Origin: Pseudonocardia sp.
Lineage (GTDB): Bacteria; Actinomycetota; Actinomycetes; Mycobacteriales; Pseudonocardiaceae
Length of the DNA stretch: 42,429 bases
Assembly (NCBI GenBank): GCA_030451825.1
Contig: JAKDNL010000006.1
Span: forward strand, 1-42,429
Direction of reading: 5' to 3'
Under the pieces are notes generated by a model, which was given only the letters and a program-made list of their open reading frames with translations, did no database searches and was not told where the DNA came from. A program made the translations under genes and the position numbers. Positions 1 to 42,429 of the stretch are shown here, one piece after another. Position 1 is the first letter of the stretch, and every line of letters starts with the position of its first letter.

Positions 1-619
1 GGTCGGAGATCTCCGAGGGGTCGTCGTCGGCAGCGAGGCGGACGCGAGCGGTTCCCTCCTCGAGGTTCAGCGTCGTCGTGGCTGGGCCCCCGCTGGTCGC
101 GGACCGGTCGGGCCGGTAGCCCTCGTCCTCGGGGAGGACGAGGTGATGACGCGTCGCGGTGTGGCTCGCCCCGTAGCGTCGCGCGAGCCGTCCGGCCGCC
201 GGATGGCTGCCGTAGGCGACGCCGTGGAGCCGGTGCAGCCCCGTCCCGGCCCACCCTTCCGCACCTGCGGCTTCGATCCCGAGCTCCTCGAGCACGGCGG
301 TCGCGACACCGATCGACCGCCGGCAGGGGTCGACGACGAGCTCCACGACACCGATCCCTGACGCGATGTCGCCGACGGTCAGCGCACCGGCCAGTACGTA
401 GTCGTCGTCGTGGCTGACGCCGTGGCGGTGCAGGCAGGTCTCGATCTCGATCACCCACGTCGGCCCGGACGAGCGGGAGCGCCCCGGCCGCGAGGGCGGC
501 CCGAAGCCCATCTCGGCGTCGAACCGAGCTGCCCTGTCGAGCAGGTCCGTGACGTCGGAGGAGATCGCGCTCACCCAGCGCAGGCGGATCGGTCCGGTCG
601 TCACGGTGGTCGCGGCCAT
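1..619 (-). CDS. GNAT-like acyltransferase family protein, partial (C-terminus beyond the window)
   Basis: This reading frame is missing from the ORF track because it runs off the left edge without a stop. It starts at an ATG that overlaps the TGA of the Rieske gene by one base (TGATG), so the two are probably translationally coupled. About 206 residues are visible. The central part reads GVVELVVDPCRRSIG, then a GWAGTG segment and a HPAAGRLARRYG segment. The first resembles motif A of GNAT acetyltransferases, where the acyl-CoA pyrophosphate binds. The same three blocks occur in order in the protein at 19077-20057, which also follows a Rieske gene, so the two are paralogues. Two-domain GNATs such as mycothiol synthase (MshD) are the nearest family I can suggest. 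The substrate is unknown, and pairing with a Rieske oxygenase is unusual for an acetyltransferase. Confidence 0.72.
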   Translation of the reverse strand, partial: MAATTVTTGPIRLRWVSAISSDVTDLLDRAARFDAEMGFGPPSRPGRSRSSGPTWVIEIETCLHRHGVSHDDDYVLAGALTVGDIASGIGVVELVVDPCRRSIGVATAVLEELGIEAAGAEGWAGTGLHRLHGVAYGSHPAAGRLARRYGASHTATRHHLVLPEDEGYRPDRSATSGGPATTTLNLEEGTARVRLAADDDPSEISD

Positions 620-1803
620 CAGGTGCGGTCGGCCGGGACGTTGCGGACGAGCCGATCGAGCTCGCGACGGAACAGATGGTTGCCGAGCTCGTTGCTGCCG
701 AGCAGCATCGTCCCGGCGTCCTGGCTGCGCATCGCCTCCTGCGATCCCTCCAGGATGGGGAAGTCCTCGTCGTGGATGATCGAGATCATGATCTTCCAGT
801 TCTTCGCCCAGAACCGGTCCCACTCCTCCTGACCGAGCCCGGTGACCTCGGTGGTCGGAGCCATCAGGCGCATCTCCATCACGGAGTTGCCGGGATCGGC
901 GCCGCAGGGCCGGAAGGTGAGCAGCTCGACGTGTGTGGCGTGCTTGAGCAGCATGCTGTTCGGGGCGAGGAAGCAGCTCTCGATGGTGTGGTTCGCGGCG
1001 TCGACGCCGGTGCTGTCCTCGCCGATGAAGCGGTCGATGCTCTTGCGCGCGGCGAGGAACCAGAAGTGGCGCCCGAAGTCCTCGAGCGCCAGCTTGTTGG
1101 TGTGCAGGACCTTCCCGGCGGTGTTCGGGTGGGCGTACTTGACGTGGTAGTTGTCCAGGAAGCCATCCTGCATGATCTTCCAGTTGGTCGGCCGGTCGAA
1201 CGTGTGCGGCGTGACGCTGACCAGGTCCTCGATCCGGTAGCCGGCCAGGATCGCGTCCATCTCGGGCCCGAGCCAGGTCTCGACGTCGATCTCCCGCCGC
1301 GCGTTGTCGATCATCCAGAGGAACCCGTGGCGTTCCTCGACCGGTAGCTCGACCAGGCCGAACTCGGACCGGTCGAAGTCGCCGAAGGTGTCGTCGAGGG
1401 TGACCGTGCGCAGCTCGCCGCTCGGGTCGTAGGACCAGCGGTGGTAGGGGCAGGAGAACAGCCGGCAACGGCCGGACTCCTCCTCGACGAGCTGGGCGCC
1501 GCGGTGCCGGCACGCGTTGACGAACGCCTTCACACCACCGTCGCGCTGGCGGATCACGATCGCGTTGTTGCGGGGGAGTCGCCGGGTGAGGAACTCGTTC
1601 GGTTTCGCGATCTCGGAGCCATGACCGACGATGAACGGCACCTCACCGAACACCCGGTCGCGTTCGAGCGCGGCGAGATCGGGATCGCGGTACTCGACCG
1701 CCTCGGACGGGGCGATCTCGCCGAACTCGTCGGTGGTCCCCTTCTCGACATGGCCGAGCATGGTGCGGAACGCGCGGTCACGCATTCCCTCGTCGAGCGT
1801 CAT
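619..1803 (-). CDS. Rieske non-heme iron oxygenase, alpha subunit (copy 1)
   Basis: 394 residues, a usual length for an aromatic-ring-hydroxylating oxygenase alpha subunit. The Rieske [2Fe-2S] ligands are Cys98 and His100 (CRHRG) with Cys118 and His121 (CPYHRW), a C-x-H-x17-C-x2-H arrangement. The C-terminal catalytic domain carries DNYHVKYAHPNT, which supplies the two iron-binding histidines, and a later acidic segment HDEDFP. Such enzymes use electrons from a reductase to hydroxylate aromatic, alicyclic or steroid substrates with O2. No reductase sits beside it; the one at 16800-17768 could serve it. It lies 31 bases downstream of an acyl-CoA ligase and overlaps the GNAT gene, so the three form an operon. 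It is clearly paralogous to the enzyme at 17881-19080, with long near-identical stretches such as LPVEERHGF. No beta-subunit gene is nearby, so it may be a homo-oligomer. The substrate cannot be told from sequence. Confidence 0.93.
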   Translation of the reverse strand: MTLDEGMRDRAFRTMLGHVEKGTTDEFGEIAPSEAVEYRDPDLAALERDRVFGEVPFIVGHGSEIAKPNEFLTRRLPRNNAIVIRQRDGGVKAFVNACRHRGAQLVEEESGRCRLFSCPYHRWSYDPSGELRTVTLDDTFGDFDRSEFGLVELPVEERHGFLWMIDNARREIDVETWLGPEMDAILAGYRIEDLVSVTPHTFDRPTNWKIMQDGFLDNYHVKYAHPNTAGKVLHTNKLALEDFGRHFWFLAARKSIDRFIGEDSTGVDAANHTIESCFLAPNSMLLKHATHVELLTFRPCGADPGNSVMEMRLMAPTTEVTGLGQEEWDRFWAKNWKIMISIIHDEDFPILEGSQEAMRSQDAGTMLLGSNELGNHLFRRELDRLVRNVPADRT

Positions 1804-1834
1804 CGGGACGTCCTCCTCGGTTGGTGGGACGGGA

Positions 1835-3358
1835 TCAGGCGGGCTGCGGCTTGCGGCCGTGCCGCCGGTGGCCGGCAGGGATGTCGGGGTACCGGGCGCG
1901 GAGGGCGGCCTTGTCGATCTTCATGCTCGGCGTCCGGGGCAACGGGCCCGGCGCGAAGACGACGTAGCGGGGCATCTTGTAGGAGGCCAGCCGCTCCCGG
2001 CAGTGCTCGAGCACGGCCTCCTCGGTGACCGGATCGACCGTCCTCAGAAGCAGCGCCGGGGTCTCGCCGAACTCGTCGTCGCCGACGCCGACGACGGCGA
2101 CCTCGACGACGCCGGGCAAGGTCAGTGCGGCGCGCTCGACCTCGGCGGCGTAGACGTTCATCCCACCGCTGATGATCATGTCTTTGGTGCGGCCGACGAT
2201 CCGCAGGGCGCCGTGCTCGTCGATCACGCCGACGTCGCCGGTGCGCAGCGCGCCGTCGCCGAAGGTCGCGGTGGTCAACGCCTTGTCCTGCCAGTAACCG
2301 GCAGCGACGCCGGGGCCGGAGATGCGGATCTCCCCGGGCTCGCCCGGGGGACACGGCGCACCGTCCTCGTCGGTGACGACGAGCCGGGTCAGGATCCCGC
2401 CCTGGCCGACGGACTCCGGGCTGCGGATGGCCATGTCGACCGTCGGGAAGGTGACGTTGGACGACGACTCGGTGAGTCCGTAGGCCTGCCGCAGCCCAAC
2501 GCCCTTCGCCGACCACGCCTCGATCAGCTCGGCGGTGACCGGGTTCCCCCCAGTGAACGCCACGGTGAGCGAGGACAGGTCGGCCCCGGCGAACGCGGGG
2601 AGCGCGGCCATCTGCTCGTAGAAGATGGTGGTCGCAGCGAAGGCCGTGATCCGTTCGTCGCGGATGATCTCCAGGGCGGACTGCGGGTTCCAGCGGGGCA
2701 GCAGCACGACGCTGCCGCCGAGGACGAGCGGGCCGAGGAAGCCGTTGAGCAGGCCGGCGGCGAACGACATCGCGCTGACGTTCAGGGCCCGGCCGCGGAG
2801 CAGCTCCGGAGCCTGCAGTGTCCACTCGAAGAACGCGCCGAGCAGCGACTCGTGGGTGTAGACGACGCCCTTGGGCAGGCCGGTGGACCCGGAGGTCGGG
2901 ATCACGCAGACCGGAGTCGACGGGTCACGGGGCAGGTCGGGCAGCGGCCCGGCGCTGCCGAGGGCATCGACGGACTCGAGCGGGACGACGTCGGGGGCGT
3001 ACCGGACGTCGGCGACGGTCGCGCGGTGCTGCTCGGCCACCACGAACAGGGTGGGGGAGAGCCGCTCGACGACGTCGGAGAGCTCGAAGGCGCCGAGGCG
3101 CTCGTTGAGCGGGCACAGCACGCCGCCGGCCCGCAGGATGCCGAGGGCGGCGACGGCCCAGTCGGCCGAGAGCGGTCCCAGCACCCCGACCCGGTCACCC
3201 GGCCGGACACCGGCCTCGACCAGCCGCCGGGCGGCGCGGTCCTGGGCCTCGGTGAGCTCGCGCCAGGTGAACGACCGGTCGGGGTCCTGAAGGGCATCGG
3301 CGTCGGGCCGGCGGACCGACCAGGCGTGCAGCGCGTCCAGAACGGTGGTGTTGCGCAT
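1835..3358 (-). CDS. Class I adenylate-forming acyl-CoA ligase (copy 1)
   Basis: 507 residues, normal for the ANL superfamily. It activates a carboxylic acid through an acyl-AMP and transfers it to CoA. Visible motifs in order are the P-loop TSGSTGLPKGVVYTH, the A5 motif YGLTESS, the A7 segment RTGDVG, the hinge IVGRTKDMIISGGMNV and a C-terminal PSMKIDKAALR holding the catalytic lysine. The ATG has a GAGGAAG Shine-Dalgarno sequence just upstream. It is the first gene of a minus-strand operon with the Rieske oxygenase and GNAT-like gene, and it is divergent from a TetR gene 79 bases away, which may control it. It is a distant relative of the ligase at 40717-42231. The acid it accepts is unknown; context suggests a product of the local oxygenases and aldehyde dehydrogenases. 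Confidence 0.92.
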   Translation of the reverse strand: MRNTTVLDALHAWSVRRPDADALQDPDRSFTWRELTEAQDRAARRLVEAGVRPGDRVGVLGPLSADWAVAALGILRAGGVLCPLNERLGAFELSDVVERLSPTLFVVAEQHRATVADVRYAPDVVPLESVDALGSAGPLPDLPRDPSTPVCVIPTSGSTGLPKGVVYTHESLLGAFFEWTLQAPELLRGRALNVSAMSFAAGLLNGFLGPLVLGGSVVLLPRWNPQSALEIIRDERITAFAATTIFYEQMAALPAFAGADLSSLTVAFTGGNPVTAELIEAWSAKGVGLRQAYGLTESSSNVTFPTVDMAIRSPESVGQGGILTRLVVTDEDGAPCPPGEPGEIRISGPGVAAGYWQDKALTTATFGDGALRTGDVGVIDEHGALRIVGRTKDMIISGGMNVYAAEVERAALTLPGVVEVAVVGVGDDEFGETPALLLRTVDPVTEEAVLEHCRERLASYKMPRYVVFAPGPLPRTPSMKIDKAALRARYPDIPAGHRRHGRKPQPA

Positions 3359-3437
3359 CGTCGGGCTTCCTCAGTCGGTGGTGGGCGGGATCGGTGTCCC
3401 GGCGGTCGTACGCTCAGACCGGCGAGAAGGGACGTGA

Positions 3438-4025
3438 ATGGGGCGAAAGCCGAGCATCACCCGGGACGGCGCGGCCCGGGCCGCTCTGTCGATCGTGGAC
3501 GAGGGCGGGACTGCGACCCTGAGCCTGGAGCGCATCGCGACCGCGCTCAACGTCCGGGCGCCCTCGCTCTACAACCACTTCACCGACAAGGCCGAGATCC
3601 TGGCCGAGGTCGCGCGGATCATCGTGCTGGACACCCCCCGGGTGCCCGACCCGGCACCCGGGCACTGGCGGGAGTGGCTCGTCGAGGAGTCCACGCTGTT
3701 CCGGAGGTCGCTGCTGCGACATCCCCGAGCCGTGCCGCTGGTGGTCGAGTACCTCCCTCAGACCCTGCTGGTGCGGCTCTACCAGCAGTACTCGTTGCTG
3801 CTCTCGAGTCACGCGGTGCCGGAGCGGATGCATCTGTTCCTCCTCGAAGCGGCGCATCGGATGACCGTCGGCTCCGCGGTCAGCGCAGCGACCGGCAGGG
3901 CGGCGCTGGAGAGCCTCGAGCTGGACGGGGACGGGGGCGCGCGGCCGGCCTCGGAGTCCGAGGACGAACTCCGCTTCGTCGGGATGCTTCAGGCGTTCCT
4001 GCGAGGTGTGGACCTGCGGTCCTGA
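3438..4025 (+). CDS. TetR/AcrR-family transcriptional regulator (TetR1)
   Basis: 195 residues with an N-terminal helix-turn-helix: LSLERIATALNVRAPSLYNH, then FTDKAEIL. The rest is a helical ligand-binding domain with no recognisable ligand signature. The ATG is preceded by GAGAAGGGA. It is divergent from the acyl-CoA ligase at 1835-3358 and co-directional with the aldehyde dehydrogenase at 4285, so either could be its target. The recognition region is nearly identical to that of the regulator at 22046-22735 (LNVRAPSLY-HF-DKAEIL), which implies related operators. The 79-base ligase/tetR gap is GC-rich and shows no convincing palindrome. The 4092-4116 repeat on its downstream side is a possible operator. 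Confidence 0.92.
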   Translation: MGRKPSITRDGAARAALSIVDEGGTATLSLERIATALNVRAPSLYNHFTDKAEILAEVARIIVLDTPRVPDPAPGHWREWLVEESTLFRRSLLRHPRAVPLVVEYLPQTLLVRLYQQYSLLLSSHAVPERMHLFLLEAAHRMTVGSAVSAATGRAALESLELDGDGGARPASESEDELRFVGMLQAFLRGVDLRS

Positions 4026-4091
4026 CCGGTGGACGTGGCTTCCTCCTGTCGGGTGTCGGCGGTGACGTCCAGCGACGACTGACTGCGAAGA

Positions 4092-4116
4092 AAAGCTAAC
4101 AGCTTTAGTAAAAGCT
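4092..4116. promoter_or_regulatory. Candidate operator: overlapping AAAGCT/AGCTTT inverted repeats
   Basis: An AT-rich island in otherwise GC-rich DNA reads AAAGCT-AAC-AGCTTT-AGTA-AAAGCT. The middle hexamer can form an inverted repeat with either neighbour. It lies about 170 bases upstream of the aldehyde dehydrogenase start and about 65 bases after the TetR1 stop. Alternating hexamers of this kind often bind a dimeric repressor; the protein that binds here is not known. The rest of the 259-base gap (4026-4284) holds the GACA-N12-TGTC site and a GAGGAG ribosome binding site. Confidence 0.45.
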
Positions 4117-4167
4117 GGTCAACCGGTCCGGCGGTGTGCCGTCTGGTCCCGGTGCCCCCTTCTGTGC

Positions 4168-4187
4168 GACATTTGACGAGTTGTGTC
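4168..4187. promoter_or_regulatory. Candidate operator, GACA-N12-TGTC (site A), upstream of aldehyde dehydrogenase 1
   Basis: Sequence GACATTTGACGAGTTGTGTC. It fits GACA-N5-CG-N5-TGTC exactly, has dyad symmetry at its ends and lies 97 bases before the ATG of the aldehyde dehydrogenase. The same spacing recurs at 7129, 15199, 25531 (one mismatch), 25615 (one mismatch) and 35012 (central GC instead of CG). Confidence 0.6.
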
Positions 4188-4284
4188 ATGTGACCGCAAG
4201 TGCCGTCTCGATGGCGCCGTCGACGCCGGTCGCGCACCCGCCGGACCGGGCCGGTTCACCGGCCGCACCCACCCGAGGAGACCT

Positions 4285-5829
4285 ATGAGTGCCACGACCG
4301 AGCAGAGCCGCCCGGCCGATGACCGAACCGAGCGCCGGGTGCACTGCCCGGCCGACGGGCGTCACGTCGGATCGGTCCCGGTCCAGGGGCCCGCTGACGT
4401 CACGACAGCGGCGCGGACCCTGCGCGCGGCGCAACCCGCGTGGGAGGCGCTGGGACCGCGGGAACGCAGCCGGCACCTGCGCCGGTGGCTGGACTGGCTG
4501 CTGGACAACGAGGCGCGGATCGTCGGACTGGTTCAGGCGGAGACCGGGAAGTCCTGGTCGGACTCCGCGGTGGAGATGCAGGTGGCGATCGACGTCATCA
4601 ACTACTTCACCGGGAACGCGGAGAGGTTCCTGGCCGACCGGAAGGTCGCGTCGGCGGGCCTGCCCAACAAGGTCCGCAAGCTCACGGTGGTGGCCCGCCC
4701 GTACCAGCTGGTCGGTCTGATCACGCCCTGGAACGGCCCGCTGGGTGGTCCGATCATGGACGTGGTGGGAGCGCTCGTCGCGGGTGCGGCGGTGCTGAGC
4801 AAGCCGTCCGAGGTGACCCCGCTGACCTGGTCCGCCGTCGTCGACGGCTGGAACGAGATCGGCGCGCCGCCGGTCCTCGCCTGCCTCACCGGGGACGGCG
4901 AGGCGGGCGCCGCGGTCGTCGAGGAGGTGGACATGGTGATGTTCACCGGCTCCGTCCGCACCGGCCGGAAGATCGCCGCGCGAGCGGGGGAGCGGCTCAT
5001 CCCGTGCAGTCTCGAGCTCGGCGGCAAGGACGCGATGATCGTCCTGGCCGACGCCGACATCGAGCGCGCCGCGGGCGGGGCGGTCTGGGGCGGCATGATG
5101 AACGGCGGCCAGGCCTGCATCTCGGTCGAGCGGGTCTACGTCGAGGCACCCGTTCACGACGAGTTCGTCGCCAAGGTCGTGGAGAAGGTGCGGGCGATCC
5201 GGCAGGGCATGGACGAGCCCGGCACCTACGCCACCGAGATCGGTGCGATGGTCACCCCAGCGCAGCTCGAGATCGTCGAGCGGCACGTCGCCGACGCGGA
5301 GGCGAAGGGGGCCCGGGTGCTCGTCGGCGGGAAGCGCGGCGCGCAGGGCGACGCCTTCTTCGAGCCGACGGTGCTCGTCGACGTGGACCACTCCATGGCG
5401 TGCATGCGCGAGGAGACCTTCGGGCCGACCCTGCCGATCATGAAGGTCGGCGACGAGTACGAGGCCCTGCGGCTGGCCAACGACTCCGACTTCGGTCTGT
5501 CGTCCAGCCTGTGGACCCGCGACCGACGCAAGGCCGACCGGCTGTCGCGGTTGATCGAGGCCGGCTCGGTGTCGATCAACAACGCCATCATCGCGGTGTT
5601 CCAGCTCCCGGTCCCGATGGGCGGCTGGAAGCAGTCCGGGCTGGGCGCCCGGTTCGGCGGCGCGAACGGCGTGCTGAAGTACTGCCGCCAGCAGTCGATC
5701 GTGTCGGAACGGATCGCGCTGAAGGCGGAGCCGAACTGGTACCCGGTCGTCCGGTCCCGGAGCGAGTTCATGGCGAAGGTCGTGCGCTTTCTCGGGGCGC
5801 ACGACTGGAAGCGGCGGCTCGGGCGGTGA
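4285..5829 (+). CDS. NAD(P)-dependent aldehyde dehydrogenase (copy 1)
   Basis: 514 residues. The ORF track begins at 4183, but the ATG at 4285 follows GAGGAG at a good distance and gives a standard N-terminus, so I use it. It oxidises an aldehyde to the acid. Visible are the cofactor and substrate segments LITPWNGPLGGP and MFTGSVRTGRKIA, the general-base region SLELGGKDAMIV, the catalytic Cys278 in GGQACIS, and EETFGPTLPIM. It stands alone between two promoterless-looking ends: its own regulatory gap on the left and a strong hairpin on the right. Two operator-like elements precede it (4092-4116 and 4168-4187). It differs a good deal from the aldehyde dehydrogenase at 7220, so the two probably act on different intermediates. 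Confidence 0.93.
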   Translation: MSATTEQSRPADDRTERRVHCPADGRHVGSVPVQGPADVTTAARTLRAAQPAWEALGPRERSRHLRRWLDWLLDNEARIVGLVQAETGKSWSDSAVEMQVAIDVINYFTGNAERFLADRKVASAGLPNKVRKLTVVARPYQLVGLITPWNGPLGGPIMDVVGALVAGAAVLSKPSEVTPLTWSAVVDGWNEIGAPPVLACLTGDGEAGAAVVEEVDMVMFTGSVRTGRKIAARAGERLIPCSLELGGKDAMIVLADADIERAAGGAVWGGMMNGGQACISVERVYVEAPVHDEFVAKVVEKVRAIRQGMDEPGTYATEIGAMVTPAQLEIVERHVADAEAKGARVLVGGKRGAQGDAFFEPTVLVDVDHSMACMREETFGPTLPIMKVGDEYEALRLANDSDFGLSSSLWTRDRRKADRLSRLIEAGSVSINNAIIAVFQLPVPMGGWKQSGLGARFGGANGVLKYCRQQSIVSERIALKAEPNWYPVVRSRSEFMAKVVRFLGAHDWKRRLGR

Positions 5830-5841
5830 CGGCCCGGCGGT

Positions 5842-5885
5842 GCCCTCCGACCGCGGCGGACCTGCGCCGCTGACGGTCGGAGGGC
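5842..5885. terminator. Bidirectional hairpin terminator between convergent genes
   Basis: A perfect 12-bp stem, GCCCTCCGACCG pairing with CGGTCGGAGGGC, encloses a second small stem CGGCG/CGCCG. It fills the 69-base gap between the convergent aldehyde dehydrogenase and DUF1059 genes. There is no T-tract, which is common for actinobacterial terminators. Confidence 0.75.
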
Positions 5886-5898
5886 CAGCGATCCGTGG

Positions 5899-6045
5899 TC
5901 AGTAGGCGATGAAGAGGATCTCGTCGCGCGAGTACTCGTGGTCGGGGTGGTTCGCGGCCAGGTGCTCCTGCGTCTTGGTGACCAGGTCGTCCTCGTTCTC
6001 GCCGGTGATCTGGACACCGCAGGGGCAGTTCAGGTTGCGCTTCAC
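5899..6045 (-). CDS. DUF1059-family small protein
   Basis: A 48-residue protein that the ORF track shows only as the tail of a longer shadow frame. It starts at a GTG preceded by GGAAGGA, and that GTG overlaps the hydrolase stop (GTGA). The sequence has NCPCGVQITGENEDDLV near the start and a HLAANHPDHE segment, typical of DUF1059 proteins. The two cysteines and several histidines suggest a small metal-binding fold. DUF1059 proteins are widespread in actinomycetes and their function is unknown. Coupling to the hydrolase suggests joint expression. Confidence 0.85.
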   Translation of the reverse strand: MKRNLNCPCGVQITGENEDDLVTKTQEHLAANHPDHEYSRDEILFIAY

Positions 6046-6971
6046 GATGGGTCCTTCCGTCGGTTCGGCCCGGACGGCGTCCCACCCGCCACGTGCCCGA
6101 GGAAGTCGAGCAGGCGGCCGGTGAACACGTCGTTGTCGTCGCCGGCCACCATATGACCGGTCCCGGGTACTTCGGCGTACCAGGCGTCGGGCACCAGGTC
6201 CAGCAGCTCGCGAGCACCGGCCCGGCTGACGACGTCCGACCCGGTCCCGCGGACCAGCATGGTGGGCACGGCCAGATCCGCGGCCGCGGCGCGGGCCCGA
6301 CGGGCGTTCTCGGCCATCGCCGACGGCGCCGTCTGCGGCTCGTCCACCAGCCGCGGGTCCCAGTGCCAGAACCAGCGCCCGGCCCGCCGGCGCAGGTTGC
6401 GCCGCAGCCCGCCGGGATCGCGCGGGCGCGGGCGGTGCGGGTTGTAGGCCGCGACAGCGTCGGCCACCTCGTCGAGCGAGGCGAAACCGTCCCGCCCGGC
6501 CCGCATGAACGAGGTGACGGCCGCGGTTCCCGCCCGTTCCGTGGTCGGTGCGACGTCCACCAGCACCAGGCCGCTGGCGATCTCGGGGTCCTCGGCGAGC
6601 ACCAGAAGCGAGGTCATCCCGCCCAGCGACGCCCCGACCAGGACGGGGGGATCGTCGAGGACGTCGAGGACCGCACGGAGGTCGGCGACCAGCGCGTCCA
6701 GGGAGTAGTCGCCCCGCGGGGACCACTCGCTCTCGCCGTGCCCGCGGGTGTCCGGGCAGAGAACGGTCCAGCCCGCGCCGGCCAGGCGTCGTCCGGTGTG
6801 TCGCCAGGAGTGCCGGGTCTGCCCGCCGCCGTGCAACAGCACCACGGTGCCGGTCGGGTCCTGCCCGGCCGGCTCCCACAGGTCCGCGGCGAGCCGGACC
6901 CCCGACCCGTCGAGTGTGAGTACCCGGTTCCGGGGTTGGTCCCGGACGGCCGGCGCGTCGGGTGCGTTCAT
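6042..6971 (-). CDS. Alpha/beta hydrolase
   Basis: 309 residues from the ATG at 6971, which has GGAGGAA upstream; the longer ORF-track start at 7052 has no such signal. The fold is shown by VVLLHGGGQTRHSW (oxyanion region), the nucleophile elbow GASLGG with its serine, a MLVRGTGSDVV strand before the likely catalytic aspartate, and GTGHMVAGDD with the catalytic histidine. It would hydrolyse an ester, lactone or C-C bond; nothing in the sequence narrows this. It is divergent from the aldehyde dehydrogenase at 7220, and the GACA-N12-TGTC site at 7129-7148 lies between them, so both may respond to one regulator. Confidence 0.9.
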   Translation of the reverse strand: MNAPDAPAVRDQPRNRVLTLDGSGVRLAADLWEPAGQDPTGTVVLLHGGGQTRHSWRHTGRRLAGAGWTVLCPDTRGHGESEWSPRGDYSLDALVADLRAVLDVLDDPPVLVGASLGGMTSLLVLAEDPEIASGLVLVDVAPTTERAGTAAVTSFMRAGRDGFASLDEVADAVAAYNPHRPRPRDPGGLRRNLRRRAGRWFWHWDPRLVDEPQTAPSAMAENARRARAAAADLAVPTMLVRGTGSDVVSRAGARELLDLVPDAWYAEVPGTGHMVAGDDNDVFTGRLLDFLGHVAGGTPSGPNRRKDPS

Positions 6972-7128
6972 GACGTTCCTCCGGATCGGTGACGCTCGTG
7001 ATCGGGCGCCCGGATGGGGAGCCACCGCGCGGATCAACAAACCATATGGCATTAGATTGGCGGCCGGATCAGGCCGGATCAGGTCGGAGCCGGGTCGCGC
7101 GGTGACCAGGTGCCGTATGTAATAGTGA

Positions 7129-7148
7129 GACAGATGACGTTTATTGTC
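7129..7148. promoter_or_regulatory. Candidate operator, GACA-N12-TGTC (site B), between hydrolase and aldehyde dehydrogenase 2
   Basis: Sequence GACAGATGACGTTTATTGTC, an exact GACA-N5-CG-N5-TGTC match preceded by GTGA. TGTAAT and ATTACA flank it and extend the symmetry. It sits 72 bases upstream of the GTG start of the operon at 7220. The rest of this 248-base divergent gap holds an AT-rich stretch around CCATATGG (7042-7049) on the hydrolase side and a short direct repeat CCGGATCAGG. Confidence 0.62.
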
Positions 7149-7219
7149 ACATTACAGGTGATCGCTGCGCGGCCGATCGGACGCGACGCAGCGCCACCAC
7201 ACACTGGAGGGGACGGTCC

Positions 7220-8683
7220 GTGACGAACGACCTCGCATCCGAACTCGACCGCAGCACGTTCTTCGTGGACGGGCAGTGGCTGACGCCCGTGGGAACGGAG
7301 CGGGCCGACATCGTGGAGGCGGCGACGGAGAAGCCGCTCGGCAGCGCCTCGCTGGCCGGTACCGCCGACATCGACGCCGCGGTGGCCTCCGCCGGTGCGG
7401 CCCTGCACGGACCGTGGGGCCACACCACGGGAGCCGAGCGTGCCGCGACCATGCGTCGCCTGGGGGGCGCGCTGAAGGCACGGGCCAAGGACACGGCGGC
7501 GCTGGTCAGCCGCGAGAACGGGATGCCGCGGGCGCTCTCGCTCGGCGCGAACGGCTTCAGCCCGGCGCTGATGCTCGACTTCTACGCCGGCCTCGCCGAG
7601 CAGCTCGACGCCGAGGACGAGCGGTCCGGGATGCTGGCCCGGGTGCGGGTCCGGCGGGGTCCGGTCGGTGTCGTCGCCGCCGTCACGCCGTGGAACTACC
7701 CCCAGGCGCTGGCCGCCATGAAGATCGCCCCCGCACTCGCGGCCGGCTGCACGGTGGTGCTCAAGCCGGCCCTCGAGACCGCGCTGGACGCCTACGTGTG
7801 GGCCGACGCCGCGCTCGAGGCGGGGCTCCCGCCGGGCGTGCTGAACATCGTCCCCGGCGGCCGGGAAGCGGGTGCGCACCTGGTCGCCCACCCCGGCGTG
7901 GACAAGGTCGCCTTCACCGGGGCCACCGCGGCCGGCCGCGCCATCGGGGAGGTCTGCGGGCGGCTGCTGCGCCCGGTCACCCTGGAGCTCGGTGGGAAGT
8001 CCGCGGCGCTGCTGGCCGAGGACGCCGATCTCGGCGCCTTCCTCGCCGCTCTGCCCGAGGTGTCGCTGGCCAACAACGGCCAGACCTGCCACGCCTGCAC
8101 CCGGATCCTCGCGCCCCGGTCGCGCTACACCGAGGTCGTCGACGCCGTCACCGACACGGTGCGCTCGCTGCGGATCGGCGACCCGCTGGAGAAGGAGACC
8201 CGGATCGGCCCGCTGGTCAGCGCGGCCCAGCGGGATCGGGTCCTGGCCCACGTCGAGGCCGGCCGCGCCGCCGGCGCACGCGTGACGACGGGCGGCGCCG
8301 TCCCCGCCGACCCGGCGCAGGGTTGGTTCGTCGAACCCACCGTGTTCGCCGATGTCGACAACGACGCCGCGATCGCCCGCGAGGAGATCTTCGGGCCGGT
8401 GCTCTGCGTGCTCCCCTACGACGACGAGAACGACGCGGTACGGATCGCGAACGACTCCGAGTACGGACTGGGCGGCACCGTGTGGACCACGGATCCGGAG
8501 CGCGGGCAGGCACTCGCCGACCGGATCCTGTCCGGCACCGTCGGGATCAACCACTACGCGCTCGACGTCCTCGGGCCGTTCGGCGGCGTGAAGGCCAGCG
8601 GTCTCGGCCGCGAGCTGGGTCCGGAGGGCCTGGCTCCCTATGTCGAGCTCAAGTCCGTCTACCTCGCACCGGAGAAGCGGTGA
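7220..8683 (+). CDS. NAD(P)-dependent aldehyde dehydrogenase (copy 2)
   Basis: 487 residues, the usual length. The GTG start follows GGAGGGGA. Motifs are AAVTPWNYPQALAAMKIAPA, AFTGATAAGRAIG, TLELGGKSAALL with the general-base glutamate, NNGQTCHACTRI with catalytic Cys290, and REEIFGPVLCVL. It is the first gene of an operon whose next three members overlap or abut it, so its product probably feeds the CoA-ester steps that follow, with a CoA ligase or transferase acting in between. A strong candidate operator lies 72 bases upstream. Confidence 0.94.
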   Translation: MTNDLASELDRSTFFVDGQWLTPVGTERADIVEAATEKPLGSASLAGTADIDAAVASAGAALHGPWGHTTGAERAATMRRLGGALKARAKDTAALVSRENGMPRALSLGANGFSPALMLDFYAGLAEQLDAEDERSGMLARVRVRRGPVGVVAAVTPWNYPQALAAMKIAPALAAGCTVVLKPALETALDAYVWADAALEAGLPPGVLNIVPGGREAGAHLVAHPGVDKVAFTGATAAGRAIGEVCGRLLRPVTLELGGKSAALLAEDADLGAFLAALPEVSLANNGQTCHACTRILAPRSRYTEVVDAVTDTVRSLRIGDPLEKETRIGPLVSAAQRDRVLAHVEAGRAAGARVTTGGAVPADPAQGWFVEPTVFADVDNDAAIAREEIFGPVLCVLPYDDENDAVRIANDSEYGLGGTVWTTDPERGQALADRILSGTVGINHYALDVLGPFGGVKASGLGRELGPEGLAPYVELKSVYLAPEKR

Positions 8684-9477
8684 ACGCCGGCGAGGCGGAG
8701 CCCGCCGCCCGCTACGAGCGCCGCGGCCACATCGGTGTCCTCACCCTCAACCGGCCGGACGCCATGAACGCGGTGAACGCCGAGCTCTCGACGGCGGCGG
8801 GCGAGGCGTTGCGCCGTGCCGGTGCCGACGACGAGGTCCGGGCAGTGGTGATCACCGGCGCCGGACGGGCGTTCTGTGCCGGGGCCGATCTGAAGGAACT
8901 GGCCCGCGGGAACCGGATCGACGACCGGGACCATCCGGAGCACGGGTTCGCCGGCATCGTCCGGCAGTGGATCGACACCCCGACGATCGCCGCGGTCAAC
9001 GGCTACGCGCTGGGCGGCGGCACCGAGATCGTGCTGGCGTGCGACATCGCGGTGATCGACGAGACCGCGTCGCTGGGCCTCCCGGAGGTCACCCGGGGGC
9101 TCTTCGCGGCCGCCGGCGGCGTGATCCGGCTGGCCCGGCAGGTCCCGCAGAAGGTCGCGCTGGAGGCGGTCCTGACCGGCGAGCCGATCACGGCGGCCCG
9201 GGCGTACGAGCTGGGCCTGGTCAACCGGGTGGCGCCGCGGGGCACGGCCGTGGACGTCGCGCTCGGGATCGCCGGCACCGTCGCCGCCAACGCCCCGCTC
9301 TCGGTGCAGCAGAGCAAGCGGGTCGTGCACCGGTCCCGGGACGCCGGGTCGGACTGGGACGACGAGGCCTGGCAGGTCAGCACGGACGCGGGCCGGGTCG
9401 TGTTCACCAGCAGGGACGCCCGGGAGGGCCCCCGGGCCTTCGCCGAGAAGCGCGCGCCGCAGTGGGAGGGCCGGTAG
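8680..9477 (+). CDS. Enoyl-CoA hydratase/isomerase family protein (copy 1)
   Basis: 265 residues from a GTG that overlaps the aldehyde dehydrogenase stop (GTGA); the longer track ORF is an artefact. Crotonase features are LTLNRPDAMNAVN, the oxyanion-hole segment AFCAGADLKEL, the second oxyanion region NGYALGGGTEIVLACD and LGLPEVTRGLFAAAGG. The glutamate in LPEV matches the first catalytic glutamate of classical hydratases, while the second catalytic position in this last segment appears to be alanine. The reaction may therefore be isomerisation or another crotonase chemistry rather than standard hydration. Tight packing with the thiolase-fold gene supports a beta-oxidation-like role. Confidence 0.9.
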   Translation: MNAGEAEPAARYERRGHIGVLTLNRPDAMNAVNAELSTAAGEALRRAGADDEVRAVVITGAGRAFCAGADLKELARGNRIDDRDHPEHGFAGIVRQWIDTPTIAAVNGYALGGGTEIVLACDIAVIDETASLGLPEVTRGLFAAAGGVIRLARQVPQKVALEAVLTGEPITAARAYELGLVNRVAPRGTAVDVALGIAGTVAANAPLSVQQSKRVVHRSRDAGSDWDDEAWQVSTDAGRVVFTSRDAREGPRAFAEKRAPQWEGR

Positions 9478-10659
9478 ATGGCGGGTGCCGCAATCGCCGG
9501 TCTCGGGATGACCGAGATGGGCAAGGTGTACGGCCGCTCGTCGACGTCGCTGGCCGCGGAGGCGGTCCGCTCCGCCGTCACCGACGCCGGGCTCGCGCTC
9601 ACCGACCTGGACGGGTTGCTGGTGAGCGCCGGGATCAAACAGGACGTCGGGATCGGGCTGGCCGCCGTGCTGGGCCTGTCGGACCTGTCCGTGCTGAACC
9701 AGGTCAACGCGTTCGGGGCCACCGCCGGGGTGATGGTGGCGCAGGCCGCGCAGGCCGTCGCGAGCGGCGCGGCCACGACGGTGGCATGCGTGTTCGCCGA
9801 CAGCCCGCTGCGCCCGAAGGAGTCCGCGGGCGCGTCCTACGGGGGCACGGGACGGAGCGGTCCGGGGAGAACCGCACGCGGTCTCGCCGGGTGGTCGCTG
9901 GCGTCCGGGGCGACCAACCCGAACATCCTCTACGCGATGTGCGCCCGGCGGCACATCGAGCGGTACGGGACGACCTCCGAGCAGCTCGGCGAGATCGCCG
10001 TCGCGCAGCGCGCGTGGGCGGCCCACAACCCGCTGGCCCAGATGCGGGAACCGATGACGATCGAGGACCACCGGGCGTCCCGCTGGATCGCCGAACCGCT
10101 GCACCTGCTGGACTGTTGCCTGGTCAGCAACGGTGCGGTGGCCGTGGTGGTCACCTCGGCCGGGCGCGCGGAGGCGCTGGCCCGGCCCGCGGTGCACCTC
10201 TGGGGACATGGGCAGGCGCACGCCCCGCGGCGGATGCAGGCCGGGTCGGACTGGGGACTGGTGACCCCGGCCGCCCGATCCGGCCCGCAGGCGATGCGGA
10301 TGGCCGGGATCGGCGTCGACGACGTCGACGTCGCCGAGATCTACGACTGCTACACCTACACCGTGCTCGTCACGCTGGAGGACTACGGGTTCTGCGGCAA
10401 GGGCGACGGCGGCGCGTTCGTCTCCGACGGGCGGCTGGCCCCAGGCGGCGAGCTCGCCTGCAACACCGGCGGCGGGCAGCTGTCGTCGTACTACATGTGG
10501 GGGTTCACTCCGTTGTCCGAGGCGGTGATCCAGGCCCGCGGGGCGGGCGGCGAGCGGCAGGCTCCGCGCAACGACGTCGTGCTGGTCAGTGGCAACGGCG
10601 GGATCCTCGAGCACCACTCGACGCTCGTGCTGAGCCCGCACGAGAGGGGCGGATCGTGA
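9478..10659 (+). CDS. Thiolase-fold protein of the lipid-transfer/Ltp2 type (copy 1), probable aldolase component
   Basis: 393 residues, beginning at the base after the hydratase stop. The start AGAAIAGLGMTEMGK and the IYDCYTYTVLV segment are typical of SCP2/Ltp-like thiolases. Where ordinary thiolases have the nucleophilic cysteine (VNxxCASG), this protein reads VNAFGATAG, so the cysteine seems replaced by glycine. Near the C-terminus NTGGGQLSSYYMWGF replaces the usual GHP histidine motif and keeps a tyrosine. Steroid-degrading Ltp2 shares these traits and, with a DUF35 partner, performs retro-aldol cleavage of beta-hydroxyacyl-CoA. The adjacent overlapping DUF35 gene supports that reading. 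The substrate is unknown. Confidence 0.85.
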   Translation: MAGAAIAGLGMTEMGKVYGRSSTSLAAEAVRSAVTDAGLALTDLDGLLVSAGIKQDVGIGLAAVLGLSDLSVLNQVNAFGATAGVMVAQAAQAVASGAATTVACVFADSPLRPKESAGASYGGTGRSGPGRTARGLAGWSLASGATNPNILYAMCARRHIERYGTTSEQLGEIAVAQRAWAAHNPLAQMREPMTIEDHRASRWIAEPLHLLDCCLVSNGAVAVVVTSAGRAEALARPAVHLWGHGQAHAPRRMQAGSDWGLVTPAARSGPQAMRMAGIGVDDVDVAEIYDCYTYTVLVTLEDYGFCGKGDGGAFVSDGRLAPGGELACNTGGGQLSSYYMWGFTPLSEAVIQARGAGGERQAPRNDVVLVSGNGGILEHHSTLVLSPHERGGS

Positions 10660-11105
10660 GCGGCTTCCCGACGGTCGAACGGAACGGGGAGAGTGTGGCC
10701 TTCTTCGACGCCGCCGCCCGGGGGGAACTGCTGATGCAGCGCGGGCCCTCCGGCGCCGTGCTGCCCCCGGAGGCGAGGACCGATCCGGAGACCGGCTCCG
10801 CGGACCTCGAACCGGTCGTGGTCTCCGGGCGGGGGCACCTGGTCACCTGGTCCGTGGTGCACCGGGCGCCGGTGCCGGCGCTCGCGGACGCGGTGCCCTA
10901 CGTCAGCGCCGTCGTCGAGCTCGCGGAGGGACCGTGGCTGATCGTCCGGTTGCTCGGCGATCCGGCGTCGTTGCACGCGGGTGATCCGGTTCGGGTCCGC
11001 TTCGAGACCTCCGGTGGGTCCGGGGACGGTGGCGAGACACTCCCGGTGTTCGAACCGGTGGCCCCAGGTCGAGGCGGTAGCATCGCCGCACAACGTGAGG
11101 AGTGA
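10656..11105 (+). CDS. DUF35/OB-fold protein lacking the zinc-ribbon cysteines
   Basis: 149 residues from a GTG overlapping the thiolase-fold stop (GTGA). The N-terminal FFDAAARGELLMQR and the C-terminal OB-fold part (VTWSVVHRAPVPAL, then VPYVSAVVELAEGPWLIVRL) are typical of DUF35 partners of Ltp-type thiolases. Normally a four-cysteine rubredoxin-like ribbon follows the LLVQR segment. Here that stretch reads RGPSGAVLPPEARTDPET, with no cysteine at any of the four positions; the paralogue at 20077 keeps all four. The protein probably serves as a structural or acyl-CoA-binding partner of the thiolase-fold protein. Confidence 0.82.
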   Translation: MSGFPTVERNGESVAFFDAAARGELLMQRGPSGAVLPPEARTDPETGSADLEPVVVSGRGHLVTWSVVHRAPVPALADAVPYVSAVVELAEGPWLIVRLLGDPASLHAGDPVRVRFETSGGSGDGGETLPVFEPVAPGRGGSIAAQREE

Positions 11106-11108
11106 GGC

Positions 11109-11708
11109 GTGGCACGGGGGCGTGGGCCGTTTGCGGGCGGCCCGGAGCAGGCGCGGCAGCAGCTGGTCGCCGCGGCCGAGGAGTGTTTTCTCGACTACGG
11201 CGTGCGCCGTACGACGATGGACGACGTCGCCCGGCGGGCCGGCGTGTCCCGACCGACCGTCTACCGCTACTTCGCCGACCGGGATGCGTTGATCGTCGAG
11301 GTCGTGACACGGCGGGCCCGGGTCTTCGGAGGGCGGGCCCGGGACTACGTCGTCGGCCGCCCCGACTTCGCATCCAAGATCGTCGACGGGCTGGTGTTCA
11401 TGATCCGCGGCGGGCGCAAGGACCCCATCCTGCGAGTGCTGCTGGCGCCCGACAACCTCAAGACCACGAGTGGCATCCTCACCGCCGGAAACGTCGCTCA
11501 GCGCCTGACCTTCGAACTCTGGGAGCCGGTACTGCTCGCCGCGCAGGAAGCCGGGGAGATGCGCCCGGAGGTGGATCCGCACGACCTCTGCGAGCTGATG
11601 GCGGACCTGGAGCTGGTGATGATCAGCCGGGGGGACCTCGTCGACCCGGACGGCCCAGGCGTGGAGAAGATGATCGGGGACTTCCTGCTCCCCGCGCTCG
11701 CCGCGTGA
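11109..11708 (+). CDS. TetR/AcrR-family transcriptional regulator (TetR2)
   Basis: 199 residues. It starts at a GTG three bases after the DUF35 stop, with GAGGAGTGAGG providing the ribosome binding site, so it is the last gene of the 7220-11708 operon. The helix-turn-helix is TTMDDVARRAGVSRPTVYRY, then FADRDAL. The C-terminal domain is all-helical and not distinctive. Membership in the operon makes autoregulation through the site at 7129-7148 plausible, and it is one candidate for the protein that reads the GACA-N12-TGTC sites. It is convergent with a paralogous regulator, with only 33 bases between their stops. Confidence 0.93.
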   Translation: MARGRGPFAGGPEQARQQLVAAAEECFLDYGVRRTTMDDVARRAGVSRPTVYRYFADRDALIVEVVTRRARVFGGRARDYVVGRPDFASKIVDGLVFMIRGGRKDPILRVLLAPDNLKTTSGILTAGNVAQRLTFELWEPVLLAAQEAGEMRPEVDPHDLCELMADLELVMISRGDLVDPDGPGVEKMIGDFLLPALAA

Positions 11709-11741
11709 CCCGGGGCGGACCGTTGCGGCGGTTCGTTCTCC

Positions 11742-12395
11742 TCAGCCCGCTACTGGCAAGGTCGCCCGCTCGTGGGGCGCCGTCCGGTGCAGCGTGGGGA
11801 TGACGAAGTTCTGGATCACGGCACGGTTGCTCGCGTCGGTGGTCCCGGGGCGGTTCAGCCGGTTCAGCAGCACGAGCTCCATGTAGGTGAGCCAGGTGCA
11901 GAAGGCGTCGACGTCGAGGTCGGCCCGCACCTCGCCGGTGTCCTGCGCCTCGCGCAGGATCGGTGCCCACAGCTCGGTGGTGAGGGTGACGGCCAGCCGC
12001 GACGCGTCGGGCTGGCCCTGCATCCCGTCCATGAACTCGAGACTGACCAGCTGCTGCACCATCTCGTCCCGGTTTCCGGCGTCCACCAGGAACTGCAGAC
12101 CGTCGACGACCTTCGCGTCGATCGGGCCGCGGGTGTCGATTAACCGGCGGGCCCGGTCGAGCAGGTCCCGGGCTCGGGCGAGCAGCACGCCGAGAACGAG
12201 GTCGTCCCGGTTGGCGTAGTGCCGGTAGACGGTCGGGCGGGAGACACCCGCCTCGCGGGCGATGTCGTCCATCGTCGTCTTGGCGATGCCCAGACGCAGA
12301 TAGCACGACTCGGCGGCGAGCAGGATCGCCGTCGCCGGGTCCGAGACCCGGGCCCGGCCGCCCCGGCGCCGGGCGCCGTCAGAACTCTTCGCCAT
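11742..12395 (-). CDS. TetR/AcrR-family transcriptional regulator (TetR3)
   Basis: 217 residues from the ATG at 12395, which has AAAGGA upstream; the longer track start at 12596 lacks such support. The basic N-terminus (GARRRGGRARVSD) precedes the helix-turn-helix TTMDDIAREAGVSRPTVYRH, then YANRDDL. Similarity to TetR2 runs along the whole protein, including the LWAPIL/LWEPVL segment, so the convergent pair arose by duplication. It is divergent from the CoA-transferase gene across a 342-base gap that contains a perfect-armed palindrome at 12675-12698, its most likely target. Confidence 0.93.
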   Translation of the reverse strand: MAKSSDGARRRGGRARVSDPATAILLAAESCYLRLGIAKTTMDDIAREAGVSRPTVYRHYANRDDLVLGVLLARARDLLDRARRLIDTRGPIDAKVVDGLQFLVDAGNRDEMVQQLVSLEFMDGMQGQPDASRLAVTLTTELWAPILREAQDTGEVRADLDVDAFCTWLTYMELVLLNRLNRPGTTDASNRAVIQNFVIPTLHRTAPHERATLPVAG

Positions 12396-12737
12396 GACGT
12401 CCTTTCCACCGTGTACTACCCCGAACCTACCCCGGGAAGGCGCCCGGACGTTCGGTCCTGCTCCGTCGACCACCCCTGGCGAACGGGCGTCCGAGCAGGC
12501 GTCCTCTGACAGAACAACAGAAGCAGTTACTTGTACCACCGTTCGTCCTCGGCGTGTCACGGCGCTCCGAGGGAAGGTGGGTGGCCGCCGTCTCACTGAG
12601 GGCCCGGGCCAGTGCGGACCGCGGATTCGGGAGAGGTCGATCGGACAGCGTGGGTGGCCGGCTGCCGTAATCTAGATACATTAGCTATGATTTGTATCAG
12701 TCGCGGTGTTGCGGCATCGACCGAAGGGACGTACTGC
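12396..12737. promoter_or_regulatory. Divergent regulatory gap between TetR3 and the CoA-transferase
   Basis: This 342-base stretch has no convincing gene; the ORF-track frames here are short and overlap in several frames. On the TetR3 side there is an AT-richer segment around 12508-12536 containing GTTACTTGTACC, a possible promoter or operator for TetR3. On the other side is the palindrome at 12675-12698. The middle part (about 12540-12660) is GC-rich with no repeat that I can see. Confidence 0.5.
12675..12698. promoter_or_regulatory. Candidate operator GATACA-N12-TGTATC upstream of the CoA-transferase
   Basis: A 24-bp element with perfect 6-bp inverted arms GATACA and TGTATC separated by 12 AT-rich bases. 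It ends 39 bases before the GTG start of the CoA-transferase and so could overlap the core promoter. The arm spacing equals that of the GACA-N12-TGTC sites but the arms differ, so a related regulator such as TetR3 may bind here. Confidence 0.55.
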
Positions 12738-15143
12738 GTGGGCGAGACGAGCATCGGGCACGACGTCCTCCCGCTGGCGGGGCTACGGGTGATCGACCTG
12801 GCGGAGGGCCCGGCCGAGAGCTGTGGCCGCTACCTGGCCGACCTGGGCGCCGATGTCGTCCGGGTGGAGCCCCCGGGTGGCTCGACCGGCCGGGCGGACG
12901 CGATCGGCTTCGCCCTGCGCAATGTGAACAAGCGGGGCCTGGTCCTCGATCCCGACTCCGCGGCCGGAGCCGGGGACCTCCTCCGGCTGGCCGGCGAGGC
13001 GGACGTCCTGATCGAGTCGTTCACCCACGGCTCCGCCGCCGAGCGGGGGGCAACCCCGGAACGGTTGCATGCCGCCAACCCGGCCCTGGTCGTCGTGTCG
13101 ATCACCGACTTCGGGCGCACCGGTCCGTATCGGGATCGGGTGGCCGGCGAGGACGTGCTCGCGGCGGCCGGTGGAGTGCTGTGCCGCTCCGGGCCGCCGG
13201 GCGGGACACCGCTGCTGCCGCCCGCCGGCGTCGTGACGCAGGTAGTCGGGGTGCACGCCGCGTGGGCGGCGCTGGTCGCCTACGTCAAGCGACTGCGCAC
13301 CGGCGTGGGCGAGCACGTCGACGTGTCCGCGCTGGAGGCGGTCGTGCACGGCGTCGACCCCGCGTTCGGGGCGCAGGGAACCGCCGCCGCCGGCCGGGCC
13401 GAGTCCTTCCCGCGGAACCGCCCGGACGGGGCGAACTTCTACCCGGTGTTCCGCTGCGCGGACGGGCACGTCCGGATCTGCCTGCTGGCCCGCCGGCAGT
13501 GGCGCGCGATGTTCGCCTGGCTCGGTGAGCCCGCCGAGTTCGCCGATCCGCGGTTCGACGCGATCCCGGCCCGGTCCGCGGCCGCCGACCGGTTGCACCC
13601 GTTGATCTCGGAGCTGTTCGCCGGGGCGACGTGCGACGAGCTGATCGCCGAGGGGACCACCCGGGGGGTCCCGATCGCCGGGATGCTGACCCTCGACGAC
13701 GTGCTCGACGTCGACCACTTCCGCACGACCGGCTCGCTGGTCGACGTCGAGATCGCACGCGACCTGTGGGCGCGTGTGCCGTCCGGCTACGTGACCGTCG
13801 ACGGTCACCGGGCCGGGGTGCGTACCCGGGCGCCCGAGCTCGGTGAGCACCGTCCCGGATTCGGTGCCGCCCCCGCACGGGACCTGGGACTACCGGGCCT
13901 GTCGAACGGAGCCGGCCCGCTGTCCGGGCTGCGCGTGCTGGACCTCGGGGTGATCGTGTTCGGCGCCGAGCTCGGCCGGCTGTTCGCCGACCAGGGCGCC
14001 GATGTGATCAAGGTCGAGAACAGCGCGTTCCCGGACGGCCTGCGCCAGACCCGTACGGGCGGCGGGATGAACCCCTCGTTCGCCTGGGGACACCGCAACA
14101 AGCGTGGCCTGGGCCTGGACCTGCGCAGCGCCGAGGGTGCCCGGCTGTTCCGCGACCTGGTCCTCGACGCCGACGTCGTGCTCGCCAACTTCAAGCCCGG
14201 AACCCTGGAGTCGCTCGGCTTCTCGTTCGACGAGCTCGCCGCGATCAACCCCCGGATCGTCGTCTCGGACAGCAGCGCCTTCGGCACACGCGGGCCGTGG
14301 CGCCGGCGGATGGGGTACGGGCCGCTGGTGCGGGCGTCCTGCGGGCTGTCCGCCCTGTGGCGGGACCCGGACACCGACGCCTCCGACCCGGCCGCCTTCA
14401 GCGACGGATCGACCGTCTACCCCGACCATGTGGCGGGGCACGCGGCCGCCGTCGCGGTGCTCTCCGCCGTGATCGGGCGGGCCCGGACCGGGCGGGGCAG
14501 TGCCGTCGACACGGCCCAGGCCGACACCGCGCTGGTCGCACTCGGACCAGCGCTGGCCCGTGCCTCGCTGCGGCCGGGTACGGAGCCGGTGGAGGTCGAT
14601 GCCCGCGGCGACGCGGTCCCGGCGGGCGTCTTCCCGTGTGCCGGTGATGACGAGTGGTGTGTCATCACCGTCCGTGACGACGTCGAGTGGGAACGCCTGG
14701 TGGCGGCCACCGGTCTGGCCGACGATCCCGGTCTGCGGTCGATCGGTGGCAGGCTGACCCGGCGGGCGGAGGTCGAGAAGTCGCTCGCGGCCTGGACCGC
14801 CGTCCGCGCTCCGGACGAGGTCACCGCGGTCCTGCAGGAGGTGGCCGTCCCCGCCTCCGGGATGACCCGGCTACCGGAGCTCCTGGCGGATCCGCAGCTC
14901 GTGGCCCGCGACGCGTTCCACACCCTGGAGCACGAGCAGCTCTCGGTGCCGGTGCCCACCGGGGCCCGCATCGCGCGCTTCTCCACGATCCTCGACGCGG
15001 GTCTCCGGCCGGCGCCGATGCCCGGTCAGCACACCCGGGAGATCGGTACGTCCCTGCTCGGCCTGAAGGACACCGAGGTCGACGACCTGCTCACGGCCGG
15101 GGTCCTGCAGGCCGCCGACGAACCACCGGCCGGGTCCGGCTGA
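12738..15143 (+). CDS. Tandem double-domain CaiB/BaiF (class III) CoA-transferase
   Basis: 801 residues from the GTG at 12738, which follows GAAGGGA; the track start at 12612 would include the operator. Two complete class III CoA-transferase units lie in tandem, about residues 10-400 and 410-800. The first opens with LAGLRVIDLAEGPAESCGRY and the second with GLRVLDLGVIVFGAELGRLF, and each has its own NKRGL segment. Members move CoA between carboxylic acids or racemise 2-methylacyl-CoA. In the first unit the catalytic aspartate position (GYD in most members) reads GED and may be functional. In the second unit it reads GYGPLVRASCG, so the aspartate appears to be glycine. One competent site plus one structural or altered site is therefore likely. 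It is monocistronic, with a hairpin after the stop. Confidence 0.9.
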   Translation: MGETSIGHDVLPLAGLRVIDLAEGPAESCGRYLADLGADVVRVEPPGGSTGRADAIGFALRNVNKRGLVLDPDSAAGAGDLLRLAGEADVLIESFTHGSAAERGATPERLHAANPALVVVSITDFGRTGPYRDRVAGEDVLAAAGGVLCRSGPPGGTPLLPPAGVVTQVVGVHAAWAALVAYVKRLRTGVGEHVDVSALEAVVHGVDPAFGAQGTAAAGRAESFPRNRPDGANFYPVFRCADGHVRICLLARRQWRAMFAWLGEPAEFADPRFDAIPARSAAADRLHPLISELFAGATCDELIAEGTTRGVPIAGMLTLDDVLDVDHFRTTGSLVDVEIARDLWARVPSGYVTVDGHRAGVRTRAPELGEHRPGFGAAPARDLGLPGLSNGAGPLSGLRVLDLGVIVFGAELGRLFADQGADVIKVENSAFPDGLRQTRTGGGMNPSFAWGHRNKRGLGLDLRSAEGARLFRDLVLDADVVLANFKPGTLESLGFSFDELAAINPRIVVSDSSAFGTRGPWRRRMGYGPLVRASCGLSALWRDPDTDASDPAAFSDGSTVYPDHVAGHAAAVAVLSAVIGRARTGRGSAVDTAQADTALVALGPALARASLRPGTEPVEVDARGDAVPAGVFPCAGDDEWCVITVRDDVEWERLVAATGLADDPGLRSIGGRLTRRAEVEKSLAAWTAVRAPDEVTAVLQEVAVPASGMTRLPELLADPQLVARDAFHTLEHEQLSVPVPTGARIARFSTILDAGLRPAPMPGQHTREIGTSLLGLKDTEVDDLLTAGVLQAADEPPAGSG

Positions 15144-15146
15144 CAC

Positions 15147-15174
15147 GACACCCGATCCGGGGTCGACGGGTGTC
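15147..15174. terminator. Hairpin terminator after the CoA-transferase
   Basis: A perfect 8-bp stem GACACCCG/CGGGTGTC with a 12-base loop begins four bases after the CoA-transferase stop and precedes the P450 promoter. Confidence 0.6.
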
Positions 15175-15198
15175 ATCCGATTAGCTACGTTACTGCGA

Positions 15199-15218
15199 GA
15201 CATTTATCGTCGTTTGTC
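15199..15218. promoter_or_regulatory. Candidate operator, GACA-N12-TGTC (site C), upstream of the P450 operon
   Basis: Sequence GACATTTATCGTCGTTTGTC, preceded by TGCGA. It is an exact match to GACA-N5-CG-N5-TGTC and lies 37 bases before the P450 start, close enough to overlap the promoter and act as a repressor site. Confidence 0.62.
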
Positions 15219-15255
15219 ATGTTGCGTGTCACAGGCGACCGAACAGGAGCGACCC

Positions 15256-16512
15256 ATGACCACCACACAGGCCGAGATCAGGCCGGAACTCGTCGTCGAC
15301 TTCGACATCTACGACCCGGCCGTGACCATGCCGGTCGACCGGATGCAGGAGAAGGCCGCTGCGCTGGCCGAGATCGGCCCGATCGTCTGGTCGACCTCGC
15401 ACGGCGGCCACTGGCTGGTCACCGCGTACGAGCAGGTCCACGAGATCCTCCGCGATCCCGAGGGCTTCTCGAGCCACCCCAACAACCTGGTCGACGCCGG
15501 GCAGGGCAAGTTCCTCCCGATCGAGCTCGACCCGCCGGAGCACACGTCCTACCGGCAGGCCCTGCAGCCGCTGTTCAGTCCGACCCGGATGCGGGCGCTC
15601 GAGCCGCGGATCCGGGAGATCGTCACCGAGCTGATCGGCTCGTTCCAGCACACGGGCAGGATCGAGTTCGTCGAGCAGTTCGCCCACGAGCTGCCGACCC
15701 AGGTGTTCCTCGCCCTGATGGGCTGGCCGCTGGCCGACGCCGCGCTGTTCACCGAAGCGACCGAGATCGCCCTGAACGGACGGCCCGGCGACACCCAGGA
15801 ACAGGCCGCCCAGTCGCGCACACAGGCTGCCTACGAGATGTTCGGCTACTTCATGAAGGTCATCGCCGAGCGCCGTGCGGCCATGGCCGCGGGGGAGGCC
15901 GCCGCGGAGGACGTCACGAACGCGATCATCAACACCGAGATCACCGACTCGGCGGGTGTGCAGCGCGCGATGACCGACGACGAGCTCGCCCGGATGTTCT
16001 TCCTGCTGCTCATCGCCGGTCTGCACACCACGCAGGGCTCGCTGGGGTGGATGATGCTGCACCTGTCGCAGAACACCGCCGAGCGGGACAAGCTGATCGA
16101 GGACCCGGCGGCCGTACCGGCCGCGGTCGAGGAGATCCTGCGCTTCGAGGCCGCGATCGCGATGGGCCGCCGCGCGACCCGCGACGTGACCGTTGGGGAG
16201 GTCACGGTGAAGGAGGGCGACCAGCTGCTCCTGCTGCTGTGCGCCGCGAACCGTGACGAGGCCGAGTTCGAGGAGCCGGGCGCCCTGGACGTCGAGCGCA
16301 CCCCGAACCGCCACCTCAGCTTCGGCTCCGGGCCGCACCGCTGCATCGGCTCGCACCTCGCCCGGCTGATGCTGAAGATCGCTGCGGAGGAGATCCACCA
16401 GCGGATCCCGGACTACCGGCTCGACCCCGAGGACCCGCCGGTCGTGCTGCCGAGCCAGGTGCGCGGGTTCAACCGGATGACGCTGCTGTTCACGCCGGTC
16501 ACCACGACCTGA
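15256..16512 (+). CDS. Cytochrome P450
   Basis: 418 residues from the ATG at 15256, preceded by AGGAG; the track start at 15214 overlaps the operator. Soluble bacterial P450 features are the PPEHTSYRQALQPLFSP segment, the I-helix AGLHTTQGS, the ExxR motif EEILRFE and the heme loop FGSGPHRCIGSHLAR with Cys363 as iron ligand. The I-helix normally has an acidic residue before the conserved threonine ((A/G)Gx(D/E)T); here that residue is His257. This residue helps deliver protons to bound oxygen, so the change may alter chemistry or substrate. The gene is followed by a ferredoxin and a reductase, probably its electron chain. The P450 family and substrate cannot be assigned by eye. Confidence 0.94.
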   Translation: MTTTQAEIRPELVVDFDIYDPAVTMPVDRMQEKAAALAEIGPIVWSTSHGGHWLVTAYEQVHEILRDPEGFSSHPNNLVDAGQGKFLPIELDPPEHTSYRQALQPLFSPTRMRALEPRIREIVTELIGSFQHTGRIEFVEQFAHELPTQVFLALMGWPLADAALFTEATEIALNGRPGDTQEQAAQSRTQAAYEMFGYFMKVIAERRAAMAAGEAAAEDVTNAIINTEITDSAGVQRAMTDDELARMFFLLLIAGLHTTQGSLGWMMLHLSQNTAERDKLIEDPAAVPAAVEEILRFEAAIAMGRRATRDVTVGEVTVKEGDQLLLLLCAANRDEAEFEEPGALDVERTPNRHLSFGSGPHRCIGSHLARLMLKIAAEEIHQRIPDYRLDPEDPPVVLPSQVRGFNRMTLLFTPVTTT

Positions 16513-16547
16513 CGCCGCCGGGCGGCGAGGAACACCAGGAGGACGAG

Positions 16548-16757
16548 ATGGACACCCACCTCACGGTCGACCGTGGCGCGTGCGCCGGGCACGGACTGTG
16601 CTACGGCGCGGCACCCGAGCTCGTCGACTGCGACGAGCAGGGCGACCCGATCATCGTCGCCGATCCGGTCCCCGAGGAACGGATCGGAGCGGCCCGGCAC
16701 GTCGTCGACGTCTGCCCGGAACGCGCGCTCGCCCTGCAGGAGTCGCAGCCGGCGTGA
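16548..16757 (+). CDS. Ferredoxin with a CxxHxxC cluster motif
   Basis: 69 residues, starting 35 bases after the P450 with an AGGAGGA ribosome binding site. The cluster ligands are Cys12-x2-His15-x2-Cys18 and Cys56-Pro. The histidine takes the place of the second cysteine of a [4Fe-4S] motif. P450-linked ferredoxins of mycobacteria and relatives have this pattern and usually carry a [3Fe-4S] or His-ligated [4Fe-4S] cluster. It most likely carries electrons to the adjacent P450. Confidence 0.92.
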   Translation: MDTHLTVDRGACAGHGLCYGAAPELVDCDEQGDPIIVADPVPEERIGAARHVVDVCPERALALQESQPA

Positions 16758-16799
16758 CCGGTCGTTCCGACGAGGGGCGCCGAAGGGAGGGGGATCGAG

Positions 16800-17768
16800 G
16801 TGGGCACGTCCGAGTCCGGATCCGTGCAGGACATCGAGATGCAGGTCGTCGAGCGGGAGGCGCTCACGGACGACGTCGTCCGGCTCACGCTCCGGGTCGC
16901 CGGCACCGGGTCACTACCGGAGTGGGAGCCGGGCGCGCACCTCGATCTGCACCTCGACGCCGACCTGGTGCGTCAGTACTCCCTCTGCGGCGATCCGGCG
17001 GACCGCGAGGCCTACCAGGTCGCGGTGCTGCGGGAGCCGTCCGGACGTGGCGGCTCCGCGCACGTGCACGACGTCCTGGAGGTCGGCTCCGCGATACGCG
17101 TGCGCGGGCCGCGGAACAACTTCGACCTCCTCGGCGCCCAGCGCTACCTGTTCCTCGCCGGCGGGATCGGCATCACTCCCGTCCTCCCGATGGTCGCCGC
17201 GGCGGAGAAGGCCGGTGCGGACTGGCGCCTGGTGTACGGCGGACGGTCACGGGCGTCGATGGCCTTCGTCGACGAGCTGGTCGAGCGGTACGGCGATCGG
17301 GTCACGGCCGTCCCGCAGGACGAGGACGGCCTGCTGGACCTGGACGCCCTGCTGAGCGAACCGCAGGACGACGTGCTGGTCTACTGCTGCGGGCCGGAAC
17401 CGCTGCTCGCGGCCGTGGAACAGCGATGTGCCGGGTGGCCGAAGGGCGCGCTGCACCTTGAGCGGTTCGCACCGAAGGAGCTCGCCGAGCCGGCTGCGGG
17501 CGGCTCGTTCGAGGTCGAGTTCGCGCGCTCGGGTGTCACGGTCACGGTTCCGGCCGGCGTCAGCATCGTGGACGCGGCGGCGGAGGCGGGCGTCGACATC
17601 GAGACGTCCTGCCGTGAGGGCACCTGCGGCACCTGCGAGTCGGAGGTGCGCGCAGGCGTCCCGGAGCACCGGGACTCGCTGCTGACCCCCGACGAGCAGG
17701 AGGCGAACGACGTGATGTTCCCGTGCGTCTCGCGCGCGCTGTCGGAGAAGCTCGTCATCGAACGCTGA
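16800..17768 (+). CDS. Phthalate-dioxygenase-reductase-type oxidoreductase (flavin, NAD, 2Fe-2S)
   Basis: 322 residues from a GTG with GGGAGGGGGA upstream. Domain order is flavin-binding (RQYSLCGDPADREAY and LREPSGRGGSAHVHD), NAD-binding (LFLAGGIGITPVLPMVA and VYCCGPEPLL) and a C-terminal plant-type [2Fe-2S] domain (CREGTCGTC, then MFPCVSRA). The GPRNNF segment and RxYS motif are typical of the PDR/VanB family, which uses FMN. It passes electrons from NADH to an oxygenase. It lies between the P450-ferredoxin pair and the Rieske oxygenase at 17881, so it could serve the Rieske enzyme (the usual PDR role), the ferredoxin, or both. It is the only such reductase in the window, although there are two Rieske genes. 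Confidence 0.93.
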   Translation: MGTSESGSVQDIEMQVVEREALTDDVVRLTLRVAGTGSLPEWEPGAHLDLHLDADLVRQYSLCGDPADREAYQVAVLREPSGRGGSAHVHDVLEVGSAIRVRGPRNNFDLLGAQRYLFLAGGIGITPVLPMVAAAEKAGADWRLVYGGRSRASMAFVDELVERYGDRVTAVPQDEDGLLDLDALLSEPQDDVLVYCCGPEPLLAAVEQRCAGWPKGALHLERFAPKELAEPAAGGSFEVEFARSGVTVTVPAGVSIVDAAAEAGVDIETSCREGTCGTCESEVRAGVPEHRDSLLTPDEQEANDVMFPCVSRALSEKLVIER

Positions 17769-17804
17769 GCGGGCCCCCCGGGGCGCGGTCCGACGCGTCG
17801 CGTC

Positions 17805-17830
17805 CTTAACCTTAAGCCTGTAGGATAAAT
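17805..17830. promoter_or_regulatory. AT-rich promoter/operator candidate before Rieske oxygenase 2
   Basis: A sharp AT-rich island in the 112-base gap holds the palindrome CTTAA-CC-TTAAG, closely followed by TAGGATAAAT, which contains a TAnnnT-type -10 candidate. It does not match the GACA-N12-TGTC element. It suggests the Rieske-GNAT-DUF35-thiolase genes can be transcribed separately from the P450 genes. Confidence 0.4.
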
Positions 17831-17880
17831 AGTTCAGTTCCCGATCCGCGCACACCAGTACGCGGGGCCAGGAGGCGGCA

Positions 17881-19080
17881 ATGTCGATCGACGAGAATGC
17901 GGCGAGCGCCCGGCAGACGGACGTTCTCGCCCCCCGTAACGACCGGATCCGGCGAGCCCTCGACCACATCCGCAACGACAGCACCGACGAGTTCGACGGC
18001 ATCGCCTCGTTCACCGCCGACGAGTTCATCGACCCGGAGATCGCCCGGCGGGAGCGCGACGCGGTGTTCGGCCGGGTCCCCTCGATCGTCTGCCACGGCA
18101 GCGAGCTACCCGAACCGAACGACTTCATCACGCTGCAGATGCCGCGCAACAAGGTGATCATCGTGCGGCAGAAGGACCGCTCGGTGAAGGCGTTCGTGAA
18201 CCTGTGCCGGCACCGCGGCGCGCTGCTGGAGGAGCAGGACAAGGGCCGGTGCCGGCTGTTCTCGTGTGGCTACCACCGGTGGTCCTACGACACCAACGGC
18301 GAGCTGCGCGCGATCACCCGGGACAACACGTTCGGCGAGATCGACCGTTCGCGGTACGGCCTGATCGAGCTGCCCGTCGAGGAGCGGCACGGGTTCGTGT
18401 GGATGATCGACGAGGCGGACGCCGAGATCGACGTCGCGGCCTGGCTCGGCCCCGACATGGACGGCATCCTCGCCGGCTACGAGATGGACAAGCTGGTGTC
18501 GGCCCAGGCCGAGGGCTTCGACGAGCCGGTCAACTGGAAGATCATGCAGGACGCGTTCCTGGACGGCTACCACATCCAGTACGCGCACCCGAACACCGCG
18601 GCCAAGCACATCCACACCAACGTGATGGCGGTCGAGGACTTCGGCCGGCACGCCCGGTTCATCGCGCCGCGCAAGACGATCGACAAGTACCTGGAGGAGC
18701 CGCCCGCTCCCGAGGACGACCTGTCGCCCTACGTCACCGAGACGCACTTCCTGCTGCCCAACAGCACGCTGCTGCGGCAACCGGACCACTTCGAGCTGCT
18801 CACCTTCCGGCCGCACCCGACCGACCCGGCCCGCTGCCGGATGGAGATGCGCCTGGTGGCCCCGCGGGTCGAGGACTCGGGGATGGACGAGGAGCGTTGG
18901 ACCCGGCTCTGGGAGAAGAACTGGACGATCCTCCTCGCGGTGCTGCACCAGGAGGACTTCCCGCTGCTGCGCAGCTCGCAGACCGGGATGGCCAGCGCGA
19001 ACGCCGGCGGGATGCTTCTGGGCCGCAACGAAGTGATCAACCAGATCTTCCACCGCGAGCTCCGGAAGCTGGTCTCGTGA
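17881..19080 (+). CDS. Rieske non-heme iron oxygenase, alpha subunit (copy 2)
   Basis: 399 residues with a perfect AGGAGG ribosome binding site. Rieske ligands are Cys109 and His111 (CRHRG) with Cys129 and His132 (CGYHRW). The catalytic iron site is DGYHIQYAHPNT with a later HQEDFP segment. Alignment by eye with copy 1 shows long shared blocks (KAFVN-CRHRGA-L, GRCRLFSC-YHRWSYD, IELPVEERHGF, NWKIMQD-FLD-YH). They are paralogues that probably act on related substrates. The gene is followed, with a GTGA overlap, by a GNAT-like gene, exactly as copy 1 is. The reductase at 16800 is its likely electron donor. Confidence 0.95.
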   Translation: MSIDENAASARQTDVLAPRNDRIRRALDHIRNDSTDEFDGIASFTADEFIDPEIARRERDAVFGRVPSIVCHGSELPEPNDFITLQMPRNKVIIVRQKDRSVKAFVNLCRHRGALLEEQDKGRCRLFSCGYHRWSYDTNGELRAITRDNTFGEIDRSRYGLIELPVEERHGFVWMIDEADAEIDVAAWLGPDMDGILAGYEMDKLVSAQAEGFDEPVNWKIMQDAFLDGYHIQYAHPNTAAKHIHTNVMAVEDFGRHARFIAPRKTIDKYLEEPPAPEDDLSPYVTETHFLLPNSTLLRQPDHFELLTFRPHPTDPARCRMEMRLVAPRVEDSGMDEERWTRLWEKNWTILLAVLHQEDFPLLRSSQTGMASANAGGMLLGRNEVINQIFHRELRKLVS

Positions 19081-20057
19081 TCGATTTCGACTGGTACCGG
19101 CCGGACGGCCCCGGGTTCGCCCCCGACGTCGAGACGGAGCTGCGGGAGATGCTCGCCGAGGCGTCGGAGGCCGACGTCGAGGCGGGCTTCCCCCGGCTCT
19201 CGCTCGACGACCCCACCGAGCCGGGGACCTCGCAGCTGCTCCTCTGGCTGCTGCCGGACGACCGCTCCGGCCGCAACGTGCCGCTCGTGCCGAGCCTGGC
19301 CGGCTACCTGCGGGTGGAACCGCTCCGCGGTGTGGATGCCGGTACCGGCGAGGTGTCCTACGTGGTGCGGCCCGTGTACCGGTCGCGGGGCATCACCACG
19401 CTGCTGCTCGAGAAGATCGGGCTGGAGCTGGGTACCGACGACGGCTGGCAGGGGACCGGGGTGTCCGGGCTGCGGGTCTGGGCCCGTGCCAACCACCCGG
19501 CGGCGCTCCGCATGTCCCTGCGGTTCCGCCGGTACGGGATCCGGACGGCCCTGCGGCAATGGCAGATGCTCGCGCCGGTGCGTCCGGACCGCGAGATCGA
19601 CCCGGGCGCGGAGCCCGGTGGTCCGGAGATCCACCCGGCCGTCACCGCCGAACGGTCTGCGGCCGCCGAGCTGTGGGCCGCGAGCGGGCGGCGGCACCAC
19701 CCGCCGGAGCAGTCGTCGGTGCTGCTCGCCGGCCCTGCCGGCGCGCCGGAGGGTGCGGTGTGGATCGATCCGGAATCCGGAGAGCCCACCGAGTACGGCA
19801 CGGCCGGGCGGATCCTGGCGGTCGCGACGCGGGAGTCGCGCGCGGCCCGAGAGTCCGACCCGCTGGTGCGGGCCCTTCTGGCGGCGGGGCTGGAGCAGCT
19901 GCGGGACGCGGGGCTGCGGGTCGGTGCGATCACCATCGACTCGGAGCGCCGGTCGCTGGTGCACGAGGCGCGCACGCTGGGCTTCATCCACGACCAGACC
20001 GACGTGCAGTACACGGTGCACAACCGGACCACCGAGCCGTTGCCGGCGATCCGATGA
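19077..20057 (+). CDS. GNAT-like acyltransferase family protein, partner of Rieske oxygenase 2
   Basis: 326 residues from a GTG that overlaps the Rieske stop (GTGA); the track lists it only inside a longer shadow frame. An N-terminal acidic region precedes a motif-A-like segment VVRPVYRSRGITTLLLEKIG, then GWQGTGVSGLRVWARANHPA and LRFRRYGI, the classic late GNAT strand-helix pattern. A second, weaker repeat in the C-terminal half (RAARESDPLVRALLAAGLEQ and LVHEARTLGFIHDQ) suggests two GNAT domains, as in mycothiol synthase. The acyl acceptor is unknown. Strict pairing with Rieske genes in two places suggests it acts on the oxygenase product or modifies the oxygenase. Confidence 0.82.
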   Translation: MIDFDWYRPDGPGFAPDVETELREMLAEASEADVEAGFPRLSLDDPTEPGTSQLLLWLLPDDRSGRNVPLVPSLAGYLRVEPLRGVDAGTGEVSYVVRPVYRSRGITTLLLEKIGLELGTDDGWQGTGVSGLRVWARANHPAALRMSLRFRRYGIRTALRQWQMLAPVRPDREIDPGAEPGGPEIHPAVTAERSAAAELWAASGRRHHPPEQSSVLLAGPAGAPEGAVWIDPESGEPTEYGTAGRILAVATRESRAARESDPLVRALLAAGLEQLRDAGLRVGAITIDSERRSLVHEARTLGFIHDQTDVQYTVHNRTTEPLPAIR

Positions 20058-20076
20058 ACGTGGACAGGAGCAGTCG

Positions 20077-20820
20077 ATGACGCAGGCGCGGTTCCCGGGG
20101 GTACCGGCGGAACTGGTCGATGTGGTGGAGCGGCACGGGCAGGCGGTCGCCGCCGGGGACACCCGGATGGTGCTGGCAGACTTCCGCCCGGACCGGGTCG
20201 GCCAGCTGGCCGCCTCGGCGCGGCCGCCGGACCGGATGGACGCGGCCGAGCTGCTGTCCCTGGACCCCGGCCCGGGGGACCGCCACACCGCGCACATCCG
20301 GTACCGCGGTGCGGGCGGCGACGAGGCGGTCTTTCGGTCACGATGGATCGAGATCGACGGCACCTGGCACGTCACCGAGGTCCGCAACGTGCCGGACACC
20401 CCGCCCCGCACGCCGTTCGAGCACCCCAGCGACGACGGGTCGGACGCGCCGCACTGGGAGGGCCTGGCCCGGCGGGAGCTGCGGATCCAGCACTGCCCCC
20501 GGTGCGACATGTGGATCTGGTCGCCCCGGCCGATCTGCCCGTCGTGCCACCACGACCAGCTGGAGTGGCCGGTCATCGACCCGGTGGGCACGGTGTACTC
20601 CTGGACCCGTACCTGGCAGCCGTTCCACCCCTCGACGGCCGGGCACCTGCCCTACGTCGTGGTGACCGTGGAGCTGCCGGCCGCGGGCAACCGCCGCGTG
20701 CTGGGCGTGCTGTGCGACGGCGACGGCGCGGACGTGCGGATCGGGATGCCGGTGAAGGCGGAGTTCGACGACCCGGACGACCCGGCGGGATACCCACTGC
20801 TGCGCTGGCGTCTGTCGTGA
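20077..20820 (+). CDS. NTF2-like/DUF35 fusion protein with intact zinc ribbon
   Basis: 247 residues from an ATG with AGGAG upstream, shortly after the GNAT stop. The first 110 residues or so (LVDVVERHGQAVAAGDTRMV, later FRSRWIEIDGTWHVTEVRNV) look like a SnoaL/NTF2-like cone domain. The rest is a DUF35 module: the zinc ribbon HCPRCDMWIWSPRPICPSC, with all four cysteines, followed by the OB-fold part ending LLRWRLS. DUF35 proteins pair with thiolase-fold partners, and in steroid degraders a hotdog hydratase is often fused or associated. Here the extra domain is NTF2-like instead. The next gene encodes the partner thiolase-fold protein. Confidence 0.85.
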   Translation: MTQARFPGVPAELVDVVERHGQAVAAGDTRMVLADFRPDRVGQLAASARPPDRMDAAELLSLDPGPGDRHTAHIRYRGAGGDEAVFRSRWIEIDGTWHVTEVRNVPDTPPRTPFEHPSDDGSDAPHWEGLARRELRIQHCPRCDMWIWSPRPICPSCHHDQLEWPVIDPVGTVYSWTRTWQPFHPSTAGHLPYVVVTVELPAAGNRRVLGVLCDGDGADVRIGMPVKAEFDDPDDPAGYPLLRWRLS

Positions 20821-20845
20821 CGTCCGTCCTGAGGAACGGAGCGAG

Positions 20846-22024
20846 ATGAGCACACCCGACCGGTCCTTCCGGGGCGCGACCGCCGTCGTCGGGGCGGCGA
20901 ACACCCCGTTCCTGAAGCGGGGGACAGCGACATCGACGTCGCTGGAACTGACCCTGCGTGCGATCCTGGACGCGGCGGCCGACGCGGGGATCGACGCCCA
21001 CGACATCGACGGCTTCGTCTCCTACGCGAACGACGACAACGAGGGCCTCGCCGTCGGCGCGGCGCTCGGCGTGAAGGAGATCCGCTGGTCCAGCATGGTC
21101 TGGGGTGGCGGTGGCGGCGGCGTCGCGGCGGCCGTGAACGCGGCGGCGGCCGCGGTGGCATCCGGCCAGGCGGAGACGGTCTGCGTCTACCGCGGTATCT
21201 CCGAGGCCGATTCCGGCCGGCAGAGCTACATCAGGGGCCACATCGGTCCGCTCTACTCCGCGCACGGGATGTTCGCGCCGGCGCAGGTCTGTGCGCTGCG
21301 CACCCAGCGGATGATCGAGGTGGACGGCGTGCCCCGCGAGGCGCTCTCCGCGCTCGTCGCCGCGGTGTATCACCACGCGCAGAACAACCCCGATGCCGTC
21401 GCGTACGGCCGGCCGCTGGACCCCGCCGTGTACGAGGACTCCCGGATCATCTCCGAGCCGCTGCGGCTCTACGACTGCTCCCGGGAGAACGACGCCGCGG
21501 GAGCGGTCATCGTCACCAGCGCGGCGAGGGCGCGGGACCTGCGCCAGAAGCCGGCCTACGTCCTCTCCGGGGTGCAGGGCTCGGGTCCCGGCTGGACCGA
21601 GTCGGCGGAGAACGAGATCCCGTACTCGAGCGCGGGCTTCCACCCGGCTCTGGTCGCCCGCCTGTGGGAGGGCGCCGGCCTCGAGCCCGGTGAGGTGGAC
21701 GTGGTGCAGGTCTACGAGAACTTCTCCGGCCCCGCCGTGGCGTCGCTGATCGACGTCGGTCTGGTGCCGCAGGGTCCGGACGCCGGCCGCGTGATGCGGT
21801 TCGAGAACCTGGTGGCACCGGACGGCCGGCTGCCGCTCAACACCGCGGGCGGAAACATCGCCGAGGGTTTCGTGCACGGCTTCGGGCTGATCGTCGAGGC
21901 CGTCCGGCAGATCCGCGGGACCTCGCCGAACCCGGTTCCCGGGGCTGCGGTCTCGCTGCTGCTCGGCGGGCCGATGGCGCCGCTGGTCAGCGCGACCGTG
22001 TTCGGCTCGGACGCCGTGCTCTGA
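20846..22024 (+). CDS. Thiolase-fold protein of the lipid-transfer/Ltp type (copy 2)
   Basis: 392 residues with a GGAACGGAGCGAG leader. It begins GATAVVGAANTPF and carries the family segment VVQVYENFSGPAVASL. The usual nucleophilic-cysteine region reads SMVWGGGGGGVAAAV, a glycine run with no cysteine. Near the C-terminus NTAGGNIAEGFVHGFG has phenylalanine where copy 1 has tyrosine. It is therefore not a standard thiolase; an aldolase-type or structural role with the preceding DUF35 protein is likely. It is the last gene of the plus-strand block and converges on TetR4 with a 21-base gap. Confidence 0.85.
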   Translation: MSTPDRSFRGATAVVGAANTPFLKRGTATSTSLELTLRAILDAAADAGIDAHDIDGFVSYANDDNEGLAVGAALGVKEIRWSSMVWGGGGGGVAAAVNAAAAAVASGQAETVCVYRGISEADSGRQSYIRGHIGPLYSAHGMFAPAQVCALRTQRMIEVDGVPREALSALVAAVYHHAQNNPDAVAYGRPLDPAVYEDSRIISEPLRLYDCSRENDAAGAVIVTSAARARDLRQKPAYVLSGVQGSGPGWTESAENEIPYSSAGFHPALVARLWEGAGLEPGEVDVVQVYENFSGPAVASLIDVGLVPQGPDAGRVMRFENLVAPDGRLPLNTAGGNIAEGFVHGFGLIVEAVRQIRGTSPNPVPGAAVSLLLGGPMAPLVSATVFGSDAVL

Positions 22025-22045
22025 CCGCGGTCGGCCCGGGGTCGC

Positions 22046-22735
22046 TCAGGACGCCGCGGGCGGTTCCAGGTCGGCGACCGTCATCCCGGTGACCGACCGC
22101 GGTGGCGGGGCGTCCGCCGGGATGTAGGGCGCGGCGCCGCGCAGGAAGCTGCGGATCGTCTCGGCGAAGATCTCCTCGGCGGACTTCCGGTTCAGTGCGA
22201 CGGCGGTGGCAAGGGTCGGTTCGGTCTCGGCGTCGGCGGTGCCGAAGAGCCTCCCGTCCTCGGACGGGTCCTTCGCCGCCTCCGAGATCGCGGCGCCGAG
22301 GGTGAGCTTGTCCAGACCGTCGAGTAGCAGGACGCACTGGTCGGCCGGGATGCCGATCTCGGTCAGGGACAACGCGCTCTGCTCGTAGGTCCGGATCAGA
22401 ACGTCGCGGGGCATGAACCGCAGCAGCACGGGCGCGGCGTTGCGGTGCCGCAGTACCGCATGCCGGAAGTTCAGGCTCAGCGTCACGAACCACTCGATCC
22501 AGTTCGGGGTCGTGCCGGCGTCCGGCATCCGGGTCTCGACGACGATGGCACGGGCCACCCCGCGCAGGATCTCGGCCTTGTCCGCGAAGTGGTGGTAGAG
22601 CGACGGTGCCCGCACGTTGAGCTCGCGGGCCAGCCGGGGCAGGCTGCAGGCCTCGAGGCCCTCGGCGTCGATGATCCGCAGCGCGGTCTCGATCACCGAG
22701 TCGTGTCTGATCAGCGGGCTGACCGGGCGTGGCAT
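22046..22735 (-). CDS. TetR/AcrR-family transcriptional regulator (TetR4)
   Basis: 229 residues from the ATG at 22735; the track start at 22873 reaches into the repeat cluster and is less likely. The helix-turn-helix is CSLPRLARELNVRAPSLYHH, then FADKAEIL, almost the same as in TetR1. The C-terminal half contains LIRTYEQSALSLTEIG, comparable to LVRLYQQYSLLLSSHA in TetR1, so they are full-length paralogues. It is convergent with the thiolase-fold gene. Its own promoter region is short and leads into the 22-bp repeats. Confidence 0.9.
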   Translation of the reverse strand: MPRPVSPLIRHDSVIETALRIIDAEGLEACSLPRLARELNVRAPSLYHHFADKAEILRGVARAIVVETRMPDAGTTPNWIEWFVTLSLNFRHAVLRHRNAAPVLLRFMPRDVLIRTYEQSALSLTEIGIPADQCVLLLDGLDKLTLGAAISEAAKDPSEDGRLFGTADAETEPTLATAVALNRKSAEEIFAETIRSFLRGAAPYIPADAPPPRSVTGMTVADLEPPAAS

Positions 22736-22795
22736 GGATCCATTATCGCTGTTCCGGCGGAGCCGTGGGGAGCGCACCAGCACCCCTGAGCTTGC

Positions 22796-22943
22796 GCACG
22801 AACGGAGCTCTCGCACAGCCCCGCCGCACGAACGACGCTCTCGTGCAACCGCTCTCGGGGCTCCCCGGGGCATTCCCGAGGCAGGCCGGGTGTGCGAGCG
22901 GAGCTTTCGTGCAGGCTGGGTGTACGAACGGGGCTCTCGCGCA
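22796..22943. repeat. Four-copy 22-bp imperfect palindromic repeat cluster
   Basis: Four copies start at 22796, 22826, 22892 and 22922. The core is CGAACGGAGCTCTCG, with variable ends that tend to pair (GCACGA with TCGTGC in copy 2). Start-to-start distances are 30, 66 and 30 bases, so they form two doublets. The 279-base gap between TetR4 and the esterase remnant (22736-23014) contains nothing else that I recognise. The copies are too few, too imperfect and too irregularly spaced for CRISPR; a REP-type intergenic repeat is more likely. Confidence 0.7.
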
Positions 22944-23014
22944 ACGGCTCAGCTCCGGGGATCTAGTGGTAATCCCAGCTGGTGATCTTCCCGGGTATCA
23001 GGCGCATCCGGCGT

Positions 23015-23428
23015 TCAGCTCCTACCGGCGAACGCCCGGCGCAGGAAGGCCCCGATGCGATCGATCGAGCTGATCGCTTCCGGGATGAGCGGCGCGAAGG
23101 CCTGGAACACGTGCGGCTGCTCGTCCCACACCTCCAGAACGCACGATGCGCCCGCGGCGGCCAGCTCGTGGGCGAGCCGCTCGGCGTCGTCGCGCACGAC
23201 CTCGGACGACCTCGGACGACCCGACGGTCAGCAGCGTCGGGGGGAGGCCGGAGAGGTCCGCCCGCACCGGTGAGTACCGGTCCGGATCGGCACCGGCGAG
23301 CACCGTCTCGGTCAGCAACTCCAACGCCGCCGCCGAACCGGCGGGATCGTCACGGGGATCGAGCGCCCTGCGGCTCGCGGCCCGCATGTCGTAGACGCCG
23401 GACATCCCCACGACGGCGGCCCTTCGTC
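23015..23428 (-). pseudogene. Esterase (HSL-like alpha/beta hydrolase) remnant, 5'-truncated and frameshifted
   Basis: Only the C-terminal part remains. One frame gives VVGMSGVYDMRAASRRALDP and SGLPPTLLTVGSSEVVR. A second frame continues as RDDAERLAHELAAAGASCV and WDEQPHVFQAFAP, which includes the catalytic-histidine region of HSL-family esterases. The two frames are separated by a 10-bp tandem duplication, CTCGGACGAC twice at 23201-23220. Removing one copy restores GSSEVVRDDAERLAHE. The half with the HGG and GDSAG motifs is absent; the wax-ester-synthase remnant is joined directly upstream, so a deletion fused the two genes. Confidence 0.85.
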
Positions 23429-24435
23429 ATCGGCCCGGCGAGCACCGCGGTCAGCGCGCCGGGGAGCCGGGCGAGCACCGGCGACAAGAGACCGATCACG
23501 TCCACGGCCGGTTCTTTGCGCACCGACGAGACGCTCGCCCGGAGCGCCCCGATCCGGCGCACGGGGTCCGGTTCCGCCATCGGGCCGGCGAAGCGGGCGG
23601 AGGCGATCCGGCTGCCGCCCTCCGGGTCGTCCGGCCGGCGCAGCGAGATCGGCATCGCGGTGGGGATCGCGTCCGGGACGGGCGCGCCCATCCGCCCGTG
23701 GAACAGCCGGTAGCCCCCGAGCAGCGCGGCCAGGAACGCATCGTTGACGCTGCCGCCGGCGCTGGAGGCGGCCGCCCGCAGCCGATCGAACGGCACGTCG
23801 ATCGCGGCCAGTACGAGCTCAGCCGGCCGACCCCGACCGGCACCCGGGCGAGATCCTCCCCGGCTTGCGCTACCAGCGCCTCGAACGGAGACATGGGTGG
23901 CGCGACCGACCGGGCCTGCTTCGCCGCGGCGGCCTGGTCGGTCTTCCGGTCGTCCGACAGGATCCGGGACAGGTGCTGCATCACGCCGAGACCGTCGGTG
24001 ACCGAGCGGTGCATCTTCAGGGCGTACAGCGCCCGCCCGTGCGGCAGCCCCTCTACCAGCGACGCCTCCCACGGAGCGCGCGACCGGTCGAGCGGGGTCA
24101 TGTAGAACTGCGACAGATCGGACATCAGCTCCGGCCACCCGCTGCGTGGTGGCAGCTGGTGGCAGCGGAGGTGGAACCGCAGGTCCACCTCCGGATCGGT
24201 GGTCCACCGCGGGACGCCCAGGCCCAGCGCCGGCTCCACGACCCGCTGTCCGAGCCTCGGGATGGCTTCGATCGCCGAGCGGTGCACGGCGGCGAGCCGA
24301 TCGGGATCCGGCGCGGCGTCCAGCTCGAGGCAGGACATCGTCGGTGTGCGCAGGGCCGGATCCGACTCGATCCGCCACATGACGGACTCGAAGGCGTTCA
24401 GTTCCTCGCGACGGTGTCCACGCGATCGGCTCCCG

Positions 24436-24439
<4 letters not shown>
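23429..24439 (-). pseudogene. Wax ester synthase/diacylglycerol acyltransferase (WS/DGAT) remnant
   Basis: The original ATG at 24439 overlaps the Mkl stop (ATGA), but that frame stops after 13 codons (MTGADRVDTVARN). The rest of the N-terminus (ELNAFESVMWRIES, PRLGQRVVEPALGLG) is in another frame. A further frameshift near 23830 joins LARVPVGVGR to ELVLAAIDVPFDRLRAAASS. The C-terminal third is missing: after LAGPMTKG the sequence runs into the esterase remnant. The active-site motif HHxxxDG reads HRSVTDG, so the second histidine is lost as well. An intact enzyme would make wax esters or triacylglycerol from acyl-CoA. The coupling suggests it once belonged to the mkl operon. Confidence 0.88.
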
Positions 24440-25470
<1,031 letters not shown>

Positions 25471-25530
25471 GGCGCACCTCCTCGTGTCGCTTCGCCACGG
25501 CCGTCTCGACCGCCGATACTGAGACAACGA

Positions 25531-25550
25531 CACAACTATCGTCGAGTGTC
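25531..25550. promoter_or_regulatory. Candidate operator (site D) on the mkl side of the divergent promoter
   Basis: On the minus strand it reads GACACTCGACGATAGTTGTG, matching GACA-N5-CG-N5-TGTC except for the last base, and it is preceded by GAGA. GAGACA and TGTCTC arms at 25521-25552 add a wider symmetry. It lies 61 bases upstream of the mkl GTG. Outside sites D and E the 306-base gap contains no gene that I can support. Confidence 0.52.
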
Positions 25551-25614
25551 TCTCCGAATGCAGCCCGTTCGGGTGAGCGCGGGGTCTGCTGTACTCCGAT
25601 CGGGTTAACAATGA

Positions 25615-25634
25615 GACGACAGACGAAACTTGTC
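25615..25634. promoter_or_regulatory. Candidate operator (site E) on the yrbE side of the divergent promoter
   Basis: Sequence GACGACAGACGAAACTTGTC, one mismatch (GACG for GACA) from the shared GACA-N5-CG-N5-TGTC pattern, preceded by ATGA. It lies 143 bases before the yrbE-A start, just after an AT-richer stretch (GGGTTAACAATGAG) that may hold the promoter. Confidence 0.52.
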
Positions 25635-25776
25635 AAAGCGTTGCTCGTTCAGTCTCACGAGCCGGAACGCACGCTCCCCGTGGCGATCCGACGTGAACCC
25701 GTCGTCTCAGAGCAGAGGCCCCGATGCAGCCCGACGTTGTGACCTGCGCCGACGCCGCCCCGGTAGGGGTGGCCTG

Positions 25777-26547
25777 ATGGCAACCCCACCGTTGGTGGCC
25801 CGGACAGTGAAGCCGCTCGGCACGTTCTTCGCCTTCACCGCGGACACCTTCGTCGCGATGTTCAAGCGACCGTTCCAGTGGCGCGAGTTCGTCCAGCAGA
25901 CCTGGTTCGTCGCCAGCGTCTCGCTCGGCCCGGCGATCCTGCTCGGGATCCCGTTCGTCGCGCTGGTGACCTTCCAGTTCAACCTGATCCTGGTCGAGAT
26001 CGGCGCGATCGACCTGAGCGGCTCCGGTTCGGCGTTCGCCACCGTGACCCAGATCGGGCCGGTCGCGACGACCTTCATCATCGCCGGCGCGAGCTCGACC
26101 GCGGTCTGCGCGGACATCGGTGCGCGCCGGATCCGCGAGGAGCTCGACGCCATGGAGGTCCTCGGGATCGACGTCGTGCACCGGCTCGTGGTTCCCCGGG
26201 TGCTGGCGACGGCGGTGAACGCGTTCCTGCTCAACGGGGTCATGATCTTCATCGGGCTGGCGGGCGGCTACTTCTTCGCGGTCTACCTGCAGGACGCCAG
26301 CCCGGGTCAGTACATCGACTCGCTCACCCTGCTCGTCGGCTTCGGCGACCTGGTGCACGGCGAACTCCGCGCGGTCGTGTTCGGCGTGGTCGGTGCGCTC
26401 ATCGGCTGCTACCGGGGCATGACCTGCAAGGCGGGCCCCCGGGGCGTCGGGAACGCGGTCAACGAGACCGTCGTCTACACGTTCCTCGCGCTGTTCCCGA
26501 TCAACATCCTGCTGACGCAGATCCCCTACTCGCTCGGACTCGTGTGA
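25777..26547 (+). CDS. YrbE-type Mce permease subunit A (MlaE family)
   Basis: 256 residues from the ATG at 25777, after AGGGGTGG; the track start at 25630 overlaps nothing coding-like. It is a hydrophobic MlaE/YrbE permease with several membrane segments (TFIIAGASSTAVCADIGARR, FLLNGVMIFIGLAGGYFFAV) and the family loop IREELDAMEVLGID. With YrbE-B it forms the membrane channel of the Mce lipid importer, driven by the Mkl ATPase. It is the first gene of an operon of eight tightly spaced genes. Confidence 0.95.
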   Translation: MATPPLVARTVKPLGTFFAFTADTFVAMFKRPFQWREFVQQTWFVASVSLGPAILLGIPFVALVTFQFNLILVEIGAIDLSGSGSAFATVTQIGPVATTFIIAGASSTAVCADIGARRIREELDAMEVLGIDVVHRLVVPRVLATAVNAFLLNGVMIFIGLAGGYFFAVYLQDASPGQYIDSLTLLVGFGDLVHGELRAVVFGVVGALIGCYRGMTCKAGPRGVGNAVNETVVYTFLALFPINILLTQIPYSLGLV

Positions 26548-26557
26548 GGACGTGCCC

Positions 26558-27388
26558 ATGCTCTCCACCGTTCGCAAGGCCCTGGGCGCCCCGTTGCGTC
26601 TGCTCGACGACCTCGGCAAGCAGGCCGAGTTCTACGGCAAGGGCGTCGTCTGGATCCCCAAGGCCGTCACGAGCTACAAGACCGAACAGGTCCGGCTGAT
26701 CGCCGAGGTCGGTATGAGCACCGGGGCACTCGCCGTCATCGGTGGCTCATCGGTGATCACCTTCTTCATCACCCTGTTCGCCGGCGTGACCGGTGGTCTG
26801 CAGAGCTACGACGCGCTGGCCAACCTCCAGCTCGAGGCACTCGGCGGCTTCGCCTCGGCGATCATCAACCCGCGGCTGCTGGTGCCGATCATCGGGGGCG
26901 CCGCCCTCGCGGCCACGGTCGGCAGCGGGTTCACCGCCCAACTGGGCGCGATGCGGGTCTCCGAGGAGATCGACGCGCTCGAGGTGATGGGCGTCCGCTC
27001 CCTGCCCTACCTCGTCACCACGCGTCTGGTCGCCGGGATGATCACGATCATCCCGATCTTCGCGATGTCGATGGTCGGTGCCTGGGCCGGCTGGAAGGTC
27101 ACCCAGGTGGGCTTCTTCGGGCTCTCCGAGGGGACCTTCGACCACTACATGCAGACGTTCATGCAGTGGCAGGACGTTCTCTACTCGTTCGTCCAGGCGA
27201 TCGGGATCGCGGTCATCGTGATCTCCATCCACACCTACTACGGCTACACGGCCAGCGGCGGCCCGGCCGGGGTCGGGAAGGCGGTCGGGCAGGCTGTCCG
27301 CACGTCGCTGGTCGCGGTGCTGACCGCGGAACTCGCCATCTCGATGGCGCTCTACGCCGACTCCGACGCCTTCCGCATCACGGGATGA
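26558..27388 (+). CDS. YrbE-type Mce permease subunit B (MlaE family)
   Basis: 276 residues. I choose the ATG at 26558, seven bases after GAGGA, over the GTG at 26552, which is too close to it. Family features are a long N-terminal amphipathic part, the loop SEEIDALEVMGVRSLPYLVT and membrane segments such as GMITIIPIFAMSMVGAWAG. It pairs with YrbE-A. It is followed four bases later by mceA. Confidence 0.95.
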   Translation: MLSTVRKALGAPLRLLDDLGKQAEFYGKGVVWIPKAVTSYKTEQVRLIAEVGMSTGALAVIGGSSVITFFITLFAGVTGGLQSYDALANLQLEALGGFASAIINPRLLVPIIGGAALAATVGSGFTAQLGAMRVSEEIDALEVMGVRSLPYLVTTRLVAGMITIIPIFAMSMVGAWAGWKVTQVGFFGLSEGTFDHYMQTFMQWQDVLYSFVQAIGIAVIVISIHTYYGYTASGGPAGVGKAVGQAVRTSLVAVLTAELAISMALYADSDAFRITG

Positions 27389-27392
27389 CGAG

Positions 27393-28820
27393 ATGAACGA
27401 ATCGTTCTTCACGCGGTTCAAGTACCGCGTCTACGCGCTCATGCTGCTCGGGATCATCGCCGGCTTCCTCGGGCTCTGCGCCGCCCTCTACCTCAACGCG
27501 TTCGCGAACACCGTCCCGGTCACCCTCAGGGCCGACCGGTCGGGCCTGCAGATGTACCCGGGCAACCGGGTGCAGCTCAAGGGCGTCGACGTCGGTGAGG
27601 TCGGCTCGGTCTCGCTCGCCGAGGGTGACAGCGGTGCCGTCGACATCGTGCTCGACATGGACGCCGACCGGATCGGCCAGGTCCCGGCCGACGTCACCGT
27701 CTCCCTGGACCAGCTCACCGCGTTCGGCGCGAAGACGGTCCAGCTCGGCACGCCGGCGGTCCCGTCGGGCAGCATGCTCGCGCCCGGCGACAAGCTCAGT
27801 GGCGACGCGGTCACCGTCGAGGTCAACACGTTGTTCGACTCGCTCGACCAGATCCTCGACACGCTCGAGCCGGCCCAGGTCAGCCAGGTGATCGGCAACC
27901 TCGCCACCGCGCTCGACGGACGCGGTGCGGAGATCGGGCAGACCGCCGAGCAGCTGGCCGCCTACCTCAAGCGGTTCAACGCCAACCTGCCGCAGCTGCA
28001 GACCGACTTCCGCAAGGGGGCCGACCTGACGAACCTCTACGCCGACGTGGCCGACGACCTGGTCGCCGTGCTGGACAACGGCGCGGCGACCAGCCGCACG
28101 ATCGTCGAGCAGCAGGCCGACCTGGAGAGCTTCCTGTTCCAGCTGGGCCGGGTCTCGAAGACCGGCGAGGCGTTCTTCCTGCAGAACCGGGAGGGGATCC
28201 GCGACGTCACGCAGACCGCGCTGCCGACCACCGACCTGCTGCGCGAGTACTCCCCGATGTTCGCCTGCTGGCTGAAGGGCCTGGACAAGTCCCGCCGGCA
28301 GCTCGAGCAGCAGCAGGGCAACACGGTCCCCGGCTTCGTCGGCCTGGTGGCGCTGGAGCCGGGCGACACCCCGTACAAGAGCCCGCCCGTCGTCGGTGCC
28401 GACAACGGGCCGGACTGCCACGGGATGCCCGGCCTCGACGGCAGCGTGGTCCCCGACTCCCTGCTGAAGGACGTCGACAAGGGCGGCGAGCCGAACCCGG
28501 ACGGGGACAACACCCTGCGGATCGGTGACCCGCCGCTGGTCACCCAGCTGTTCGGACCGTTCGCCGGTGCCGGCGGCCAGCTCGGCCTGCCGGGCGACCA
28601 GGTCCGCCCGGTCCCGGGCCAGGGGGATTCGCCGGCGCCGGGCGCCGCGCTCGCGCCCGGAGCACCCGCACCGGCTGCGCCGGGGGCACCCGCACCGGCT
28701 GCGCCGGGGGCACCGGCTCCGCTCCCGCCGGGTGCGGAGTCCACCCCGCCGACCGCTCCGGAACCTGATTCCGGCGGTCTGTTCGGCGGCCTGTTCGGTT
28801 CCGAGGAGGGTGGCCGATGA
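27393..28820 (+). CDS. MceA-type substrate-binding protein
   Basis: 475 residues. An N-terminal signal-anchor (YALMLLGIIAGFLGLCAALY) is followed by the MlaD/MCE domain (VTLRADRSGLQMYPGNRVQL, KGVDVGEVGSVS). A helical region follows, containing YSPMFACWLKGL, which is typical of MceA. The last 80 residues are rich in Pro and Ala, with a repeated GAPAPAAP unit, and probably form a flexible periplasmic tail. Mce proteins A to F assemble into a tunnel that carries lipids across the cell envelope. The stop overlaps the mceB start (ATGA). Confidence 0.94.
   Translation: MNESFFTRFKYRVYALMLLGIIAGFLGLCAALYLNAFANTVPVTLRADRSGLQMYPGNRVQLKGVDVGEVGSVSLAEGDSGAVDIVLDMDADRIGQVPADVTVSLDQLTAFGAKTVQLGTPAVPSGSMLAPGDKLSGDAVTVEVNTLFDSLDQILDTLEPAQVSQVIGNLATALDGRGAEIGQTAEQLAAYLKRFNANLPQLQTDFRKGADLTNLYADVADDLVAVLDNGAATSRTIVEQQADLESFLFQLGRVSKTGEAFFLQNREGIRDVTQTALPTTDLLREYSPMFACWLKGLDKSRRQLEQQQGNTVPGFVGLVALEPGDTPYKSPPVVGADNGPDCHGMPGLDGSVVPDSLLKDVDKGGEPNPDGDNTLRIGDPPLVTQLFGPFAGAGGQLGLPGDQVRPVPGQGDSPAPGAALAPGAPAPAAPGAPAPAAPGAPAPLPPGAESTPPTAPEPDSGGLFGGLFGSEEGGR
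28660..28720 (+). repeat. 24-bp tandem repeat encoding the Pro/Ala tail of MceA
   Basis: About two and a half copies of a 24-bp unit containing GCACCCGCACCGGCTGCGCC, in frame, coding for PAAPGAPA-type repeats. Such units can change copy number by slippage without disturbing the frame. Confidence 0.75.
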
Positions 28821-29986
28821 GCGTCTCGAAGGCACAGCACATCACCGGGCCGTTGATCAAGACCTTGGTCTTCGTCGTCGCGACCATGCTGGTGCTCACC
28901 GTGGTGAGCATCGAGATGGGCGCCGGTTCCGGATTCGGGGACAGGCGTCGCTACTCGGGGGTCTTCACCAACACCTCCGGCCTGGTCGCCGGGGACTCCG
29001 TGCGGGTCGCGGGCGTCGAGGTGGGTTCGGTCGAGGACGTCGGGGTCGTGAACAACACCCAGGGCATCGTGACGTTCACGGTCGACTCGACCCGTGATCT
29101 GCCGGGCGACACCCGGCTGGCCGTCCGATACCTCAACATCACCGGGGATCGCTACCTCGAGGTCGCACGCGGGCCGGGCTCCGAGCCGCCGCTCCGCGAG
29201 GACGCGGTGATCCCGGTGAGCCAGACCAAGCCCGCACTGGACCTCGACGTGCTGCTGGCCGGCTTCTCTCCGCTGTTCGAGGGCCTAGCCCCGGACCAGA
29301 TCAACCAGATGAGCTCCGACCTCATCTCGGTGTTCCAGGGGCAGGGCGGCACCATCGAGTCGCTGCTCTCCCGGATCGGCTCGCTGACCAACACTCTCGC
29401 GGACCGGGACGCCGTCATCGGCTCGGTCGTCGACAACCTGAACACCGTCCTCGGCACCCTGGACCGGCGGGCGCCCGAGCTCGAGTCCACGATCGGTGAG
29501 CTCCAGCAGCTCACCACCGGCCTGGCGAACGACCGGGAGCGCATCGGGAACTCGCTCGAGGGCGCCAACCGGCTCACGACGAGCGTGGACGAGCTGCTCG
29601 GCAAGGTCCGGGGCCCGCTCAAGGGGACGGTCGACCAGCTCGGCCGGGTCGCGCGGCAGGCCAAGGCCGGCGAGGCGGCCATCGACGAGAACCTCGCGTT
29701 GCTGCCCGGCGCGTACCTGCGGGTCAGCCGGCTGGGTTCCCGGGGTGCTACCTACAACCTGTTCATCTGCTCGCTGCGGGTGAAGACCACCGGGCCGACC
29801 GGTGACCCGGTCTACTCGCCGTGGCTGGGCCCGGCCGACAACGTCGACCGCTGCAAGTTCGGCAACGCCCCGCTGGAGACGCCCGAGCAGCGGGAGGCCA
29901 ACCCCATCCCGCAGGAGGACGCCGCCGACCAGGGGCAGGTCCCGAACGAGCTCCTCCGCACCGACGGCACGGAGGGTCCACGATGA
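28817..29986 (+). CDS. MceB-type protein
   Basis: 389 residues; its ATG overlaps the mceA stop. The N-terminal anchor (LVFVVATMLVLTVVSI) precedes the MCE domain (YSGVFTNTSGLVAGDSVRVA, GVEVGSVEDVGV). A long helical region with repeated heptad-like segments follows (LNTVLGTLDRRAPELESTIG). The C-terminal FICSLRVK segment and cysteine are common in MceB. It is one of six tunnel-forming subunits. Its stop overlaps mceC by four bases. Confidence 0.94.
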   Translation: MSVSKAQHITGPLIKTLVFVVATMLVLTVVSIEMGAGSGFGDRRRYSGVFTNTSGLVAGDSVRVAGVEVGSVEDVGVVNNTQGIVTFTVDSTRDLPGDTRLAVRYLNITGDRYLEVARGPGSEPPLREDAVIPVSQTKPALDLDVLLAGFSPLFEGLAPDQINQMSSDLISVFQGQGGTIESLLSRIGSLTNTLADRDAVIGSVVDNLNTVLGTLDRRAPELESTIGELQQLTTGLANDRERIGNSLEGANRLTTSVDELLGKVRGPLKGTVDQLGRVARQAKAGEAAIDENLALLPGAYLRVSRLGSRGATYNLFICSLRVKTTGPTGDPVYSPWLGPADNVDRCKFGNAPLETPEQREANPIPQEDAADQGQVPNELLRTDGTEGPR

Positions 29987-31047
29987 AGCTCCGGTTCCGC
30001 GAGAAGAACCCGGTCACGATCGCGATCGCCGGGCTGGCGATCCTGGCCGTGCTGCTGGTCGCCTCGTTCCAGCTGGCCGAGCTCCCCTACTTCGCAGGCA
30101 AGCGCTACGAGGCTCGGTTCACCGAGGCGGGCGGGCTCGCCGCAGGCAACTCCGTCCGCGTCGCGGGCACCGAGGTCGGTGAGGTCAAGAGCGTGACCCT
30201 GGAGGGGGCCGAAGTCGTCGTTGACTTCACGGCCAAGGACGTCGAGCTCGGCGACCTCACCTCGGCGACGATCGGGACGCAGACCCTGCTGGGTGAGCGG
30301 AACCTGGAGATCCGCCCGGACGGCCGCATCCCGATGAAGAGTGGCGATGTCATCCCGGTCAAGCGGACCACCGCGCCCTACAGCATCACCGAGGGGATCG
30401 AGGACCTCACCCGGCGCACCGGCGAGATCGACATGAAGCAGGTCGGCACGGCGCTGGACACCTTCACCGAGGCGTTCAAGGACACCCCCGACGACATCGG
30501 GCCGGCGTTCGAGGGGATCACCCGCCTGTCCCGCACCATCGCCAGCCGGGACGTGGCCATCCACGACCTGCTCGTCCGCGCCGAGAGCGTCACCGGGGTG
30601 CTCAACCGGCAGACCGGCAAGCTGAGCACGCTGCTCACCGACGGCAACAAGCTGCTCGGGGAGCTCGAGGCCCGCCGGGAGATCATCGGCGAGCTGCTCG
30701 TCAGCACGCGCCGTGCGACCGATCAGATCGTCGGCCTGGTCGACGACCAGCGCGATCGCCTGGCCCCGGCATTGAACGAGCTCAACGGCGTGCTCAAGAT
30801 CCTGGAGCGCAACGAGGGCAACATCGTGTCGTCCATCCAACGGGTGTCGAGCTTCATCACCGGTCTCGGTGAGGGGCTCGCAGGCGGCCCGTTCTTCGCC
30901 GGTCACGGCGATCTCGGCAACGCCGCTCCGACCCTGTTCCCGGCCGCGGACTTCCTGCCCAGCCTGGCCGTGCCCACCCCGCCCGCGGAGGGCGCCGCTC
31001 CCACGCTGCCCTCCGCCGGCGGCCTGATCGGTGCCGGAGGAAACTGA
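29983..31047 (+). CDS. MceC-type protein
   Basis: 354 residues from the ATG overlapping the mceB stop (ATGA); the track start at 29821 lies inside mceB. It has an N-terminal anchor (TIAIAGLAILAVLLVASFQL), an MCE domain (EARFTEAGGLAAGNSVRVAG, TEVGEVKSVTL) and helical repeats. The C-terminal tail is short and Pro/Ala/Gly-rich. Start and stop overlaps on both sides show tight co-translation. Confidence 0.94.
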   Translation: MKLRFREKNPVTIAIAGLAILAVLLVASFQLAELPYFAGKRYEARFTEAGGLAAGNSVRVAGTEVGEVKSVTLEGAEVVVDFTAKDVELGDLTSATIGTQTLLGERNLEIRPDGRIPMKSGDVIPVKRTTAPYSITEGIEDLTRRTGEIDMKQVGTALDTFTEAFKDTPDDIGPAFEGITRLSRTIASRDVAIHDLLVRAESVTGVLNRQTGKLSTLLTDGNKLLGELEARREIIGELLVSTRRATDQIVGLVDDQRDRLAPALNELNGVLKILERNEGNIVSSIQRVSSFITGLGEGLAGGPFFAGHGDLGNAAPTLFPAADFLPSLAVPTPPAEGAAPTLPSAGGLIGAGGN

Positions 31048-32297
31048 TGTCGCGTCTCAAGGCAGGACCGGTCCTGTACCGGCTACTGGCCGCCGGCCTG
31101 GTGGCCGCCGTCGTGGCCGCCGCGGTGATCGTCCTCGTCAACTCGTCGACCAAGACCGGCGTCGCCTACTTCGAGTCGGTCAAGAGCGTCTACCCGGACG
31201 ACCGCGTCAAGATCCAGGGCGTGGACGTCGGCACGATCGAGTCGATCGAGCCGGCCGGTGACAAGGTGCGGATGGAGTTCACCTACGACAGCCAGTACGA
31301 GCTGCCGGCCGAGGTCAAGGCCGCCATCGTCTCGCCGACCCTGGTCGCCACCCGGTTCCTGCAGCTCGCCCCCGCCTACACCGGCGGGCCGATGCTGCCC
31401 GACGACGGTGAGATCCCGATCGAGCGGACGGCGTCCCCGCTGGAGTTCGACGACCTGAAGAAGGAGCTGCAGAACCTGAGCAACGCGCTCGGGCCGGACA
31501 AGGCCAACCAGAGCGGTTCACTGTCGCGGTTCCTGGACATGGCCGCGGCGAACGCCGCGGGTGGCAAGGGGGCGAAGTTCAACGAGCTGGTGCGCGAGGC
31601 GTCGGCCGCGGTGGAGACCCTGTCCGAGGGACGCGGCGACCTGTTCGGCACGGTCCGCAACCTGCAGGCGTTCGTGACGGCGCTCAAGCAGATCGACGGC
31701 CAGATCGTGGAGTTCAACCAGCGCCTCGACACGGTGTCGGGCGTGCTGACCGACAACGAGAACGAGCTGTCGCTGGCCCTCGAGGGCATCTCCCGGGCCG
31801 CGGTGTCGGTCGACGAGTTCGTCGCCGAGAACGGCCCGGTGCTCACCAAGTCGGTGACCGAGCTCGGCGACCTGACCCGCACGCTGTCGAACTCCCGCGA
31901 CGAGCTGGCGACCATCCTGCACGTCGGCCCCAGCACGCTGATGAACCTCTACAACATCGTCTCGCCGAGGACCCGCGCGCTGTCCGGCAAGCTCGTCGTG
32001 GACAACCTGAACACCCCGGCCGACTTCGTCTGCTCGGCGTTCACCGCGGCGGCCCAGGACCCGATCAAGGGCATCGACTACTGCAAGAGCAACCTCGGCC
32101 CGCTGTTCAACCTGCTGCGGATCCAGCAGCCTCCGATCGGCATCAACCCGGTCGGGGTGCCCGGCGGTGGCGGACCGACCGACAACCAGCCGACCCGTGA
32201 CGCGCCCGCCCGGCAGCCCACACCAGGGCCGGAGGCTCCGCCGGACGTCGACGCACCGGGCCTCGGCGGCCTGCTGATCCCCGAGGGAGGCAACTGA
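31047..32297 (+). CDS. MceD-type protein
   Basis: 416 residues, with start and stop in TGATG overlaps with mceC and mceE. It has a signal-anchor (LLAAGLVAAVVAAAVIVLVN), an MCE domain (VAYFESVKSVYPDDRVKIQG, VDVGTIESIEPAG) and the long helical domain. The C-terminal region carries DFVCSAFTAAAQDPIKGIDY with two nearby cysteines, then a Pro-rich tail. It is part of the Mce tunnel. Confidence 0.94.
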   Translation: MSRLKAGPVLYRLLAAGLVAAVVAAAVIVLVNSSTKTGVAYFESVKSVYPDDRVKIQGVDVGTIESIEPAGDKVRMEFTYDSQYELPAEVKAAIVSPTLVATRFLQLAPAYTGGPMLPDDGEIPIERTASPLEFDDLKKELQNLSNALGPDKANQSGSLSRFLDMAAANAAGGKGAKFNELVREASAAVETLSEGRGDLFGTVRNLQAFVTALKQIDGQIVEFNQRLDTVSGVLTDNENELSLALEGISRAAVSVDEFVAENGPVLTKSVTELGDLTRTLSNSRDELATILHVGPSTLMNLYNIVSPRTRALSGKLVVDNLNTPADFVCSAFTAAAQDPIKGIDYCKSNLGPLFNLLRIQQPPIGINPVGVPGGGGPTDNQPTRDAPARQPTPGPEAPPDVDAPGLGGLLIPEGGN

Positions 32298-33634
32298 TGG
32301 CACGGACGCGACGCAGTGCGGCGATCGCCATGATCGCGACCTGCACGGTCTCGCTCACCGCGTGCAGCTACGGCGGCCTGAACGACTTCACGCTGCCCGG
32401 CGTGCCGGGCCAGGCCGACGGCGCCTACACCGTGCAGATCGAGCTGGCGAACGTCGCCGACCTGGTGCCGAACAACCCGGTCCGGGTCGGTGACCACCCG
32501 GTCGGGAACATCACCGACGTCCAGCTCGAGGGCTGGAACGCCGTGGTGACGGTCTCGCTCAACCCGGGCGTGGAGCTCCCGGCCAACGTGCAGGCGCGGA
32601 TCGGCCAGGCCTCGCTGCTCGGCGCGAAGTTCGTCGAGCTGACCCCACCGACCGACGAGCCGGCGACCGGCCGGCTGACCGACGGCGCCCGGATCGGACT
32701 CGAGCGGTCGGGCAAGTACCCCGAGACCGAGGAGGTGCTGGCGGCCGTGGCGACGCTGCTCAACGGCGGGAACCTGCAGAACCTGAAGACGATCACCGGT
32801 GAGCTGAACAAGGCGCTCGGTGGCCATACCGAGGACTTCCGCAGCCTGCTGACCGAGCTGGAGACCTTCAGCCGCGGGCTGGACGACCAGAAGCAGGACA
32901 TCGTCCGCGCCATCGACGGCATCGACCGCCTCGCGGCCAGTCTCGCCGAGCAGGACCAGGTCATCGACGGTGCGCTGCAGTCGATCCCGCCGGCGCTGAC
33001 GGTGCTCAACCGGGAGCGGGAGAACCTCACGGACACGCTGGTGGCGCTCGGCGAGTTCGGCAACGCGACGGACGCGGTCGTCTCGGAGAGTTCGGACAAC
33101 CTGGCCCGCAACCTGGACAACCTGACGCCGGCACTGCAGGGGCTCGCCGACGCGAACAACTCGCTGACCGACTCGCTCGGCCTGCTCGGGACGATCATCT
33201 TCCCGCTGCGGAACTTCGGCGAGACGTTCCAGGGTGACTACATCAACTTCTGGCTCACGCTCGACCTGACGCTCGGCACGCTGGACCAGAACTTCCTCAC
33301 CGGCACGCCGATGGAGGGTCAACTGAACCGGCTGCAGGACATCATGAAGGCGGGCGGGAACGCGCTCGAGGCCGCGGACCCGCTGCTCGCGCCGGTCACC
33401 CCCGAGACGCCGGGGGCACCGGTCGGCGAACCAGGCCTGGACCTGCTCGACGGTGCCGTCCCGAACGAGCCGCCGCCCGCTCCCCCGTCCGGGACGCTCG
33501 AGCGTCCGGCTCCGCCGGAGCAGAGCGAGTTCGAGCGCCGGCAGCAACAGCAACAGCCCCAACCGCAACAGCAGCCGGCCGAGGAGCCGTCCGGGCGCGG
33601 TGGCCTGCTCGATGGTCTGACGGGAGCCAACTGA
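32297..33634 (+). CDS. MceE-type lipoprotein
   Basis: 445 residues. The N-terminus is a lipoprotein signal peptide ending in the lipobox LTAC (Cys23), as expected for the MceE (LprK-like) position. The MCE domain follows (YTVQIELANVADLVPNNPVR). The C-terminal tail is rich in Pro and Gln (RRQQQQQPQPQQQPAEE), unlike the neighbouring subunits. The lipid anchor would hold the complex to the outer face of the cell membrane. Confidence 0.95.
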   Translation: MARTRRSAAIAMIATCTVSLTACSYGGLNDFTLPGVPGQADGAYTVQIELANVADLVPNNPVRVGDHPVGNITDVQLEGWNAVVTVSLNPGVELPANVQARIGQASLLGAKFVELTPPTDEPATGRLTDGARIGLERSGKYPETEEVLAAVATLLNGGNLQNLKTITGELNKALGGHTEDFRSLLTELETFSRGLDDQKQDIVRAIDGIDRLAASLAEQDQVIDGALQSIPPALTVLNRERENLTDTLVALGEFGNATDAVVSESSDNLARNLDNLTPALQGLADANNSLTDSLGLLGTIIFPLRNFGETFQGDYINFWLTLDLTLGTLDQNFLTGTPMEGQLNRLQDIMKAGGNALEAADPLLAPVTPETPGAPVGEPGLDLLDGAVPNEPPPAPPSGTLERPAPPEQSEFERRQQQQQPQPQQQPAEEPSGRGGLLDGLTGAN

Positions 33635-33635
33635 C

Positions 33636-34976
33636 GTGATCACCAGGTATGTCAAGGTCCAGATCGCGGTCTTCACCGTGCTCACGCTGATCGCGACGTT
33701 GCTGATCGTCTTCTACTACGTCCGCGTGCCGCAGGTGCTCGAATTCGGCCGCATCGCCGTGACGGCGACGGTGCCGGTGACCGGCGGGTTGTACCCGAAC
33801 GCCAACGTGACCTACCGCGGCTACACGATCGGGACCGTCACCGACGTCGACCTGGATCCGAAGGGCGTCCGGATCCGGATGGCCCTCGACGAGGACCACC
33901 TCCCACCGAGCGGGAGCCGCGCCGAGGTGCACAGCGTCTCGGCCATCGGTGAACAGTACGTCGACTTCGTGCCCCAGGACCCGGCCGCGCCGCCACTGGC
34001 CGACGGTGACCACGTCCCCCTCGCGCTCACCTCGGTGCCGGTCCCGACCGCCGACGTGCTCCAGAACACCGACGACCTCCTCACGTCGGTGGACCAGCAG
34101 AACCTCACGACCGTGCTCGACGAGTTCGCCGACGCCTTCCGCGGAATCGGGCCGGACTTGGGCCGGCTCGTCGACAACACCCGGTTGCTGGTCGACGAGG
34201 CCGACAAGAACTACGGCCCGACCGAACAGCTGATCAACGACTTCGAGGGCTTCGCCGACCCCCAGCTGGCCACCAGCGACTCGATCCGGAACTGGAGCCG
34301 GAACCTGGCCTCGTTCACCGGTCAGCTGCGGGAGAGCGACCCGGAGCTGCGGTCGGTGCTCACCGACGGCACCCGGGCCGCCCAGCAGGCCGACGGCCTG
34401 CTCCGCGACCTCAGCCGGAACACCCCTGCCCTGCTCGGCACCACCGAGGTCCTGACCCGGCTGGCCGAGGCCTACAACGCGCCCCTCGAACAGATCCTGG
34501 TCGTGTACCCGATGTTCACGGCGGGATCGCTGATCGTCGCACCGGAGAGCGAGCCGGGAATCTTCCGGTTCAACTTCGAGACGAACGTGAACCAGCCGAA
34601 CTGCGTGGAGGGATGGATTCCCGCCGGGCAGCCGGGTGGGCCACGGAACGCGATGGAGACCGGTGACATGCCGCTCCCGGCGAACAGCTACTGCAAGCTG
34701 CCGCAGGACGACCCCACCCTGGCCCGCAGCGCCCGCAACCTGCCGTGCTTCGAACCCGGGTCACCCCCCGGGCGTCGTGCGGCGACGATCTTCGAGTGCC
34801 GCGGCTCCGGCTTCAGCCCGACGGCCGCCGGCCGGCTGACGCTGCGTCCGGAGACCGGGCTGAACGACGAGCCGGCGTTCGAACCGCTCGGTGCGATCGG
34901 TGCGGTCAGCACGCCGGCACCACCGTCGGAGTCCATGACACTCGACGGTCTGATGTCAGTCCCGCAACCCTCGTGA
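33636..34976 (+). CDS. MceF-type protein
   Basis: 446 residues from a GTG one base after the mceE stop. It has an N-terminal anchor (VFTVLTLIATLLIVFYYV), an MCE domain (VTATVPVTGGLYPNANVTYR, GYTIGTVTDVDLD) and a helical region. The C-terminal domain has several cysteines (QPNCVEGWIP, NSYCKLPQDD, NLPCFEPGSP), typical of MceF and probably disulfide-bonded. It is the last of the six mce genes; 214 bases then separate it from the mas genes. Confidence 0.94.
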   Translation: MITRYVKVQIAVFTVLTLIATLLIVFYYVRVPQVLEFGRIAVTATVPVTGGLYPNANVTYRGYTIGTVTDVDLDPKGVRIRMALDEDHLPPSGSRAEVHSVSAIGEQYVDFVPQDPAAPPLADGDHVPLALTSVPVPTADVLQNTDDLLTSVDQQNLTTVLDEFADAFRGIGPDLGRLVDNTRLLVDEADKNYGPTEQLINDFEGFADPQLATSDSIRNWSRNLASFTGQLRESDPELRSVLTDGTRAAQQADGLLRDLSRNTPALLGTTEVLTRLAEAYNAPLEQILVVYPMFTAGSLIVAPESEPGIFRFNFETNVNQPNCVEGWIPAGQPGGPRNAMETGDMPLPANSYCKLPQDDPTLARSARNLPCFEPGSPPGRRAATIFECRGSGFSPTAAGRLTLRPETGLNDEPAFEPLGAIGAVSTPAPPSESMTLDGLMSVPQPS

Positions 34977-35011
34977 ACTGCATATCTCGACTGGAGGGCC
35001 CCCGAATGCGA

Positions 35012-35031
35012 GACAGAATAGCGAATATGTC
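35012..35031. promoter_or_regulatory. Candidate operator, GACA-N12-TGTC (site F), between mceF and the mas genes
   Basis: Sequence GACAGAATAGCGAATATGTC, preceded by ATGCGA. The outer arms and spacing match the other sites exactly, but the centre is GC instead of CG. A separate perfect palindrome GACTGTGACAGTC follows at 35042-35054. Together they suggest that the mas genes have their own regulated promoter. Confidence 0.52.
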
Positions 35032-35118
35032 ACCATCAGAAGACTGTGACAGTCGCAACATCAAGGTCCGAACGGACGAGGGCGTCCCGCCGAGCAGGCG
35101 GTGCGGGTGCGCCCCCAC

Positions 35119-35173
35119 ACGGCGCCGGTCCCCGCGTCCCGCTCGCCCCAGGAGCGGGACGATCCGGCGCCGT
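35119..35173 (+). promoter_or_regulatory. Nested hairpin in the leader of mas1
   Basis: An outer 10-bp stem ACGGCGCCGG/CCGGCGCCGT encloses an inner 9-bp stem GTCCCGCTC/GAGCGGGAC with a 7-base loop. Both stems are perfect. It ends eight bases before the AGGAG of the first mas gene. It could be an intra-operon terminator for mce transcripts, or a leader structure affecting mas expression. Confidence 0.55.
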
Positions 35174-35190
35174 CGAACCGAGGAGTTGAC

Positions 35191-35925
35191 GTGGTGAGAA
35201 CCTTCCAGCTCGGCTCGAGGGCGACGAAGCCCCCGGACGAGGACGAGTCGGCCGGCGGCGTGTCGGCGCCGGAGCGGCTGGAGATGCCGTCCGCGGCACC
35301 GGTGCGGACCGGTGCCGACCCGGCCGGGTCGACCGGTGCCGAGTCGGCCGGCGACCACCCGGCCGACGACCACCCGGCCGACGCCGACCCGGCCGACGCC
35401 GACCCGGCCCACGCCCACCCGGCCGACGCCGACCCCGCCCCCCCCGGGCCGAGCCCGGCGGTGCGCCGCGGCGTGCTCGCGGTCTTCGTCCTGATGCTCG
35501 TCGCGGCCGTGGTCGCCGGCCTGCTGTGGAACTCCGGCCGGGCGGCCGAGGCAGACAGGCAGGCCGCCCTGGAGGCCGCCCAGGAGGCCGCCATCGGCCT
35601 CACCTCGATCAACTTCGAGACGGCGGAGCAGGACGTTCGCCGGGTCATCGAGGAGTCAACCGGCGACTTCGGCAATCTGTTCAAGCAGAACCTCGACTCC
35701 TACATCGGTCTGGTGAAGGAATCGAAGATCGCCACCCAGGGCGAGGTCACCGGTGCCGGTCTGGACAGCATCGACGGCGGCACGGCGCGTGTCGTGCTCG
35801 CGGTGAAGGCGAACGTGTCCAACCAGAGCGTGCCCAAGGGTGAGCCCCGCTTCTACCGGATGGTCACCGAACTGGAGAAGAAGGACGGCGAATGGCTGGT
35901 CTCGCGCGTGGAGTTCGTCCCGTGA
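35191..35925 (+). CDS. Mce-associated membrane protein (Mas1)
   Basis: 244 residues from the first of two adjacent GTG codons after GAGGAG; the track ATG-equivalent at 35101 falls inside the leader hairpin region. The N-terminal 85 residues are cytosolic, acidic and Pro/Ala/His-rich, with six pentapeptide repeats. One membrane helix (LAVFVLMLVAAVVAGLLW) is followed by an outside domain of about 130 residues ending DGEWLVSRVEFVP, the typical Mas ending. Mas proteins are encoded after mce genes in actinobacteria and are thought to stabilise the importer. Confidence 0.88.
   Translation: MVRTFQLGSRATKPPDEDESAGGVSAPERLEMPSAAPVRTGADPAGSTGAESAGDHPADDHPADADPADADPAHAHPADADPAPPGPSPAVRRGVLAVFVLMLVAAVVAGLLWNSGRAAEADRQAALEAAQEAAIGLTSINFETAEQDVRRVIEESTGDFGNLFKQNLDSYIGLVKESKIATQGEVTGAGLDSIDGGTARVVLAVKANVSNQSVPKGEPRFYRMVTELEKKDGEWLVSRVEFVP
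35353..35442 (+). repeat. Six 15-bp in-frame repeats in mas1
   Basis: Six consecutive 15-bp units, such as GACCACCCGGCCGAC and GCCGACCCGGCCGAC, encode (D/A)(D/H)PA(D/H/P) pentapeptides. The units alternate His and Asp, which might give a weak metal- or proton-sensitive segment, but this is speculative. Confidence 0.8.
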
Positions 35926-36506
35926 GGGGCCCGGTGGCGCTGCTGCGGCCGGTGGGTCGCGGCGTGAAGTACGTGGGCGGGCTGCCGGCCCGGGCCTACC
36001 GCGCGGTCACCGGCTGGTACCGCGCCAAGCCCCGGCTCGCGACCCGGGTGCTCGCCGGCGCGGCGGCGGGGCTCTCCGTGCTGGCGGTGATGTTCACCGT
36101 GTTGGCGGTCCAGAACGTGCGGACCGACTCCGCGCGGACCGAGGCCCGCGGGGTGGCCGAGAAGGTCGTCCCTGGTCTGCTGTCCTACGACCACCGCAGC
36201 ATCGCCGGCGAGGTCGACGGTCGTGCCGCGCAGGTCGGTGGGAAGTTCCGCGAGGACTACCTCAGCCTCGTCCGGGACATCGTGATCCCGGCGTCGGACC
36301 GCGAGCAGCTGGTCACCCAGACCTCGACGGCCGCGGTCGGTGCGATGCAGGAGGCCGGGCCCGGCCGGGTGCAGCTGCTGATGTTCCTGAACCAGACCTC
36401 CACCAGGTCGAGCCAGGAGGAACCCGCCCTGTCCGGATCCCGGGTGCGGGTCACCATGGAGCGCGACGGCGACAACTGGCTGGTGTCCGGGCTCGACCCG
36501 GTGTGA
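35892..36506 (+). CDS. Mce-associated membrane protein (Mas2)
   Basis: 204 residues if it starts at the ATG at 35892, which has AAGGA six bases upstream and overlaps mas1 by 34 bases. A GTG at 35922 in a GTGA overlap is an equally common arrangement and cannot be excluded. A basic N-terminal region precedes one membrane helix (AGLSVLAVMFTVLAVQNV) and an outside domain ending RDGDNWLVSGLDPV, the same end motif as Mas1. It probably works with Mas1 and the Mce complex. A strong hairpin follows the stop. Confidence 0.87.
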   Translation: MAGLARGVRPVRGPVALLRPVGRGVKYVGGLPARAYRAVTGWYRAKPRLATRVLAGAAAGLSVLAVMFTVLAVQNVRTDSARTEARGVAEKVVPGLLSYDHRSIAGEVDGRAAQVGGKFREDYLSLVRDIVIPASDREQLVTQTSTAAVGAMQEAGPGRVQLLMFLNQTSTRSSQEEPALSGSRVRVTMERDGDNWLVSGLDPV

Positions 36507-36516
36507 TCGTGCGGCG

Positions 36517-36545
36517 CCGGGAGGGGTGTCCGGTTCCCCTCCCGG
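36517..36545. terminator. Bidirectional hairpin terminator between mas2 and the SDR gene
   Basis: A perfect 10-bp stem CCGGGAGGGG/CCCCTCCCGG with a 9-base loop lies in the 65-base gap between convergent genes. Confidence 0.78.
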
Positions 36546-36571
36546 AGGCCGCTGCGTCGGCGCGTGCGCGG

Positions 36572-37369
36572 TCAGTGCCCGCTCATCCCGCCGTCGACGG
36601 CGAGGGTCGTGCCCGTCACGTACGCCGAGGCGGGCGCGGCGAGGAAGAGCATGGCGGCGTCGAGCTCGCGCTGGGTGCCGAGCCGGTTCAGCGGGGACCC
36701 GGACAGGAAACGGTCCAGGGTCTCCTCGGGCATCTCCCCGGTCATCTCGGTGTTCACGAACCCCGGGGCCAGGGCGTTGACCCGGATGCCGCGGCGGCCG
36801 GACCACTGCTGTGCGAGATCGCGGGTCAGGCCGATCAGGCCTGCCTTGCTGGCCGAGTAGGCGGCCTGCGGCAACGCGGAGGCGACCAGGCCGAGCACGC
36901 TCGCGACGTTCACGATCGACGAGCCGGGTGGCATCTGCCGGGCGCACGCCTGCGCCATCCAGTACGACCCGGACAGGTTCACGTCGAGCACCCGGCGGAA
37001 GTCGGCCGGCGACTCGCGCAGGGCGGGTACGACGGTGCTGACGCCGGCGTTGTTGATCAGCACGTCGATCCGGCCGAACCGCTCGAGGGCCGACGCGGCG
37101 ACCCGCTCGCAGTCGTCCGGCTCGGCGACGTCGGCGCCGACCGCGAGCCACCGGCGCCCGTGTCCGCCCACACCGGCACCGGTTCCGGCCAGGGGGTCGG
37201 TCCGCCGGGCGGCGAGCACCACATCGGCCCCGGCCTCGGCCAGTGCGAGTGCGAAGCCGGCACCGAGCCCGGAGCTTGCCCCGGTGACGACGGCGACCTT
37301 GCCGTCCAGCCGGAACAGGTCCAGCACGGAGGAGCCGGACGTGGGGTGGGCAGGAGTGGATGGCGTCAT
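36572..37369 (-). CDS. Short-chain dehydrogenase/reductase (SDR)
   Basis: 265 residues, classical SDR. The nucleotide-binding motif is TGASSGLG at residues 29-36, then NNAG at 106-109. The catalytic residues are Ser157, Tyr171 and Lys175 (YSASK). The late segment RVNALAPGFVNTEMT and the ending LAVDGGMSGH are usual for the 3-oxoacyl-ACP-reductase-like group. It interconverts an alcohol and a ketone, perhaps a hydroxyacyl-CoA or ring alcohol of the pathway. No clear Shine-Dalgarno precedes the ATG, so the start may lie further in, or the mRNA may be leaderless. It is divergent from the alcohol dehydrogenase at 37605. Confidence 0.92.
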   Translation of the reverse strand: MTPSTPAHPTSGSSVLDLFRLDGKVAVVTGASSGLGAGFALALAEAGADVVLAARRTDPLAGTGAGVGGHGRRWLAVGADVAEPDDCERVAASALERFGRIDVLINNAGVSTVVPALRESPADFRRVLDVNLSGSYWMAQACARQMPPGSSIVNVASVLGLVASALPQAAYSASKAGLIGLTRDLAQQWSGRRGIRVNALAPGFVNTEMTGEMPEETLDRFLSGSPLNRLGTQRELDAAMLFLAAPASAYVTGTTLAVDGGMSGH

Positions 37370-37453
37370 GTTACGGATCGTGTCATATGTAGCGATAGAA
37401 GTACTTGGAAAGTCGCTGAACAGGTATTACTGTAGATCGACGAGAAGATGCGA

Positions 37454-37473
37454 GACAAACTCGCTCAGGCGTC
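37454..37473. promoter_or_regulatory. Weak GACA-N12-TGTC-like site (site G) upstream of the alcohol dehydrogenase
   Basis: Sequence GACAAACTCGCTCAGGCGTC, with CGTC for TGTC and a GC centre. The left flank ATGCGA-GACA is identical to that of site F. It lies 131 bases before the dehydrogenase ATG in a 235-base gap (37370-37604). The gap is AT-richer on its left side (for example GTCATATGTAGCGATAG) and otherwise shows no gene. Confidence 0.33.
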
Positions 37474-37604
37474 TTGACCGACATACCTACGAGTTTTAGG
37501 CTTCCAGCGCTCCGTTGGAACGGGTACGGCTCGGTGCCGGCCGCGCCCACGTGGCCGACCGGCCCCGGAGTGGAACCGCGCATCCCCCGAGAGGAACGAA
37601 GACA

Positions 37605-38717
37605 ATGAAGTCGAGAGCAGCTGTCCTGTGGGAGGCCCCCGGCGAGTGGGACATCGTCGAGGTCGATGTCGACGAGCCCAAGGACCACGAGGTCCTCGTG
37701 CGGTACGTCTCCGCGGGCCTGTGCCACTCCGACGACCACCTCACCAAGGGTGACGTGCCGTCCGCGCACTACCCCTACTGCGGAGGTCACGAGGGCGCCG
37801 GGATCATCGAGAAGGTCGGCTCCGGGGTCCGCGACCTCGAGGTCGGCGACCACTTCGTCGCCAGCTTCATCCCCGGATGCGGGCGGTGCCGGTGGTGCGC
37901 GGAGGGCAAGCAGAACCTTTGTGACAACGGCGCCTTCATGATGACCGGCACCCAGCTCGACGGGACGTTCCGGCTGCACCACGGCGACACCGACATCGCC
38001 CAGTGCTCGCTGGTCTCGACGTTCTCCGAGTACAGCGTGATCCCCGAGTGGGGTGCGATCAAGATCGACAAGAGCATCCCGCTCGAGTCCGCGGCGCTGG
38101 TCGGATGCGGTATCCCCACCGGGTGGGGGTCTGCCGTGAACGCCGGCCAGGTCCGGCCGGGCCAGGTCGTGATCGTCATGGGCGTCGGCGGGATCGGCAT
38201 CAACGCGGTGCAGGGCGCCAAGCACGCCGGAGCGCTGCGCGTCATCGCGGTCGACCCGGTGCCGTTCAAGCAGGAGAGCGCTCTCAAGCTCGGTGCGACC
38301 GACGCTGTGGGGAACATGGTCGAGGCGACCGCGCTCGCGAAGGAACTGACCAACGGGCAGGGCGCCGACTGCGCGATCGTCAGCGTCGGCGTCGCGACCG
38401 GCGAGCACGTCGCCGAGGCGTTCGCGTCCGTGCGCAAGGACGGCATCGTCGTCCTCACCGCGGTGGCGAACTACACGACGACCGGCATCCCGGTGAACCT
38501 GATGGAACTCGCGATGTACCAGAAGCGGATCCAGGGAGCCCTGTTCGGGATGTCCTCTCCGACCCGGGACGTGCCCTACTTCCTGAACATGTACCAGCAG
38601 GGCTTCCTGCGTCTCGACGAGCTCGTGACCCGACGGTACAAGCTGGAGGAGATCAACCAGGGTTACGCCGACATGCACGCCGGCGTGAACCTGCGCGGAG
38701 TCATCGACTTCGCGTGA
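37605..38717 (+). CDS. Zinc-dependent alcohol dehydrogenase, NDMA-dependent (mycofactocin-associated) type
   Basis: 370 residues from the ATG at 37605, which has GAGAGGAA upstream. Catalytic zinc ligands are Cys40 (GLCHSDDH) and His62-Glu63 (GGHEGAG). The structural zinc site is Cys92, Cys95, Cys98 and Cys106 (GCGRCRWCAEGKQNLC). The NAD site is GVGGIGINAVQGAK. The start MKSRAAVLWEAPGEWDI and the overall pattern match the NDMA-dependent alcohol dehydrogenases, nicotinoproteins thought to hand electrons to mycofactocin instead of free NAD. The mycofactocin genes are not in this window. It would oxidise an alcohol to the aldehyde used by the aldehyde dehydrogenases. It overlaps the next hydratase gene by four bases. 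Confidence 0.93.
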   Translation: MKSRAAVLWEAPGEWDIVEVDVDEPKDHEVLVRYVSAGLCHSDDHLTKGDVPSAHYPYCGGHEGAGIIEKVGSGVRDLEVGDHFVASFIPGCGRCRWCAEGKQNLCDNGAFMMTGTQLDGTFRLHHGDTDIAQCSLVSTFSEYSVIPEWGAIKIDKSIPLESAALVGCGIPTGWGSAVNAGQVRPGQVVIVMGVGGIGINAVQGAKHAGALRVIAVDPVPFKQESALKLGATDAVGNMVEATALAKELTNGQGADCAIVSVGVATGEHVAEAFASVRKDGIVVLTAVANYTTTGIPVNLMELAMYQKRIQGALFGMSSPTRDVPYFLNMYQQGFLRLDELVTRRYKLEEINQGYADMHAGVNLRGVIDFA

Positions 38718-39499
38718 CCGGCGACGTGCAGGCAGAGGTGACGCTGCGGCGTGCCGGACCGGTGGCGACGGTCGAGCTGGCGAACCCGGGGCGGCGCAAC
38801 GCGCTGACCGGGTCGATGCTGGCCGAGCTGTCCCGGGCCCTGCCCGAGCTCGACGACGACCCCGAGGTCCGGGTCGTCGTCGTGACCGGGCGCGGCGGCG
38901 ACTTCTGTTCCGGTGCGGATCTCTCCGCGGTCGGCGACGACCGCCACCCGTTGGGGGCGATGAACCGGATCAACCGCGCGGCACTTGCACTCCACCGGAT
39001 GTCGACGCCCACCGTCGCCCGGGTCGACGGTGTCGCGGTCGGGGCCGGGTTGAACCTGGCCCTGGCCTGCGATCTCGTCGTCTCCTCGGACCGGGCGCGG
39101 TACTCCGAGGTGTTCGTCCGGCGCGGCCTGGCTGTCGACTTCGGAGGCTCGTGGATCCTGCCGCGACTGGTCGGGATGCACCGGGCGAAGGAGCTGTGCC
39201 TGCTCGGCGAGATCGTCCCGGCGGACCGCGCAGCCGAGATGGGCCTGGTCAAGCGGGTGGTGCCCGCGGAGAAGCTGGACGAGACGGTGGACGGGCTGGC
39301 CGCCCGGCTCGCGGGTGGGCCCGCGGTCGCCATGGCGCTGACCAAACGGCTGCTCGCCGACGGCGGACAGCGCAGCATCGAGGAGGCACTCGACGCCGAG
39401 GCCGCCGCGCAGGCGATCGCGCTGCGCGGTGACGACGCGCGGGAGGCCTTCACCGCGTTCCGCGACAAGCGGGACGCCGAGTTCACCGAGACGCTCTGA
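38714..39499 (+). CDS. Enoyl-CoA hydratase/isomerase family protein (copy 2)
   Basis: 261 residues from a GTG overlapping the dehydrogenase stop (GTGA). Crotonase features are VELANPGRRNALTGSM, the oxyanion-hole segment DFCSGADLSAV, and GVAVGAGLNLALACDLV. The active-site region RRGLAVDFGGSWILPRLVG has aspartate before the glycines, as in PaaG-like isomerases and related subfamilies, so isomerase activity is possible. It is only distantly similar to copy 1 at 8680. Coupling with an alcohol dehydrogenase gene is unusual and suggests a shared pathway. Confidence 0.91.
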   Translation: MTGDVQAEVTLRRAGPVATVELANPGRRNALTGSMLAELSRALPELDDDPEVRVVVVTGRGGDFCSGADLSAVGDDRHPLGAMNRINRAALALHRMSTPTVARVDGVAVGAGLNLALACDLVVSSDRARYSEVFVRRGLAVDFGGSWILPRLVGMHRAKELCLLGEIVPADRAAEMGLVKRVVPAEKLDETVDGLAARLAGGPAVAMALTKRLLADGGQRSIEEALDAEAAAQAIALRGDDAREAFTAFRDKRDAEFTETL

Positions 39500-39508
39500 C
39501 GGGCCCTG

Positions 39509-40562
<1,054 letters not shown>

Positions 40563-40631
40563 GGGACGGCATGGGGTCGGTCGGTGCCGGTCGGTACCGC
40601 ACGGCCGACCGCCCGCACAGCCGATGTCCGT

Positions 40632-40656
40632 GGCGACCGGTGAGGCTCCGGTCGCC
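40632..40656 (+). terminator. Hairpin between the flavoprotein and acyl-CoA ligase 2
   Basis: A perfect 9-bp stem GGCGACCGG/CCGGTCGCC with a 7-base loop lies in the 154-base gap. GTGAGACA, the left half of the shared operator, follows at 40663-40669, but no right half is present at the expected distance. Confidence 0.55.
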
Positions 40657-40716
40657 CATCAGTGAGACAGCCCGGTTCGTTCGCCAGATGCGCACCGCGG
40701 CGCGTGAAGGAGAATC

Positions 40717-42231
40717 ATGGCGACGTCAGTTGCATCCGCCCTCCACTGGTGGGCGCGTCGGAAGGGCGACCAGCAGGCCGTCGTCGTCGGCGAGGACGCG
40801 GTGACCTACCGGGAGCTGCAGGACTGGTCGGGAAGAATCGCCCGCCGGCTCGTCGGCCAGGGCGTCTCGCCCGGTGACCGGGTGGGACTGCTCAGCGCGA
40901 ACAACGTCGAGTGGGTCGCGTCGGCGTGGGGGATCATCAAGGCGGGCGGTGTACTGGTCCCGCTGAACCCCCGGCTGGTCGCGTCCGAGCTGCACACGCT
41001 GCTGGCCGATGCCGGCGCCGGCATCGTGCTGGTCGCGGACGCCCACGAGGCGGCGTTGAAGGAGGTCGTCGCGCTCGGGCACGACCTCGATGTCATGGGG
41101 CTCGACGAGATCGGCCGGATGCGGGCCGGTGAGCAGGACGACTTCCGCATCGACCTGGCCCCCGAGGACCCGGTGGCGATCCTGTTCACCAGCGGCTCCA
41201 CCGGCCTGTCCAAGGGCGTCGTCTGCACCAACCGGACGCTGCTCGACATCGTCTTCGAGAACTCGCTGACCGACCCTGGCATGCACCCCGGTGCGCGGAC
41301 CCTGCTCCTGCTGCCGCTGGCCTTCACTCCGGGTCTGGTCTACGGGGTGGTGATCACCGGCGTGCTCGGCGGGACGCTGGTCGCCGAGCGGGAGATGAAG
41401 CCGTCCCGGGCCGTGGCGCTCATCGAGAAGCACCGGATCACCGTCATGTTCGGTGTCCCGCTGATCTACCAGGCACTGGCGGCGGCGCCCGAGTTCGCCG
41501 ACGCCGACCTCAGCAGCCTCGACACCGCGATCATCGGCGGTGCGGCGGTACCGATGCCGTTGCTCAACGCCTATGCGGCCAAGGGCGTGGTCCTGCGCCA
41601 GATCTACGGCATGACCGAGGTCGGCGGCGTCGCGACGGCGACCTGGCCGGAGGAGGCCGCGGAGCACCCGGACAAGTGCGGCAGCGGCAACGTCTTCACC
41701 GAGATCAAGGTCGTGCGCGACGACGGCACCGAGTGCGATCCGGACGAGGACGGCGAGATCCTGATGCGCGGGCCGGGCGTCACGCCCGGCTACTGGCGGG
41801 ACCCGGAGAACTCCGCCAAGGCGCTCCGGGACGGGTGGTTGCACAGCGGTGACCTCGGACGACGTGACGCGCAGGGGCGGCTCACGTTCGTCGACCGGCT
41901 CAAGGACCTGATCATCACCGGCGGGATCAACGTCTCCCCGTTCGAGCTGGAGGCCGTGATCGCGAAGATCCCCGGGGTCACGGAGGTCGCGGTGATCGCC
42001 GCGCCGGACGACCGGTTCGGCGAGACCCCGGCGGCGATCGTGTCCGGCGACTCGCTCGACGCTGCGACCATCGTCGAGGAGTGCAACCGGCAGATGGCCG
42101 ACTACAAGGTGCCGCGCTACGTGATCGTCCGGGACGAGCCGCTACCGCGGCTGCCCAGCGGCAAGATCGCGAAGCCGGCCATCCGGACCGAGTACGCCGA
42201 TATCTCGGCGACTCACCAGAAGGTGCGTTGA
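40717..42231 (+). CDS. Class I adenylate-forming acyl-CoA ligase (copy 2)
   Basis: 504 residues with a GAAGGAGA ribosome binding site. ANL motifs are the P-loop FTSGSTGLSKGVVCTN, IYGMTEVGG (A5), HSGDLG (A7), the hinge FVDRLKDLIITGGINVSPFE and the C-terminal lysine in LPSGKIAKPAIR. It forms an acyl-CoA from a free acid. It may have its own promoter, since a hairpin and 154 bases separate it from the previous gene. It is longer in the middle region and clearly distinct from copy 1 at 1835, so the two probably activate different acids. Confidence 0.94.
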   Translation: MATSVASALHWWARRKGDQQAVVVGEDAVTYRELQDWSGRIARRLVGQGVSPGDRVGLLSANNVEWVASAWGIIKAGGVLVPLNPRLVASELHTLLADAGAGIVLVADAHEAALKEVVALGHDLDVMGLDEIGRMRAGEQDDFRIDLAPEDPVAILFTSGSTGLSKGVVCTNRTLLDIVFENSLTDPGMHPGARTLLLLPLAFTPGLVYGVVITGVLGGTLVAEREMKPSRAVALIEKHRITVMFGVPLIYQALAAAPEFADADLSSLDTAIIGGAAVPMPLLNAYAAKGVVLRQIYGMTEVGGVATATWPEEAAEHPDKCGSGNVFTEIKVVRDDGTECDPDEDGEILMRGPGVTPGYWRDPENSAKALRDGWLHSGDLGRRDAQGRLTFVDRLKDLIITGGINVSPFELEAVIAKIPGVTEVAVIAAPDDRFGETPAAIVSGDSLDAATIVEECNRQMADYKVPRYVIVRDEPLPRLPSGKIAKPAIRTEYADISATHQKVR

Positions 42232-42429
42232 CCCCCAGCCCAACGCATCACGGCGCGGCCGCCGGGGCCCCCCCGCCCCCCCCCCGCGGCCCCCGGCGCC
42301 CGGCGAGGGCGGCGCCCCGCCGCGCGGCGGCCCCGCGGATGTGCTGGTCCCGGGGCGCTGGCCGCAAGCGGCCGCCACCCCCGGCGCGCAGGGGCCGCGG
42401 CCCCACCGGGGCACACGGTCTCGGCCCCC
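42232..42429. other. Contig-end stretch of G/C homopolymers, no supportable gene
   Basis: After the ligase stop the sequence becomes almost pure G and C, including runs of seven and ten C around 42268-42285. The short minus-strand ORFs listed here are open only because of this composition and resemble no known protein. Sequencing or assembly error at a contig end is likely. Confidence 0.6.

Follow-up and report, generated by a model that had tools for sequence, protein, structure and literature searches.

Rieske oxygenases are usually viewed as an oxygenase served by its electron donors. In the stretch of DNA analysed here (the window: the whole contig C467, 42429 bases), two Rieske oxygenase genes each overlap a gene for a GNAT protein, which raises the question whether the GNAT belongs to the oxygenase system and what it might do there. 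No description of a Rieske-GNAT pairing was found in the literature searched in full text, in line with the initial annotation, which did not know it as a described system; this absence is no proof of novelty. The features on which the argument draws are:

2-619, minus strand: GNAT1, tandem-GNAT protein of MshD-like type, comprising the N-terminal domain and a linker; the 3' end is missing at the contig edge
619-1803, minus strand: Rieske1, alpha-only Rieske oxygenase, 394 aa; PF00355, PF00848
15214-16512, plus strand: cytochrome P450, with relatives among CYP101, P450cin and CYP125 structures
16800-17768, plus strand: probable reductase supplying electrons to the Rieske enzyme, GbcB/PaaE/BenC-like, with a plant-type [2Fe-2S] domain at the C-terminus by eye
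17881-19080, plus strand: Rieske2, alpha-only Rieske oxygenase, 399 aa; PF00355, PF00848; belongs to the 76-locus actinobacterial clade described below
19077-20057, plus strand: GNAT2, full-length MshD-like tandem GNAT, 326 aa, GTG start
20077-20820, plus strand: OB-fold/Zn-ribbon protein, DUF35-like by eye from its sequence, Ltp partner; directly downstream of GNAT2
20846-22024, plus strand: Ltp/SCP2-thiolase-fold protein; closest solved structure 6ok1 'Lipid-transfer protein' (E=1.4e-48)
40717-42231, plus strand: acyl-CoA ligase; 67 of 76 loci (best 80 matches) have a homologue in the vicinity of the Rieske gene

The two gene pairs of the window

Rieske1 and Rieske2 are 57% identical, match PF00848 and PF00355 with E-values down to 1e-24, and both have an intact C-x-H-x17-C-x2-H cluster motif and D-x2-H-x4-H iron motif. 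Among the Rieske proteins that are members of a pair, the cluster motif is present in 73 of 74 and the iron motif in all 74. The additional Rieske paralogs found at these loci (33-44% identical) have no GNAT partner.

The initial annotation had the GNAT1 frame overlapping the Rieske1 stop by one base, and indeed its ATG at position 619 lies in a TGATG. The frame comprises 206 codons and runs off the contig, since the window ends there. That it seemed absent from the list of open reading frames is a matter of start choice; it is not listed from this ATG, but sits inside a longer listed frame with a GTG start. In the second pair, the GTG start of GNAT2 at 19077 overlaps the Rieske2 stop (19078-19080) by 4 bp, in a GTGA.

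GNAT1 and GNAT2 had been called diverged homologues by eye. This was borne out by the A2 profile, built without GNAT1, which finds GNAT1 at 3.5e-20 and also a full-length GNAT1 ortholog in the congener G051 at 6.3e-21. The latter is a protein of 292 aa (L031:1438-2316), and G051 carries both Rieske-GNAT pairs, approximately 24 kb apart. Single-sequence matches are weak, for GNAT1 (PF13508, E=0.035; TIGR03448, E=2.5e-4) as well as for GNAT2 (TIGR03448, E=1.4e-9). The assignment as GNATs is therefore based on these matches together with an AlphaFold2 model of GNAT2 (mean pLDDT 90, pTM 0.85), which has two GNAT domains in one chain and in Foldseek matches tandem GNATs over both domains, among which MshD 1ozp (E=5.6e-14), 7q3a and 6wqb. 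The GNAT fold is thus predicted for the second protein, while the truncated GNAT1 yielded a model (pLDDT 70) without a significant match, most of its weak best matches being GNATs. GNAT1 nevertheless keeps the residues invariant in the family, numbered in this protein D34, P98, R101, G104, T107, E111, H139, P140, A141, R144 and R148. A comparison of genomes G000 and G051 gave dN/dS values of 0.58 for GNAT1, 0.21 for GNAT2, 0.16 for Rieske1 and 0.17 for Rieske2; GNAT1 is under weak constraint, and GNAT2 and both Rieske genes are under coding constraint. The first copy, in which GNAT1 is truncated and evolves fast, is the weaker example of the pair.

A different arrangement occurs in Rhodococcus zopfii (L102:18676-21155), where a homologue of Rieske1 (74% identical) is followed by a thiolase-like gene, not a GNAT gene, and adjoins a Rieske2-GNAT pair; this too makes the first copy the weaker example. 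The cluster of G051 contains a 756-residue frame (L008:5622-7892) whose start looks molybdopterin oxidoreductase-like by eye; no counterpart was found among the frames of the window. An origin of the genes from a plasmid was considered and rejected, as GNAT2 and Rieske2 had no match in 72,556 plasmids.

Linkage of Rieske and GNAT genes in Actinobacteria

Eight Rieske proteins of the clade were made into a profile, with which 85,462 species, each represented by one genome, were scanned. Its best 80 matches correspond to 76 loci, and all of these are in Actinobacteria. A GNAT profile detected a partner within 10 kb of the Rieske gene in 66 of these 76 loci and within 250 bp in 61 (best 80 matches). 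The geometry of the 66 linked pairs varies: 41 have the GNAT gene downstream and co-oriented (40 of them at -4 to +69 bp), 22 are divergent (20 at 74-193 bp) and 3 have it upstream. As the pair is kept in several gene orders, the linkage has outlived several rearrangements. Ten loci (L042, L043, L044, L050, L051, L055, L059, L068, L082 and L101) lack a linked GNAT gene. Nine of these genomes were searched, leaving out L044, a near-copy of L043, and eight harbour a strong unlinked GNAT copy (E<=1.8e-84); Frankia AgB1.9 is the sole one of the nine without a GNAT.

The same association appears in an order-level sample of 399 genomes. Seven of them contain the Rieske clade (each at E<=1e-218), and these seven are also the only ones with GNATs above the MshD background (best E<=1.3e-57). 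These genomes span six genera and four families, and in one of them (G470) the Rieske and GNAT genes are approximately 26 kb apart. The probability of such a seven-of-seven match is 3e-15 if the genomes are treated as independent draws, which they are not fully. Some of these genomes had contributed sequences to the profiles; the scan giving 76 loci did not have the GNAT in its query and is hence the cleaner test. Rieske and GNAT distances are furthermore correlated over 70 pairs (Mantel r=0.79, the best of 2000 permutations reaching 0.14), at a mean identity of 36% for the GNAT versus 72% for the Rieske protein.

Chance adjacency is ruled out by the linkage among the best 80 matches, the multiple gene orders and the co-occurrence in the 399 genomes. 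The conserved partnership argued for in the initial annotation from two gene pairs was upheld by these searches, and we regard it as almost certain that the Rieske-GNAT pair is a functional unit. Many soil actinobacteria carry this Rieske clade and the GNAT, nearly always together, and this near-constant co-occurrence suggests that the oxygenase has a helper or second enzyme not yet described. Three loci, from an Actinomadura and two Amycolatopsis genomes (L063, L067 and L082), have two clade Rieske genes and one GNAT gene or none in the stretch that was fetched; at such loci one GNAT may serve two oxygenases.

Relation of the GNAT to mycothiol synthase MshD

MshD is the top curated sequence match of the Rieske-linked GNATs and is among their top fold matches. 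The MshD model TIGR03448 is matched by 29 of 30 family members (best 2.9e-24). The scores of the window proteins, 37.7 bits for GNAT2 and 20.5 bits for GNAT1, are below the curated cut-off of 163 bits. In the tree, four MshD and 33 Rieske-linked proteins stand on opposite sides of a branch with an SH-aLRT of 100. A distinct mshD-like gene is located on contig C534 of the genome, with the kind of neighbourhood seen for mshD of relatives (a lipoprotein gene, pstS-like by eye), so that the Rieske-linked GNATs are additional copies. The C-terminal Glu and Tyr, which we take to be the catalytic residues Glu234 (numbering of Rv0819) and Tyr294, the Glu position agreeing with chain numbering, are in the alignment each conserved in 24 of 24 MshD proteins and in 0 of 70 Rieske-linked proteins. 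On these four grounds an identity with MshD was rejected. The GNAT is related to MshD, probably by descent, and is not MshD.

Shared with MshD (TIGR03448; 1OZP, 2C27) are the tandem GNAT architecture, the N-terminal CoA loop, the HPA motif and the positions of D33, R145 and R149. Eleven residues are invariant in all 70 members, namely D33, P99, R102, G105, T108, E112, H140, P141, A142, R145 and R149, of which P99, R102, G105 and T108 make up the N-terminal CoA loop; E35 (67 of 70), W6, W124 and W135 hardly vary. Unlike MshD, the Rieske-linked proteins lack the C-terminal catalytic Glu and Tyr, have E35 and W124 as extra conserved residues, and have a Rieske oxygenase as genomic partner. By pattern, the C-terminal CoA loop has been retained almost exclusively in the Nocardia/Rhodococcus branch, being present in 21 of 22 divergent-type proteins, which form this branch, and in 3 of the 48 others. 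The third position of the N-terminal loop also differs, being Gly in 24 of 24 MshD proteins and Ala, Thr, Met, Val or Ser in nearly all Rieske-linked ones, a change that could weaken CoA binding.

Catalysis in the tandem GNATs characterised to date resides in the C-terminal domain; acetyl-CoA bound at the N-terminal site of MshD is not positioned for the reaction, and what such domains do is an open question (PMC10936415). In the Rieske-linked GNATs it is this usually silent N-terminal domain that is conserved, which makes these proteins a direct test case for its role. The lost residues argue against transfer of the MshD type. With the C-terminal CoA loop mostly lost as well, a non-catalytic or differently acting CoA-binding partner is at least as likely as the roles suggested in the initial annotation, acylation of the hydroxylated product or modification of the oxygenase.

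Possible roles of the GNAT in the pathway

The gene content near the Rieske gene was counted in the 76 loci from the best 80 matches of the Rieske profile. Acyl-CoA ligase is present in 67, SDR in 55, a TetR regulator in 55, P450 in 50, aldehyde dehydrogenase in 47, the Ltp thiolase-fold protein in 46, DUF35 in 41, the reductase (within 10 kb) in 37 and a double CoA-transferase in 34. The GNAT (66 of 76) is as constant as the ligase, yet lies much nearer the Rieske gene. The structure nearest to the Ltp protein of the window, 6ok1, is presumably the Ltp2 aldolase; the product of 20077-20820 matched no model in an NCBIfam search. The window contains two pairs of the Ltp/DUF35 type, 20077-20820 with 20846-22024 and 9478-10659 with 10656-11105, which suggests two retro-aldol side-chain cleavage steps. 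An 843-residue protein (12612-15143) combines two CoA-transferase family III domains in a single chain, with orthologs of similar length in several other clusters. A YrbE/Mce lipid-import operon (25630-34976) adjoins the catabolic cluster, and Mce or YrbE genes also lie near many Rieske-GNAT loci. The P450 and Mce genes nearby hint at a substrate that is hydrophobic and perhaps terpenoid-like.

Breakdown of ibuprofen by the ipf pathway starts with its linkage to CoA, after which a dioxygenase acts on it and a retro-aldolase splits it (PMC9195938). The set of ligase, Rieske oxygenase and Ltp/DUF35 pair recalls this pathway, from which we infer that the Rieske enzyme may act on a CoA thioester. 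The genes of the pair co-occur and co-locate across Actinobacteria, often translationally coupled, and the GNAT is an MshD-type tandem protein in which the catalytic residues of MshD are gone and the conserved part is the N-terminal CoA-binding domain. We tentatively propose that it is a dedicated CoA-binding partner of this one two-component Rieske clade, with a mechanism of handling CoA thioesters. The neighbouring ligase would form the CoA thioester that is the Rieske substrate, and hydroxylation would be followed by retro-aldol cleavage of the side chain by the neighbouring Ltp/DUF35 pair, after the logic of ipf. The N-terminal GNAT domain would hold the CoA end of the substrate or product at the Rieske enzyme, presenting it or handing it on, and the GNAT itself would not be a classical acetyltransferase. 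A stronger form, in which a retired acetyltransferase now serves the oxygenase as an obligate, CoA-thioester-binding subunit, an accessory of a kind not described before, is possible though doubtful. If the proposal is correct, a third protein with a CoA-holding fold, found in about a dozen actinobacterial families, explains how these Rieske enzymes handle bulky CoA-linked substrates, and the GNAT is needed to reconstitute such catabolic enzymes outside their hosts.

The main rival of the CoA-binding partner is a working acyltransferase with its active site in the N-terminal domain, which would acylate the substrate or product of the Rieske enzyme at a hydroxyl or amine, to protect or trap it or to set up the next step; we judge this conceivable but rather unlikely. 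GNATs in conserved operons are usually enzymes. The invariant residues exceed the CoA loop, and D33, E112, H140, R145 and R149 look like an active site; these five are largely present in the N-terminal domain of MshD itself. Both observations count against a CoA-binding partner, as do the retention of the C-terminal CoA loop in the Nocardia/Rhodococcus branch and the changed third position of the N-terminal loop. The conserved CoA-loop residues, the nearly invariant E35, the full GNAT fold predicted for GNAT2 and the tightest pairing being with the Rieske gene, which fits the very next reaction, are also in agreement with an acyltransferase. However, it is the C-terminal domain that is active in characterised tandem GNATs (PMC10936415), and its Glu and Tyr are lost here. 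An acetylated intermediate would moreover have to be deacetylated, and no deacetylase is shared by all the loci; an alpha/beta hydrolase like that at 6042-7052 occurs in 17 of the 76 loci (best 80 matches). GNATs normally acetylate amines, and the cluster gives no pointer to an amine.

Three further explanations are less likely than either of these. The GNAT might be a protein acetyltransferase or a maturation or regulation factor acting on the Rieske protein or the reductase, in keeping with an adjacency and co-occurrence that track the Rieske gene and not any one pathway gene, and with the correlated divergence of the two proteins. This is improbable, as the other Rieske paralogs at the same loci do without such a partner, several loci have two clade Rieske genes and at most one GNAT nearby, and the MshD-type catalytic residues are absent. 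A passenger, adjacent through shared inheritance of the catabolic cluster without a functional link to the Rieske step, would account for the far lower conservation of the GNAT and the weak constraint on GNAT1. The perfect co-occurrence in the 399 genomes, the pair kept through several changes of gene order, the eleven invariant residues and the dN/dS of GNAT2 make this very improbable. The matches of 29 of 30 members to TIGR03448 would fit a second mycothiol synthase, or a maker of a mycothiol-like thiol cofactor for the pathway; this explanation is already largely refuted by the scores far under the cut-off, the separate mshD-like gene, the separate branch and the loss of Glu and Tyr in 70 of 70 proteins, and hardly deserves credence.

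Among known tandem GNATs, VipF, CBG/2WPX, GlmA and MAB_4324 have two GNAT domains and an overall fold like the GNAT2 model, at 11-18% identity, and those described are catalytic via the C-terminal domain (PMC10936415). The two-component alpha-only Rieske oxygenases GbcA, carnitine monooxygenase CntA and VanA likewise combine a Rieske and a mononuclear iron domain with a reductase nearby, and, as in this type, no beta subunit was seen for the Rieske enzymes of the window; the similarity of the latter in profile matches is confined to the N-terminal half. We know of no GNAT partner in the GbcA, CntA or VanA systems, nor, to our knowledge, does the ipf pathway include a GNAT. The ipf retro-aldolase is presumably of the same Ltp/SCP2-thiolase-fold plus DUF35 kind. 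The likeness to ipf is one of gene content only: the window and many of the loci combine a CoA ligase, a Rieske-type oxygenase and an Ltp/SCP2-thiolase-fold protein with DUF35. Unlike ipf, the cluster of the window adds a P450, aldehyde dehydrogenases, the double CoA-transferase, Mce import and the GNAT.
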